A stretch of DNA of 43,721 nucleotides from a virus: IMG/VR virus record IMGVR_UViG_3300025896_000047, positions 1 through 43,721 of that record. One strand, 5' to 3'. The notes under the pieces were generated by a model. That model was not told the origin of the DNA. It did not search any database and saw only the letters and a program-made list of their open reading frames with translations. A program made the position numbers and the translations under genes. Shown here piece by piece: positions 1 to 43,721 of the stretch (positions are counted from its first letter, which is position 1; every line of letters starts with the position of its first letter).

Positions 1-707
1 GCGCTGCTTTTGCGATGGATCTGTTTCATCAAGTCTTGAAAGCTACCTGACATGATCTCACCGTCAAAGATTACTGGCTCAAGTAGCGTATTGGCAACCT
101 TTGCAAACTGCTCTTTAACGTGCGGAAAGTTTACAAGCTCTTTACCATTTCGACTATACTGATCAACCCGACCGTCAGGGTGAACGATAGTGATAACGCG
201 AACACCATCCAGCTTAACCTCGATGAGCTTTTTACCAATAACCTTGCCCTCATGATTAGCACTGTCATGAGCAAGCTGGCAACTAAAAACAGGGATGGCA
301 AATTGTGCATATTTTTTCTCGCATACACGATTGATCGTGCCTTCTGTAAAGCCGGCTCGCATGTCCTTGGTAAGGATACGCATGTACCAGTCATTCCACT
401 CTGCCTGTGTTGCAACTGCAAGGCAAAGCTCAATTGCTTTTTTAGCGGCATCACCAGTGAGCCGACGTGTTGCAAGATCATCTGCAAGTTTTGCAAAGGC
501 TACCCAGGGCAAACCTTGTCCATCGGGACCACTATGCTTGGGAACCTTCTTGACTCCGAATGTGATCATGGAGTCATATGCAAGACGCATGCCGGCAAAG
601 AATTCTGTGTTACCTGCTTCTGCCTCTGCAAGAACAATGGCCTCTTTATTCAATCGGCTGGGATGGTCTTCAAGACTTCTAATAACACGGTAACAATCGA
701 TGGACAT
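1..707 (-). CDS. ATP-dependent DNA ligase (3' part beyond window)
   Basis: Seals nicks in duplex DNA using ATP through a covalent lysyl-AMP intermediate. The reading frame runs off the window edge, so only the first ~235 residues are visible; T4-type ligases are near 490. An N-terminal helical domain (about 1-155) is followed by motif I KLDG (Lys165 is the predicted nucleophile), motif III YSRNGKE (184-190) and motif IIIa IFDGE (213-217). The start at 707 is chosen because GGAG lies 6 bases upstream; an in-frame ATG at 719 is possible. It is the last visible gene leftward, behind the 96-residue gene. Confidence 0.9.
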   Translation of the reverse strand, partial: MSIDCYRVIRSLEDHPSRLNKEAIVLAEAEAGNTEFFAGMRLAYDSMITFGVKKVPKHSGPDGQGLPWVAFAKLADDLATRRLTGDAAKKAIELCLAVATQAEWNDWYMRILTKDMRAGFTEGTINRVCEKKYAQFAIPVFSCQLAHDSANHEGKVIGKKLIEVKLDGVRVITIVHPDGRVDQYSRNGKELVNFPHVKEQFAKVANTLLEPVIFDGEIMSGSFQDLMKQIHRKSS

Positions 708-765
708 TTGCGTCTCCATATAAAATTAGTTGGGGGCTATAGCCTGCCCCCGATAGGCGTCACGC

Positions 766-1056
766 TTAGGCGGCTTTGGAAACAGGGCCGTTCTTGATCA
801 GATCGGCTACCTTGCGCTTGGTACGCTTTGCAAGTTCTTCTGCAATAGCAACACCAGCATGGCCAGGAATGTTCTTGGCATGCAAGAACTCCAAGGCTTC
901 TACCTTGGTAGCAGGCTTTGGCATCTCATAAAGCTGGATGTCTGTGCTGCCTGTTTTGATCAAGGTCTTGACGCGAGTCATGTCGGTAGCAAACCGGGGT
1001 TTAGTCTTGCCATCTTTAGTAGAATAGCCTGTCACTGTAAAAAGTTTATCTGTCAT
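766..1056 (-). CDS. Conserved-looking phage protein, 96 aa, unknown function
   Basis: A basic, soluble protein with no motif I recognise. The middle (KPATKVEALEFLHAKNIPGH, about 46-65) and the Lys/Arg-rich C-terminal helix suggest a small nucleic-acid-associated fold, but that is only an impression. It is preceded by a consensus promoter at 1138-1166 and followed by the DNA ligase gene, so the two are probably co-transcribed. Confidence 0.7.
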   Translation of the reverse strand: MTDKLFTVTGYSTKDGKTKPRFATDMTRVKTLIKTGSTDIQLYEMPKPATKVEALEFLHAKNIPGHAGVAIAEELAKRTKRKVADLIKNGPVSKAA

Positions 1057-1137
1057 TTAAATTACTCCTGTGTGTGTATTGTACACGTTAGCAAGAAACC
1101 GCTTGCTGTCGGGCATGAACTTCTTGTCCATGTTCTT

Positions 1138-1166
1138 ATTATACCATAAAACGGACTACTTGTCAA
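1138..1166 (-). promoter_or_regulatory. Sigma-70 promoter for the 96-aa/ligase unit
   Basis: TTGACA-17-TATAAT, with AAAACGG above the -35 box. Confidence 0.9.
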
Positions 1167-1196
1167 CCGTTTTCTGGCACAAATTCAAATTATTTT

Positions 1197-1508
1197 TCAA
1201 AATTTTGTCATGCCCAAATTGGCCAGCGCCAATTGATTTTTCCAATCTTCGGGCAATAGTTCTAATGCATTTGAGCTGATGTTCCAGGAACCATCTGATC
1301 CAATTTCGTTACGATAATTGGTAACTAACTTGTATCCTTTAAAATGTTTCTTAGTAGCTTGGTCTTCTGCGTCCCATAAATGCGCATGTCGCTTGAATGA
1401 CAGCGAGCCGCGAGTTCTACCCCAAAAGCTCAACACACCAAAAGAGGTCTCGATCCAGCCCCAGATCTTATCTGACTTGTCTTCTTTGAAATGGTATAGT
1501 ACAATCAT
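1197..1508 (-). CDS. WGR-domain-like small protein
   Basis: This 103-residue protein carries [15 protein letters not shown] (about 27-41) within a pattern typical of WGR domains: a short strand, a Trp-Gly-Arg strand, then a helix ending in KGY (57-59). WGR domains occur in PARP proteins and as stand-alone bacterial and phage proteins, and are thought to bind nucleic acid or protein. The start overlaps the upstream SWIM gene stop by 4 bp (ATGA), so translation is coupled. Family call is by eye. Confidence 0.65.
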
Positions 1509-1837
1509 TTCAACACCTCAGTAATGTGTTTACATGCACCGCGGAATGTGTAACCTGGGCAAGTGCAGGTCTTGGCATCGGGATCAACTTCGTAAACTGC
1601 ACCCTTGCTACCTTCGACGCGGATCATGTTGGATTCGATCTTTGCTGTGAACGGATTAGCCTTGAGTGCTTCAAACTTACGACCACGCTTGTCAATACGC
1701 AAGGGCTTCTTAAAGTAAAACGCATCGCCTTCGCCCCACTTGATGTAAGCAACTGCCTTGTCACCATCCATCAAATACACATGGTTGGCTTGCACTGCTA
1801 CATCTTTCCAAACTGTTGTTTCGCGCATTGCAATCAT
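1505..1837 (-). CDS. SWIM zinc-finger protein
   Basis: The last 20 residues hold a SWIM signature, [14 protein letters not shown] (CxCxnCxH), which binds zinc and usually mediates DNA or protein contacts. The N-terminal ~85 residues form a small beta-rich region without a recognised family. The protein is 110 residues from the ATG at 1837; the ATG at 1828 (MRETTVWK) is an alternative. It is flanked by 4-bp ATGA overlaps on both sides, giving a coupled operon with the 54-residue gene upstream and the WGR-like gene downstream. Confidence 0.75.
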
Positions 1838-1998
1838 AGTGAATCCCTTAGTTTAGCGAGTGCGCGGGTGATCTTAAGGTACTGTGGAAACAGATTGCTA
1901 CTGTAGATGCTGCCACCTGCTTGGTGAACGAGCTTACTGGCTTCAATCTCCAAACGCATAATCTCTTCTGACTTTTCTTCACGTGTTAGGATTGCCAT
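1834..1998 (-). CDS. Small helical phage protein, 54 aa
   Basis: A short gene with a clear start (GGAGCAGAT before the ATG) and a 4-bp ATGA overlap with the next gene. The product begins [20 protein letters not shown] and looks like one long amphipathic helix, a tyrosine/phenylalanine-containing turn and a second basic helix. No function recognised. The overlaps and Shine-Dalgarno site argue that it is real. Confidence 0.75.
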
Positions 1999-2007
1999 AT
2001 CTGCTCC

Positions 2008-2346
2008 TTAGTCCATGCGCGAGCCAGCATACACTTTCATGCCCGGGAATGTGTTGCGCATCACAACCACAAACGCTTCAGCACCTTCTTCTTTGGCTGT
2101 AATACACTGAGTTGAATTACCGCTAGGATTCCAAAGTTGAAGTCCACCATCGTAACTTTTGCTGAAGCCGTTAGCAATCAGAGCCTTGCCCAATTTGGTT
2201 GAGCCCTTTTCAAATACAGTAACCCAAGCAAAACCGCAACAATCGCGATCACCATGCTGTGCCAGAAAGGCCTGTGTCTTGCGACTTGCTTCTACCAAAC
2301 CTTGTTGTACTGCGGCTTCAACTACTACTTTAATATCTGTTACCAT
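2008..2346 (-). CDS. Uncharacterised phage protein, 112 aa
   Basis: Starts MVTDIKVVVEAAVQQGLVEA and contains HGDRDCCGFAWV (about 30-41), a pattern seen in small uncharacterised phage proteins; I cannot assign a function. The start at 2346 is preceded by AGGAG, and the longer reading frame upstream would begin inside the promoter at 2380-2408, so the shorter form is chosen. It heads an operon with the 54-residue, SWIM and WGR-like genes. Confidence 0.75.
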   Translation of the reverse strand: MVTDIKVVVEAAVQQGLVEASRKTQAFLAQHGDRDCCGFAWVTVFEKGSTKLGKALIANGFSKSYDGGLQLWNPSGNSTQCITAKEEGAEAFVVVMRNTFPGMKVYAGSRMD

Positions 2347-2379
2347 TTTAAACTCCTGTTTGTTGCTGTCTATGTGTTT

Positions 2380-2408
2380 ATTATAGCGCACTCTGAGCCA
2401 GTTGTCAA
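2380..2408 (-). promoter_or_regulatory. Sigma-70 promoter for the 112-aa to WGR operon
   Basis: TTGACA-17-TATAAT with AAAACGG upstream; palindrome 40 bp above the -35. Confidence 0.9.
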
Positions 2409-2448
2409 CCGTTTTTTGGTATTTTTTCCAGATTTTTTGGTTAAAAAG

Positions 2449-2466
2449 TGTTGTATTTTTGCAACA
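2449..2466. promoter_or_regulatory. Palindromic operator candidate, 40 bp upstream of -35
   Basis: TGTTGTA-N4-TGCAACA, one mismatch. On the - strand five Ts follow, so here it may also terminate transcription. Confidence 0.5.
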
Positions 2467-2467
2467 C

Positions 2468-2761
2468 TTAGCGGCTTAGGACTTCAATTTGAAAGATGTG
2501 TGCCAGTGCTTCTTCCAGCTTTTCATCCGGGGTAATAATGTGCAACTTGGTATTATTACGATCTTTGACCCTGTCGTAATATCGTATCTGCACAATCTTT
2601 CCACCTGCGGCTGGAATTACAGTAAAGTGGATTGCACTCTCATGATCAATTTGGATATCATCTTCGTCACTATCACTGCTGGATGTTGCAAATACCTCGC
2701 AATGGTCTGGATCATCAGATAGCAACCAGTTTCGTAGTCGTTGTCGTATGGTAAGTTTCAT
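2468..2761 (-). CDS. Unknown phage protein, 97 aa
   Basis: The N-terminus is basic (MKLTIRQRLRNWLLSDD), followed by a Ser/Asp/Glu-rich stretch (about 25-37) and a beta-rich C-terminal half ending in a helix. No family recognised. The frame stays open upstream to 2983 through the adjacent gene, but the MKLT start agrees best with gene packing. Its stop lies against a TGTTGTA-type palindrome (2449-2466) that on this strand is followed by five Ts. Confidence 0.65.
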   Translation of the reverse strand: MKLTIRQRLRNWLLSDDPDHCEVFATSSSDSDEDDIQIDHESAIHFTVIPAAGGKIVQIRYYDRVKDRNNTKLHIITPDEKLEEALAHIFQIEVLSR

Positions 2762-2813
2762 GTTGTTGTTTCTTTCTCGAGCTAAACGCTTTTTCCTTAG
2801 GGCTGACGCAAGT

Positions 2814-3029
2814 CTACCAATCATACCCTGGCTCGAGTGCATGCTGGAGCGCATCTTGCTGTTCGCTCCAATCACTGTATTCGATGATGAATGCGGTATA
2901 GTCTGTATATTCAATTTGCACCTCAATGCTGTAATCTTCCAAATGCCCACCAACATGGGTAACATGTACGGGTTCGAGGCCATTGGTAACTCGTGCCAAA
3001 TGTGGCCACTGTTCAGAATAGTTTGACAT
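2814..3029 (-). CDS. Unknown acidic phage protein, 71 aa
   Basis: A 71-residue acidic protein rich in His, Tyr and Glu, starting MSNYSEQWPHLARVTNG. No motif recognised. Its ATG overlaps the stop of the upstream HTH-like gene in a TAATG junction, which supports coupled translation and the chosen start. Confidence 0.7.
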   Translation of the reverse strand: MSNYSEQWPHLARVTNGLEPVHVTHVGGHLEDYSIEVQIEYTDYTAFIIEYSDWSEQQDALQHALEPGYDW

Positions 3030-3160
3030 TATGCAGTTACTCCAAATCCATTCAGTACCGACACAACTTTACCAAGACTGAGTTTTAGTTTAACTGCGAT
3101 GTCTTCGGCTTCCATGCCATCAATAAACATTTCCTGGATTTCATATTCAAGTTCGGTCAT
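3029..3160 (-). CDS. Small helix-turn-helix-like protein, 43 aa
   Basis: The sequence MFIDGMEAEDIAVKLKLSLG followed by KVVSVLNGFGV fits a compact helix-turn-helix of the kind used to bind DNA. The ATG at 3160 has AAAGGAAAC just upstream; a longer form from 3217 (ATGA overlap with the upstream gene, 62 residues) is possible. It sits in a four-gene leftward operon driven from the promoter at 3696-3724. A regulatory role is inference. Confidence 0.65.
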   Translation of the reverse strand: MTELEYEIQEMFIDGMEAEDIAVKLKLSLGKVVSVLNGFGVTA

Positions 3161-3213
3161 TATGTTTCCTTTAAGTTTATCTGTTGACATTTGTTTTTTA
3201 CTAACGAAGCCAG

Positions 3214-3669
3214 TCATGCTGTTTCTTCTTGCAGTGCTTCTGACAGTGCTACCAACTTGCTGCCTTTATCTGGGCAACCAACATACCAAACATCATCCCG
3301 CATGATGTAGTAATACTCAGCACCACACTCGTCAACACGGTTCAGAAAGTCTGCAAAGGTGTGGTCTACTTTCCAGGCTTGTCCTTCTTCTTCGCGATCA
3401 CGTCCGTAGAACGTGCATGAATTTCCATGGTCCAACTCGTGTTGCTTACGCTCTTCTGGTGTAAGGTGGTATGTATCAAAGGGGTGCTTCTCGCCGAGGC
3501 TTTTGCCGAGGCTACTGAGATTCCCAAGGGCCACGAGCTGGTTGGCTTTTGCAGAGTCATAATGTTCCTGAAGTAGCACGCCGTTATTTGAAAGATAACC
3601 ATCCCAATGACAATATACTGATTTGCAAACATCACCGTGCATTACACCAATTCGACTACGTGTGCCCAT
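3214..3669 (-). CDS. Conserved phage protein of unknown function, 151 aa
   Basis: Starts MGTRSRIGVMHGDVCKSVYC and contains CHWDGYLSNNG, a signature I associate with a widespread uncharacterised phage family. The C-terminal half has YYYIMRDDVWYVG, a beta-strand pair. It is preceded by a Shine-Dalgarno AAGGAG and a consensus promoter (3696-3724), making it the first gene of its operon. No activity is known to me. Confidence 0.8.
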   Translation of the reverse strand: MGTRSRIGVMHGDVCKSVYCHWDGYLSNNGVLLQEHYDSAKANQLVALGNLSSLGKSLGEKHPFDTYHLTPEERKQHELDHGNSCTFYGRDREEEGQAWKVDHTFADFLNRVDECGAEYYYIMRDDVWYVGCPDKGSKLVALSEALQEETA

Positions 3670-3695
3670 TATGAACTCCTTGTTGCTAAGTGTTA

Positions 3696-3724
3696 ATTAT
3701 AACGTACTTTGTCCAAACTGTCAA
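3696..3724 (-). promoter_or_regulatory. Sigma-70 promoter for the 151-aa operon
   Basis: TTGACA-17-TATAAT. Confidence 0.9.
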
Positions 3725-3733
3725 CCAATCCCC

Positions 3734-3865
3734 TTACTTCTTTGCGGGCTTTTGGGTTGCTTCTTTGGCAGCAATTTTGCCCGAATATGCGTTAGACGCT
3801 TTGTGGATAAGGCCCGTAGGAGTGATAGTAACTGTGCCAGTAGCGATTTGGTAAGTGTTTTTCAT
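3734..3865 (-). CDS. Microprotein, 43 aa, basic C-terminus
   Basis: A very short monocistronic gene with its own perfect promoter (3892-3920) and an AAAGG site upstream of the ATG. The product starts MKNTYQIATGTVTITPTGLI and ends in a Lys/Ala-rich tail, with a beta-hairpin-like N-terminal half. No homology recognised. The dedicated promoter and lack of any competing frame make it credible. Confidence 0.65.
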   Translation of the reverse strand: MKNTYQIATGTVTITPTGLIHKASNAYSGKIAAKEATQKPAKK

Positions 3866-3891
3866 GTAAGCCTTTTGTTGTTTAAGTGTAT

Positions 3892-3920
3892 ATTATACTG
3901 CAATTTGTCCGAACTGTCAA
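3892..3920 (-). promoter_or_regulatory. Sigma-70 promoter for the 43-aa microprotein
   Basis: TTGACA-17-TATAAT. Confidence 0.9.
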
Positions 3921-3944
3921 CCAATAACCCTTGCGGGTTACGGG

Positions 3945-4199
3945 TTATGCAAACACTGCACCCTTGAAGTTCTCATAGTCGTAGAATGCAACAAGCTCGC
4001 CGTCGTTAAAGTAAACGCAGAGTCCGCCCAAGTCGTCATCCTCATTGTAAGCACCTGCAATGTCTGCTTCAAAACGTGCTTGCAACTCTTCCATTTTGTC
4101 GTCACCAGTAGCATCAAAAGACTTTACTGCTTCAACTTCATAATCGTGTGTGTACTTTTCAACTGAGTTAATTTGCAATTCTTGAGCATCTGTAAGCAT
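3945..4199 (-). CDS. Acidic phage protein, 84 aa
   Basis: An acidic protein with a helical N-terminal half and a C-terminal strand region (GGLCVYFNDGELVAFYDYEN). It has its own promoter (4227-4255) carrying the phased palindrome upstream. I do not recognise the family. A small acidic early protein could act as a host-factor inhibitor, but nothing in the sequence shows this. Confidence 0.7.
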   Translation of the reverse strand: MLTDAQELQINSVEKYTHDYEVEAVKSFDATGDDKMEELQARFEADIAGAYNEDDDLGGLCVYFNDGELVAFYDYENFKGAVFA

Positions 4200-4226
4200 A
4201 GCAGTTCCTTTGTTGTTTAAGTATTA

Positions 4227-4255
4227 ATTATAACGTCTTTTGAGCCTGCTGTCAA
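4227..4255 (-). promoter_or_regulatory. Sigma-70 promoter for the 84-aa gene
   Basis: TTGACA-17-TATAAT with AAAACGG upstream; palindrome 9 bp above. Confidence 0.9.
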
Positions 4256-4410
4256 CCGTTTTGTTGTTGTATTTTTGCAACACCAAATGCCATAATTACA
4301 AGGCCAAATGCAGCCAAGATTGCTGTGGTAAGCAGGCTGGTATCCGGATCAATTTCCAGCGAGCCCACTGCACCAAACACCATCATAAAACCAATTGCAA
4401 GTCGAATCAT
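4252..4410 (-). CDS. Small two-helix membrane protein, 52 aa
   Basis: Two hydrophobic segments (about 1-17 and 28-45) separated by the polar stretch EIDPDTS predict an inner-membrane hairpin. The start MIRLAIGF has GGAG upstream; longer frames begin inside the preceding gene. Its TGA stop lies within the -35 box (4250-4255) of the next promoter, so the gene and the downstream promoter overlap. Function unknown. Confidence 0.65.
   Translation of the reverse strand: MIRLAIGFMMVFGAVGSLEIDPDTSLLTTAILAAFGLVIMAFGVAKIQQQNG
4265..4282. promoter_or_regulatory. Palindromic operator candidate, 9 bp upstream of -35
   Basis: TGTTGTA-N4-TGCAACA, one mismatch; lies inside the end of the 52-residue gene. 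Confidence 0.55.
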
Positions 4411-4420
4411 TTTTAGCTCC

Positions 4421-4690
4421 TTAGGCGTATTCGTGAATTTGAACAGTAGGATCAATTTGAAGCAGTTGTTTGGCAACTGTGGTCAATTCACGATAGCGTC
4501 GGTTAGTTTCTGTGCGGCTCAGTTCACCATCGCAACTGAGATTTTCTGGGCTAAGGGCACAATCAATCATCTCTGCCACACGTTGACGTCCAGCGGCTGT
4601 TTGAACTTCGTACAAGGGTTCTGTACGCTGACCTTTGAACAGGCTAGCATAACGATTCTTGTTGTCAATATATGTTTGGAGTGCTTTCAT
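4421..4690 (-). CDS. Unknown phage protein, 89 aa
   Basis: A mostly helical, charged protein beginning MKALQTYIDNKNRYASLFKG. There is no recognisable motif. It follows a promoter at 4720-4748 and has a good Shine-Dalgarno sequence (AAGGAACCGCA before ATG). The membrane microprotein follows 10 bp downstream, so the two are probably co-transcribed. Confidence 0.7.
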   Translation of the reverse strand: MKALQTYIDNKNRYASLFKGQRTEPLYEVQTAAGRQRVAEMIDCALSPENLSCDGELSRTETNRRYRELTTVAKQLLQIDPTVQIHEYA

Positions 4691-4719
4691 TGCGGTTCCT
4701 TTTTGCTGTTTAAGTGTTT

Positions 4720-4748
4720 ATTATACTGCACCTTGAGCCTTTGGTCAA
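4720..4748 (-). promoter_or_regulatory. Sigma-70 promoter for the 89-aa/52-aa unit
   Basis: TTGACC-17-TATAAT with AAAACGG upstream. Confidence 0.88.
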
Positions 4749-4767
4749 CCGTTTTCTGGCTCTATTT

Positions 4768-4785
4768 TGTTGTATTTTTACAACA
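4768..4785. promoter_or_regulatory. Palindromic operator candidate, 19 bp upstream of -35
   Basis: Perfect TGTTGTA-N4-TACAACA. The stretch from here to the -35 box is nearly identical to that at 6120-6162. Confidence 0.6.
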
Positions 4786-4829
4786 TTCGTGAAACTTAAC
4801 TAAAGTATTACCTACTAAAGTACTACCTT

Positions 4830-5066
4830 TTAGCCCCTAAACGCAGATGCTAGCCCCACAAGCCCAATGGCTATTGATACAAGATTAACTGCCATTTGCG
4901 GCCGATTTCCTGCACGAATAGCCCAGATTAAAAATGCCACTGTGCCCACAGCAAACACCACAATGTTGTAAGGATACATCGAGGGACCAATGGCATTCAA
5001 TGAGTGGCCTGCAATAATTAAAACTGCGCCTGCCCATTGAAGCACTTCATCGAAATCCAACTTCAT
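4830..5066 (-). CDS. Small membrane protein, 78 aa, three predicted TM segments
   Basis: Hydrophobic segments at about 9-23, 33-49 and 60-74 predict three membrane spans, with a short basic loop RAGNRPQ between the second and third. The start overlaps the upstream stop by 4 bp (ATGA). Function unknown; small phage membrane proteins of this kind may alter the host envelope, which is inference. Confidence 0.7.
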
Positions 5067-5449
5067 GCTGGCACCTTGGATTCGTGTACCACGTTAACTG
5101 ATTCAGAGTAGTAGCCGTTAGACTCACCCAACCAGCGAATGTCCACGTGGCCCTTGAAGGTTGCAAACTTGTAGAAAGTCCATGTGTAGGAATCATATGG
5201 CGTTGCAGTTGAATCAGCTGGTGTGTCTCCAGAAGATTCCTCAGCAATCAAAATTGGTGTGTTTACCAAGTCTTGTAAATCTCCCACAATGCTTTCAATG
5301 TACACCGACTCGCAACAATCTTGGTGATGCGAAAACACATAACGTTCGTTTGCATTTTCAAAAATCAACTCGCCGTCGTTCGCTGTTACAGTAGGAAAGA
5401 TTGTTCCTACCATGTTCTTCAACGCTTGCTCTGTTGTCAAATATCTCAT
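5063..5449 (-). CDS. Phage protein of the DUF7448-like type, 128 aa
   Basis: Contains [20 protein letters not shown] (about 39-58) followed by [11 protein letters not shown], a pattern I recall from the phage family catalogued as DUF7448. The histidine and paired cysteines may bind metal. Biochemical role is unknown. It belongs to a four-gene operon starting at the promoter 6097-6125 and overlaps the downstream membrane-protein gene by 4 bp. The family name is from memory. Confidence 0.65.
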
Positions 5450-5458
5450 TTCAATTCC

Positions 5459-5854
5459 TTAATATAATACAGGTTCTTGTGTGCGTTCACCTTGAAGCAC
5501 CAACATCATTTCATCTTCTTGTGTGAACACCAAGTGCTCACGTTCTAAAATTGCTCTACGTTGCATTGTATCCAATTTGGTCCATTCAGTCACTGCTTCA
5601 TAACTACCATAAGATTCTCTTGGTGCAGAATCGCCAAGCCAGCCTGCTATAGACTTAAATGAATTGACAGTATTAGCAGGATGACTACGGCCAATTGCAC
5701 CAGCAAAGTCATTGGCTAACACACTGGTAAAACAACTGCCAGGATTGTATCCATGCACAAGATAGTTATAGAAAGGATCGGCAAAGTCTTTTGGCACATC
5801 CCACAACTTGAATGTTTCCAGTATGCGATTGCGACTGTGTTCTGATAACTTCAT
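5459..5854 (-). CDS. Conserved phage protein, 131 aa, unknown function
   Basis: The segment DPFYNYLVHGYNPGSCFTSV with LANDFAGAIGRSHPAN (about 26-61) resembles a family of uncharacterised proteins in large phages. It is soluble and mostly helical. It lies 9 bp after the 68-residue gene and 9 bp before the DUF7448-like gene, in the same operon. Confidence 0.7.
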   Translation of the reverse strand: MKLSEHSRNRILETFKLWDVPKDFADPFYNYLVHGYNPGSCFTSVLANDFAGAIGRSHPANTVNSFKSIAGWLGDSAPRESYGSYEAVTEWTKLDTMQRRAILEREHLVFTQEDEMMLVLQGERTQEPVLY

Positions 5855-5863
5855 TTTGCTTCC

Positions 5864-6070
5864 TTATGCACTTAACCGATTCACAATCTGGTCTTGCAAC
5901 ATATCCATTTCATCCTGTTCAATGTAAAAATCTGTAGTAGGGTCATAATACTGACCTTCCTTGGGATCATAATACACAACACGACCGCTAAAATTAAACG
6001 GACCTTCAAGTCCCTTACGAGGGCCATACTTGGTACGCATCTGATCAATTTGATTTACACGATAACCCAT
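5864..6070 (-). CDS. Unknown phage protein, 68 aa
   Basis: A tyrosine-rich small protein (GRVVYYDPKEGQYYDPTTDF) with no recognised domain. It is the first gene after the promoter at 6097-6125, with AAGGAGCAGACT before the ATG. It probably opens the operon down to 4830. Confidence 0.65.
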   Translation of the reverse strand: MGYRVNQIDQMRTKYGPRKGLEGPFNFSGRVVYYDPKEGQYYDPTTDFYIEQDEMDMLQDQIVNRLSA

Positions 6071-6096
6071 AGTCTGCTCCTTGTTGTCATGTGTTT

Positions 6097-6125
6097 ATTA
6101 TAACGGATCTGAGTCAGATGGTCAA
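6097..6125 (-). promoter_or_regulatory. Sigma-70 promoter for the 68-aa to membrane-protein operon
   Basis: TTGACC-17-TATAAT with AAAACGG upstream. Confidence 0.88.
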
Positions 6126-6144
6126 CCGTTTTCTGACCCTATTT

Positions 6145-6162
6145 TGTTGTATTTTTACAACA
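6145..6162. promoter_or_regulatory. Palindromic operator candidate, 19 bp upstream of -35
   Basis: Perfect TGTTGTA-N4-TACAACA, immediately after the radical SAM stop. Confidence 0.6.
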
Positions 6163-6164
6163 GG

Positions 6165-7268
6165 TTATTGAAGTTTTTTGAATGTTCTGTGGGCCTGGCC
6201 CACTGCAAATGGTGCAGTTTTAGAATTACAATTACTGTAACAAACTGACAAGGCGTCTGGGGTGTTTAAATTTTCGTATACCCAGTCAAACCCAGCATTG
6301 ACAATGGTGGCAACTGACCTTTCATCTGTTGCAACCAACTTCGATACGTCTACCCCATGCTTGTCGGCCAAATCAACTGTGTCTTTGAAGTAACGATCAG
6401 ACTCTTTATAAAACATTAAATTTCCAAGAAAACAACAAGGAACAACTGCCCATTGAGCACTAATATAGATTTCGCGTCTTGTTAAGCTACCACAATCAGC
6501 CTTGCCGCCCGCAAGCGGTAAATTTATTTTTTCTTGTTTTATTGTTATTACTTTATTGCGTTGAAAGTCTTGCTCTTTGCGTTCCATATCATGTTCATTA
6601 ACATCGCGCAACATGGTCAATGGTGTGTTGGATGCTGATTCCAACTTGTAAATTGTATTACCGCTACGATCTCTAACTGGCACGTGCGGTCTGTTGTTGA
6701 ATCTACTTGTAAAGTTTTTAAAGCCATAATTCACCGCCAGCGAATTGCATTCATCAACTTGATGTTCGTTGTGTTTGAACACTGTCATTATCCATTCGGC
6801 TGTGCCACCGGCTTGAATAAATGCTTGAGCGTTTTCTATGATCTTATTCCAGTCTGTATTTCTTCTGTACAATGCATGCGTATCTGCTAATCCGTCAATG
6901 GCAAAGGCCACATGGACTTTTGGAATACTACCTAATCTTGCCCACCATTCTTGGGTGCGGGCCGAGCCGTTTGTGTTTATGCGTATAGATGCAGTTGGAG
7001 CACACTGTCTAAAATATTCTACAATCTCCAGCGCATGAAAGTTTGCAATAAAATCGCCCAGCGTTCCATTTATAAAAAACACTTCTATACCTGCAATATC
7101 TTCTGGCGGTAATCGTTTTTTAACTTGGTCAATGCTCCATGTATCGCTATTTGAAATATAAGGATGTACAAAGTAACTGGATGTGGGATATCTACTGCAA
7201 GCAGGACAGGCTGCATTACATAGTGCAGTTATCTCCAGGTGTAGGTTTGTAACGTCTTTCCAGCGCAT
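6165..7268 (-). CDS. Radical SAM enzyme with C-terminal Cys cluster
   Basis: CNAACPAC (Cys17, Cys21, Cys24) is the CxxxCxxC motif that holds the [4Fe-4S] cluster for cleaving S-adenosylmethionine. Later cysteines (CGSLTRREIYIS, VVPCCFLG and the C-terminal CYSNC) resemble a SPASM/twitch auxiliary-cluster region. The protein is 367 residues, a normal length for SPASM-type enzymes, which often modify peptides or sugars. Its start abuts the stop of the second radical SAM gene, so both are co-translated. Substrate unknown. Confidence 0.85.
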   Translation of the reverse strand: MRWKDVTNLHLEITALCNAACPACSRYPTSSYFVHPYISNSDTWSIDQVKKRLPPEDIAGIEVFFINGTLGDFIANFHALEIVEYFRQCAPTASIRINTNGSARTQEWWARLGSIPKVHVAFAIDGLADTHALYRRNTDWNKIIENAQAFIQAGGTAEWIMTVFKHNEHQVDECNSLAVNYGFKNFTSRFNNRPHVPVRDRSGNTIYKLESASNTPLTMLRDVNEHDMERKEQDFQRNKVITIKQEKINLPLAGGKADCGSLTRREIYISAQWAVVPCCFLGNLMFYKESDRYFKDTVDLADKHGVDVSKLVATDERSVATIVNAGFDWVYENLNTPDALSVCYSNCNSKTAPFAVGQAHRTFKKLQ

Positions 7269-8275
7269 TATTGCGGTACCATTGGTATTACCGGATAAGG
7301 CTTGACGTTACTATTATGGTTCACTGGAAACTTTGAAACAACAATATCAGTTGGACAAGTGCAGCGATCCATAAAACAGATTTCCCCTTTAAAAGGCAAC
7401 TGATGGTTTACATGATCGTCAATATGAAACAAATTACCACCTTGTCTACAGTTTCCTTTTCTAACCTGGCCATCATAGTTAATGTACAGACTTTCAAGCC
7501 CAATACTACATGCCCATCCTGTGAAGAAACTTTGCCCCGATGAAATCAAATGATTGGCGTCACCGTATTGATTAGCTGACCCATCATCATAATGAAAGGT
7601 AGAGCCCATATATAATTGTTTCCAAATTGGATTTCTCTTTTTTAAATCAACTGCAACTTGCGGACTGTTGCGAGAAGTTGCAGTGCTTAACCAAGCCAAT
7701 TGATCAGATGTGTAATCAGACCCAATGGTGTGCCCACCTGCAATTTCAGACAGTATCCTAACAGCTTCAACTCTTAGATAAGGCACTGCAAGACATTGAT
7801 TATAAAATTCCATAGCAGTGTCCCAGTGTCTGGTATCAAACATTACACGTACACCAACTTGTGTAAACTCGCTGATTGCTTCTACTTTTTCAAAAAAGTT
7901 CTCAATACCATAGCTGGGATGATAGCTAATAGAAACGTTATTTACTTTAGGTGCAATAGTTTTCCAATACTCGACTGAACGTACTCCGTTGCTGGTCAAC
8001 GATATTGTATGCCCGCGAGAATGTAACAGTTCAATTGCTTCATTTAAGAATGGACTCACTGTTGGTTCACCACCCAATAAAATACAATTTATTTTTTTGT
8101 GTCGATCCATAAGTCTTGTCAAGAAGCTACGTGCATGAGCCCAGTCATAATGGTGGTTTGTGCCGTTGTGTAATACAGGAGGGCAATAATCACAATGGTT
8201 GGTACAGATGTTGTTTATGAACCATGTCAACTGTAGTACGTTATTGTGCTGGCTAATTTGTGATATTTTTTTCAA
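7268..8275 (-). CDS. Radical SAM enzyme, paralogue of the one at 40287-41234
   Basis: CTNHCDYC (Cys24, Cys28, Cys31) is the radical SAM cluster motif and GGEPT (68-72) the SAM-binding motif. The C-terminal third has further cysteines (GWACSIG, GNCRQGG, CFMDRCTC) and ends with DIVVSK, matching the paralogue 32 kb away. The start is a TTG with AGGA 10 bases upstream, inside the end of the 307-residue gene. The pairing with another radical SAM gene suggests successive steps on one substrate. Confidence 0.85.
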   Translation of the reverse strand: MKKISQISQHNNVLQLTWFINNICTNHCDYCPPVLHNGTNHHYDWAHARSFLTRLMDRHKKINCILLGGEPTVSPFLNEAIELLHSRGHTISLTSNGVRSVEYWKTIAPKVNNVSISYHPSYGIENFFEKVEAISEFTQVGVRVMFDTRHWDTAMEFYNQCLAVPYLRVEAVRILSEIAGGHTIGSDYTSDQLAWLSTATSRNSPQVAVDLKKRNPIWKQLYMGSTFHYDDGSANQYGDANHLISSGQSFFTGWACSIGLESLYINYDGQVRKGNCRQGGNLFHIDDHVNHQLPFKGEICFMDRCTCPTDIVVSKFPVNHNSNVKPYPVIPMVPQ

Positions 8276-9176
8276 TTACTGTCCATCCTGTTAGTGTGCT
8301 AGCGGCAATTTGATTTCGCAACTGCTCACGTGCAGAGATGGTTGCAAAGTCATTGACATTTGCCAATTGCCCAATTTTCAAATATCCAACTGCTAATCGA
8401 ACGTCGTCACGTTCATACTTAAAAAAGGCATTCCCTCCACGCTCGTGATAAAACTTATCAAAGCTAGCTGTATACTTATCTAGGCTCAGGGCCTGACGAG
8501 TTTGACGTAGTATGTCCCAGTCGTTAAAATACATATTACAACTTGGACTAATTTGATTTTGACTAATGATTTGATCTGGTGGGCAGACATAATCTCTGCT
8601 GCCAAACAGTTCCCATGGATGACGACCTACATTGTCATAGTGTAGGTGCAAGTTCCCAAAGTATAGTTCGTGAGTAAAGTATCGGTAATCACTTTCAGGT
8701 AGTGGTATGTGGCGACACATTGGCGCACGATTGAAGTCTAAACACAATGTAGCCCAAGACCGATCAAGCGGTGAACCGTTGTACTTTCTATTCAGTTCCT
8801 TTTCCAACCAGTGTATTAGATCATTAAATTCCCCAAGCAATGGTGTTGCACGTTGTAACTCTGAATCAGGAAGATTATTAGTCAGCTCTGGAAAGTGTGT
8901 GTGCATTTGCTGAAGCGCAAGTCTCCAGTCTGGCTCCAATGGTACAATGTTGACTTGGTTGGGATACAGAGAGTTTATGTTGTTTGCAACTGTATACAAA
9001 CGTAGGATTCGTTCGGGAATATACAACTCAGAATCAAAGCCATTTTTAAATGAAGTTGGGCAGATATCAATTGGTGCAAGCTGTTGTATTGACTCGGCAA
9101 AGAATTTAGCAGAAGCAGTGTCATGTAAATTGTACACCAACTCTAAGTTGTTGCTAAATGTGAACTTGATTTTCAT
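8253..9176 (-). CDS. Unknown protein, 307 aa, partner of two radical SAM genes
   Basis: No family recognised. The N-terminal ~50 residues are beta-rich, and a histidine/aromatic-rich segment (YFTHELYFGNLHLHYDNVG, about 165-183) may form a metal or substrate site. It overlaps the downstream radical SAM start by 23 bp, so it is probably made in proportion to it. There is no clear Shine-Dalgarno; AATAAGTA sits 5 bases before the ATG. It could be an accessory or substrate-binding protein. Confidence 0.7.
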   Translation of the reverse strand: MKIKFTFSNNLELVYNLHDTASAKFFAESIQQLAPIDICPTSFKNGFDSELYIPERILRLYTVANNINSLYPNQVNIVPLEPDWRLALQQMHTHFPELTNNLPDSELQRATPLLGEFNDLIHWLEKELNRKYNGSPLDRSWATLCLDFNRAPMCRHIPLPESDYRYFTHELYFGNLHLHYDNVGRHPWELFGSRDYVCPPDQIISQNQISPSCNMYFNDWDILRQTRQALSLDKYTASFDKFYHERGGNAFFKYERDDVRLAVGYLKIGQLANVNDFATISAREQLRNQIAASTLTGWTVIEKNITN

Positions 9177-9197
9177 TGCAATACTTATTCAATAGAA

Positions 9198-9215
9198 AAG
9201 GACCCAAAGGTCCTT
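9198..9215 (-). terminator. Weak intrinsic terminator
   Basis: AAGGACC, a 4-base loop and GGTCCTT, followed on this strand by TTCT, lie downstream of clpP. The stem is good but the T run is short. Confidence 0.5.
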
Positions 9216-9304
9216 AGCGCCAGTAACTTATCACATTGTACGCCACTGACAGGCGATTGCTTTATTTACATGCTGTAGTGTTACAGATTTATTACACTGT
9301 AGTA

Positions 9305-9925
9305 TTAGGTGCGCTTGCTAACTACCTTGTCAGCCAAGCCATATGCAACTGCTTCGTCTGAACTCAAGAATGTGTCAAACTTCATTGTTTCAAACAATTC
9401 TTCGTATGTTTTACCAGCGGTGTTGTGACGTGCATATAGCTCAGTTAGGCGCTTGTTGATACGCACTGATTCTTCAAAGCTACGTTTTGCATCTTCAAAC
9501 TGTAGATCCTGTACGTGAACTGATCCGCTGGTGCCACGTGTGCCCGAGCTAACACGATGGATCATGGTACGTGCTTCTGGCAATACATTACGCTTGCCAG
9601 GAGCTCCGGCCTGGGCCAAGAACGATCCCATGCTGGCTGCTTGTCCCATCACATAGGTTGCAACATCACACTTGATAAATTGCATTGTGTCGTAAATTGC
9701 CAGGCCTGCTGTTACTGAGCCGCCGGGACTGTTGATAAACAAAGTGATATCACGTTCAGGATTCTCTGCTTCAAGATAGAGTAATTGTGCAACAATGATA
9801 TTGCTCATTTGGTCATGAACTTCACCTTCCAGCATGACAATCCGTTCTTTAAGCAAACGGCTGTAAATGTCGTATGCACGTTCACCGTTACCGGTTTTTT
9901 CGATAACCATTGGGACTAAACTCAT
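9305..9925 (-). CDS. clpP: ClpP-type serine protease
   Basis: A 206-residue ClpP protease subunit, the length of bacterial ClpP. GQAASMG carries the catalytic Ser98, MIHRVSSG the catalytic His123 and FDTFLSS the likely catalytic Asp184. ClpP forms a tetradecameric barrel that degrades unfolded proteins with a Clp ATPase, here presumably the host's. A strong promoter (9950-9978) precedes it. Phage ClpP homologues are known in head maturation and in large phages as diverted host proteases; without capsid genes here the second role seems as likely. Confidence 0.95.
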
Positions 9926-9949
9926 TCTGCTTCCTTTGTCTAAAATTAA

Positions 9950-9978
9950 ATTATACAGTAGTCAACGGAATTTGTCAA
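9950..9978 (-). promoter_or_regulatory. Sigma-70 promoter for clpP
   Basis: TTGACA-17-TATAAT, overlapping the end of the Smr-like gene. Confidence 0.88.
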
Positions 9979-10171
9979 CTACAATTGTGCCATAATGCAA
10001 TCTGGATGTTTCGCAACCAATACGCTCGACCACTTCTTGCACCATTTGAACCATTCGATTGCTGTTGCCACAAATGATTTTAAGTGGCATACTGTATTGG
10101 TTCAAGTAGATAAAGTTTTCTACCATTCTATCCACTTCAGAATGTTGTATGCCGTGCAAGTCCAGATCCAT
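9962..10171 (-). CDS. Smr-domain-like small protein, 69 aa
   Basis: DLDLHGIQHSEVDRMVENF (2-20) matches the LDLHG start of Smr (small MutS-related) domains, and LKIICGNSNRMV (about 30-41) fits the second conserved strand and loop. Smr domains bind or cut nucleic acids, including mRNA on stalled ribosomes. The stand-alone form is slightly short. It lies just upstream of clpP, and its 3' end overlaps clpP's promoter -35 region. Confidence 0.7.
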   Translation of the reverse strand: MDLDLHGIQHSEVDRMVENFIYLNQYSMPLKIICGNSNRMVQMVQEVVERIGCETSRLHYGTIVVDKFR

Positions 10172-10176
10172 AACAG

Positions 10177-10815
10177 TTAAATTGGATTTAGTTCCGCATT
10201 GTACTTGGTGTTGATGATGCAGTTATCTTGAGCAAAGTGTTTCTTTACAAAATGACGGTACCACATCATAGCCACCTGTGGACTCACTGTGGGCCAATTG
10301 GTTTCTGAATCTCTCCAGCGACGAACTTCAAAACCAGCATCATACAATCCATTACGTAGAGTCTTTTGGTCTTCGGATGTTCTTACTACTCCATCAGTTA
10401 CCTTGACTGCTTCGCCCTCTTTGATGTAGCGAAACATGGAACTGATGATTTCAGGACTACGCCAAACTTCAACATAGTCAATTGAGTTGGCTACGGGATT
10501 GTGTACTTTGACACGCCAGACTAGATTGCCATTGTCACGACTTGTTTCAAAGATTTGATTGTGCGGATTCCATGCTGTTTGCATGTGGGTGGTTTGCTTG
10601 CGTAAGTTTAAACCAGTACCTGTGGTATTGTTGCCCTTGTTGAAGTAATTGGCAACAAACTCATCATTTTGATCTCGATGCTTGACCCAAATATATCGTA
10701 AGGCCCAGGGTCCTTGACGATCGGGAATTACTAGAGGAGGTAATTGTTCTCCGTCGGGCAAGGTCCATTGTGGATCTGCAATAGCTGAATATGTACCGTT
10801 AATGTTCAATGACAT
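10177..10815 (-). CDS. Unknown protein, 212 aa
   Basis: A soluble protein rich in Trp, Asn and Arg with no recognisable motif. A C-terminal segment WPTVSPQVAMMWYRHFVKKHF looks helical. It has a strong GGAGAG ribosome site and lies between the 87-residue gene and the Smr-like gene in one leftward unit. Confidence 0.65.
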   Translation of the reverse strand: MSLNINGTYSAIADPQWTLPDGEQLPPLVIPDRQGPWALRYIWVKHRDQNDEFVANYFNKGNNTTGTGLNLRKQTTHMQTAWNPHNQIFETSRDNGNLVWRVKVHNPVANSIDYVEVWRSPEIISSMFRYIKEGEAVKVTDGVVRTSEDQKTLRNGLYDAGFEVRRWRDSETNWPTVSPQVAMMWYRHFVKKHFAQDNCIINTKYNAELNPI

Positions 10816-10827
10816 TTGACTCTCCTG

Positions 10828-11091
10828 TTACTTGTAGTTATTGTATTCTGGAGAGGTGTTTTCGCCAAAGTGCCAAATAAAACATTTGTCATTATCTGAC
10901 CAAGATACATCTGTTACATACAGGGGAATATCCCAATGATTCAACACAGCATTGGCCATCAGTAGCAAACTATGCGGATATTCCTTGTATGCGTTTAAAC
11001 CCAGGTACCAGGTGTCGCAAAAATTGTCATAGTATTTTGGATCAACATACGCAAGTAGCTGATCAATTTCGCGGAGTTCGTTTATTTGCAT
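10828..11091 (-). CDS. Unknown protein, 87 aa, possibly leaderless mRNA
   Basis: An aromatic-rich acidic protein starting MQINELREIDQLLAYVDPKY; no family recognised. A TTGCAA-17-TATACT promoter ends exactly 6 bases before the ATG, so transcription should start on the A of the ATG, and no Shine-Dalgarno is present. The 212-residue gene follows 12 bp later. Confidence 0.65.
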   Translation of the reverse strand: MQINELREIDQLLAYVDPKYYDNFCDTWYLGLNAYKEYPHSLLLMANAVLNHWDIPLYVTDVSWSDNDKCFIWHFGENTSPEYNNYK

Positions 11092-11097
11092 AATTTA

Positions 11098-11126
11098 AGT
11101 ATAGCAGAATTCTAACTTAATTGCAA
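11098..11126 (-). promoter_or_regulatory. Sigma-70 promoter, leaderless 87-aa gene
   Basis: TTGCAA-17-TATACT; six bases separate the -10 box from the ATG. Confidence 0.65.
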
Positions 11127-11422
11127 CGAGTCTCTTCCCTAATTGTCTGACCATACTGGTCTTGATAAATGTAGCGTGTGCATTGTGGCTGAACATACAC
11201 AGGAGGCTGAACATACACAGGTGGTTGTACATATACAGGAGCAGGTGCATAGTACGGCTCATAATATGGACGGCTTAGACCATAACCAATCACTCCACCA
11301 ATTACCAATGGTGCAACCCAACGATTCCCGCCACCTCGATGATATCCACCGTGTCCATGATGTTGTGCCAAGGCTGTTGTTGATGCTACTGCTAATAATA
11401 AAATTGCAACTAACTTTTTCAT
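11117..11422 (-). CDS. Secreted Gly/His/Tyr-rich protein with PVYVQP repeats
   Basis: A signal peptide (MKKLVAILLLAVASTTALA, cleavage about residue 19) is followed by HHGHGGYHRGGG, a hydrophobic glycine-rich segment (about 35-48, VAPLVIGGVIGYGLSRP) and three PVYVQP repeats near 63-80, then a cysteine-containing tail. Similar small exported proteins are common in Betaproteobacteria, so this may be a gene captured from a host. Probable periplasmic or outer-membrane location; role unknown. Confidence 0.75.
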   Translation of the reverse strand: MKKLVAILLLAVASTTALAQHHGHGGYHRGGGNRWVAPLVIGGVIGYGLSRPYYEPYYAPAPVYVQPPVYVQPPVYVQPQCTRYIYQDQYGQTIREETRCN

Positions 11423-11432
11423 AATAGTTTCC

Positions 11433-11753
11433 TTAGACTCTAAAACTTTCTCCGCAACCACAACGGTCACGTTCGTTAGGGTTTCTAAATTCAAAACCCT
11501 CATTTAATCCATTACGCACATAGTCTACTTCGAGACCTTCCATGTACACACAACTTTTAGGGTCAACAAATATTTTACAATTTTTAGATTCAAAACACTT
11601 GTCATCACAAGTTGGTGTGTCTACGTATTCTAACACATAAGCAAGCCCAGAGCAACCTGTAGTTTTAACGCCCAGTCTGATGCCCTGGCCCGTGCCTCTA
11701 CGGTCCAACATTGAATGGATTTTCTTTGCAGCCAGATCAGTTACTGATATCAT
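11433..11753 (-). CDS. iscA: A-type Fe-S carrier (IscA/HesB family)
   Basis: A 106-residue A-type carrier that passes Fe-S clusters from a scaffold to target enzymes. Its three conserved cysteines are visible: TTGCSGLAY (Cys34) and CGCGESF (Cys98, Cys100). The gene overlaps iscU by 17 bp, so scaffold and carrier are co-expressed. The window encodes three radical SAM proteins that need [4Fe-4S] clusters, which gives a plausible use. The exact subtype (IscA, ErpA, SufA) cannot be set by eye. Confidence 0.92.
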   Translation of the reverse strand: MISVTDLAAKKIHSMLDRRGTGQGIRLGVKTTGCSGLAYVLEYVDTPTCDDKCFESKNCKIFVDPKSCVYMEGLEVDYVRNGLNEGFEFRNPNERDRCGCGESFRV

Positions 11754-12129
11754 GTTTGGCTCGGTAATCTGCTACTGCGGCTTTGATGGCATCTTCGGCT
11801 AAAATGCTACAGTGGATCTTGACAGGAGGTAGTGCAAGTTCTTCTGCAATCTCACTGTTCTTAATCCTGGAGGCATCATCTAGTGTCATTCCCTTGACCA
11901 TTTCAGTAATCAATGAGCTTGACGCAATAGCTGATCCACATCCGTAAGTTTTAAACTTTGCATCTGTAATTACGCCAGTTGCTTCGTCCACCTTGATCTG
12001 CAACTTCATCACGTCGCCGCAGGCGGGTGCTCCTACCATTCCGGTACCTACGGTGTCATCGCCTTTTTCAAAGCTACCAACGTTACGAGGATTTTCGTAG
12101 TGGTCAATTACTTTTTCACTGTATGCCAT
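11737..12129 (-). CDS. iscU: Fe-S cluster scaffold protein IscU
   Basis: A 130-residue IscU. Cluster ligands are present: Cys37 (PACGD), Cys64 (YGCGSA), Cys107 preceded by His106 (KIHCSI). The LPPVK motif (100-104), where the HscA chaperone binds, is intact, so the protein could be served by the host HscA/HscB and IscS. No iscS is present in the window. It is translated just after a 37-residue membrane-type microprotein. A phage-borne IscU/IscA pair is unusual. Confidence 0.95.
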   Translation of the reverse strand: MAYSEKVIDHYENPRNVGSFEKGDDTVGTGMVGAPACGDVMKLQIKVDEATGVITDAKFKTYGCGSAIASSSLITEMVKGMTLDDASRIKNSEIAEELALPPVKIHCSILAEDAIKAAVADYRAKHDISN

Positions 12130-12130
12130 A

Positions 12131-12244
12131 TTATTTTCTAAACATGCCTAGTACTTTTGCCTGAATTGATTTGGCAAAATCAGGTTGCGGGAAATTCCAA
12201 CCTACAAACGCACCTAGTGCGAACCAAAATAAAGTTTCTAACAT
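12131..12244 (-). CDS. Microprotein, 37 aa, one membrane segment
   Basis: MLETLFWFALGAFVGWNFPQ begins with a hydrophobic, glycine-punctuated helix that could insert in the membrane, followed by a short basic amphipathic tail. A perfect AAGGAG lies upstream, and a GATAAATA box (12271-12278) is placed like a T4-type late promoter. Its stop is adjacent to iscU. Confidence 0.65.
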   Translation of the reverse strand: MLETLFWFALGAFVGWNFPQPDFAKSIQAKVLGMFRK

Positions 12245-12270
12245 AATAAATTCTCCTTGTGTTTAGCAGA

Positions 12271-12278
12271 TATTTATC
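12271..12278 (-). promoter_or_regulatory. Late-promoter-like box GATAAATA
   Basis: One mismatch from the T4 late consensus TATAAATA, about 20 bases before the AAGGAG/ATG of the 37-residue gene. It may drive that gene with iscU and iscA. Confidence 0.4.
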
Positions 12279-12292
12279 TTAAATTTAAAAGG

Positions 12293-12318
12293 AAAATGGG
12301 ACTTTTCAGCCCCATTTT
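12293..12318 (-). terminator. Hairpin terminator
   Basis: AAAATGGG and CCCATTTT flank a 10-base loop, with AT-rich sequence on both sides. It covers the end of the frame that stops at 12306 and could end that transcript. Confidence 0.45.
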
Positions 12319-12500
12319 TCTTTGTACTTCTCCATTGCTAGAGAACGTATATCTGCCAGCCTACCTAATACATGATCAGATAGTCCTTCGTTGTCATCAT
12401 TGAGATTATCAACAACTTCAACTAATTTAGGTCTGCGATAACCCTGATGAAGATCAAGCTCGTCTGGGCCATAATCTTCATCATTGTCATATAAACTTAA
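12306..12500 (-). CDS. Acidic reading frame without a clear start
   Basis: The frame encodes LYDNDEDYGPDELDLHQGY and then a helical tail ending MEKYKEKWG, and looks protein-coding. No ATG, GTG or TTG starts it; the frame is +1 relative to the upstream Ala/Lys-rich gene and stays open back inside it. Options are a +1 frameshift at that gene's AAG-TAA end, a rare start codon, or an unnoticed indel. I cannot decide between them. Confidence 0.4.
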   Translation of the reverse strand, partial: LSLYDNDEDYGPDELDLHQGYRRPKLVEVVDNLNDDNEGLSDHVLGRLADIRSLAMEKYKEKWG

Positions 12501-12501
12501 A

Positions 12502-12765
12502 TTACTTAGATGCTGGCTTTGCGGCTGGAGTAGCCGCTGCTGGTGCTGCTTCGACCTTGGCAGGTGCACTTTTTGCAGGCTGGGCCACAACTTTCTTTTC
12601 AGCTTTCTTTTCAGCTTTCTTTTCGACTTTCTTGGCTTCCGGGGCAGATGCTGCCTTGGCTGGTGCCACTGCAACAACTGGAGCAACTGGTGCAGTCTTA
12701 GCTGGCTCTGCGGCAAATGCTGATGCTGCGATTAAAGAAACGATAAGTGCGGATACGATTTTCAT
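12502..12765 (-). CDS. Exported Ala/Lys/Pro-rich protein, 87 aa
   Basis: A signal peptide (MKIVSALIVSLIAASAFA, cleavage after AFA) is followed by a low-complexity chain rich in Ala, Lys, Pro and Val with EKKAEKKAEKK near the centre. It resembles histone H1-like or AlgP-like repeats and TonB-type linkers, and is probably disordered in the periplasm. The upstream AAGGTATTTT before the ATG is an acceptable ribosome site. Function unknown. Confidence 0.65.
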   Translation of the reverse strand: MKIVSALIVSLIAASAFAAEPAKTAPVAPVVAVAPAKAASAPEAKKVEKKAEKKAEKKVVAQPAKSAPAKVEAAPAAATPAAKPASK

Positions 12766-12830
12766 AAAATACCTTTTAAGTTTGTTTATACACACATTAT
12801 TGTCTGTATACATATATAACGCCACAGCTT

Positions 12831-13085
12831 TCACTTTAGTTGACACAATCCGGACAACTTGAGTAAAAATTCTGTTTCTTTACTAACATCGGCCCAAACA
12901 TCAACTGTGATACTGTGTGGCAACATTGGTCCATTTGTCCAATACATTTTATCGGTTGTGACATTGAATGCTTTTAGCATTTGGCATTCGGGTTTCTGCA
13001 TCCAGGTCCACAAGGCAGCGCCGGCATAAATTTCTACATCGTCTGGATCACCTAGTGCTAGATTTACCAGTTTTACTCTTCGCAT
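12831..13085 (-). CDS. Unknown protein, 84 aa
   Basis: Begins MRRVKLVNLALGDPDDVEIY. No motif recognised. It overlaps the upstream gene by 13 bp and ends the five-gene operon that starts at the promoter 13905-13933. The longer frame to 13124 lies wholly inside the upstream gene and is not used. Confidence 0.6.
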   Translation of the reverse strand: MRRVKLVNLALGDPDDVEIYAGAALWTWMQKPECQMLKAFNVTTDKMYWTNGPMLPHSITVDVWADVSKETEFLLKLSGLCQLK

Positions 13086-13393
13086 GTTATTACCAATTTG
13101 GCCATGACCAAATCCTCTCGACACTTAAATCCAATAGCCAGTTTATATGTCTTTTCAAACGATCTGTGATCATATGAATCCTGACATTGTGCATTGGCCA
13201 CTTCAATTTTATGCTCTTGTAATTCTGCAACGGCCTGTTGTAGTACAGCTCGCATGTGCTGTCGTAACTGGATTAAATCATTGCCAGAATCATCATCGTA
13301 GGATACAAATGTTCGATACACTAACCAATGATCAGTTTTAATATCCGGGCGCCATGGCCCAACTGGAATACCTTTGTGTGTTGCAATTGCCAT
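13073..13393 (-). CDS. Unknown protein, 106 aa
   Basis: A helical protein with GIPVGPWRPDIKTDHWLVYRT near the N-terminus. The start at 13393 is chosen because it forms a TAATG junction with the 13-residue gene upstream, giving coupled translation; the ATG at 13414 lacks a ribosome site. No family recognised. Confidence 0.65.
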   Translation of the reverse strand: MAIATHKGIPVGPWRPDIKTDHWLVYRTFVSYDDDSGNDLIQLRQHMRAVLQQAVAELQEHKIEVANAQCQDSYDHRSFEKTYKLAIGFKCREDLVMAKLVITCEE

Positions 13394-13434
13394 TACTTGT
13401 TCCAGTCGCCCCATGGCCGGTATACATCTCTCAT
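13393..13434 (-). CDS. Tiny coding frame, 13 aa (MRDVYRPWGDWNK)
   Basis: AAAGGAAGTAACC precedes this ATG, a stronger ribosome site than that of the next gene, and the stop overlaps that gene's ATG as TAATG. It may be a leader that couples translation of the 106-residue gene or a functional micropeptide. It lies 3 bp after the stop of the membrane-protein gene. Confidence 0.5.
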   Translation of the reverse strand: MRDVYRPWGDWNK

Positions 13435-13436
13435 GG

Positions 13437-13658
13437 TTACTTCCTTTGAGAAATATTAACGATTAAACCTAATACAAACGCCACTGCAATAAACCATGCG
13501 CCTTGCCAAATCCAAAAATTAGTTGGATCAGTACTCCAGTATTCCAATACCATCATTTCTGTGCCGATTGCCAGTGCAACAAGCCCTAGCAAAAACATCA
13601 GTCCACTAAATGCAAATAGCCGTCGAGTTGATTTTTCTTCAGCTTGCAAATCACGCAT
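13437..13658 (-). CDS. Small membrane protein, 73 aa, two TM segments
   Basis: A charged N-terminus (MRDLQAEEKSTRR) precedes two hydrophobic segments (about 15-36 and 49-67). The ATG at 13658 overlaps the end of the upstream gene by 8 bp, so coupling is likely; an upstream start at 13682 is also open. Inner-membrane location expected; function unknown. Confidence 0.65.
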   Translation of the reverse strand: MRDLQAEEKSTRRLFAFSGLMFLLGLVALAIGTEMMVLEYWSTDPTNFWIWQGAWFIAVAFVLGLIVNISQRK

Positions 13659-13884
13659 CAACTGCCTCACGATGCTGTACAATATAGCTGGCTTTGGGAA
13701 ATGCCAGGCGCAGTGCTTTATCCATTTTGCGTTCCAGCTCTTCTCTACGATTTGCTAAAATTTCACTGGGAAAATCAGTGCAGTTGTCGCATACAAATCC
13801 GTCTCTTACGCAACTGGTAGATTGCCAGCGGCCTACCCATTTTCCGTTTTCTTTTTTAACCCCAACTTTTATGTGAACAATCAT
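13651..13884 (-). CDS. Unknown protein with CxnCxxC, 77 aa
   Basis: Residues 25-36 (CVRDGFVCDNCT) hold three cysteines in a CxnCxxC pattern that could bind metal, followed by a charged helix. It is the first gene after a consensus promoter (13905-13933), with a GGAGGCAGT ribosome site. Family unknown. Confidence 0.65.
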   Translation of the reverse strand: MIVHIKVGVKKENGKWVGRWQSTSCVRDGFVCDNCTDFPSEILANRREELERKMDKALRLAFPKASYIVQHREAVDA

Positions 13885-13904
13885 ACTGCCTCCTTGTATA
13901 AACT

Positions 13905-13933
13905 ATTATAAGCTAATTTTACGATGTTGTCAA
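13905..13933 (-). promoter_or_regulatory. Sigma-70 promoter for the 77-aa operon
   Basis: TTGACA-17-TATAAT, back to back with the late box of the + strand oxygenase. Confidence 0.88.
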
Positions 13934-13939
13934 CCTATT

Positions 13940-13947
13940 TATAAATA
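13940..13947 (+). promoter_or_regulatory. T4-type late promoter box TATAAATA
   Basis: A perfect match to the T4 late consensus, with only TCAT between it and the ATG at 13952. The expected start of transcription falls at the start codon. Confidence 0.6.
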
Positions 13948-13951
13948 TCAT

Positions 13952-14596
13952 ATGAACTGCTATAAAACTGTAAACTTCAAATTTTCGGACCCGGCTTGGG
14001 CCTGGTTACAGAGCTTTTCTGAGCCAATTATTGCAGACTATCAACTGCATGCTCCTGCTGCCAGTGCATTGGTAAAATTTAATGATTTAGATTATCAGCA
14101 ATTTATGCAAAGTTCTGCATGGAACGAGATAGTAGTATTCTTACAAACTTATTCTATTCAAGATTTGTATCCTCAACTGTTTATCTATAAGCAGTTGCCC
14201 CGTGTCCGAGAAAGTATATTAGGTAATCCACACCTTGACACCACTGGGGGCGATGGGACAGAGATCGATATTCCCATACGCTTTAATATTCTCATGTCTG
14301 GTGACGACGATACTGAGATGGTTTGGTGGAACATAGATCGAAATGATCATCGAATAACAAATGAAAAATTTACTAATCCTGCAGGACACTCAGTGGGTAG
14401 GCTTCAAGTAGTAGGAGTTACTCCAACGGAGCGATGGCAAACATTAGGCGAACCATTGGTTAGGTCCCGTACGCTGTCAAAAAAACAGGAGCATGCAAGT
14501 TTTGTTAGGACTGATATACTCCATGCGCTCAATTGGTCTGGTGCCAATCCTAGACTTATATTAAGCGTTAGATCAACTCAACCGTGGCCGTTTTGA
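13952..14596 (+). CDS. Putative 2OG-Fe(II) oxygenase-like protein, 214 aa
   Basis: PHLDTTGG (His93, Asp95) fits the HxD iron-binding pair, and ILHALNWSGANPRLILSVR near the C-terminus fits the distal His and the Arg that binds 2-oxoglutarate. The segment between is beta-rich as expected of a double-stranded beta-helix. The gene faces the operon that ends at 14598, 1 bp from its stop. Expression seems to use a late promoter with no leader. Substrate unknown. Confidence 0.65.
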   Translation: MNCYKTVNFKFSDPAWAWLQSFSEPIIADYQLHAPAASALVKFNDLDYQQFMQSSAWNEIVVFLQTYSIQDLYPQLFIYKQLPRVRESILGNPHLDTTGGDGTEIDIPIRFNILMSGDDDTEMVWWNIDRNDHRITNEKFTNPAGHSVGRLQVVGVTPTERWQTLGEPLVRSRTLSKKQEHASFVRTDILHALNWSGANPRLILSVRSTQPWPF

Positions 14597-14597
14597 T

Positions 14598-15452
14598 TTA
14601 CTGTGCTTCTTCTATTACTGCAATATCTTTAATAACTGCGCTGGCAGTGATGGTGTTCATATAATCACGAAGCTTGGCACTAACCAAGTTATTTCTAGTT
14701 TTCTTGTCCGGACTACCGAGAACAATAATATCAAACTCTTTTCCTTTGTGCGTCATTGACATTGAAATGCACCAACCTGCTGGATTAGTAAAGCCAGTTT
14801 TACCAACTGAAATATCATACTTGCCTGCAAACATACTTGTATTACGAATCATAACGTGCTTTATGATTCCTTTAAGGTTTACAGTGTCTGCGGTTGTTTG
14901 CGCAGTCATTGCTGCCGCAGCAAACTCTTTGTGTTTTTTAATTGCAGTATTCAGTAAATGCAAATCCCAAGTGGTACTCTTATTCAGTAGTAATCCAGTT
15001 GGTTCAACATATACAGTGTCGACCATTCCTAACTTATTAGCAGTCAAATTCATCGATTCGATAAAGGCATCATAGCCGCCAGGATGTGCAAGTGCCAATG
15101 TCTTGGCTGCTAAATTATCAGATGCAACTAAACTTAAGGTAATCAGTTCTTGCCTACTTACTCGCATTCCATGTTTTAAATTTCGACTACCTTCAATTTT
15201 CTGTCGATTGATTGTAATCATCTCATTTAAATTGGCTTTGCTTTCTAGCACTACATACACTGTCATTAACTTTGTAATAGATGCGATTGGTAGTTGCGTC
15301 TTTGCGTTAAAACTTTCTACTATGCGATTTGATGTTCGATCAAATACCAATATAGACTGTGCTTGTTCTGCTATACTAATTTGTAAAGGCGTCTTTGACC
15401 AAGCACCAACTGAAGACAATAGTAATACAACTATAACTACAAACTTGGTCAT
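14598..15452 (-). CDS. D-Ala-D-Ala carboxypeptidase/endopeptidase (peptidase S11, PBP)
   Basis: All three penicillin-binding motifs are present: SITK (Ser58, Lys61), SDN (111-113) and KTG (218-220). A signal peptide (about 1-19) sends it to the periplasm, where it would trim or cut peptidoglycan cross-links, as DacA or PbpG do. At 284 residues it lacks the long C-terminal domain and anchor of DacA and is closer to PbpG. It is the last gene of a coupled oxygenase/ATPase operon. A role in lysis, superinfection exclusion or wall remodelling is inference. Confidence 0.9.
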   Translation of the reverse strand: MTKFVVIVVLLLSSVGAWSKTPLQISIAEQAQSILVFDRTSNRIVESFNAKTQLPIASITKLMTVYVVLESKANLNEMITINRQKIEGSRNLKHGMRVSRQELITLSLVASDNLAAKTLALAHPGGYDAFIESMNLTANKLGMVDTVYVEPTGLLLNKSTTWDLHLLNTAIKKHKEFAAAAMTAQTTADTVNLKGIIKHVMIRNTSMFAGKYDISVGKTGFTNPAGWCISMSMTHKGKEFDIIVLGSPDKKTRNNLVSAKLRDYMNTITASAVIKDIAVIEEAQ

Positions 15453-15958
15453 TTAATGGCTTGATACATTCTATAGAATTGCGGAGTCAAGCCCACCCGT
15501 TCACTGCTTCGCAGTCGCGATGCATTATCAACATGTACGTGAGAAGCAATGTGATTACCGCCTCGCAGTTTAACAAATTCTACCAAGTATTTGTGTAGCA
15601 GTTGATTGATTCGTTTGCCGCGCTCTTCAGGAGCAGTAAATGACAACGTGATCCAACCACAACCTGCCAAGTGTCTGTATTCAAAAACAATACCACCTAC
15701 CACTTTGTTGTTGCTGTCAGTTGCATACAAACAATGCGACTTGTTGATATCGGCCCAGACCACAATAGGTGCTGCAAATCCAGTGTCGATAATTTCTGCG
15801 TAGGTTTTCAAAAACAATGCCATGGGTCGATTACCTGCTACCACATCAACAAACGAAATTTTAAGTTCTCGACTAGTGGCATCTGTTTCAGTGCCAAGTA
15901 CTACATCACACTGGTTGATAGGAACAGGTGCTTTTGGAATAGATATATTTGTAAACAT
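15449..15958 (-). CDS. GNAT-family acetyltransferase, 169 aa
   Basis: The segment GGIVFEYRHLAGCGWITLSF followed by PEERGKRINQLLHKYLVEF (about 92-131) matches GNAT strands 4-5 and the acetyl-CoA loop (R/Q-x-x-G-x-G/A variant ERGKRI). The tail SSERVGLTPQFYRMY is the usual GNAT C-terminus. It overlaps the PBP gene by 4 bp. The acceptor is unknown. Confidence 0.75.
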   Translation of the reverse strand: MFTNISIPKAPVPINQCDVVLGTETDATSRELKISFVDVVAGNRPMALFLKTYAEIIDTGFAAPIVVWADINKSHCLYATDSNNKVVGGIVFEYRHLAGCGWITLSFTAPEERGKRINQLLHKYLVEFVKLRGGNHIASHVHVDNASRLRSSERVGLTPQFYRMYQAIK

Positions 15959-15967
15959 AGTTTTATT

Positions 15968-16852
15968 TTAATACACTTTCTTAGTTTTGTCAAGTTCAAG
16001 ACCTTCAAATATGTCGCCATCGGCCAACATATCAAATGGATGCTTGTTGCCATAAAATTCATTTTGGACCCAGGCCTCTTCTTCTGGCAAGTAATCCCAC
16101 CAGGGACTAAATCCCAGAACCAAATGTATTCTACGGCTGGTGTTTTGTGCATTAGTAAACACACGATGCGATACATTGGTATCCCATGAGTAAGCCCAAC
16201 CTACATCCAAATGTTCAGGCGTATGACCTTCAATTTGAAACAAGTAGTCGTTGGTAGTAGTAATTGGAATGTTAATACGTAAATTTTCAAAGATCAATTC
16301 ATCTTTGTGCCACCCACGTTTGGCCTTGCGTTTTTCATCAAACACCTCTCCGTTTAGAATACTCATTCTACTTCTAACTCGAGTGCGTTTGCATCGTTCC
16401 ATAAAGGTACCCAAGCTCTTATGACCACTGGCTGGTGTTGGTTCATTAAATCCATAACCATCAAAGTAGCTGTTTTTTAGTACGCTGTGCTTTTGTGTGC
16501 TGTTCCAAAAGAACTCATCCTTTTGAATACTGTTGACCGGTGTTCCTAATGTAGAGCTATGTGGGTCTAACTTGTCGAGTTGAAAAGGATTGTATACCAA
16601 ACTGAATCCGGTGTAGTAAGGAGTAATGCCTTCACTTGATACCCACCCGTGGTCACCATACACTGTTGTGGCATCAACAATATCAGCATGCAGTTGATCA
16701 ACATCAAAATCGCGTATCTTAAAGCACAACAGTTCATCGTACTCGTTTTTAGGTTTGCATGCTTCTGTTGCCTTTTTCCAATCTGATTGCGTGTACAACC
16801 ACGAAATAACTGTTGATTCTTCTGGCACATCTTTTACATAATATTTTTTCAT
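15968..16852 (-). CDS. Aspartyl/asparaginyl beta-hydroxylase-like 2OG-Fe(II) enzyme, copy A
   Basis: GWHKDE (HxD), then SHRVF and RRIHLVLGFSPWWDY supply the iron-binding and 2-oxoglutarate-binding positions of this family. The start at 16852 has AGGAG 5 bases upstream. It is 294 residues and strongly similar along its length to the gene at 20514-21386: shared blocks include YGDHGW, HSSTLGTP, NSYFDGYGFN, RCKRTRVRSR and NEFYGNKHPFDML. It directly follows the PP-loop ATPase gene. The family hydroxylates Asp/Asn side chains or related small molecules. Confidence 0.85.
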   Translation of the reverse strand: MKKYYVKDVPEESTVISWLYTQSDWKKATEACKPKNEYDELLCFKIRDFDVDQLHADIVDATTVYGDHGWVSSEGITPYYTGFSLVYNPFQLDKLDPHSSTLGTPVNSIQKDEFFWNSTQKHSVLKNSYFDGYGFNEPTPASGHKSLGTFMERCKRTRVRSRMSILNGEVFDEKRKAKRGWHKDELIFENLRINIPITTTNDYLFQIEGHTPEHLDVGWAYSWDTNVSHRVFTNAQNTSRRIHLVLGFSPWWDYLPEEEAWVQNEFYGNKHPFDMLADGDIFEGLELDKTKKVY

Positions 16853-16859
16853 TTTACTC

Positions 16860-17954
16860 CTAGACAAAGCTGTTGTTTGGATTGTAAATCAAACTGCTAT
16901 CAATCGTTGATAAATTTACAAAGTTATAATTGCTATCAATTGCATCGTTACTTTTGCGGCCACGAACAACGTGATACAAGCTACCACGTTTGGCTTTTTC
17001 TAAATATGATTTATCTTTTAAAAATTCTGAAATTAGCTGGCGCGGATACCATTTGTATGAGTTCCAAGTTCCGTGGTGTTTGTGATCCCTGTCATTCATG
17101 CTCCACTGTTGGAATTCAGTAGTACCAAAGAACTGTATGTAATTATCATTAAGGTACTGTTCGTTTAACTCCCGGGCTGGACTAAAAATTAAGAATCTAA
17201 AGTACACACTGGTCCATTTGCATGTAAAGTTAAGCCACCAAAATACGTCCCACGTTGAATAAATTTCAAAACCAGCACGATCCGCTAAACCATAAAAAAG
17301 GTTTGCCCATCGTTCAGATTCTCTTTGGTCAAGTCCTACCCAAATAAAGTATTCTATTAGCAGTGATAACGAACGTGGGGAAAGTAATTCACTTGCTGGT
17401 TTCCATTTAAGTAATGATTTAATCATTGCAGAACCAAACAACTGGTCGTTAAACTCACCACCAACAAGTATGTAATCATTGCATACGCCTTGATTAAATT
17501 CCAAAGAATTAATCAATTTGATATCACTGCGGCGTAGAACCTTTTCCCACATAGCAGGATTTTCATCAATTGACAAACTACTCATTGCAATTTCAAGCCG
17601 TGTGCCAAGTTGTTCAACTCCTAGTTCATTGATAAAACTCAGCAGTACCATACTAGAATCAATTCCTCCCGAGTACATTAATCTAATTGGCTTGTCTAAC
17701 GCTTCCTGCTGTTTTAAAATGCGTTGAACCTGTAGTTGGCAGCATTCGGTGTAAGTTAGATTAAACGAACTGTCGTACTTGGGCAAGTGCATCGAAGCAG
17801 GTACGCCTGCGTCAATGGGCAATCTAATGTAGCCTGTACGGTCAATGAAGCTGATGTTGTCATTGATAATTTGGCTTATGTTTTTCCAGCGTACTACATC
17901 TGCTGTGAGTGGTAATTGAACTCTAGCAGGATTGTACGCATACAACGTTGTCAT
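16860..17954 (-). CDS. PP-loop (asparagine-synthase-like) ATPase A
   Basis: MYSGGIDSSMVL holds the PP-loop SGGxDS at about 95-100, which binds ATP and adenylates a carboxylate or similar group, as in asparagine synthase, QueC and beta-lactam synthetase. No N-terminal glutaminase Cys is present, so it is not a complete Gln-dependent asparagine synthase; the ~90-residue N-terminal region is different. 364 residues. It overlaps the upstream gene by ATGA and precedes hydroxylase A by 7 bp. Confidence 0.8.
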   Translation of the reverse strand: MTTLYAYNPARVQLPLTADVVRWKNISQIINDNISFIDRTGYIRLPIDAGVPASMHLPKYDSSFNLTYTECCQLQVQRILKQQEALDKPIRLMYSGGIDSSMVLLSFINELGVEQLGTRLEIAMSSLSIDENPAMWEKVLRRSDIKLINSLEFNQGVCNDYILVGGEFNDQLFGSAMIKSLLKWKPASELLSPRSLSLLIEYFIWVGLDQRESERWANLFYGLADRAGFEIYSTWDVFWWLNFTCKWTSVYFRFLIFSPARELNEQYLNDNYIQFFGTTEFQQWSMNDRDHKHHGTWNSYKWYPRQLISEFLKDKSYLEKAKRGSLYHVVRGRKSNDAIDSNYNFVNLSTIDSSLIYNPNNSFV

Positions 17955-18574
17955 ATTAATGCATCTCTCCATAGCTGAGTGTTTATATGAATGTCAATTG
18001 CATCTAACTCTTCAAAGGTCTGCGCGAGTGTAATATCGCACGTGAACTTTTTGTGCCAGGCATAGATTCTCATTTTCTTATTTTGAACTTCAGCATACTC
18101 AAATTCAAGTTCGCGGCGAGCTTGGTCCACTGTTAAGCCATTGATAGTTGCATACTCATCTAAACCGTTATGCGAGCTGTTTAACTGAAATGCAATGCAT
18201 TGCTCATATTCCAGTCCTTGATAACCAACATAGTCTTTGAGATTTTGCAATTCGAGCCATAATAACTTTTCAATTGATCGTAATTTACGATTTGCAAGTT
18301 GTTTGCGACTTACCAGTCTATCAACATCACCATCAACGACGGTAAAGTGCTTTAACTCTGATCCCACAACGTACACCAAATCGTTCCGCACAATGTCTTG
18401 TGTAATTGCTCGGTAAACAGTAGCGCCAACTGATACTAATCTAATTTCAGTGTCCAACACAGCTTTCTTTAAGATGTTGAACTTTGGCATTACAATATAC
18501 GTAGGCGAGTTAGAAAAGCACAGTATGCAATCTGTTTGCAGGTCAATAAGCAGAGTTAGGTCATGTGTAATCAT
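17951..18574 (-). CDS. Unknown protein, 207 aa, in oxygenase/PP-loop operon
   Basis: No motif recognised. The N-terminal 100 residues are beta-rich (including VYVVGSELKHFTVVDGDV) and the rest helical with HKKFTCD near 166-172. Both junctions are 4-bp ATGA overlaps, so it is made with its neighbours and probably acts in the same pathway. Confidence 0.65.
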   Translation of the reverse strand: MITHDLTLLIDLQTDCILCFSNSPTYIVMPKFNILKKAVLDTEIRLVSVGATVYRAITQDIVRNDLVYVVGSELKHFTVVDGDVDRLVSRKQLANRKLRSIEKLLWLELQNLKDYVGYQGLEYEQCIAFQLNSSHNGLDEYATINGLTVDQARRELEFEYAEVQNKKMRIYAWHKKFTCDITLAQTFEELDAIDIHINTQLWRDALI

Positions 18575-19269
18575 AGTTTAAACAAGTGATTGGTGTTATT
18601 GACAATTTCAATAGTTTCTTCGGAGCATAAGCCAGTGACTTGAAGTGTGACCCTATCGCTTCTACCCAAGTTGCAAGTACCGTGCGGTGTATCTCTCCAA
18701 TTGTGCCATACAATATCTCCAGCACGCCATTGCTTCCAATATGTGTTGCCCACTGCCCATACATGGCCAGGTTGCCAATCAAATACTTGGATTTCAAATC
18801 TTGCTGCCCACTTTGGATCCTTGTCTAGCCAACTGTCTGGATCATTGCCTTTTGTGCCAGGGATTTCATCAACGTGGTAAGGAAACAAACCGCCAGGTTT
18901 TTGAATGTGAAAACTTGCACCAGCTTTTTTAAACTTAAACGAGTCGATGATTTTTTGTATTGCATCATTACCAGTTCTGCGCAAGTTATAAAAGAATGTG
19001 TGGTTTGGATCTAGATTCAAATACTCCAGTTCTGCTCTATCGTACTCCATTGTAAACGGTGGATCCACTTGATTGTTTTGCACCTGTAGTCTATTTAAAA
19101 AGCCATTGGCTTCGGGCTGATACACCTTGAGTTGAGCCTGGTACAGTGCAGACAGGTCTCCTTCAATGCGGCCAATTACTTTATAGTGTGGATCTGTATC
19201 TTCGTTCACAGTATTGTCAAAGTGGTAGTTGCTTAATTTTTTTGAGTATTCCCAACGTGTAATTGTCAT
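18571..19269 (-). CDS. 2OG-Fe(II) oxygenase-like protein, 232 aa
   Basis: PYHVDEIPG (HxD), the strand region FEIQVFDWQPGHVWAVGN, and TPHGTCNLGRSDRVTLQVTG (distal His and Arg) match a cupin-like 2OG-Fe(II) oxygenase. The start at 19269 has AAGGA upstream and makes an ATGA overlap with the acetyltransferase gene; the longer frame to 19329 lies inside that gene. Aspartyl-hydroxylase-like in layout. Substrate unknown. Confidence 0.75.
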   Translation of the reverse strand: MTITRWEYSKKLSNYHFDNTVNEDTDPHYKVIGRIEGDLSALYQAQLKVYQPEANGFLNRLQVQNNQVDPPFTMEYDRAELEYLNLDPNHTFFYNLRRTGNDAIQKIIDSFKFKKAGASFHIQKPGGLFPYHVDEIPGTKGNDPDSWLDKDPKWAARFEIQVFDWQPGHVWAVGNTYWKQWRAGDIVWHNWRDTPHGTCNLGRSDRVTLQVTGLCSEETIEIVNNTNHLFKL

Positions 19270-19718
19270 GTTGATTCCTTGTTTATGTGTTTCCATGCGT
19301 ATGAAACACCTTTGTAAATTCCTGGCCATCGATGTTCAGATATAGTAAATCCCAGGCTTGCATAAAATCCCTCAACCCCGTTACGAGGGAAGGTGTACAC
19401 AAAGTTACAGTCGGGAAACATAGCAATCACTTGATTTACCATTGTACTTGCTACCCCCGAATAACGGTTGTCTGCTTTGCAGTATGTGCCTCTAACTCTA
19501 AGTTCGCCAGGCCCTGTCAGATAAGCATGTGTGCAACCAAACGCTTCTCCGTTATCATCTATTGCAATAACATAACGCGGCTTCATTAAACTATAATCAC
19601 TGCCCCAAAATTTAATCATTCCTAGTGTGTTGTCAATTGGCGGGACTGGTTCTTTATCTGGCCACAGTTCTTTTAAAAGTGGCAAGCACTCTGAGTAGGA
19701 ACTTTCCTTAATCAACAT
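19266..19718 (-). CDS. GNAT-family acetyltransferase, 150 aa
   Basis: ELRVRGTYCKADNRYSGVAS (about 73-92) fits GNAT strand 4 and the acetyl-CoA pyrophosphate loop, and VYTFPRNGVEGFYASLGFTI is the typical C-terminal strand-helix. It overlaps the upstream 269-residue gene by 11 bp and the downstream oxygenase by 4 bp. Acceptor unknown. Confidence 0.8.
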   Translation of the reverse strand: MLIKESSYSECLPLLKELWPDKEPVPPIDNTLGMIKFWGSDYSLMKPRYVIAIDDNGEAFGCTHAYLTGPGELRVRGTYCKADNRYSGVASTMVNQVIAMFPDCNFVYTFPRNGVEGFYASLGFTISEHRWPGIYKGVSYAWKHINKEST

Positions 19719-20517
19719 TCACTGACTCCATTGGTTGCAGTGTATTTGCATACTCTCTTGCAATCAGGCCTTTATAAAAAGGATAGTTCAGACTGTTGCT
19801 GATTAGTTCCAAGTCATGTGACTTGGTTGGCATTAATGAAACTGCCAAAGTCATTGGCCCAAATCTGTTAACGGTCAGTGATCTAAGTAGTGCTGTATTC
19901 TGATTCAGATTAAGCTGTCCAAGGAAAGCACGAAGTAGTAGCAAACAAAAATTTGGTACTAAAAACTTTTCACAATCGTTGTACATTAACGCAGCCGGAA
20001 TGTCCGAATAAGGTAACAACATTTGCCATTTTGGTTCTGCTGCATAAAATGTTGTGGGTGATTTGGTTACTGTGCTATGGTCGACAAACGAAGGGAAAGT
20101 CCCAACTAAACCACTTTGCTTACCTTCACTTGCAAGACGATGAACTGTGTATAACTCGTGTAATGTAAATTGACTGTTGCAAAAATACTTTTCTTTTGCA
20201 AGTTCAAACCATGCTGCATCAATTTCTGCATCGGGAGTAACGAACTGTATGTCACTTCGTCCAACCTGTTGACACAATGCTTCCAATGTATCACTGACAA
20301 GTCTCATGCCTGGGCGTACAAATACAAAATTCTGCGGTAGCTGTTGTAATAAGGTAGTGGCCAATTTGACCAATGGCTGGTCGGGTACATCTTCAAAATT
20401 GAATTTTACTGTAAAGCCAGCAGTGGTTGCAAGTTCCTTATTGATAGAACTAGCAGGGATTAAGTTCATTTCAGAATCGTAAAACCAAGCTGTGTAAAAT
20501 TTGTTAAAGTCAATCAT
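19708..20517 (-). CDS. Unknown protein, 269 aa, in oxygenase/PP-loop operon
   Basis: Alternating strands and helices with an ExDxxW-like segment (TPDAEIDAAWFELAKEKYF) but no signature I recognise. The layout might suggest a transferase fold (PLVKLATTLLQQLPQNFVFV near the N-terminus), which is weak. It is coupled to hydroxylase B by a 4-bp overlap and to the acetyltransferase by 11 bp. Confidence 0.6.
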   Translation of the reverse strand: MIDFNKFYTAWFYDSEMNLIPASSINKELATTAGFTVKFNFEDVPDQPLVKLATTLLQQLPQNFVFVRPGMRLVSDTLEALCQQVGRSDIQFVTPDAEIDAAWFELAKEKYFCNSQFTLHELYTVHRLASEGKQSGLVGTFPSFVDHSTVTKSPTTFYAAEPKWQMLLPYSDIPAALMYNDCEKFLVPNFCLLLLRAFLGQLNLNQNTALLRSLTVNRFGPMTLAVSLMPTKSHDLELISNSLNYPFYKGLIAREYANTLQPMESVNVD

Positions 20518-21386
20518 TCATATACCTTTATTGTTGTGTCAAGTTCAAGTCCTTCAAATAGGTCTCCGTCTACTAGCATATCAAACGGATGTTTATTTCC
20601 GTAAAATTCGTTTTGTGTCCAGCATTGTTCTTCTGCGTCATAATCCCACCAAGGACTGAATCCCAGCACTGCATGAATTCTACGACTGTCATCTACTACA
20701 TTTTCGCAAAATACTCTGTGTGGCACATAAGTGTCCCACGAGTATGCCCACCCAACTTTTAAATGCGTTGGTGCATGATTTTCAATTTGAAACATGTATT
20801 GTGGAGTAGTAGTGATTGGGATGTTGATGCGAATGTTTTCAAATATCATTTCGTCCTTGTGCCAGCCACGGGTTAGTTCAAAATCTTTACCATTTAGAAT
20901 ACTCAATCTACTACGTACACGAGTACGCTTACATCTTTCCATAAACTTGCCAAATTCACCGTGCTGGCTGGCAGGAGTTGGAGTATTGAACCCATAACCG
21001 TCGAAGTAGCTGTTCTTCAATACCGAGTGTTGCTGTTTCGAGTTCCAGAAAAATTGACTATTGGAATTCTTAGGAGTGCCCAGTGTAGAGCTATGCGGAT
21101 CTAATCCGTCTTGGTGTTCAGGGTTATATACCAGACTGAACCCAGTGTAACCTGCATCTTCCCCTTCTGCTGACTTCCAACCATGATCACCGTAAATTGT
21201 CAATGCTTCAGTGATGCTGTTGCTGATTGCTACAGGATCAAAGTCCTTTACACGCAAACAAATCACTTGGTCAAATGTATTGATGGGTTTGACTGTGGAC
21301 ATTAAACTTTCCCAGTCAGTGTTATTTTTCAACCATCTACTTACTGTAATATCGTCGGGGCAATCTTTAGTAAAGAATTTCTTCAT
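20514..21386 (-). CDS. Aspartyl/asparaginyl beta-hydroxylase-like 2OG-Fe(II) enzyme, copy B
   Basis: A paralogue of the gene at 15968-16852. It has GWHKDE (HxD), VPHRVF (distal His) and RRIHAVLGFSPWWDY (Arg). It is the first gene of the nine-gene leftward operon, with AGGAAACAG before the ATG, and is divergent from PP-loop ATPase B (61 bp apart). Hydroxylase next to PP-loop ATPase thus occurs twice within 6 kb. Confidence 0.85.
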   Translation of the reverse strand: MKKFFTKDCPDDITVSRWLKNNTDWESLMSTVKPINTFDQVICLRVKDFDPVAISNSITEALTIYGDHGWKSAEGEDAGYTGFSLVYNPEHQDGLDPHSSTLGTPKNSNSQFFWNSKQQHSVLKNSYFDGYGFNTPTPASQHGEFGKFMERCKRTRVRSRLSILNGKDFELTRGWHKDEMIFENIRINIPITTTPQYMFQIENHAPTHLKVGWAYSWDTYVPHRVFCENVVDDSRRIHAVLGFSPWWDYDAEEQCWTQNEFYGNKHPFDMLVDGDLFEGLELDTTIKVYE

Positions 21387-21419
21387 TCTGTTTCCTGGGT
21401 TTTCTGCAAATAATTAAAT

Positions 21420-21427
21420 CATAAATA
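21420..21427 (+). promoter_or_regulatory. Late-promoter-like box CATAAATA
   Basis: One mismatch from TATAAATA, 20 bases before the ATG at 21448. No Shine-Dalgarno is obvious in the short leader. Confidence 0.35.
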
Positions 21428-21447
21428 TCGCTATAACTATACTTATT

Positions 21448-22377
21448 ATGAATCCAACCTTAGATTACACCCATAAAAATCATTTTAAGTTTGGCTACGA
21501 CCAAACTTGGTATGTGCCGCGAACCAGTCGATACCAAACATGGCAATGCCAATACGGTGTTGCTGAAGATGTAACACTGACTGTAAAAGAAGCTAATCGT
21601 AGAGCTGCACTTAAAATACAACAGGAAGCAACTCGTCTTGGACTTGATGTGTATTTGCTACTAAGTGGTGGCGCTGACAGTGAAGTAGCGGCTCGTGCAT
21701 TTTTAGATGCAGGTGTACCATTTACTGCTGCCATCCTAAAATACAAAAATGATGCCAATAAACACGAGTCTGTATTTGCATACCACTTGTGCAAAAAATA
21801 TAGCATACCTGTGCTGGAAATTGAATTAGACCCTGTTGCATTTTTTGAAAGCGAAGAATTTGATATCATTACTGGGATAAGTCAAACTCGTAGTGGACAA
21901 CTTGCTTGTACAATGTGGGGTGCTAAACAAATTCCCGGATACGTAGTACTTGGCCAGGGCGAGCCTTACTTGTATAGACAGTTTGGCAAATGGTGGTTTC
22001 GTGAACGTGAAATGATTTGTTCTTGGTACAAGTACTGGGTATTCTCCGGAGTGCATGGTGCGGCTGGATTCCATCAATACACACCCGACCAAATGCTGGC
22101 TTATCTAACTGATCCTATTATTTTAAAAATGATCAATGACAATGCACCAGCTGGAGATGATCTTGCTAACAATGCAGATGTCAAACACTTACTGTATCAA
22201 ACTCACTATCCCGATTCAGATTTGCTGAATAGAAAAAAGTATACTGGATTTGAAAAATTACCCATTGCCGACAGCATTAGTAGAACAAAACTATTTGAAC
22301 GTTTTCCGTTCCATTTAGCTGAACATGCAGTTGAATATACGCAAATGATCAGAGACCTCAAAGGAGAAACTGCATGA
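21448..22377 (+). CDS. PP-loop (asparagine-synthase-like) ATPase B
   Basis: YLLLSGGADSEVAARAF contains the PP-loop SGGxDS at 73-78. 309 residues, with an N-terminal ~65-residue beta region and no glutaminase domain. It shares architecture with the ATPase at 16860-17954 and overlaps the downstream oxygenase gene by 4 bp (ATGA). Likely reaction: ATP-dependent adenylation followed by amide, lactam or similar bond formation; the substrate is not known. Confidence 0.8.
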   Translation: MNPTLDYTHKNHFKFGYDQTWYVPRTSRYQTWQCQYGVAEDVTLTVKEANRRAALKIQQEATRLGLDVYLLLSGGADSEVAARAFLDAGVPFTAAILKYKNDANKHESVFAYHLCKKYSIPVLEIELDPVAFFESEEFDIITGISQTRSGQLACTMWGAKQIPGYVVLGQGEPYLYRQFGKWWFREREMICSWYKYWVFSGVHGAAGFHQYTPDQMLAYLTDPIILKMINDNAPAGDDLANNADVKHLLYQTHYPDSDLLNRKKYTGFEKLPIADSISRTKLFERFPFHLAEHAVEYTQMIRDLKGETA

Positions 22378-23171
22378 TAGACTTTCACTCATTGGTAGCA
22401 GCCGAATTATCGGGCTTGGAATATGACCAGGTAGCTTTTGCTGAAGAGTACGATAACCGCATCTTACCTGTTAGTAGTAATGTTCGTAACGGTGAAGATG
22501 TACTACTACACACCATTGAAGCAAACATCAAATGGAACATGGTTGACCCCAACAAGTATGTCAAAGCAGACGTTCGAAGTAGAACAGGCGAGCCCATTGA
22601 CAATGGTTACCCAAGTTGGAAGGGTGCATCGCTGGTATACTTGGATTCTGAAGACGCAGAGCTGGCTGAAAATAGCAAAAATGGCAGCGTTTCTATTCGA
22701 AACTATGTGCTTGACAAACATGGCGAGTTTAAATTCTTCCCACAGTATGAAGACTTAATGATAACAAAGTACATTAAAAGTCTACCGCTTGATACAATTA
22801 TTGGAGTACGTTGTGTTTCTTTAAGAGAAGATACTTTTGCAATTATACATAGAGATAACAGCAATTTCTTACCTAGCAGTCAACGTAGCTTAAAGGTACA
22901 GCGGATGGTTGATAACTTTCTTTGGAAACAGGGCTTTGTGCAGATAACTATCAACATCAGTGATGGCGGCGTACCCATGTACTATAGCAGTTCCAGTGAT
23001 CTTACAAATGAATACAATACAGTTAACTACCCTGTTTACTTGTTTAATGACTTTTTCTACCATGGTGTACCTATTACAACAAGTCGCCGCCGACAGATTA
23101 GGATTACTGGCCGTCCAACCGCTGCCCTAATCAAACACATCAACGAAGCAAGCATGGTAAATTGTCCATAA
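22374..23171 (+). CDS. Putative 2OG-Fe(II) oxygenase-like protein, 265 aa
   Basis: IIHRDNSNFL (HxD, about 159-161) and FFYHGVPITTSRRRQIRITG (distal His, Arg) with the strand region VQITINISDGGVPMYY between them fit a jelly-roll oxygenase. It is translated by ATGA coupling with PP-loop ATPase B, the second ATPase-oxygenase pair in the island. Confidence in the fold is moderate. Confidence 0.6.
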   Translation: MIDFHSLVAAELSGLEYDQVAFAEEYDNRILPVSSNVRNGEDVLLHTIEANIKWNMVDPNKYVKADVRSRTGEPIDNGYPSWKGASLVYLDSEDAELAENSKNGSVSIRNYVLDKHGEFKFFPQYEDLMITKYIKSLPLDTIIGVRCVSLREDTFAIIHRDNSNFLPSSQRSLKVQRMVDNFLWKQGFVQITINISDGGVPMYYSSSSDLTNEYNTVNYPVYLFNDFFYHGVPITTSRRRQIRITGRPTAALIKHINEASMVNCP

Positions 23172-23205
23172 TTCATTGAAACATCATCTTGAACGATAAG
23201 TATAT

Positions 23206-23213
23206 GATAAATA
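23206..23213 (+). promoter_or_regulatory. Late-promoter-like box GATAAATA
   Basis: One mismatch from the T4 late consensus, about 46 bases before the ATG at 23260; a normal leader with GGAG follows. Confidence 0.4.
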
Positions 23214-23259
23214 CTTTTATACAACGCATGAAGCGTTACAGAAAACGGAGTCCATTATA

Positions 23260-23571
23260 ATGACAAATCCAGTTAAATTAACTCGCACCTTTACTCGTCC
23301 AAACACTGATGTGTTATTTTGGGCAGCAGCGCCAGGTACAAAATCTGCAATTGATGCAGCCTATGTAGCAACCGGCAAATTACTATCAGTTACTCGTCAC
23401 GTACCAACTGATAAGTCATTGACCCAGGTCATTGAATATGTATTTGCAAATATCGAAGCCCTAGACGAATTTGCAGCAGACCCAAGTTTATTGCCTGTTG
23501 TAATCGAACGTGATGCATACAATGCAACGAACGGTATTACAAATAGCCATGTTGTTGAACAAGTTGCATAA
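23260..23571 (+). CDS. Small protein, 103 aa, possibly dimeric alpha/beta-barrel
   Basis: The pattern of the middle (LLSVTRHVPTDKSL, then VFANIEALDEFAADPSL) is reminiscent of dimeric alpha/beta-barrel (ABM/EthD-like) proteins, but this is a weak impression. A GGAG site precedes the ATG and a strong terminator follows. It closes the rightward PP-loop/oxygenase unit, though with 88 bp and its own late box between. Confidence 0.6.
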   Translation: MTNPVKLTRTFTRPNTDVLFWAAAPGTKSAIDAAYVATGKLLSVTRHVPTDKSLTQVIEYVFANIEALDEFAADPSLLPVVIERDAYNATNGITNSHVVEQVA

Positions 23572-23600
23572 TTAATTTCTTAGAAATTTAAACCAAAAAA

Positions 23601-23620
23601 ATAGGACCCAAGGGTCCTAT
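23601..23620. terminator. Bidirectional intrinsic terminator
   Basis: A 9-bp perfect stem (ATAGGACCC/GGGTCCTAT, 2-base loop) has T runs on both strands. It ends the rightward small-protein gene and the leftward tRNA-Arg transcript. Confidence 0.85.
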
Positions 23621-23631
23621 TTTTTATAATA

Positions 23632-23706
23632 TGGTCCGGCGTGCAGGAATCGAACCCACATTCGCAAGGTAGAAGCTTGCTGTATTATCCATTATACTAA
23701 CGCCAG
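23632..23706 (-). tRNA. tRNA-Arg(UCU)
   Basis: Cloverleaf with anticodon loop CTTCTAC, 7-bp acceptor stem CTGGCGT/ACGCCGG and encoded CCA. Co-transcribed with the 64-residue gene and tRNA-Ser upstream. Confidence 0.92.
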
Positions 23707-23743
23707 AATGTGTGGTACGATGCACCACAATGTGACTTTACTC

Positions 23744-23938
23744 TTACTTACGAATCTGTGGTGCACCATTTGCTGGGCGCGGTTCGCGTTTGACAACAAC
23801 TGCGGCAGCTAATTCTGCTTGAATCATTGCATGTTTAAATGCATTACGTTGTCCTGCATCAACAATGCTACACATAAGTCGTTTAGATTGCTTGCTTAGT
23901 TTGAATGTTTTTCCTGGCTTGATCATAGTTTCTTTCAT
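23744..23938 (-). CDS. Small basic protein, 64 aa, between two tRNAs
   Basis: Begins MKETMIKPGKTFKLSKQSKR and is strongly basic, with no recognised motif. It sits between tRNA-Ser and tRNA-Arg in one transcript from the promoter at 24061-24089, so its message is probably released by tRNA processing. RNA binding is possible given the charge and location. The frame upstream of 23938 runs into the tRNA. Confidence 0.65.
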   Translation of the reverse strand: MKETMIKPGKTFKLSKQSKRLMCSIVDAGQRNAFKHAMIQAELAAAVVVKREPRPANGAPQIRK

Positions 23939-23951
23939 TGGTTTAAAAATT

Positions 23952-24039
23952 TGGCGGAGCGTGTAGGAATCGAACCTACTCACCACTTGCGCAGTGACAG
24001 ATTAGCAATCTGTTGCCTTAACCGGTCGGCCAACGCTCC
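23952..24039 (-). tRNA. tRNA-Ser(GCU)
   Basis: Class II tRNA of 88 nt with anticodon loop TTGCTAA, long variable arm, acceptor GGAGCGT/ACGCTCC, discriminator G and encoded CCA. Confidence 0.95.
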
Positions 24040-24060
24040 ATTGTTCTTTGCTATGTATGT

Positions 24061-24089
24061 ATTATAGCATAGTTATCACTTGCTGTCAA
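24061..24089 (-). promoter_or_regulatory. Sigma-70 promoter for tRNA-Ser/64-aa gene/tRNA-Arg
   Basis: TTGACA and TATAAT separated by exactly 17 bp. Confidence 0.9.
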
Positions 24090-24098
24090 CAACAATTT

Positions 24099-24106
24099 TA
24101 TAAATA
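24099..24106 (+). promoter_or_regulatory. T4-type late promoter box TATAAATA
   Basis: Perfect match, 5 bases before the ATG at 24112, so the transcript is expected to begin at the start codon. Confidence 0.6.
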
Positions 24107-24111
24107 TTGAC

Positions 24112-24693
24112 ATGACCTACTATACTGCACTTGATATTTTGCCAGAACCGTTTGGTCAAGCTGGTCTTGATCTAATGAACTACAACAAGTCAATAAATCC
24201 GGACAGACAGTTTCGTCTAGCACTAAATGTATCCAAGCATATCAGGCCCGAAGTAGTTGAATTATTGGACCAATGTAACTTATGCATACGTTTCGCTGAG
24301 CTGTTTTGCACTCCTGCTAACCGCACCAGTATGATTCATATTGATGGTGAGCCCGATGCGTATATGATTCCCAACAACATGGCCAAGATAAATTACATTG
24401 GTGGCGGAGAAGGTAGTCAGATGCATTGGTACCAACCCATTGTACATAAACCCTATGAGCCTACCGGTAGAAACAAATTTACCAGTTTTCAGCCCGATGA
24501 GGTCACGTTGGTTGGTAGCAGTAATCTAAAGGGATATAACATTGCCCAGACTGGCATCCCACACAACATAACTACTGACAACAATTCAAGATACTGTGTA
24601 TCAATGACCCTGGCCATTAAAGGTGAAACACCCAAGATGATTCCCTACGAGATGATGGTTACACTATTGGCACCGCATCAATCACTTCATTAA
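24112..24693 (+). CDS. 2OG-Fe(II) oxygenase-like protein, 193 aa
   Basis: MIHIDGEPDA (HxD) and IPHNITTDNNSRYCVSMTL (distal His and Arg) with intervening strands fit a jelly-roll oxygenase. It is alone on the + strand between leftward genes and overlaps the tail of the 58-residue gene by 12 bp on the opposite strand. It has a late-promoter box immediately before the ATG. Substrate unknown. Confidence 0.65.
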   Translation: MTYYTALDILPEPFGQAGLDLMNYNKSINPDRQFRLALNVSKHIRPEVVELLDQCNLCIRFAELFCTPANRTSMIHIDGEPDAYMIPNNMAKINYIGGGEGSQMHWYQPIVHKPYEPTGRNKFTSFQPDEVTLVGSSNLKGYNIAQTGIPHNITTDNNSRYCVSMTLAIKGETPKMIPYEMMVTLLAPHQSLH

Positions 24694-24858
24694 ACGTTCA
24701 ATCTCATTGGCAGCTTCTTCTAATAGATCTGCAATGCGGTCAGGTTTACCTTCTTCTACACTTTTACGTGAACTGATTTGCCTACGAATCTCTGCTCGTT
24801 TACGCAAACGGAACACCAGACTCTGTTCTGCTACTGGTAAATGACTTTCATCTTTCAT
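24682..24858 (-). CDS. Small charged helical protein, 58 aa
   Basis: MKDESHLPVAEQSLVFRLRK begins a highly charged protein of helices, ending RIADLLEEAANEIERLMK. Its ATG overlaps the RNA ligase stop (ATGA). A role with the RNA ligase is possible from coupling only. Confidence 0.7.
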   Translation of the reverse strand: MKDESHLPVAEQSLVFRLRKRAEIRRQISSRKSVEEGKPDRIADLLEEAANEIERLMK

Positions 24859-25763
24859 ACTGCCTCCAAATAATTACGCACCCAGACAAGGCGTGCTTGT
24901 TCATCCATTGCAGTGTAAGCCACAATGTTCTCACGTATTGCATCCACCAATGGATAGTATTCTTCGTCCAATTGGTGCTTGATGTCCTTGTTCAAGTCCA
25001 CTAGTTTGTCTGTACGTGGATTGCGAGCAACCCACTTTGAAGTCAAGTAGTACGGTGACTTAATCTTAGCACTCACGCCTTCGTCAGTATAGAATACATA
25101 ACCTTCATGTTTGCATTCTTTTGCCATTTGTTCTACTCGTGCCATGTTAGTGGTTGTGCTTTCTGCCCAAAAGCATTTAAGTGTATCACAAGCAAAACCT
25201 TGCAAAAAGAATGGGTCGCGTACAATCTTAGAACCCCATGTGTTTTCACGAGCTCCTAACAAATACATGCCTGGCTTTTCTGGAACAATATGTGGATCGT
25301 TTGGATGCACACATTCAAACATAAAAGTCATTCCTTCGCAATCTGCTGTACCCAATGCCATACGCCAGTCTGTCAAAGGCATGTGTGTTGCCATCATTTC
25401 CTTTGCCATGTCCACATATGGGCTGTCAGTTGAACCAGTAGTTGAAACCAATAGTTCACCTTTATGCACAGTCATTGCTGCCATAAAGCCGTTTACTTTA
25501 CGGAATGCAGTAACTTTAGTATCTTTGTTCAGCACTGGTGCTTCCTTCTCGATACCATAGTTGTAGATCTTTGTGAATGGATAAGCAATCAAGTTGAAAT
25601 CTGCATCCACAATACTTCCGCGACATTCAGCAATGTACTCGTTCCACAATGAATCGTAGAACACACGTTTTTTATATTTGAGTACATAGATGCCCAGGCC
25701 ACATTCCCGCATGTTCACTAGCTTGGAGGACTCTACGTACTCTTTTAAACGATCCTTAAACAT
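24855..25763 (-). CDS. RNA ligase, T4 Rnl1-like
   Basis: Joins RNA ends via lysyl-AMP. Motif I KVNG (Lys89 predicted nucleophile), motif III STTGS (about 107-111), motif IV FMFECVHPNDPHIV and motif V AKIKSPYYL are all visible. 302 residues, shorter than T4 Rnl1 (374). The start at 25763 overlaps the phosphoesterase gene by 8 bp. T4 Rnl1 repairs tRNA cut by host anticodon nuclease; with many phage tRNAs nearby a repair role is likely here. Confidence 0.9.
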   Translation of the reverse strand: MFKDRLKEYVESSKLVNMRECGLGIYVLKYKKRVFYDSLWNEYIAECRGSIVDADFNLIAYPFTKIYNYGIEKEAPVLNKDTKVTAFRKVNGFMAAMTVHKGELLVSTTGSTDSPYVDMAKEMMATHMPLTDWRMALGTADCEGMTFMFECVHPNDPHIVPEKPGMYLLGARENTWGSKIVRDPFFLQGFACDTLKCFWAESTTTNMARVEQMAKECKHEGYVFYTDEGVSAKIKSPYYLTSKWVARNPRTDKLVDLNKDIKHQLDEEYYPLVDAIRENIVAYTAMDEQARLVWVRNYLEAV

Positions 25764-26304
25764 GATGACCTTTAATTTCGTTGTTCTCAATCAACCGAAT
25801 AGCACGTTCCATGGAGATTACAATTTCACCTGTAGAGTCCATGCCCACGTCCAAGGCACGATATTGTTCCAATCCACTCTTGCCACCGTGCAAGTGACCA
25901 TAAAAGTGTAATGCACCACGATGCATTTGGTCCCATTCTGCAATGGGATAGTGAAACATAATAATCTTATGTCCGTCATAGTTGACAAACAAATAATCGT
26001 GTACTTCCTCAAACGCACTAAAGAACGTGGCATCCTTCAGAGTCTTTTTGTCGTGATTGCCCTGAATCAAAATCTTCTTGCCGTTCAAACGTTTTACCAT
26101 TCTACCAGCATCGCTGCCTGACATGAACGCTACATCACCTAAGATGTACACAAGGTCATCTGGCTGAACTTTATGGTTCCATTCCTCTGCCATTGCGTTG
26201 TTCATGTAAGCAACATCGTTATTAAAACGTGCTCGCGTCTCTGGACAAAAATTCATAATGTTTTTGTGCCCAAAGTGCAAGTCACTTGTTACCCATGTTT
26301 TCAT
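25756..26304 (-). CDS. Calcineurin-like metallophosphoesterase
   Basis: The five metal-binding blocks are present: DLHFGH (Asp8, His10), LGDVAF, GNHDKK, MFHYPI and GHLHGG. 182 residues, typical of small phage phosphoesterases. A ribosome site AAAGGAATT precedes the ATG at 26304. It lies between the release-factor gene and the RNA ligase, so processing of RNA ends before ligation is an attractive but unproven role. Confidence 0.9.
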   Translation of the reverse strand: MKTWVTSDLHFGHKNIMNFCPETRARFNNDVAYMNNAMAEEWNHKVQPDDLVYILGDVAFMSGSDAGRMVKRLNGKKILIQGNHDKKTLKDATFFSAFEEVHDYLFVNYDGHKIIMFHYPIAEWDQMHRGALHFYGHLHGGKSGLEQYRALDVGMDSTGEIVISMERAIRLIENNEIKGHHV

Positions 26305-26318
26305 TTTAATTCCTTTGA

Positions 26319-26987
26319 TTACCACAGCAGATCAAAATTGCCACTTAGCACTTTCTTAACGCTGGTTGATTTATTTGTTATATGATCCTTGACAACATCG
26401 TCCTGGAAACGGTAAGTGCGGATTTTGTCGCCTCGCATACCTGATCCAACTTGTTCTCGTCTGTTTGTTGCCATGTCGTTATTATACTGGCTTTTTGCCT
26501 GACTGTCAACCGTTTTATGGATAGTACTTAGGGCTTGGTCCATACTATTCTGACGACTGCGACATTGTGCTGTTGCAACTGTGCCAGAAGGTATGTGTGT
26601 AATACGGCACGAGTTTTGGTGCTTGTTTCGGTGTTGGCCACCTGCACCTGTTCCCGAGTACCATTCAATGCGTAAGTCACTTTCTTTTACGCTTGCGGTA
26701 ACTTCCACGGGATCAATGACTGCCACTGTCACTGTGCTGGTATGCACTCGTCCCTTGCGCTCTGTGGGAGGAACACGTTGTATTCTATGGCCGCCCGATT
26801 CATTATATAAGCCGGATAAATCAGAACCCTGAACTTCAATATGAAGCTCACCAAGATACTCACCTATCAGGCGGGTAGCTCAGCCTTGGCTTTGAGCAAA
26901 TTTAATATAGGCTTGCACCAAATCTTTCACAAATAGTTTAGAGTCTTCGCCACCTTCTGCGGCACGGACTTCAATTACACGTTTCAT
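26319..26987 (-). CDS. RF1-type peptide chain release factor, interrupted by one in-frame UGA
   Basis: The frame starts MKRVIEVRAAEGGEDSKLFV, the domain 2 start of RF1/PrfA, and continues in the same frame after a TGA at codon 36 (26880-26882). After it come ESGGHRIQRVPPTERKGRVH with the stop-reading PxT motif (PPT, UAA/UAG type), the catalytic GGQ in GTGAGGQHRN, and the C-terminal QVGSGMRGDKIRTY block. Domain 1 is absent (222 codons versus about 360). The TGA stands where RF1 proteins have Trp (QGW). Readthrough, pseudogene or sequence error are all possible. AAGGAA precedes the ATG. Confidence 0.8.
26481..26509 (-). promoter_or_regulatory. Sigma-70 promoter inside the release-factor gene
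   Basis: TTGACA-17-TATAAT with the AAAACGG extension upstream of the -35 box, entirely within coding sequence. The expected start is on an in-frame ATG at 26474. It may serve the phosphoesterase and RNA ligase genes downstream. Confidence 0.8.
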
Positions 26988-26996
26988 TGTTTTTCC

Positions 26997-27224
26997 TTAT
27001 ACTCGAACACGCTTTGGCGCTCCAATGCGACTGGCCTTGTTCCAATCGTATTTAACACCGTCGGGGCATACGCCGTCTACTATGCTGTCAACTCCAAACA
27101 TTCCACACACTTCAAAGTCACTACCCTTGATGGTAACAAATTCATTCATTGACTTGGCAACATTCATGGCTTCTGCCAGTGTAAGCACTTTGAAAGTTTC
27201 TTCTTTTCCTACTACCTTATACAT
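26997..27224 (-). CDS. Unknown protein, 75 aa
   Basis: Beta-alpha organisation with FVTIKGSDFEVCGMFGVDSI in the centre and a basic C-terminus. No family recognised. It lies 9 bp upstream of the release-factor gene in the operon that starts at 27641-27669. Confidence 0.65.
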   Translation of the reverse strand: MYKVVGKEETFKVLTLAEAMNVAKSMNEFVTIKGSDFEVCGMFGVDSIVDGVCPDGVKYDWNKASRIGAPKRVRV

Positions 27225-27232
27225 CTATTCCT

Positions 27233-27439
27233 TTAACATTCTATATCAATATTCCTACCCTTATCCAAATCTAAACGAATATTTTTAGACACTCGTTCAG
27301 CAATCTCACGTTCGTAATTTCGTCTTTCAACAACCTTGGTATAATCCTGGGCTCGATTTTGTTCCAGTTGGATCTGTCGCATCCGATACTGTTCAGCATT
27401 ATACTTGCTAATGCTTTGTTCGGCCCTGGATATTTCCAT
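27233..27439 (-). CDS. Coiled-coil-like protein, 68 aa
   Basis: A Gln/Glu/Arg-rich helix throughout (SKYNAEQYRMRQIQLEQNRA), likely a coiled coil. Its ATG overlaps the upstream stop as TGATG, so the start at 27439 is preferred. Function unknown. Confidence 0.65.
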   Translation of the reverse strand: MEISRAEQSISKYNAEQYRMRQIQLEQNRAQDYTKVVERRNYEREIAERVSKNIRLDLDKGRNIDIEC

Positions 27440-27612
27440 CAATAAACTTCTTTAATAACATCAAACTCTTGAGCGGGCCATTGGGCTTTGAACTCATCTG
27501 ATTTGACGTACTCATTGTATGCTTTCGCATCAAAAAAGACCCTGTTAAAAACAGTTTTAAACTGTCCTTTTACTGTGATTGTCAAATAAATTGATTTTGC
27601 TTTGCCAGCCAT
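27439..27612 (-). CDS. Unknown small protein, 57 aa
   Basis: Begins MAGKAKSIYLTITVKGQFKT, a likely beta-hairpin, and continues with a helix containing YNEYVKSDEF. AAAGGCATCAA precedes the ATG and a TGATG junction joins it to the next gene. It is the first gene after the promoter at 27641-27669. Confidence 0.7.
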   Translation of the reverse strand: MAGKAKSIYLTITVKGQFKTVFNRVFFDAKAYNEYVKSDEFKAQWPAQEFDVIKEVY

Positions 27613-27640
27613 TTGATGCCTTTCGTTGTTTAATACATGT

Positions 27641-27669
27641 AGTATAACACAAGATGCTTAGATGAGCAA
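27641..27669 (-). promoter_or_regulatory. Sigma-70 promoter for the 57-aa to RNA-ligase operon
   Basis: TTGCTC-17-TATACT; the weak -35 is accompanied by the TGTTGTA palindrome 9 bp upstream. Confidence 0.65.
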
Positions 27670-27678
27670 CCAGTTTAT

Positions 27679-27696
27679 TGTTGTATTTTTACAACA
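27679..27696. promoter_or_regulatory. Palindromic operator candidate, 9 bp upstream of -35
   Basis: Perfect 7-bp inverted repeat TGTTGTA-N4-TACAACA (reads the same on both strands apart from the centre). Confidence 0.6.
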
Positions 27697-27697
27697 C

Positions 27698-28165
27698 TTA
27701 CAGATCGTTTTTAAACGTTCGCCAGTCATCAAGATTGGGCTTTTCATCTGGGTCGTAGGTCCAGCCCAGGGCCTTCATCATACGATGCTTGACCAGTAAG
27801 TTGGGGCTACGGAATCTGCCAGTATCTTCAAAGCCCAGCATGACTCCAAGTTCACACACTGCGCCGCTTCGGCAAACGCCTGCATAGCAATGTACCACAA
27901 CATTCATTCTATTTTCCAGTGCATGTTGCAGTAACCGAACTAATTCATTTGCTTGCTCTTGGCTGCATCGCATGGCTTCATCTAGTGCAAAGTCGTTAAG
28001 CTCAATGTCAAGGAACTCAAAGTTGTGTTGTTCCTTAAACTTGTGAGCAGGCACTGGACGCCAGCTTGCTGGGTCAACAATACTGATCAGCATTGAGTTC
28101 TCTCCAGCCTCGTGATGAAAGCGGGTTGGAATATCTGCGGCTGCTACATTTTCAATCCATGGCAT
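27698..28165 (-). CDS. Dual-specificity/tyrosine phosphatase-like protein
   Basis: VVHCYAGVCRSG (His92, Cys93, Arg99) is the HCx5R catalytic loop of cysteine-based protein phosphatases. The GVCRSGAV helix start and the upstream Asp-rich region are as expected. 155 residues. It has its own promoter (28193-28221). Possible substrates are host phosphoproteins or phosphorylated RNA ends; the sequence does not decide. Confidence 0.88.
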   Translation of the reverse strand: MPWIENVAAADIPTRFHHEAGENSMLISIVDPASWRPVPAHKFKEQHNFEFLDIELNDFALDEAMRCSQEQANELVRLLQHALENRMNVVVHCYAGVCRSGAVCELGVMLGFEDTGRFRSPNLLVKHRMMKALGWTYDPDEKPNLDDWRTFKNDL

Positions 28166-28192
28166 ACTTGCTCCTAATTATGTTGTTATTAT

Positions 28193-28221
28193 ATTATAGC
28201 ACAAGAGTTGAACAACGTCAA
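28193..28221 (-). promoter_or_regulatory. Sigma-70 promoter for the phosphatase gene
   Basis: TTGACG-17-TATAAT. Confidence 0.8.
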
Positions 28222-28829
28222 CCACCAAATAGTATGTTGGCTACGTCATCAAACGATAACTTGCAATGTGGTACGGGTCTTAGGGTTAATATAATTCTTC
28301 GATTGGGCGACCGTCTATTGTCCCAATCATGAAATGCACCTACGTTAAACAATAAACATTCATTGTGTTTCATTGTCGTTGACGAAGTTGGTTTAACACT
28401 GTCAACTTGATAATTTCGTAATTCTCGAATATACCGTTTCATTCCCATGAAATTATCTGGACCTGCATAGTATTCAAATTCACTTACACTACTATCAGTG
28501 TACCAATTTGTGATACAGTGTTCATCTAAGATTTCAATTGGTATATTAATACCAAATTGCATATCTGATCCATCTTTATGAGGCGGGGAATATAGTCCAG
28601 GTTTACTAACAAATATATTCATGCGAGAGGACAGTAACTCCAATTGATTAAATTCAGGGAATAGTTTGATTACTTCTAATGCTGAATCAGAATGAAGTGG
28701 TTCTGAAACAAACGGTCGTTTAAACACTCGATTGCAAACGTCTTTATACACGTTAGCGATTTCAACAGCATTGGGCATATTAAACTTGACATAGTAAGGA
28801 CTATTATCTTCGATGATGTTGTACATCAT
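28218..28829 (-). CDS. 2OG-Fe(II) oxygenase-like protein, 203 aa
   Basis: PPHKDGSDMQFGINIPIE (HxD and strand), then GAFHDWDNRRSPNRRIILTL (distal His, Arg) fit a jelly-roll oxygenase. Two ATGs are adjacent (28829 and 28826); the second lies 4 bases beyond a perfect TATAAATA box, where transcription would start. Substrate unknown. Confidence 0.65.
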   Translation of the reverse strand: MMYNIIEDNSPYYVKFNMPNAVEIANVYKDVCNRVFKRPFVSEPLHSDSALEVIKLFPEFNQLELLSSRMNIFVSKPGLYSPPHKDGSDMQFGINIPIEILDEHCITNWYTDSSVSEFEYYAGPDNFMGMKRYIRELRNYQVDSVKPTSSTTMKHNECLLFNVGAFHDWDNRRSPNRRIILTLRPVPHCKLSFDDVANILFGG

Positions 28830-28830
28830 C

Positions 28831-28838
28831 TATTTATA
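28831..28838 (-). promoter_or_regulatory. T4-type late promoter box TATAAATA
   Basis: Perfect match, 4 bases before the second of two tandem ATGs (28826) of the oxygenase gene. Confidence 0.6.
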
Positions 28839-28871
28839 GTACTATAGTAGTATATAGACCAAAGTATTAAA

Positions 28872-28946
28872 TGGTGGGTCCTGCTGGGATCGAACCAGCA
28901 CTGTCGGTTTCGAAGACCGAAGTGATATCCATTTCACTAAGGACCC
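28872..28946 (-). tRNA. tRNA-Arg(UCG)
   Basis: Anticodon loop CTTCGAA, acceptor GGGTCCT/AGGACCC, encoded CCA. Followed leftward by the oxygenase gene. Confidence 0.92.
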
Positions 28947-29102
28947 TATTAGGTTTTCAAGTGACCAACTATCTTTCTCAAGGACTCATTGGCTTGTCTC
29001 GTATGAGAGAGTTTATGCTACCTTGTACTGCTACTGGTGTGTCATGCTCAAGAATAGGGCACTAGCGAACAAGGGACTCATCTCTACGTCTAACTCGAAA
29101 TC

Positions 29103-29178
29103 TGGCTCCATCTGTTGGATTCGAACCAACCTCACCTGGTTAACAGCCAGGGGCACTCACCGAGAATACTAAGATGGA
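29103..29178 (-). tRNA. tRNA-Asn(GUU)
   Basis: Anticodon stem-loop CCTGG-CTGTTAA-CCAGG, acceptor TCCATCT/AGATGGA, discriminator G, encoded CCA. The 156 bases between this and tRNA-Arg(UCG) hold no gene I can support. Confidence 0.93.
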
Positions 29179-29185
29179 ATAACTT

Positions 29186-29260
29186 TGGTGGTAACGGTGA
29201 GAATCGAACTCACTTTTGACACCGTATGAAGGTGGCGCATTGCCGTAATGCTACGTTACC
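29186..29260 (-). tRNA. tRNA-Met(CAU)
   Basis: Anticodon loop TTCATAC, acceptor GGTAACG/CGTTACC, T arm GTGAG-TTCGATT-CTCAC and encoded CCA. Pair 27-43 is mismatched. Elongator Met or Ile2 cannot be separated by anticodon alone. Confidence 0.85.
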
Positions 29261-29293
29261 AAATATAAAACATAACGTTTTATATTCTACTTC

Positions 29294-29509
29294 TTATAAT
29301 GGGTTAAACAATTGACGCCATACCACCCACTGCTCATCAGTCAACAACATTTCAAATGTCTGCGGTGGGTTTAACGGGCCTACTCTGGTTATCAATATCC
29401 TATGATTGATGCTTCCTAAATTACTGCTGCTGGTCACGTCAACCTGATATTCTGTAATCTTATTAGACGGTGCAGGTAGCGGTAAGTTTACTGGTGGAGG
29501 TAGTGCCAT
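29294..29509 (-). CDS. Small Pro-rich protein, 71 aa, late-type promoter
   Basis: Starts MALPPPVNLPLPAPSNKITE and has a beta-rich middle ending in LLTDEQWVVWRQLF. No family recognised. A TATAAATA box ends 5 bases before the ATG and there is no Shine-Dalgarno, suggesting a leaderless late message; a minor virion protein is a possibility. It lies within the tRNA array. Confidence 0.65.
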   Translation of the reverse strand: MALPPPVNLPLPAPSNKITEYQVDVTSSSNLGSINHRILITRVGPLNPPQTFEMLLTDEQWVVWRQLFNPL

Positions 29510-29514
29510 AAAAT

Positions 29515-29522
29515 TATTTATA
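29515..29522 (-). promoter_or_regulatory. T4-type late promoter box TATAAATA
   Basis: Perfect match, followed after ATTTT by the ATG of the 71-residue gene. Confidence 0.6.
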
Positions 29523-29560
29523 GCGTAATACTAATACACCAACATACTATCGTATATGGC

Positions 29561-29637
29561 AAACTCATTGTAGGCAGGACTCGAACCTGCATTCAACCCC
29601 ATAACGGGCCTTTCCTACCATTAGAAGACTACGAGTT
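29561..29637 (-). tRNA. Degenerate tRNA-like element
   Basis: A good T arm (GCAGG-TTCGAGT-CCTGC) and D arm (TCTT...AGGA) are present, but the acceptor pairs only with extra bases (AACTCGT/ATGAGTT) and the anticodon stem GGCCC/GGGTT is broken. Anticodon cannot be set (TAT or TTA). No CCA. Possibly a decayed tRNA. Confidence 0.4.
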
Positions 29638-29685
29638 CCTGAGGGTAATTACTCCCCAGCATGGATGCTACCTGCAGATAACATT

Positions 29686-29772
29686 GACCATATCTAAACA
29701 CACTAGCTTGCAAGACTACTATTGGCTCCACGGGTATGCCGCTGTCAATAGGTAATGTGTTTAGATATGGTC
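29686..29772 (-). ncRNA. Structured RNA element A between tRNAs
   Basis: A perfect 17-bp inverted repeat (29686-29702 with 29756-29772) encloses 53 bases. The right arm overlaps the 3' end of tRNA-Lys(UUU). It contains the CACAUU/AGUGUG helix shared with the elements at 33481, 33527 and 43487. Confidence 0.5.
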
Positions 29773-29842
29773 GGGGCACACGGACTCGAACCGTGATAGA
29801 CCGGGTAAAAGCCGGTTATTCTAGCCATTGAATTATACCCCG
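29768..29842 (-). tRNA. tRNA-Lys(UUU)
   Basis: Anticodon loop CTTTTAC in an ACCGG/CCGGT stem, acceptor CGGGGTA/TGCCCCG, encoded CCA. Its last bases are part of a long inverted repeat. Confidence 0.93.
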
Positions 29843-29844
29843 TA

Positions 29845-29919
29845 TGGTCCATGCTCTGAGAATCGAACTCAGTTAGTCCGGTTAAGAGCCGGGTACTTCG
29901 CCACTAAAGTTTAGCATGG
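29845..29919 (-). tRNA. tRNA-Lys(CUU)
   Basis: Anticodon loop CTCTTAA, acceptor CCATGCT/AGCATGG, encoded CCA, 2 bases upstream of tRNA-Lys(UUU). It is the first tRNA after the promoter at 30028-30056; a seven-codon frame MKRTAKL with a good ribosome site lies in the leader. Confidence 0.92.
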
Positions 29920-30027
29920 GTGTTCGTATTAGTTTTCTTTTACGTGCCACCCTAGACCATACGGAGATCCAAGTGACACTATAGTTTAGCTGTTCGCTTC
30001 ATATAGTACCTTTTTGTTTAAGTATTA

Positions 30028-30056
30028 ATTATAACACCATTCTCAATTGTTGTCAA
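30028..30056 (-). promoter_or_regulatory. Sigma-70 promoter for the left tRNA array
   Basis: TTGACA-17-TATAAT, at the end of the 44-residue gene. Confidence 0.88.
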
Positions 30057-30177
30057 CTGATTTTATATCTTTCTTTTGAGCTTGTCGCTCTGACTTCCAA
30101 AATACACGTTTCCAATCCTTAAGATGTTTCCACCACTGAGGACTTTTTGTAAGATTGCCTTGCTTTACATTTGCCAT
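30043..30177 (-). CDS. Small basic phage protein, 44 aa
   Basis: MANVKQGNLTKSPQWWKHLK begins a Trp/Lys-rich protein with KRVFWKSERQAQKKDIK, resembling a conserved small phage protein of unknown role. GGAG lies 6 bases upstream of the chosen ATG (30177). Its end overlaps the promoter 30028-30056. Confidence 0.7.
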   Translation of the reverse strand: MANVKQGNLTKSPQWWKHLKDWKRVFWKSERQAQKKDIKSVDNN

Positions 30178-30279
30178 TGTTGTCTCCATGTTACATGCAT
30201 AAGTATCTGCATGATTTACTTTATATTCATTGACCAAAACACAGGTACCTTCAATGTCAAAGGACATGAGTCGGAGCAA

Positions 30280-30759
30280 ATGAAAAGTACGTTTATTGCT
30301 CAGGTTAAGTTTTTCAAAGAACTTAACCTATTACTAGGTGCAGTCAAGCGGGCAAGACACTTTAGATTTGTGTGGGCATACAATCATCCCAACCCTTCTC
30401 AAATTGATATTGACTACTACCGCGATTTGGTAACTACCAAAACCAGGCTGGGTTCGTTTTATAACCTGTTGCCTGGTGAAAGTCTGAGTGATGCAGTTAA
30501 AGGGCATCCTGCCCCAACAAAAATTTACTTGCTGGGAGGCAATGTAACTGGCTGCATGGCAAATTTAAATTTGCCGTTTAATTACAAAACACTTTCGTCT
30601 GACAATATTGTTCCCGAACTAGTATTAGACCTGTGCTATGATTACATAACACCATGCAACTCAGACAAAGAATTATATTCGTTTCTAGCAACACAGTGCA
30701 ATAAAAATAATATAGCATTTACCAACAGCACTTCTTTGAAGTTGGAACTGTTGGCCTAA
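30280..30759 (+). CDS. Unknown protein, 159 aa
   Basis: Starts MKSTFIAQVKFFKELNLLLG with GGAG four bases upstream of the ATG; an earlier in-frame start at 30124 would cross the promoter region of the opposite strand. No motif recognised; the N-terminal third is basic (GAVKRARHFRFVWAYNH). One of few rightward genes here. Confidence 0.6.
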   Translation: MKSTFIAQVKFFKELNLLLGAVKRARHFRFVWAYNHPNPSQIDIDYYRDLVTTKTRLGSFYNLLPGESLSDAVKGHPAPTKIYLLGGNVTGCMANLNLPFNYKTLSSDNIVPELVLDLCYDYITPCNSDKELYSFLATQCNKNNIAFTNSTSLKLELLA

Positions 30760-30846
30760 TTATGAAGTAGTGCTACCACATAAGCCTTGGCAAGTATCTA
30801 AAATTTTGTTTTAAGTACTTGTGTCAATAACACAAGGAGACATACT

Positions 30847-31203
30847 ATGTCATATTACAAATCAAGACAATCAATGGTACGAGGTCGCAATGGCTTATTA
30901 TATCGTCAAACTGAAACCGACGGGGCTGATGCAACAGATACCGAAGTCGAAACTGATAACGATGAGGCCGAAAGCACACAACCAACTGTAACATTTAATA
31001 TCCCTGCACTTATTCGTGTATTAGAATTAATTCGCGAAGATGTAGTAAGTGATGAGATTCTACATTTTGTTGTAGAGAAACTGGTCGAAGTTGGATCTGA
31101 TTGCGATGCAATTGACATGGACGACTACGAAGAAATTGCTAGTGTAGTTCCAAAACGTGTTATGATGGCTCAACGTCGATTAAAAGACGGTCGTCGCATT
31201 TAA
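30847..31203 (+). CDS. Unknown protein, 118 aa, acidic linker
   Basis: A basic N-terminus (MSYYKSRQSMVRGRNGLLYR) is followed by an acidic Thr/Asp/Glu stretch (about 21-46), a helical region (IPALIRVLELIREDVV) and a basic C-terminus. A perfect AAGGAG precedes the ATG. The layout resembles a scaffold- or assembly-type phage protein, but no family is recognised. Confidence 0.65.
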   Translation: MSYYKSRQSMVRGRNGLLYRQTETDGADATDTEVETDNDEAESTQPTVTFNIPALIRVLELIREDVVSDEILHFVVEKLVEVGSDCDAIDMDDYEEIASVVPKRVMMAQRRLKDGRRI

Positions 31204-31206
31204 TAT

Positions 31207-31280
31207 TGGTGCTCTTAGATAGAATCGAACTATCGTTACCTCCATACCAAGAAGGCGTTCTACCATTTAACTATAAGAGC
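31207..31280 (-). tRNA. tRNA-Thr(GGU)
   Basis: Anticodon loop TTGGTAT, acceptor GCTCTTA/TAAGAGC, encoded CCA. Confidence 0.92.
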
Positions 31281-31283
31281 AAG

Positions 31284-31361
31284 TGGTGCCCCGAGTCGGA
31301 TTCGAACCGACACGATTCTCCTTTTGAGAGAGACGCCTCATACCAATTGGGCTATCGGGGC
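31284..31361 (-). tRNA. tRNA with anticodon CAA (Leu?) and short variable loop
   Basis: Acceptor GCCCCGA/TCGGGGC, anticodon loop CTCAAAA in a TCTCT/GGAGA stem, variable loop only ATCGT, encoded CCA. A Leu tRNA should have a long variable arm, so identity is uncertain. Confidence 0.8.
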
Positions 31362-31367
31362 ATTTAA

Positions 31368-31445
31368 TGGAAGTGCGGGAGGGATTCGAACCCCCGGTTG
31401 TACTGGTTTGCAATCAGTTGCCTTGAGCCGCTCGGCCACCGCACC
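31368..31445 (-). tRNA. tRNA-Cys(GCA)
   Basis: Anticodon loop TTGCAAA, acceptor GGTGCGG/CCGCACT, discriminator T as in other Cys tRNAs, encoded CCA. Confidence 0.9.
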
Positions 31446-31449
31446 ATTA

Positions 31450-31539
31450 TCAGTAAAGTGACTCCCGGTATTGCGTACACAAGAGAGTCCACGATTTTAT
31501 TTGTTCGCTATTACAGCGATTTGAATCATTCCAATTCAT
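31450..31539 (-). CDS. Possible 29-aa peptide between tRNAs
   Basis: ATG preceded by AAAGGAAATAGT encodes a peptide starting MNWNDSNRCNSEQIKSW in the 118-base gap between tRNA-Cys and tRNA-Gln. Only the ribosome site supports it. Confidence 0.3.
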   Translation of the reverse strand: MNWNDSNRCNSEQIKSWTLLCTQYRESLY

Positions 31540-31563
31540 ACTATTTCCTTTATATGACATAAC

Positions 31564-31637
31564 TGGTACGGGTGGTAGGGATCGAACCTACACTCTCAGA
31601 GTCAAAGTCTGATATGCTACCATTACATAACACCCGA
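31564..31637 (-). tRNA. tRNA-Gln(UUG)
   Basis: Anticodon stem-loop TCAGA-CTTTGAC-TCTGA, encoded CCA; first acceptor pair is U-U, which suits the weak 1-72 pair preferred for Gln. Confidence 0.92.
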
Positions 31638-31644
31638 ACAAAAC

Positions 31645-31720
31645 TGGTCTCCCATGAAGGACTCGAACCTTCGATTTCCTCGTTCCAAACAAGGAGGCAT
31701 AGCCGCTAGCCCAATGAGAG
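31645..31720 (-). tRNA. tRNA-Pro(UGG), copy 1
   Basis: Anticodon loop TTTGGAA, acceptor CTCTCAT/ATGGGAG, encoded CCA. Confidence 0.92.
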
Positions 31721-31810
31721 ATAAAACTGGCCACTGTGGTGTACGTCGAAATACACATTCCCATCTATTGGCTAGGTTTGCGCAGTACCCGCCTCACACA
31801 GTGATAAAAA

Positions 31811-31884
31811 TGGTTCCTCCAACAAGAATCGAACTTGTGATGACCGGTTATCAGCCGATTGTTATACCATTTAACTACAGAGGA
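31811..31884 (-). tRNA. tRNA-Ile(GAU)
   Basis: Anticodon loop CTGATAA, acceptor TCCTCTG/TGGAGGA with wobble pairs, encoded CCA. The 90 bases between this and tRNA-Pro hold only a CACTGTG/CACAGTG closing repeat. Confidence 0.9.
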
Positions 31885-31890
31885 ATATAT

Positions 31891-31965
31891 TGGTGCGTCT
31901 GTATGGAATCGAACCACAATCCCCGGCTTCGTAGACCAGTGTATTATCCATTATACTACAGACGC
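31891..31965 (-). tRNA. tRNA-Arg(ACG)
   Basis: Anticodon loop CTACGAA, acceptor GCGTCTG/CAGACGC, encoded CCA. Third Arg tRNA of the window. Confidence 0.92.
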
Positions 31966-31970
31966 AAAAT

Positions 31971-32046
31971 TGGTGTCCCCTGCAGGGATCGAACCTGCTT
32001 CATCGGCTTTTCAGACCGCTGCTATGACCACATCAGCTAAAGGAAC
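31971..32046 (-). tRNA. tRNA-Phe(GAA)
   Basis: Anticodon loop CTGAAAA, acceptor GTTCCTT/AGGGGAC, encoded CCA. Confidence 0.92.
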
Positions 32047-32060
32047 AAAAACTTATTAGG

Positions 32061-32131
32061 GGTGACTATCGGGGCTCGAACCCGAACTACCAGAGTCACA
32101 GTCTAGGTTGCTACCATTACAACATAGCCAC
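32061..32131 (-). tRNA. tRNA-His(GUG), flanked by a 10-bp stem extension
   Basis: Anticodon stem-loop CTAGA-CTGTGAC-TCTGG, acceptor GTGGCTA/TAGTCAC, discriminator C. CCA is not encoded (CCC). ACTTATTAGG and CCTAATAAGT flank it and would lengthen the acceptor helix. Confidence 0.9.
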
Positions 32132-32154
32132 ACCTAATAAGTCTTAAAAATAAT

Positions 32155-32244
32155 TGGCAGTGAGTGTGGGATTCGAACCCACGTGCCCTTTCGAACACAC
32201 TCCTTAGCAGGGAGGTACATTTAGCCGAACTCTGTCAACTCACT
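32155..32244 (-). tRNA. tRNA-Ser(GCU), copy 2
   Basis: Class II tRNA of 90 nt with anticodon loop CTGCTAA, long variable arm, acceptor AGTGAGT/ACTCACT, discriminator G, encoded CCA. Confidence 0.92.
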
Positions 32245-32391
32245 ATATTGAATTTGTTTATCGTCACACAATGTCCAAGTCGTGCGCTGAACGTATTACC
32301 TACGCTTGCTACGGGCTTCGAGTACATACACAAGTGTCTTGGGCGACTCGCGTATCACATAAGGGTAACCGTACACACATAAACAAAACTT
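32245..32391. other. 147-base spacer in tRNA array, no gene seen
   Basis: The ends carry TTTGTTTAT and ATAAACAAA, a 9-bp closing inverted repeat, suggesting a folded spacer RNA. No tRNA or coding frame with a ribosome site was found. Confidence 0.4.
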
Positions 32392-32466
32392 TGGTGGGTC
32401 AGCTTGGAATTGAACCAAGACTCAACGAATTATGAGTTCGCTGCTTTACCATTAAGCTACTGACCC
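32392..32466 (-). tRNA. tRNA(CAU), Ile2 or Met
   Basis: Anticodon stem-loop GCGAA-CTCATAA-TTCGT with acceptor GGGTCAG/CTGACCC and encoded CCA. The stem resembles bacterial tRNA-Ile2, whose CAU is modified to read AUA; Met is the alternative. Confidence 0.88.
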
Positions 32467-32473
32467 ATAAATT

Positions 32474-32565
32474 TGGCGGATAGCAGAGGAGTCGAACCCC
32501 ATCCCTGTTAAGAGAACCGAGTTTTCAAGGCTCGTCGCAGGACCAACCCCGCTGCATTACTATCC
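32474..32565 (-). tRNA. tRNA-Ser(UGA)
   Basis: Class II tRNA of 92 nt, anticodon loop CTTGAAA, long variable arm, acceptor GGATAGT.../CTATCC, discriminator G, encoded CCA. Confidence 0.92.
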
Positions 32566-32570
32566 ATTAT

Positions 32571-32644
32571 TGGCATCCCCCGAGGGACTCGAACCCCCAC
32601 GAACGGTTTTGGAGACCGACATGCTGCCATTACATCAGAGAGAT
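32571..32644 (-). tRNA. tRNA-Trp(CCA)
   Basis: Anticodon loop CTCCAAA, acceptor ATCTCTC/GGGGGAT, discriminator G, encoded CCA. The D stem has a U11-A24 pair, the state of the Hirsh UGA-suppressor form of E. coli tRNA-Trp (G24A), though some wild-type bacterial tRNA-Trp also have it. Pair 27-43 is U-U. It begins 2 bp after the nitroreductase stop. Confidence 0.93.
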
Positions 32645-32645
32645 A

Positions 32646-33263
32646 TTAAATTGTTTTAAATAACTTTTCAACTGCGGGTCTATTCTTACGAGTATGCGAA
32701 CTCATACCAGGGGGTATGTTGGCATAATCAGAACCCACGTGATTTCCGTTATCATCAAATACTTTTCGCTTTTCTTCGTTGTCAAACTCGCCTGCATAAC
32801 CAATGCCAAGTGTCATAATAGGTTTACCTGTTATGTTTAACTTGTTGGCTATTTCAGTTTCGCCTATACAACCGTTGAAACCAGTTTGTAAACCCAGGCT
32901 TTCTGCACTGAGCATGGCCACTGTTGAACTTACAATACAATCATGTCTTGTATCTGTATGATTGTCAGTTGCTACCCACATCAAAACCAGCGGAGCAATC
33001 ACTTGTCCATTGTATCGTCTAAGTCCCGGACCAGGTTTCCCTCGTACAGTATCTAGGCAATAAGTGTTTTCCCAGTAAAGCCATTGTTTGAATTCATTTG
33101 CTTCGGCAGTATCACCAAATGCATAAATTTCAAAACAATAATCACCATTCTTAGAAGGTGCAAGTTGTACGCATTCATACAACTCCTGTAGCTTTTCTTG
33201 TTCAATTGGCTTTGTATAATTCCACCACTTGGTGGTGAATCGGTTTTGCAATAAAGTCTTCAT
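32646..33263 (-). CDS. Nitroreductase-family flavoprotein, 205 aa
   Basis: RFTTKWWNYTKPIEQEKLQE and VQLAPSKNGDY (about 25-35) are the N-terminal FMN-binding features, and AMLSAESLGLQTGFNGCIGE the central helix of NAD(P)H-dependent nitroreductases. The start MKTLLQNRF at 33263 is used because the open frame upstream runs through two tRNA-Tyr genes. FMN is bound at the dimer interface; the reductant target in the phage is unknown. Its message lies between tRNA-Tyr and tRNA-Trp. Confidence 0.85.
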   Translation of the reverse strand: MKTLLQNRFTTKWWNYTKPIEQEKLQELYECVQLAPSKNGDYCFEIYAFGDTAEANEFKQWLYWENTYCLDTVRGKPGPGLRRYNGQVIAPLVLMWVATDNHTDTRHDCIVSSTVAMLSAESLGLQTGFNGCIGETEIANKLNITGKPIMTLGIGYAGEFDNEEKRKVFDDNGNHVGSDYANIPPGMSSHTRKNRPAVEKLFKTI

Positions 33264-33295
33264 AGTAGGTCCCTGTAGACTACTACTTATAACTT

Positions 33296-33380
33296 TGGTG
33301 GAGTATCCTGGGATCGAACCAGGCGTGCCCGAAGGCGGCGGATTTACAGTCCACTGCATCACCATTGATGCTTCTACTCC
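33296..33380 (-). tRNA. tRNA-Tyr(GUA), copy 1
   Basis: Class II tRNA of 85 nt with anticodon stem-loop GTGGA-CTGTAAA-TCCGC, acceptor GGAGTAG/ATACTCC and encoded CCA. Confidence 0.93.
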
Positions 33381-33385
33381 ATATT

Positions 33386-33473
33386 TGGTGGATGCGGTAA
33401 GATTCGAACTTACTAAGCCTTGCGGCAACCGGGTTACAGCCGGCAGTGACACTCCAACGTCGACCGCGCATCC
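33386..33473 (-). tRNA. tRNA-Tyr(GUA), copy 2
   Basis: Class II tRNA of 88 nt with anticodon stem-loop GCCGG-CTGTAAC-CCGGT, acceptor GGATGCG/CGCATCC and encoded CCA. Sequence differs widely from copy 1, so this is not a recent duplication. Confidence 0.9.
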
Positions 33474-33480
33474 ATTATTA

Positions 33481-33536
33481 TTTAAACACACTGTCTGCGA
33501 CATTTCAGTCCTGGCCAGCTCAATGTGTATATTAAA
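33481..33536 (-). ncRNA. Structured RNA element B
   Basis: CACAUUG pairs with CAGUGUG (one G-U), extended by UUUAA/UUAAA. It shares its last 10 bases with element C, so the two folds exclude each other. Confidence 0.4.
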
Positions 33537-33606
33537 ACACACTGTATCATTTCCCCTGCTTGAACTACCAATGCACGATCCTGTGATACAGTTTGCTTTA
33601 ATATAC
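33527..33606 (-). ncRNA. Structured RNA element C
   Basis: A 23-bp stem (33527-33549 with 33584-33606) with a single mismatch and one G-U pair when read on the - strand, enclosing a 34-base loop. Confidence 0.5.
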
Positions 33607-33717
33607 TAGATTTTTCACACCACACAAGGTGCTTCATCCCTAGTACCGCCCGTTTGCCATATGTTTAGAGTGCATGGCCCAGTCCTCGTTACTGGAATAC
33701 TTCACACTTTGCCATCT

Positions 33718-33867
33718 TTACGTAACTGAAAAATCACGCTCCGGCTTTACTTTTGCATTGTAGTAAAACTCTACACGTTTAATCTTACGCTGAATCAATT
33801 GTTTAAATTGTTCCCGAGTAAGCTCGTGCTGTTTAGTCCACTCTGCTTGCTGTTTTGCTGTCTTCAA
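33718..33867 (-). CDS. Small basic protein, 49 aa, TTG start
   Basis: A charged helical protein (KTAKQQAEWTKQHELTREQF) with C-terminal KRVEFYYNAKVKPERDF. TTG with AGGA 8 bases upstream is the only plausible start. It lies just after a strong terminator. The strand arrangement and codon pattern look real; function unknown. Confidence 0.55.
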   Translation of the reverse strand: MKTAKQQAEWTKQHELTREQFKQLIQRKIKRVEFYYNAKVKPERDFSVT

Positions 33868-33889
33868 ATTCTATTCCTATCAAGAAAAA

Positions 33890-33914
33890 ACCCTGGGGTT
33901 TTTAGTCCCAGGGT
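33890..33914 (-). terminator. Intrinsic terminator
   Basis: CCCTGGG/CCCAGGG stem with a 9-base loop, followed on this strand by six Ts. It ends the transcript carrying the 48-residue gene. Confidence 0.85.
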
Positions 33915-33937
33915 CCTTGGAGTTTGTAGATTACACT

Positions 33938-34084
33938 TTATGCGTAACCACTTCCTTCTTGGACCCTGATTCTAATATGACGGCTATAATTCATTTCAAA
34001 GGACGGGCTGAACGGCTTGCTCTGTAGTGAGCACCATTGTTGCTGTTTTGATAATGAGGATATGTTTGTCATATTAGTTTGCAT
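33938..34084 (-). CDS. Small protein, 48 aa
   Basis: Gln/Ser-rich first half and a conserved-looking second half (SFEMNYSRHIRIRVQEGSGY). The ATG at 34084 lacks a good ribosome site; an internal ATG four codons later is possible. It is transcribed from the promoter(s) at 34180-34315 and ended by the terminator at 33890. Function unknown. Confidence 0.5.
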   Translation of the reverse strand: MQTNMTNISSLSKQQQWCSLQSKPFSPSFEMNYSRHIRIRVQEGSGYA

Positions 34085-34107
34085 TGTACTTTACTTAGTC
34101 TCTTAGA

Positions 34108-34173
34108 TCACTGCTGATGGCTTTTATGCGCTAAAACTTGCGTTTTTGGACAAATTGCTTTTTGCTGTGTCAT
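34108..34173 (-). CDS. Possible leaderless 21-aa peptide
   Basis: The ATG is exactly at the predicted start of transcription of the promoter at 34180-34208 (TATAAT, six bases, ATG). The peptide begins MTQQKAICPKTQVLAHK. Coding status unproven. Confidence 0.35.
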   Translation of the reverse strand: MTQQKAICPKTQVLAHKSHQQ

Positions 34174-34179
34174 GTATCT

Positions 34180-34208
34180 ATTATAGCGTACTTCCTTCTA
34201 CTTGTCAA
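34180..34208 (-). promoter_or_regulatory. Sigma-70 promoter
   Basis: TTGACA-17-TATAAT, second of two tandem promoters upstream of the 21- and 48-residue frames. Confidence 0.85.
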
Positions 34209-34245
34209 GTCTTTTATGACTTATTTTAAAATATTTTTCTTAGTT

Positions 34246-34271
34246 GACAAGTAGCATCTCTACTACTTGTC
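34246..34271 (-). promoter_or_regulatory. Leader hairpin between tandem promoters
   Basis: GACAAGTAG and CTACTTGTC form a 9-bp perfect stem around 8 bases in the transcript from 34287-34315; part of the repeat recurs over the next -35 box. Confidence 0.5.
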
Positions 34272-34286
34272 TTCCTTCTTGTGTTT

Positions 34287-34315
34287 ATTATAGCATCAAC
34301 TTGAACACTTGTCAA
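34287..34315 (-). promoter_or_regulatory. Sigma-70 promoter
   Basis: TTGACA-17-TATAAT; the -35 box overlaps the stop of the HD hydrolase gene. Confidence 0.85.
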
Positions 34316-34755
34316 GCTAATTTTGCTCTAATTTCCATATAAAACTGATGGTACTTGGCCATACGTGCAATGTCCTTTTCAGTAACACCTTTGAGACGTC
34401 GGATGTCTGTGTTGTGACGCAGATCGGCCATCTTCACTCGCATCGCATCTTCGCTGCCAAACACGCCTTCCTTGTACTCATCGTAAGTTTGACCTGGTTG
34501 CTTAGTTAGGCAACGGATACCAGCAATAACTCTTTCGCTAATGCCTGCTTCACGTAAGTCCTTGTAAGTAACACTGGTGTCTTCGATGACATCATGTCCC
34601 AGTGCCATGCACATCAGCTCTTCGTCATCTGACTTGAGATAGTGCATAACCTTCAGGGGGTGCAGAATGTAAGGATTACCGCCTCGATCAAATTGACCGT
34701 GGTGTGCAGTGGTTGCAATGTGCAACATTTGTGCAAGCATTTCGCCTTTTCTCAT
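34312..34755 (-). CDS. SpoT/MESH1-type HD hydrolase
   Basis: AHHGQFDRGGNPYILHPLKV (17-36), ALGHDVIEDT (His54, Asp55) and VKMADLRHNTDI are the HD-domain blocks of (p)ppGpp hydrolases. Only the hydrolase domain is present (147 residues), as in small alarmone hydrolases, so it could remove host ppGpp. The start at 34755 follows GGAG; its own promoter lies at 34780-34808. Confidence 0.88.
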   Translation of the reverse strand: MRKGEMLAQMLHIATTAHHGQFDRGGNPYILHPLKVMHYLKSDDEELMCMALGHDVIEDTSVTYKDLREAGISERVIAGIRCLTKQPGQTYDEYKEGVFGSEDAMRVKMADLRHNTDIRRLKGVTEKDIARMAKYHQFYMEIRAKLA

Positions 34756-34779
34756 CGAGTTCTCCTTCTTTACAGTTAT

Positions 34780-34808
34780 ATTATAACGTACATTGGGGCA
34801 TGTGTCAA
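34780..34808 (-). promoter_or_regulatory. Sigma-70 promoter for the HD hydrolase
   Basis: TTGACA-17-TATAAT with AAAACGG upstream. A degenerate TGTTGTA half-site lies 9 bp above the -35 box (34818). Confidence 0.88.
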
Positions 34809-34832
34809 CCGTTTTTGTGTTGTATTTTAGCC

Positions 34833-34860
34833 ACAAAAATAGGGCATCAAGTGCCCTATT
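34833..34860 (-). terminator. Intrinsic terminator
   Basis: AAAATAGGGCA/TGCCCTATTTT stem followed by a T run on this strand, downstream of the Tim44-like gene. Confidence 0.8.
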
Positions 34861-34879
34861 TTAAAGTAATACTGTTATA

Positions 34880-35899
34880 TTACACTGTTTCGATGCCGTT
34901 TAGCTTCCAAGATTTAGCATGTTGCTCATAATGCCATACTTGATCAATTACAATGTCACCATCATTGAATGTGTAGTGTACACTAAACTCACTTGCATTA
35001 TCAAGCACCACTTCATGACTTACATTTTTCAATGACAACGAGCTTGCTTCAAGATCACGAGTCGCTTCATCGACCAAGTCTGGACCAAGTAGTGTTTTCA
35101 GTAGTGCAATGTCTGCTGTTGCAAACGCATTTTGAATCAACCAAAACTGTGCAGTTGGACTGAACGGTTGCTTTGTGCCAGTTCCACGTTCTTTGTTTAC
35201 ATAATCCCGAATCATCTTATAACCTTTGTAGAAAGCCCAAACAATACAAACAACTACACCAATTAGCAGTGCAAACAAGATAATGTCCATGATAAAATCA
35301 CCAATCCCATAAGACTTTTTAACTGGCATAGACTGACTGCCTTGATCAAACGAACCCCCACCGTTTGCAGAAGGACCATTCTGTGCAACTGGTCCGCCTC
35401 CTCCACCATTGTTGTTTACAACTGTGGTACCACTTGATCCATGATTACCAAACAATGAATTTGCAAGTAAGTTGCCAGCAAGTGATCCACCAAGTGAACT
35501 CATGAACACACCACCTGCTCCAATGCCTGGACTTTGAGCCGGAGCATAGGTAGGTTGTGGTGCTGTGCTGTAAGCTGGCGAACCTGGGGTGGTTGATGCA
35601 GGTGACGCTTGTGTAGGTTGTGGTCGCTTTTGTTCAACCTTTTGTGCAACAGGTGCAGTCACTTCACTCTTGCGAACACCCATTGAACTTTGGCCGCCAA
35701 TGCCACCAGACTGGTGCGGTGCTGCTGCTGGAGCACTTGGTCGCGATACTGATGGACTGGACCTGGCGCTACTGCTGCTCGAACTATGACTTGACGAGCT
35801 TGACGAACTGCGCCCAATGCTTCCTGCATACGAAGTAGTTACTGCACCCAGAATCATACTGGAAACAATAGCCGGGATGATGAACTTACTAAATTTCAT
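34880..35899 (-). CDS. Secreted/membrane protein with Tim44-like C-terminal domain
   Basis: A signal peptide (about 1-25, ending SYA) is followed by Ser-rich and Pro/Ala-rich disordered stretches, a Gly/Asn-rich segment, one membrane helix (about 203-226, IMDIILFALLIGVVVCIVWAF) and a C-terminal region starting FWLIQNAFATADIALLKTLL that resembles Tim44-like domains. The same architecture occurs in betaproteobacterial host proteins, so capture from a host is likely. Role in infection unknown. Confidence 0.7.
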   Translation of the reverse strand: MKFSKFIIPAIVSSMILGAVTTSYAGSIGRSSSSSSSHSSSSSSARSSPSVSRPSAPAAAPHQSGGIGGQSSMGVRKSEVTAPVAQKVEQKRPQPTQASPASTTPGSPAYSTAPQPTYAPAQSPGIGAGGVFMSSLGGSLAGNLLANSLFGNHGSSGTTVVNNNGGGGGPVAQNGPSANGGGSFDQGSQSMPVKKSYGIGDFIMDIILFALLIGVVVCIVWAFYKGYKMIRDYVNKERGTGTKQPFSPTAQFWLIQNAFATADIALLKTLLGPDLVDEATRDLEASSLSLKNVSHEVVLDNASEFSVHYTFNDGDIVIDQVWHYEQHAKSWKLNGIETV

Positions 35900-35920
35900 G
35901 TTAGCTCCTGATAAAATCTA

Positions 35921-35949
35921 ATTATACATTAAGTTTAACGTAATGTCAA
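35921..35949 (-). promoter_or_regulatory. Sigma-70 promoter for the Tim44-like gene
   Basis: TTGACA-17-TATAAT. Confidence 0.88.
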
Positions 35950-35952
35950 TCT

Positions 35953-36381
35953 TTATCTGACTTGTTTGGTGGCTGTTGAAAGTTCTTTGTAGCCCGAGCT
36001 GCTCGGGTGTATTCCGTCTGGCTGCAACTTAGTAATTGGCAGTACAGTATCACCAAAGTTCTTGGCAATGATTTGTACCATCTCTTGAATGTTTTTAATA
36101 TCAACACCACTGGCTTTTAAATTGCCAGCAGGTAGAATCCAAAATACACGATTACCTTCAACTCGTTGCCGTATGGACATGAGCTCACGGAACGTATGCA
36201 CTCCGCTGTGATCATTTGATCCAAGACTGATGATCACAGTTTCTGCTGGTTTAATTTTTTCAGCGTAATTCTTATTGAACTGCGATGTGTTGATACCGCC
36301 TTTGCCAACCAACGCACATTCCTGCCGGAACTGCTGTGTACCCACTGCAATGCTGTCACCTACAATTAAACACTCTAACAT
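35953..36381 (-). CDS. SGNH/GDSL-type hydrolase, 142 aa
   Basis: VGDSIAVG (Ser10 nucleophile), LGSNDH (Asn56) and DGIHPSSSGY (Asp122, His125) are the SGNH blocks. No signal peptide, so it acts in the cytoplasm or as a virion component. SGNH hydrolases cleave esters, including acetyl groups on polysaccharides. It has its own promoter (36404-36432). Confidence 0.85.
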   Translation of the reverse strand: MLECLIVGDSIAVGTQQFRQECALVGKGGINTSQFNKNYAEKIKPAETVIISLGSNDHSGVHTFRELMSIRQRVEGNRVFWILPAGNLKASGVDIKNIQEMVQIIAKNFGDTVLPITKLQPDGIHPSSSGYKELSTATKQVR

Positions 36382-36403
36382 AACATCTCCATTAAGAATA
36401 TTA

Positions 36404-36432
36404 AGTATACGCTATTTTGGTAATGATGTCAA
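36404..36432 (-). promoter_or_regulatory. Sigma-70 promoter for the SGNH hydrolase
   Basis: TTGACA-17-TATACT, overlapping the end of the oxygenase gene. Confidence 0.82.
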
Positions 36433-37047
36433 GCGAAAAACTAACTCATCCCAACTAATTTGTTCGGCAATTTCTGTTGTTATGATGATCCTATTTTCGT
36501 TACAGTTAGGTGCTTGAACCCTATGTGCTATTTCAGTCCGATTCCACCCTGCCCCCGGATTCATTATCTTGTACACAGAATCTGTGCCCCAATCTACCAC
36601 TGTTGATTTGTAACTGTATGCTGTATGCTCTCGGCCGTTGCGTAGTTCAGTGAATGCTCGTTCTTCAATTCGATCGCTATCAACTCCATCGTCCCACCAC
36701 TCCAGGCAAACTGGCTCACATCCAAAGTAAGGTATATTGAAACGGGCCACCATGGGTGTTCCACGAACAAAGGCATCAATATGAGCGTTCAGTGGATTTT
36801 GATTCTTGTGTGCAATAAATCCAGCAAAGCGTCTGATCCGTAATCCAAGATCAGCAAAGTGCTGTTCAACTGCGGCTCGTTGCGGCCATGCATCAAATAC
36901 ACTCTGCGGAAGATCAACACGATCAAATGCCCCTTTGATAATGTCCAATGCAGGCATTAAACGTGGCACTATGTTTTCCTTTACCCATTCTCGATCTAAT
37001 TCTGAAGGATCAAATTCAGGTGTTGGCACATTGTATATCTTACTCAT
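36412..37047 (-). CDS. 2OG-Fe(II) oxygenase-like protein, 211 aa
   Basis: LNAHIDAFVRG (HxD) and EIAHRVQAPNCNENRIIITT (distal His, Arg) with beta strands between fit the fold also seen in other oxygenases of this window. Soluble, no signal peptide. Substrate unknown; divergent from the Bug-type protein gene. Confidence 0.65.
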   Translation of the reverse strand: MSKIYNVPTPEFDPSELDREWVKENIVPRLMPALDIIKGAFDRVDLPQSVFDAWPQRAAVEQHFADLGLRIRRFAGFIAHKNQNPLNAHIDAFVRGTPMVARFNIPYFGCEPVCLEWWDDGVDSDRIEERAFTELRNGREHTAYSYKSTVVDWGTDSVYKIMNPGAGWNRTEIAHRVQAPNCNENRIIITTEIAEQISWDELVFRLTSLPK

Positions 37048-37128
37048 ACTTGTATTTAATGGTATATGTTTTGGATGTGTGCCATATAAGTATTAACACT
37101 GTAGAGCCTACAGCTATTAGGAGAATTT

Positions 37129-38037
37129 ATGAGATTTGTGAAAACATTAGTTGCAGTAGCAACGTTGTTTAGTACATTAACCCATGCGCAAAGCATGGAA
37201 TTTACTGTACATGCGGCGCCTGGCGGCCCAAGCGATACTGTTAGTCGTATTATTGCCAAAGAAATAAATGATAAAAGTATGATTGTTGTAAATCGTCCAG
37301 GAGCAGGTGGGCGTATTGCAATTAAGCAAGTTATGACAGGTAACTCAATGATTTTGGCAACCATGAGCCAAATCTTTGTTACCAACACTATGATTGCTGG
37401 CGAAAAATTAGAATACGATCCAGAGAAGGATTTAGAACTTGTTGGCTTAGTTGCTTCCATGCCCAACGTACTAGTATGTAATAAATCCAAAGGTATCAAC
37501 AATGTTGCTGACCTTGACAAGTTTTCCAATCTGGCATTTGGATTTGCTGGATATGGTAGCTCTGAACACTTGGCAACTGAAGTACTATTACGTAAAGTAA
37601 AAACTTCTCACATACAAGTTCCTTATAGCAAAGGAGGAAGTGCCGCAGTACAAGACATGGTAGGGGGTAATATTGATTGCATGTTTGCAAATTATCCAAC
37701 AGTTCGTGGATGGGTTCAAGACAACCATCTTAAATTTATTATGTCAAGTCATGAACTAAGTCTTGGTACCCCGACATGGCGCGATGTATATAAGGAAGAT
37801 TTCCCTTTTCAAAGTTATTTAGGAGTAGTTGTAGGTAAGCAAATGCCGCTAGCAACTAAACAATTATTAGTCAACAAACTAACTGTGATTTTTAAGAATC
37901 CAGAATTCATTGTCGACTTAAAAAATGCAGGAGTGTTTCCAACCACCGGCACTGATGCCAAAAGCATTGAACGTGGTTTGAAAAATAATAAGACCTTGCA
38001 GGACTTCATTGTTAAAAACAACATTAAGCTAATCTAA
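37129..38037 (+). CDS. Bug/TctC-family periplasmic solute-binding protein
   Basis: A signal peptide (MRFVKTLVAVATLFSTLTHA) precedes a 302-residue periplasmic binding protein of the TctC/Bug family: VHAAPGGPSDTVSRIIAKEI and VVNRPGAGGRIAIKQV are its N-terminal ligand-site signatures, followed by ATMSQIFVTN and SKGGSAAVQDMVGGNIDCM. The family binds carboxylates for tripartite transporters and is greatly expanded in Betaproteobacteria. No transporter subunits accompany it. It has a strong GGAG before the ATG and a terminator after. Confidence 0.9.
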   Translation: MRFVKTLVAVATLFSTLTHAQSMEFTVHAAPGGPSDTVSRIIAKEINDKSMIVVNRPGAGGRIAIKQVMTGNSMILATMSQIFVTNTMIAGEKLEYDPEKDLELVGLVASMPNVLVCNKSKGINNVADLDKFSNLAFGFAGYGSSEHLATEVLLRKVKTSHIQVPYSKGGSAAVQDMVGGNIDCMFANYPTVRGWVQDNHLKFIMSSHELSLGTPTWRDVYKEDFPFQSYLGVVVGKQMPLATKQLLVNKLTVIFKNPEFIVDLKNAGVFPTTGTDAKSIERGLKNNKTLQDFIVKNNIKLI

Positions 38038-38050
38038 GCACTCAAAAGAA

Positions 38051-38070
38051 AACCCAGCATTGCTGGGTTT
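38051..38070. terminator. Bidirectional intrinsic terminator
   Basis: AACCCAGC-ATT-GCTGGGTT with T runs on both strands separates the Bug-type gene from the convergent PP-loop gene. Confidence 0.85.
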
Positions 38071-38087
38071 TTCACGATTTGAATTTC

Positions 38088-39287
38088 TTATCTAATCCAA
38101 ACAGATTCTGGTGTAAGTGTTTTTAACGGTCCAAGATTATATGTATGTGTTACTACTATCAACCCATCAACTCTATCGTCGGGTAGTTTCTTAGTAAAAG
38201 GTGTAAGTTTATTTGTCACATAGTCTAAACCTTCTCGCCATACATTATGCGCCTTTGTGCCAGCATACAAGTCGGTAAACCACGAATCAAATTCACTATA
38301 CCAATCGTAAATGGCTTTTTTACTTTGGAACCAATTGTTATCCCATGTAGTGTACAACAGGCCGCGTAGCAATGGATCATGCACCAGTCGATAAACATCA
38401 GGAGTTACAGTTTTAGTCTGCCACATGGCTTGGTGTTGTGGGTTTGCTTCCAGCCACTTTTTAATGACATGACCTTGCTTGATCATAATCTCGACACAGT
38501 CTGGAGTCCAATAAAAGAACTCAACTGTGCTGTTGGGATATTCTTTCAAGTGTTCTGCCACTGTAATCATGTTTGTAGTACGGTCACTAAAGGCCATCAT
38601 AAACTCACCACGGTGAATCATTGTACGTGGTTTTTCAATACCAACAACTACTCCAATTTTTTTATCCTTATCAAAGTTTTTACGAATATCAGTAAAGTGT
38701 AAGTAGTTGAATCGAGTCATACCTGCTGGGTTTAAGCCTTCGCGTTTGTCCAAGACCCAACTTGCATCGCCTGCTGTTTCTAGTTCTTCAAACAGCGCAT
38801 CGCTACAATCAGTGACAGTAATTTTTGTACCTGGCATAGTCTTGTGAACTTCCTTTAGACGCTCGACTGTGTTCAAATGATATTCAGCTTCGGGCGCATT
38901 GTATGCTTCTTTATTGTTGACATCAACTGTCATGGCCTTGGCAGAAGCTTTGGTCATTGTGTTGGTAATAATTTCATCAATGTGCAGACCTTGACGTTGG
39001 AATGCAGTAAGAATGTTGTGACTATCGGCGCCGCCCGAATAACTCAAGATGAGATAATCATACTGCTCACGCAACTGTCGAGCACGTTGGTCATACAATT
39101 GATCCAACGACAACTCAGGTTCAATTTTCCAATCGTGCTTGTTGAACTCGTCGTTGTTAAAGACCCAAGTGACAGGTTTGGCGTGTTCAACCGCATGTAC
39201 ACATGCACGAATCTTAGAGTCAAATTCTAAGTTATCACAAATGTAGTAGCCAAGTTTTTTGTTAATATATGGATTGTGTATTCTCAT
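38088..39287 (-). CDS. PP-loop (asparagine-synthase-like) ATPase C, 399 aa
   Basis: LILSYSGGADSHNILTAF carries the PP-loop SGGxDS (84-89). An N-terminal ~75-residue region precedes it and the C-terminal half contains many Trp/Tyr residues that may form a substrate pocket. No glutaminase domain. It is joined to ATPase D by a TAATG junction. Confidence 0.8.
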   Translation of the reverse strand: MRIHNPYINKKLGYYICDNLEFDSKIRACVHAVEHAKPVTWVFNNDEFNKHDWKIEPELSLDQLYDQRARQLREQYDYLILSYSGGADSHNILTAFQRQGLHIDEIITNTMTKASAKAMTVDVNNKEAYNAPEAEYHLNTVERLKEVHKTMPGTKITVTDCSDALFEELETAGDASWVLDKREGLNPAGMTRFNYLHFTDIRKNFDKDKKIGVVVGIEKPRTMIHRGEFMMAFSDRTTNMITVAEHLKEYPNSTVEFFYWTPDCVEIMIKQGHVIKKWLEANPQHQAMWQTKTVTPDVYRLVHDPLLRGLLYTTWDNNWFQSKKAIYDWYSEFDSWFTDLYAGTKAHNVWREGLDYVTNKLTPFTKKLPDDRVDGLIVVTHTYNLGPLKTLTPESVWIR

Positions 39288-40261
39288 TAGTCTGCTTGCG
39301 TGTATCTTATAGTTTTACCCGAACCCCAATCGCTGAGATGAGCAACGAGTTCATCACGTGGAATGAACACTGCTTTATTTTTATAGTTATGACGTAGTCG
39401 AGTATCGCTAGGATTCATAATGAAGTCTACCTTCTCCGAACTAACATACTTAGGGAAAATTTCCAATTCCCGTCCCCAATACATTCCGTAAATGATTGGC
39501 TTGACATAGTATTCCCAACTGAAGATTAGCGGTGGAGGATTGCCGGTGTCCTTATCAATCAATCCATTGCCCTTGATATATTCCAGGCCGTTGATGTAGC
39601 CGGTAACTACTGGATCACTCAAGTAAGCAAGTGCAAATTCGTTGAATGGGGCGCGGCGATCAATACAAACAATCTTGCCCGAACGTTCAACTTGTTTTAA
39701 TGCACGTTGGCTGGCTACTTCAATTGCAGTCCAAGACTCCATGCAGTATGCTCGATTTTTAGGACCACGATAGATAAAGTCAAAACTTTCAATGCCTTGG
39801 CAAAAGTCCCGATCCTCTGGCAACTGGGCCAGAAACTTTTTCATCATGTGGTGCTCAGCAGGAATAGCAGTAGCAATGGCACTGGCTTCAATTTCCTCGC
39901 GGATCGCAAATGGATCAATTTCTACAATGATACATTTGAATCCGTATTTCTTTTCCAGTATTTTAATGTTATTGTACTCGTAATCGTTATAACCCGGGTG
40001 GTACATAAATGCACACTCATAAGGCAGGCCAAGTGTATGGAATGTGTGCAGTAGCACTTGACTATCCAATCCGCTTGTCAAACTAATAAGCACTTTGGTC
40101 TGTGCTTCCTTTGCTAGTCGAATACAGCATCGTTCCATCTCTTGGCGTACATTGCCAATTGGACGTTCGCAACTGGTGTACTCCACGTAGAACTTTTCGT
40201 TGTCATCTAAACCGTATATCATGTGATACTTAGTTGTGCATGTAGCAGGCGACATGATCAT
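39287..40261 (-). CDS. PP-loop (asparagine-synthase-like) ATPase D, variant loop
   Basis: VLISLTSGLDSQVLLHTF aligns with the PP-loop, but the usual SGGxDS reads TSGLDS (62-67), a modest change at the first two positions. 324 residues; a C-terminal sequence DPVVTGYINGLEYIKG and WEYYVKPIIYGMYWGRE resembles the other PP-loop genes. It is divergent from the radical SAM gene (25 bp apart) and coupled to ATPase C. Confidence 0.75.
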   Translation of the reverse strand: MIMSPATCTTKYHMIYGLDDNEKFYVEYTSCERPIGNVRQEMERCCIRLAKEAQTKVLISLTSGLDSQVLLHTFHTLGLPYECAFMYHPGYNDYEYNNIKILEKKYGFKCIIVEIDPFAIREEIEASAIATAIPAEHHMMKKFLAQLPEDRDFCQGIESFDFIYRGPKNRAYCMESWTAIEVASQRALKQVERSGKIVCIDRRAPFNEFALAYLSDPVVTGYINGLEYIKGNGLIDKDTGNPPPLIFSWEYYVKPIIYGMYWGRELEIFPKYVSSEKVDFIMNPSDTRLRHNYKNKAVFIPRDELVAHLSDWGSGKTIRYTQAD

Positions 40262-40286
40262 AAGTACGTGTTAACAAAGGAATCAG

Positions 40287-41234
40287 ATGGCCAAAGTCAT
40301 TGAAATAAGAAAACAACCCAATCTCTTTGCCATATACTGGACACTGACTGATTTTTGCAACTTCAGATGTAATTACTGTCCAGCACATTTACACAGTGGG
40401 GATTTCCATAGCGGCAGGAAACCTGGCTTTCCCACTGACGAACAAATTGTTTCCTTTTTGGACTTACTGATAGCAGAGTACTTGCCCGGCAAGCAACTGA
40501 GTTTAGCACTAGGTGGCGGCGAACCAACATTGCATCCAATGTTTGCTACTATCATTGAAAAGATGGCACCATTTGGCGAAACATCAGTAACAACAAATGG
40601 CGGACGTAATGTAGAATGGTGGGCTGCATTGCCAACATTGCCAGCCGCAGTCACCATTAGTCTACATCATGAATTTACTAAACTTGACAAAATAAATGAA
40701 ATCTCACATTTCCTTGTCAAGGCTGGTGTTAACTTAACTTATAATTTGAGCTGTGATCCAGCGTCGTGGAGTGATGCAGTTAACATGTACAATGGAATAG
40801 ACGACGATTTAAAACATCTAGTGCAACCCAAAGTATTGAACTATATTAGTGGAGGTCGTGACACATATCCCTACACCGATCAACAGCGTGTATGGATTAA
40901 AGATATTCAAAGCAAGTTTGTTCGTAATAAGTTGTCATTCAAGAAAATTAGAACATTACCTACTGTGATTTATGATGATGGTACTGCACGTACACTCACA
41001 AATCTAGCTGAGCTAACACTTAATGATGATCACGTATATACTGGATGGGAATGTTATGCTGGCCAGGAAACATTCAACATACATTTTGATGGCATGGTAT
41101 ACTCATCTATCTGTAAACAAGTGACAATTTGTCACCTTGGAGATTTTAAGCCGCTGTCGGCACCGTTTATTTGCAATGTCAAGGCATGTGCATGCCCCGG
41201 TGATTTACTTGTTTCTAAGAAAAAAGTATTGTAA
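40287..41234 (+). CDS. Radical SAM enzyme, paralogue of the one at 7268-8275
   Basis: CNFRCNYC (Cys24, Cys28, Cys31) and GGGEPT (77-81 region) mark the radical SAM core. The C-terminal part repeats the layout of the paralogue: TGWECYAG, a strand with NIHFDG, then CNVKACACPGDLLVSK. AAAGGA lies before the ATG. Divergent from two PP-loop genes, so the pathway may combine both enzyme types. Substrate unknown. Confidence 0.85.
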   Translation: MAKVIEIRKQPNLFAIYWTLTDFCNFRCNYCPAHLHSGDFHSGRKPGFPTDEQIVSFLDLLIAEYLPGKQLSLALGGGEPTLHPMFATIIEKMAPFGETSVTTNGGRNVEWWAALPTLPAAVTISLHHEFTKLDKINEISHFLVKAGVNLTYNLSCDPASWSDAVNMYNGIDDDLKHLVQPKVLNYISGGRDTYPYTDQQRVWIKDIQSKFVRNKLSFKKIRTLPTVIYDDGTARTLTNLAELTLNDDHVYTGWECYAGQETFNIHFDGMVYSSICKQVTICHLGDFKPLSAPFICNVKACACPGDLLVSKKKVL

Positions 41235-41465
41235 TATACAACTTGGTGACATTTAAAATAGGGGTTTGGCTACTCTCACCACAAGAGCCCCAAACTGAGC
41301 TGTTACTCTGTCCATAACATTTGTTCTTCTGGAGTAGGTGTTATACCTCACCCAATGCGTTCCCGCTACTTGTAACCAAGACGGATGGTCAATGCACTGC
41401 ACACCTAGCACTCTCTATGGTGACTGCCCCACCCACTTTAATCAGTAAAGTGTAACTGGGTTTCA
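41235..41465. other. 230-base spacer, no gene seen
   Basis: A hairpin readable on the - strand (GTTTGG...CCAAAC with an inner CTCT/AGAG) near 41260-41300 could stop transcripts from the tRNA array. No tRNA or convincing coding frame. Confidence 0.35.
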
Positions 41466-41542
41466 TGGTCGGAGTACAAGGATTCGAACCTTGGACCCCC
41501 TCGTCCCAAACGAGGTGCGCTACCAGGCTGCGCTACACTCCG
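41466..41542 (-). tRNA. tRNA-Pro(UGG), copy 2
   Basis: Anticodon loop TTTGGGA, acceptor CGGAGTG/TACTCCG, encoded CCA; close to bacterial consensus. Confidence 0.94.
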
Positions 41543-41549
41543 ACATAAC

Positions 41550-41625
41550 TGGTTGCGGGACTTGGATTTGAACCAAGGATGGCAAAGGCTTATGAGACCT
41601 CGCTGGTGACCGGACCCTTCCCGCG
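41550..41625 (-). tRNA. tRNA-fMet-like (CAU) with C1-A72 mismatch
   Basis: CGCGGGA pairs with TCCCGCA leaving the C1-A72 mismatch that marks bacterial initiators, and the T loop is TTCAAAT. Anticodon loop CTCATAA. The three G-C pairs of a normal initiator anticodon stem are only partly kept (GAGGT/GCCTT). Encoded CCA. Confidence 0.85.
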
Positions 41626-41630
41626 ATAAC

Positions 41631-41706
41631 TGGTGGAGGTGACAAGGATCGAACTTGCTACATCCTGCTTGCAAAGCAGGCGCTCTCCCAAATGAGCTAC
41701 ACCCCC
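41631..41706 (-). tRNA. tRNA-Ala(UGC)
   Basis: Anticodon stem-loop CCTGC-TTTGCAA-GCAGG, acceptor GGGGGTG/CACCTCC, encoded CCA. Confidence 0.95.
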
Positions 41707-41724
41707 ACGAAACTTTTCTAACTC

Positions 41725-41800
41725 TGGTGCCCCCTGTCCGATTCGAACAGACCGCCTATTCATTACAAGTGAATTGCTCTACCAAATGAGCTAAGGGGGC
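41725..41800 (-). tRNA. tRNA-Thr(UGU), copy 1
   Basis: Anticodon stem-loop ATTCA-CTTGTAA-TGAAT, acceptor GCCCCCT/AGGGGGC, encoded CCA. Confidence 0.95.
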
Positions 41801-41808
41801 TTAATTCT

Positions 41809-42045
41809 TTAACGTTGCATCAACTTTAAGTTGAGTGCAAAATTTTCTACTGTCAACTTAACTACTGTTGCCAACAAGATCATATCTCTGCTATCTGGAT
41901 CAGTGCCCAGGTAACTGTCTAATACTCCACTTGCTATTAACTCGTACGCATCATGTTCGTCTATACTTAGCATGCCCCAGTCGATGGGATCGCCCATCTC
42001 AATCTGTTCTGCAAGTTCAACTAGTTGTTCTGTTAAATTCATCAT
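41809..42045 (-). CDS. Unknown acidic protein, 78 aa
   Basis: MMNLTEQLVELAEQIEMGDP starts an acidic helical protein with no recognised family. Its ATG overlaps the PKHD hydroxylase stop (TAATG), and it ends 9 bp before tRNA-Thr, so the message probably continues into the tRNAs. Confidence 0.7.
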   Translation of the reverse strand: MMNLTEQLVELAEQIEMGDPIDWGMLSIDEHDAYELIASGVLDSYLGTDPDSRDMILLATVVKLTVENFALNLKLMQR

Positions 42046-42617
42046 TAACGCCACTTGGGTCCATCAACCCATATTGCCAAACTGTTTCTAATGCCACGTG
42101 TGACTGGCAGTGCGGCATGGTCAGCGAAAGATGGAAATACAATAACTGACCCTTGATTCCTAAACTGTTCTGCTGGTATAGCACTGTCAATCCCATATAT
42201 TTCAAAATCTCCACCATCGTATTCAGCAGGATCAGTTAGTTGAATCACTGCACTCAGCTTGCGATGATAAACAGGATCACCATTCATGTAAAACACATCG
42301 TTGTGACGCTTGTACTCTCCACGAATGTCACTGTTGTATTCTGCAAATTGTATATAATCAAACTTGCTGATATGAAAGTTGAACCAGTCGTTATTGGCTT
42401 GACATACCAGCTTCCACAGGTCATCAAATAGGCCTGACCATTGCGGCATATCCCGTTGTATAAATGCTATTTGACTTTTGCGCCAATCTAAATTGGCTGC
42501 ATCACCGCCAACACCTAATGTGGCAGCTTGACGAGGAATAGTATTTGCTTCTGCTATAATTGCATCGCAATATTCCTTGCTGAACTTCTTGTCAAATACA
42601 CACCATTCACCGTTCAT
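42045..42617 (-). CDS. PKHD-type 2OG-Fe(II) hydroxylase, 190 aa
   Basis: KRHNDVFYMNG (HxD), TDPAEYDGGDFEIYG, then FPSFADHAALPVTRGIRNSL (distal His and Arg) and the final WVDGP match the prolyl/PKHD hydroxylase family common in T4-like phages. The ATG at 42617 has AAGGA upstream; longer frames would enter tRNA-Thr. Probable protein or small-molecule hydroxylase. Confidence 0.88.
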   Translation of the reverse strand: MNGEWCVFDKKFSKEYCDAIIAEANTIPRQAATLGVGGDAANLDWRKSQIAFIQRDMPQWSGLFDDLWKLVCQANNDWFNFHISKFDYIQFAEYNSDIRGEYKRHNDVFYMNGDPVYHRKLSAVIQLTDPAEYDGGDFEIYGIDSAIPAEQFRNQGSVIVFPSFADHAALPVTRGIRNSLAIWVDGPKWR

Positions 42618-42630
42618 AATTTTCCTTATT

Positions 42631-42704
42631 TGGTGCCCCATGACAGAATCGAACTGCCGTTACCTGATTACAAAACAGGTGTTCTACCATTTAACTAATG
42701 GGGC
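42631..42704 (-). tRNA. tRNA-Thr(UGU), copy 2
   Basis: Anticodon loop TTTGTAA with a U-U at the top of the stem, acceptor GCCCCAT/ATGGGGC, encoded CCA. Confidence 0.9.
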
Positions 42705-42710
42705 TATATT

Positions 42711-42785
42711 TGGTACCTGGTCACGGTTTCGAACCGCGGACCTTCGCAGTGTAAATGCGTTGCTCTACCCCTGAGCTAACCAGGC
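42711..42785 (-). tRNA. tRNA-Val(UAC)
   Basis: Anticodon loop TTTACAC, acceptor GCCTGGT/ACCAGGT, encoded CCA. Its first 10 bases encode the end of the acetyltransferase gene. Confidence 0.93.
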
Positions 42786-43273
42786 AAATAATCGTTAATC
42801 ATTGCCGCCGACTCTGTTGGCAATGATAATTCTATCTTTTGCATATACTGATAATTTACAGTATCTGCGTTTGTTCTCAATGTCACAGCACCATTTTTAT
42901 GATGGAAGCGGCGTGCCATTTCAGTTTGTGGACTCAGTGTTACAAACGTTTCAATCTCGGGACGCTTTAGTTTGATATGATCAACTGCATCAAATATCAA
43001 AGCGCGACCGGCGCCAGGCTTGTAACTCCATATTGTATAAAATACTGCAATGGTAGGGTGCTCGCTAAGAGAGAACAACTCCGACTCGCTTACAGGTATA
43101 AAATCTTGGTAGCTAACGCAAGTGATTGCCTTAACTGAATCATCAACGTCTCGTAAGACAAAGATATCTTTGTTATTACCTACACGATTATCGTGTGGTA
43201 TGTGTGGCCGCACCGGGTCATCTTTGATAAATTCAAAGAATCGATCTGTTAATAATTCTATCAAGTGCAACAT
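42776..43273 (-). CDS. GNAT-family acetyltransferase-like protein, 165 aa
   Basis: VFYTIWSYKPGAGRALIFDA (about 78-97) fits strand 4 and a short acetyl-CoA loop (KPGAGR), and the FVTLSPQTEMARRFHHKNGA tail is typical of GNAT proteins. The last three codons and the TAG stop lie inside tRNA-Val. Acceptor unknown. Confidence 0.75.
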   Translation of the reverse strand: MLHLIELLTDRFFEFIKDDPVRPHIPHDNRVGNNKDIFVLRDVDDSVKAITCVSYQDFIPVSESELFSLSEHPTIAVFYTIWSYKPGAGRALIFDAVDHIKLKRPEIETFVTLSPQTEMARRFHHKNGAVTLRTNADTVNYQYMQKIELSLPTESAAMINDYLPG

Positions 43274-43283
43274 AGTAGACTAC

Positions 43284-43466
43284 TTAGCCGCCCTGTGTAG
43301 AATCTTTAGGCATATCAACAACTTTTTCTTCAGAAAGTTTTTCCGGCACATACACATAAGGAACCTTTGGTGGCTTTTTTCCAAAGATTGTTTCGTGATT
43401 ATTACCAAACTCTTCTGGAGTAACACTAAATGGGCGAGGTGTATCGCCCTTACCACCATGACTCAT
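43284..43466 (-). CDS. Conserved small phage protein, 60 aa
   Basis: MSHGGKGDTPRPFSVTPEEF followed by NNHETIFGKK is a signature I recall from many phage genomes; no function is known. AGGAG precedes the ATG. The longer frame to 43586 is rejected because it lacks any conserved sequence and includes a structured RNA. It lies 10 bp upstream of the acetyltransferase. Confidence 0.75.
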   Translation of the reverse strand: MSHGGKGDTPRPFSVTPEEFGNNHETIFGKKPPKVPYVYVPEKLSEEKVVDMPKDSTQGG

Positions 43467-43486
43467 ACAACATCTCCTATTATAAA

Positions 43487-43567
43487 CTATTCTGAAACAC
43501 ACTGCTTCTGTCTCTTTGGACTTCTGATGGACTAGGTCACGGCCCAGGACAATGTGCTTTAGAATAG
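43487..43567 (-). ncRNA. Structured RNA element D
   Basis: CTATTCTGAAACACA (43487-43501) pairs with 43553-43567 at 14 of 15 positions on the - strand, with the CACAUUG/CAGUGUG helix shared by elements A and B. The rest of 43568-43721 has no gene I can assign. Confidence 0.45.
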
Positions 43568-43721
43568 TGGAGGACTGAGAATACATCCTTACCTAACAAC
43601 ACCTCGAACATTATTGTACACCTTGCGAGCATACTTTCTTTCGACTTCCACTAAGTCTCTTTGCAGAGTATCCTAGTCTGTTGTCAGCATCGCCGTTTAA
43701 AGACAGGCAGTAGTCTTGACG

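Follow-up and report, generated by a model that had tools for sequence, protein, structure and literature searches.

Why should a phage carry, on one strand and almost without gaps, a row of genes for oxygenases, PP-loop enzymes and acetyltransferases, and do they serve a single pathway? The locus lies in IMG/VR record IMGVR_UViG_3300025896_000047, from an uncultured tailed phage. We refer to the whole stretch of DNA analysed (43,721 nt) as the window, and all positions are given in it. The original prediction assigned these genes to one pathway that makes or tailors a small molecule, peptide or modified base, of a composition matching no known phage system.

Gene content of the window

Nine genes (B to J) run leftward from 21386 to 14598, and a divergent pair (K and L) reads rightward at 21448-23171; the ORF coordinates were checked and agree with those predicted. 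Gaps at the junctions from J to B are -4, -11, -64, -4, -22, -8, +9 and -4, where the value of -64 rests on the first ATG of G, whose homology to locus L003 begins at residue 17. Neighbouring genes overlap at seven of the eight leftward junctions, whereas the 4-bp kind said to predominate occurs at three only. The predicted enzyme classes held for two AspH-like enzymes, a further 2OG enzyme, PP-loop enzymes E and K, GNAT C, the PBP and two unknowns, but H falls below the Pfam cut-off. The features are as follows, with the evidence in parentheses.

A, 13952..14596, +: putative 2OG-type oxygenase (HxD...H...R, hhalign; same family as 36412-37047)
B, 14598..15452, -: predicted periplasmic S11 D,D-carboxypeptidase / PBP (Pfam Peptidase_S11, 1.7e-40)
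C, 15449..15958, -: predicted GNAT acyltransferase (Pfam Acetyltransf_1, 1.6e-7)
D, 15968..16867, -: predicted Asp/Asn-hydroxylase-like 2OG oxygenase (67% identity to J, family profile)
E, 16860..17972, -: AsnB-type PP-loop ligase without glutaminase domain (motifs)
F, 17951..18574, -: partner protein of E (adjacency to E; 22-nt overlap with E)
G, 18571..19329, -: tentative 2OG-type oxygenase (HxD, H, R)
H, 19266..19718, -: possible GNAT-like protein (sub-cut-off Pfam match)
I, 19708..20517, -: uncharacterised, always with K (AlphaFold, fold search)
J, 20514..21386, -: predicted Asp/Asn-hydroxylase-like 2OG oxygenase (invariant residues, family profile)
K, 21448..22377, +: AsnB/beta-lactam-synthetase-type PP-loop ligase (AlphaFold, Foldseek)
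L, 22374..23171, +: putative 2OG-type oxygenase (HRD, H, R; hhalign)
M, 23260..23571, +: small conserved protein (family recurrence)
N, 24112..24693, +: further putative 2OG-type oxygenase, family OXb (HxD, H, R)
28218..28829, -: putative OXb-type oxygenase (family motif)
36412..37047, -: putative 2OG-type oxygenase, family of A (family motif)
38088..39287, -: third PP-loop ligase, family PP2 (cluster 6, 20 loci)
39287..40261, -: fourth PP-loop, K-like, reading LTSGLDS (cluster 0)
40287..41234, +: predicted radical SAM enzyme (Pfam, 4.5e-12)
42045..42641, -: predicted 2OG-Fe(II) oxygenase (Pfam 2OG-FeII_Oxy_3, 5.2e-13)
Starts at 6165 and 7268: two more predicted radical SAM genes

Across the window this makes nine oxygenases, four PP-loops and three radical SAM genes, dispersed among 25 tRNA genes; the oxygenases, PP-loops and radical SAM genes outside the island had been missed by the original prediction. 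None of the landmarks VrlC, gp14 or tail fibre was seen in the 43.7-kb fragment. Two large relatives (G002 and G007) carry a T4-type Gp23.

Conservation

Strong purifying selection acts on the island genes, which are real and conserved. Orthologues occur in the same order in other contigs, where the 11-gene arrangement (J to C plus K-L) is retained at 53-92% identity; synonymous sites are near saturation, and dN/dS is 0.03-0.08 for the enzymes where computable (0.13-0.22 for M). Ordered orthologues at such divergence, together with the low dN/dS, argue that these are not chance reading frames. Many distant relatives from aquatic and other environmental samples likewise carry varying sets of such enzymes.

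PP-loop ligases and their proposed partners

E and K are PP-loop ligases of the asparagine-synthetase type that lack a glutaminase domain, the class of E being predicted from its sequence. The SGGxDS ATP-pyrophosphatase motif is present in 80/80 relatives of E and 57/59 of K. An AsnB-like second motif of GExxDxLF type (searched as G[EA]xxDx[LVI][FM]) occurs in 64/80 of the E family and, with the pattern used, in 0/59 of the K family, which instead has a conserved GE. The PP-loop fold originally proposed is borne out by sequence profiles and by the model of K (AlphaFold pLDDT 93.6), which is predicted to have a PP-loop synthetase fold: its best Foldseek match is beta-lactam synthetase 1jgt (1.3e-6), and its top matches include NMN synthetase, AsnB and carbapenam synthetase. 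TM-scores are modest (0.39-0.44), so the fold does not separate beta-lactam synthetase from other AsnB-type chemistry.

Three better-known classes were considered and rejected. Glutamine-dependent asparagine synthetase has an N-terminal Ntn glutaminase with Cys2, and none of the 139 E and K family members begins Met-Cys; the PP-loop itself lies at about residue 98 in E and 73 in K. The HRxDDxxET-type motif of the tRNA lysidine synthase TilS is found in 0/139 ligases. The tRNA thiolases (MnmA/ThiI/TtuA) were set aside for want of an invariant catalytic Cys, the best Cys column reaching 0.71 in K and 0.78 in E.

F precedes E, coupled to it, across lineages about 30% identical, and 90 of 92 F-domain ORFs adjoin an E-family gene. 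Most F members have no Pfam family, and a PDB search gave no match; F is also the fastest-diverging gene (53% identity against 75-92% for its neighbours). Some F-E loci (L131, L135) appear from a sequence reading to include aminotransferase-like and alpha/beta-hydrolase-like genes. In four others (L117, L120, L121, L127) a Cys-rich virion-type protein is followed in turn by SPASM radical SAM, small genes, F, E and cupin.

For I (AlphaFold pLDDT 87) no PDB fold match was found at E<=0.001; beyond that limit lie weak AsnB, NadE and PAPS-reductase matches. Its viral fold matches are phage proteins 300-400 aa long, uncharacterised apart from one that bears the name asparagine synthase. I may possibly have a degenerate PP-loop-type fold; the likeness is suggestive, and we do not claim it since profile-profile comparison gave no significant link to the PP2 or E families.

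Oxygenases, acyltransferases and accessory genes

D and J are paralogous (67% identical) and by sequence are predicted members of the Asp/Asn-hydroxylase-like 2OG superfamily, the class originally proposed. Searched singly against Pfam, neither gave a family match; the family profile points to the class, with Pfam Asp_Arg_Hydrox in 30/40 members and PDB matches to beta-hydroxylase (3e-20) and L-proline cis-4-hydroxylase (1.4e-15). The HxD...H iron ligands are present, and H176, D178, R186 and H223 of J are invariant in 40 sequences. G, L and A retain HxD...H...R. The motif is found in 6/6 members of the A family, which hhalign places with OXb (prob 97%), a family that has HxD, H and R in 37/37 members and includes N. 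In L the residues HRD, H and R are invariant, and profiles connect it to OXc (87%) and OXc to the AspH family (92%). The G family keeps HxD, H and R in 5/5 members, and its profile resembles that of the AspH family weakly (31%), which faintly suggests its class.

C scores 32 bits with Acetyltransf_1 against a cut-off of 20.7, and its family is found in 10 loci. H is at best weakly GNAT-like: Acetyltransf_7 (2.6e-4) is under the cut-off, Acetyltransf profiles give it 21.8 bits where 27 are required and 19.5 where 20.7 are, and its profile link to GNATd/GNATa is weak (27-30%). B has the SxxK, SxN and KTG motifs (as SITK, SDN and KTG) and is confined to the closest lineage. M has no Pfam match; members of its family occur at 18 K-type and 32/80 E loci.

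Recurrence in other phages

We picked 56 loci by their K-type PP-loop alone and scored neighbours within 8 kb. GNAT genes were present in 56/56, 2OG/AspH/TauD genes in 50/56 and both in 50/56, so the predicted co-occurrence does recur in many phages. Of 20 AspH-like genes in large contigs, 14 have a K-type gene no more than 10 kb away, where 18% would be expected (binomial p 5e-7); the test counts records and tandem paralogues as independent, and hypervariable regions are in any case where AspH-like genes cluster. A collinear PP-loop-GNAT-desaturase module occurs at 27 loci.

The modules are F-E, I-K with J and H, and PP-loop-GNAT-desaturase, the last outside this island. Three relatives (L011, L018, L020) hold only subsets of the island genes, which indicates an island built of separable modules; the single pathway originally proposed is not demonstrated. 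Related islands carry membrane desaturases, and none was found in this window.

The window had no direct nucleotide match among cultured phages, and protein searches with E, J and K (for K, the window protein and distant members) found nothing among 50,697 phage records. A scan of 84,980 prokaryotic genomes, limited by its short-pattern seeding, found no relative of the J/D profile or the main K-type group. A desaturase match in Acinetobacter 'phage' MD-2021a sits among ordinary bacterial genes and was excluded. We found no literature description of the F-E pair or the PP-loop-GNAT-desaturase module; the F-E coupling and this collinear module are what is new here.

Interpretation

We tentatively read the locus as a phage-encoded island of biosynthetic (tailoring) modules in the flexible region of a T4-like genome, with amide-forming, hydroxylating and acylating enzymes; these reaction types are ones we infer. 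E and K would adenylate a carboxylate with ATP and then form an amide or lactam and, having no glutaminase domain, would take an amine or free ammonia. F may be an obligate partner of E, as subunit or substrate carrier, and I is likely to partner K. Hydroxylation of an amino-acid-type substrate would fall to the AspH-like and other 2OG oxygenases, acylation of an amine to the GNATs, and the product would most likely be a small amino-acid- or peptide-derived molecule. Rather doubtful is a broader claim: a virus-only, natural-product-type biosynthesis with no cellular counterpart, in which interchangeable AsnB-type modules (F-E-cupin; PP-loop-GNAT-desaturase; I-K plus AspH-like) yield dedicated amide or lactam molecules during infection by many phage lineages.

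A hypervariable region may instead have gathered, independently of one another, unrelated tailoring genes and modules of two to four genes, with different host or phage targets. Gene composition varies among relatives, similar enzymes are strewn over the whole window between tRNA genes, and pelagimyophage hypervariable regions acquire cassettes stepwise (PMC7029224). The J to C plus K-L arrangement at 53-92% identity in other contigs, and F-E and PP-loop-GNAT-desaturase orders kept across very divergent phages, speak against this, and we regard it as unlikely.

We give a small chance to post-translational modification whose target is a phage protein, be it a tail fibre, a virion protein or F itself, with ligases amidating or cyclising it, AspH-like enzymes hydroxylating and GNATs acylating, as in ribosomal peptide pathways. 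The rapid divergence of F and the Cys-rich virion-type protein with SPASM radical SAM at four F-E loci would suit this, as would AsnB-like enzymes that alter peptide C-termini or close lasso peptides (PMC13060819). However, the window island yielded neither a Cys-rich nor a precursor-like gene, its operon has hardly any space for a precursor gene, and F shows neither repeats nor a core-like tail.

AspH-family enzymes are similar to LpxO-type lipid hydroxylases, and GNATs to OlsB-type N-acyltransferases. Remodelling of the host envelope or membrane (lipid, lipopolysaccharide, peptidoglycan), leading to superinfection exclusion or receptor change, would draw on these likenesses, on the desaturases of related islands, on B as a periplasmic D,D-carboxypeptidase and on the tail fibres beside a comparable region in phage Mosig. 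It is improbable, given that neither glycosyltransferase nor Wzx-like nor acyl-carrier genes could be recognised in the island, that the window yielded no desaturase and that B is restricted to the closest lineage.

Modification of tRNA or DNA bases is very improbable, and a modified base ranks last among the products originally suggested: the window has 25 tRNA genes, TilS, MnmA and QueC are PP-loop enzymes and L018 has a QueC-like gene, but the ligases lack the TilS motif and an invariant catalytic Cys, E and K are AsnB-type in appearance, the oxygenases match amino-acid hydroxylases, and no gene for base hypermodification was noticed in the window.

Aquatic phages were already known for scattered 2OG oxygenases of unclear purpose. 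These are now tied to ligases, acyltransferases, desaturases and radical SAM enzymes in conserved modules not found in the phage isolates searched, and for two of the families (J/D and main K-type) the scanned prokaryotic genomes gave no relative either. Should the modules of such tailoring islands make a product, phages would hold untapped small-molecule chemistry and a new means of changing the cells they infect. Both the F-E pair and the PP-loop-GNAT-desaturase module offer specific units for testing.

Comparison with known systems

That no known phage system resembles the island was overstated, since the cultured Pelagibacter phage Mosig EXVC030M (MT647606.1) has a comparable region: two Asp_Arg_Hydrox genes, FA_desaturase, TauD, GNAT, methylase, aminotransferases and MoaA-like/radical SAM enzymes, in opposed gene runs beside tail fibres. 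No PP-loop ligase is annotated there, unlike in the window island, and no tail-fibre gene was identified in the window fragment. Mosig and the pelagimyophages, which have a 'host recognition cluster' with tail fibres between VrlC and gp14 (PMC7029224), are T4-like or Kyanoviridae phages with a comparable region.

Beta-lactam synthetase, carbapenam synthetase and AsnB share the PP-loop synthetase fold and SGGxDS, and E also shares the AsnB-like second motif; compared with all three, E and K have about 100 residues ahead of the PP-loop in place of an Ntn glutaminase domain, and the TM-scores of the K model are low. Asp/Asn beta-hydroxylase and L-proline cis-4-hydroxylase share the HxD...H iron site and core profile with D and J, which carry a long N-terminal region in addition. 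RiPP clusters (lasso cyclases, the nitrile synthetase PesC) combine AsnB-like and oxidative enzymes, as the island does, but have a precursor peptide, of which none was found in the window island; no F-type partner is described in the text consulted. HTVC023P-type pelagiphages pair their 2OG oxygenases with ferrochelatases, not PP-loop ligases, and like the window bring several non-orthologous 2OG oxygenases close together in one genome (PMC9599517).

Island layout and recurrence

All the genes of the original prediction are present as described, in the following arrangement:

13952 onward, plus strand: flanking gene A
21386 to 14598, minus strand: leftward run J, I, H, G, F, E, D, C, B
21448-23171, plus strand: divergent pair K-L
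23260 onward, plus strand: flanking gene M

From J to B the junction gaps are -4, -11, -64, -4, -22, -8, +9 and -4; overlapping junctions are thus general, but overlaps of exactly 4 bp, predicted for most, occur at only three of eight. Synonymous change is saturated between window genes and their counterparts in loci L003 and L016, and dN/dS of the island enzymes in these comparisons is 0.03-0.08 where computable.

Close IMG/VR relatives retain the full gene order, and distant ones a subset (J-I-H, K, C, M and L in L018 and L020; I, H, F, E, K, M and one AspH-like gene in L011). A QueC-type protein (L018:14928-15542; Pfam 1.3e-9) immediately follows a K-type PP-loop gene of L018. Profile search with K gave 60 loci; the neighbourhood set of 56, whose counts take in some near-identical contigs, has GNAT family GNATa in 46, a desaturase in 44, the AspH-like family in 41 and some GNAT in all. 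The predicted combination does recur elsewhere, a GNAT and a 2OG-type gene both lying within 8 kb in 50 of the 56. PP-loop, GNATa and desaturase genes are collinear in 27, and a second GNAT family, GNATb, precedes the module in 24. Counted over seven large contigs, 14 of the 20 AspH-like genes have a K-type gene no more than 10 kb away, versus 18% expected (p 5e-7, independence assumed). Two large relatives, G002 (177.7 kb) and G007 (524.6 kb), carry the T4-type capsid protein Gp23; the latter (IMGVR_UViG_3300027749_002876, 524,565 bp) has seven K-type PP-loop matches.

Island proteins

D and J are paralogues (67% identity), neither of which singly matched a Pfam family. With distant phage relatives they form one superfamily: 30 of its 40 members have an Asp_Arg_Hydrox match, H176, D178, R186 and H223 are invariant, and its profile matches solved structures of beta-hydroxylase (3e-20), L-proline cis-4-hydroxylase (1.4e-15) and AspH. 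Every member of the other oxygenase families (G, L, A, N) keeps HxD...H...R; hhalign links L (via family OXc) and A and N (via OXb) to D/J at 87-97% probability, and G weakly.

Among solved structures, the predicted model of K (pLDDT 93.6) best matches beta-lactam synthetase, NMN synthetase, AsnB and carbapenam synthetase. Scanning with E, the second ligase, gave 186 viral relatives, 80 of which were retained; SGGxDS is present in all 80 and the AsnB-like GExxDxLF in 64. Both ligases are too short N-terminally for a glutaminase domain and lack its cysteine. Pfam assigns C to the GNATs and B to the S11 D,D-carboxypeptidases, and matches H to GNAT weakly. The model of I (pLDDT 87) matched no solved structure, and the viral proteins it did match are unnamed phage proteins except for one annotated 'asparagine synthase'. 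I is found only next to K (window, L003, L012, L016, L018, L020, L023).

The F-E pair

In 77 of 78 cases E shares its strand with the gene upstream, often overlapping it by 4 bp, and 69 of these upstream neighbours are F-type (195-279 aa). Across all sequence fetched, 90 of 92 F-domain ORFs adjoin an E-family gene; one exception is a second F copy in L127, immediately ahead of the first copy. No PDB entry matched F; Pfam hits came from only 5 of 40 relatives and were weak and discordant. A cupin lies near E in 44 of 80 loci. One locus group carries aminotransferase-like, alpha/beta-hydrolase-like and 2OG-type genes ahead of F-E-cupin. Another has the order Cys-rich virion-type protein, SPASM radical SAM, small genes, F, E, cupin:

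L117:4886-9670
L120:4744-9721
L121:4987-9740
L127:3985-9672

Their Cys-rich proteins, encoded immediately ahead of the radical-SAM gene, have a virion-type ISxxDxNxE start and tails rich in CNC/CAC. These four loci look like a phage-encoded system for a modified peptide or modified virion protein. A curli-type locus (L005:13082-17191; CsgF, CsgG and curlin-repeat proteins by Pfam) shares a contig with an F-E-cupin module.

Interpretation

The ligases would form amides or lactams at the expense of ATP, the oxygenases would hydroxylate amino-acid-like carbons and the GNATs would acylate amines. As read from sequence, this chemistry suggests a small molecule or modified peptide; the modified base also proposed originally fits less well. 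In the leading alternative, the region stores separate modules that do not serve one product. Protein modification ranks next, because the Cys-rich/radical-SAM/F-E loci exist. Speculatively, the S11 protein B, present in this lineage only, would be consistent with action on the cell wall or with protection from a beta-lactam-like product.

Elsewhere the window encodes three radical-SAM proteins, a NifU-like protein, two additional PP-loop proteins and four additional oxygenases, together with a nitroreductase and a TctC-like binding protein, whose family recurs next to PP-loop genes in 11 loci:

6165-8275: two adjacent radical-SAM genes
11737-12129: NifU-like Fe-S scaffold
37129-38037: TctC-type periplasmic binding protein (Pfam 1.2e-21)

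There are 25 tRNA genes in the 43.7 kb; near the tRNA arrays are an RF-1 domain peptide-release-factor-like protein (26319-26747; Pfam 5.2e-20) and an HD-domain protein (34312-34836).

Comparison with known systems

Within search sensitivity, the queried ligases and J had no match in 50,697 phage records, and J/D and the main K-type groups no relative in 84,980 prokaryote genomes. Pelagimyophages have a large hypervariable region at the tail-fibre position, with radical-SAM cassettes (PMC7029224). The cultured Pelagibacter phage Mosig has a comparable region beside its tail fibres.
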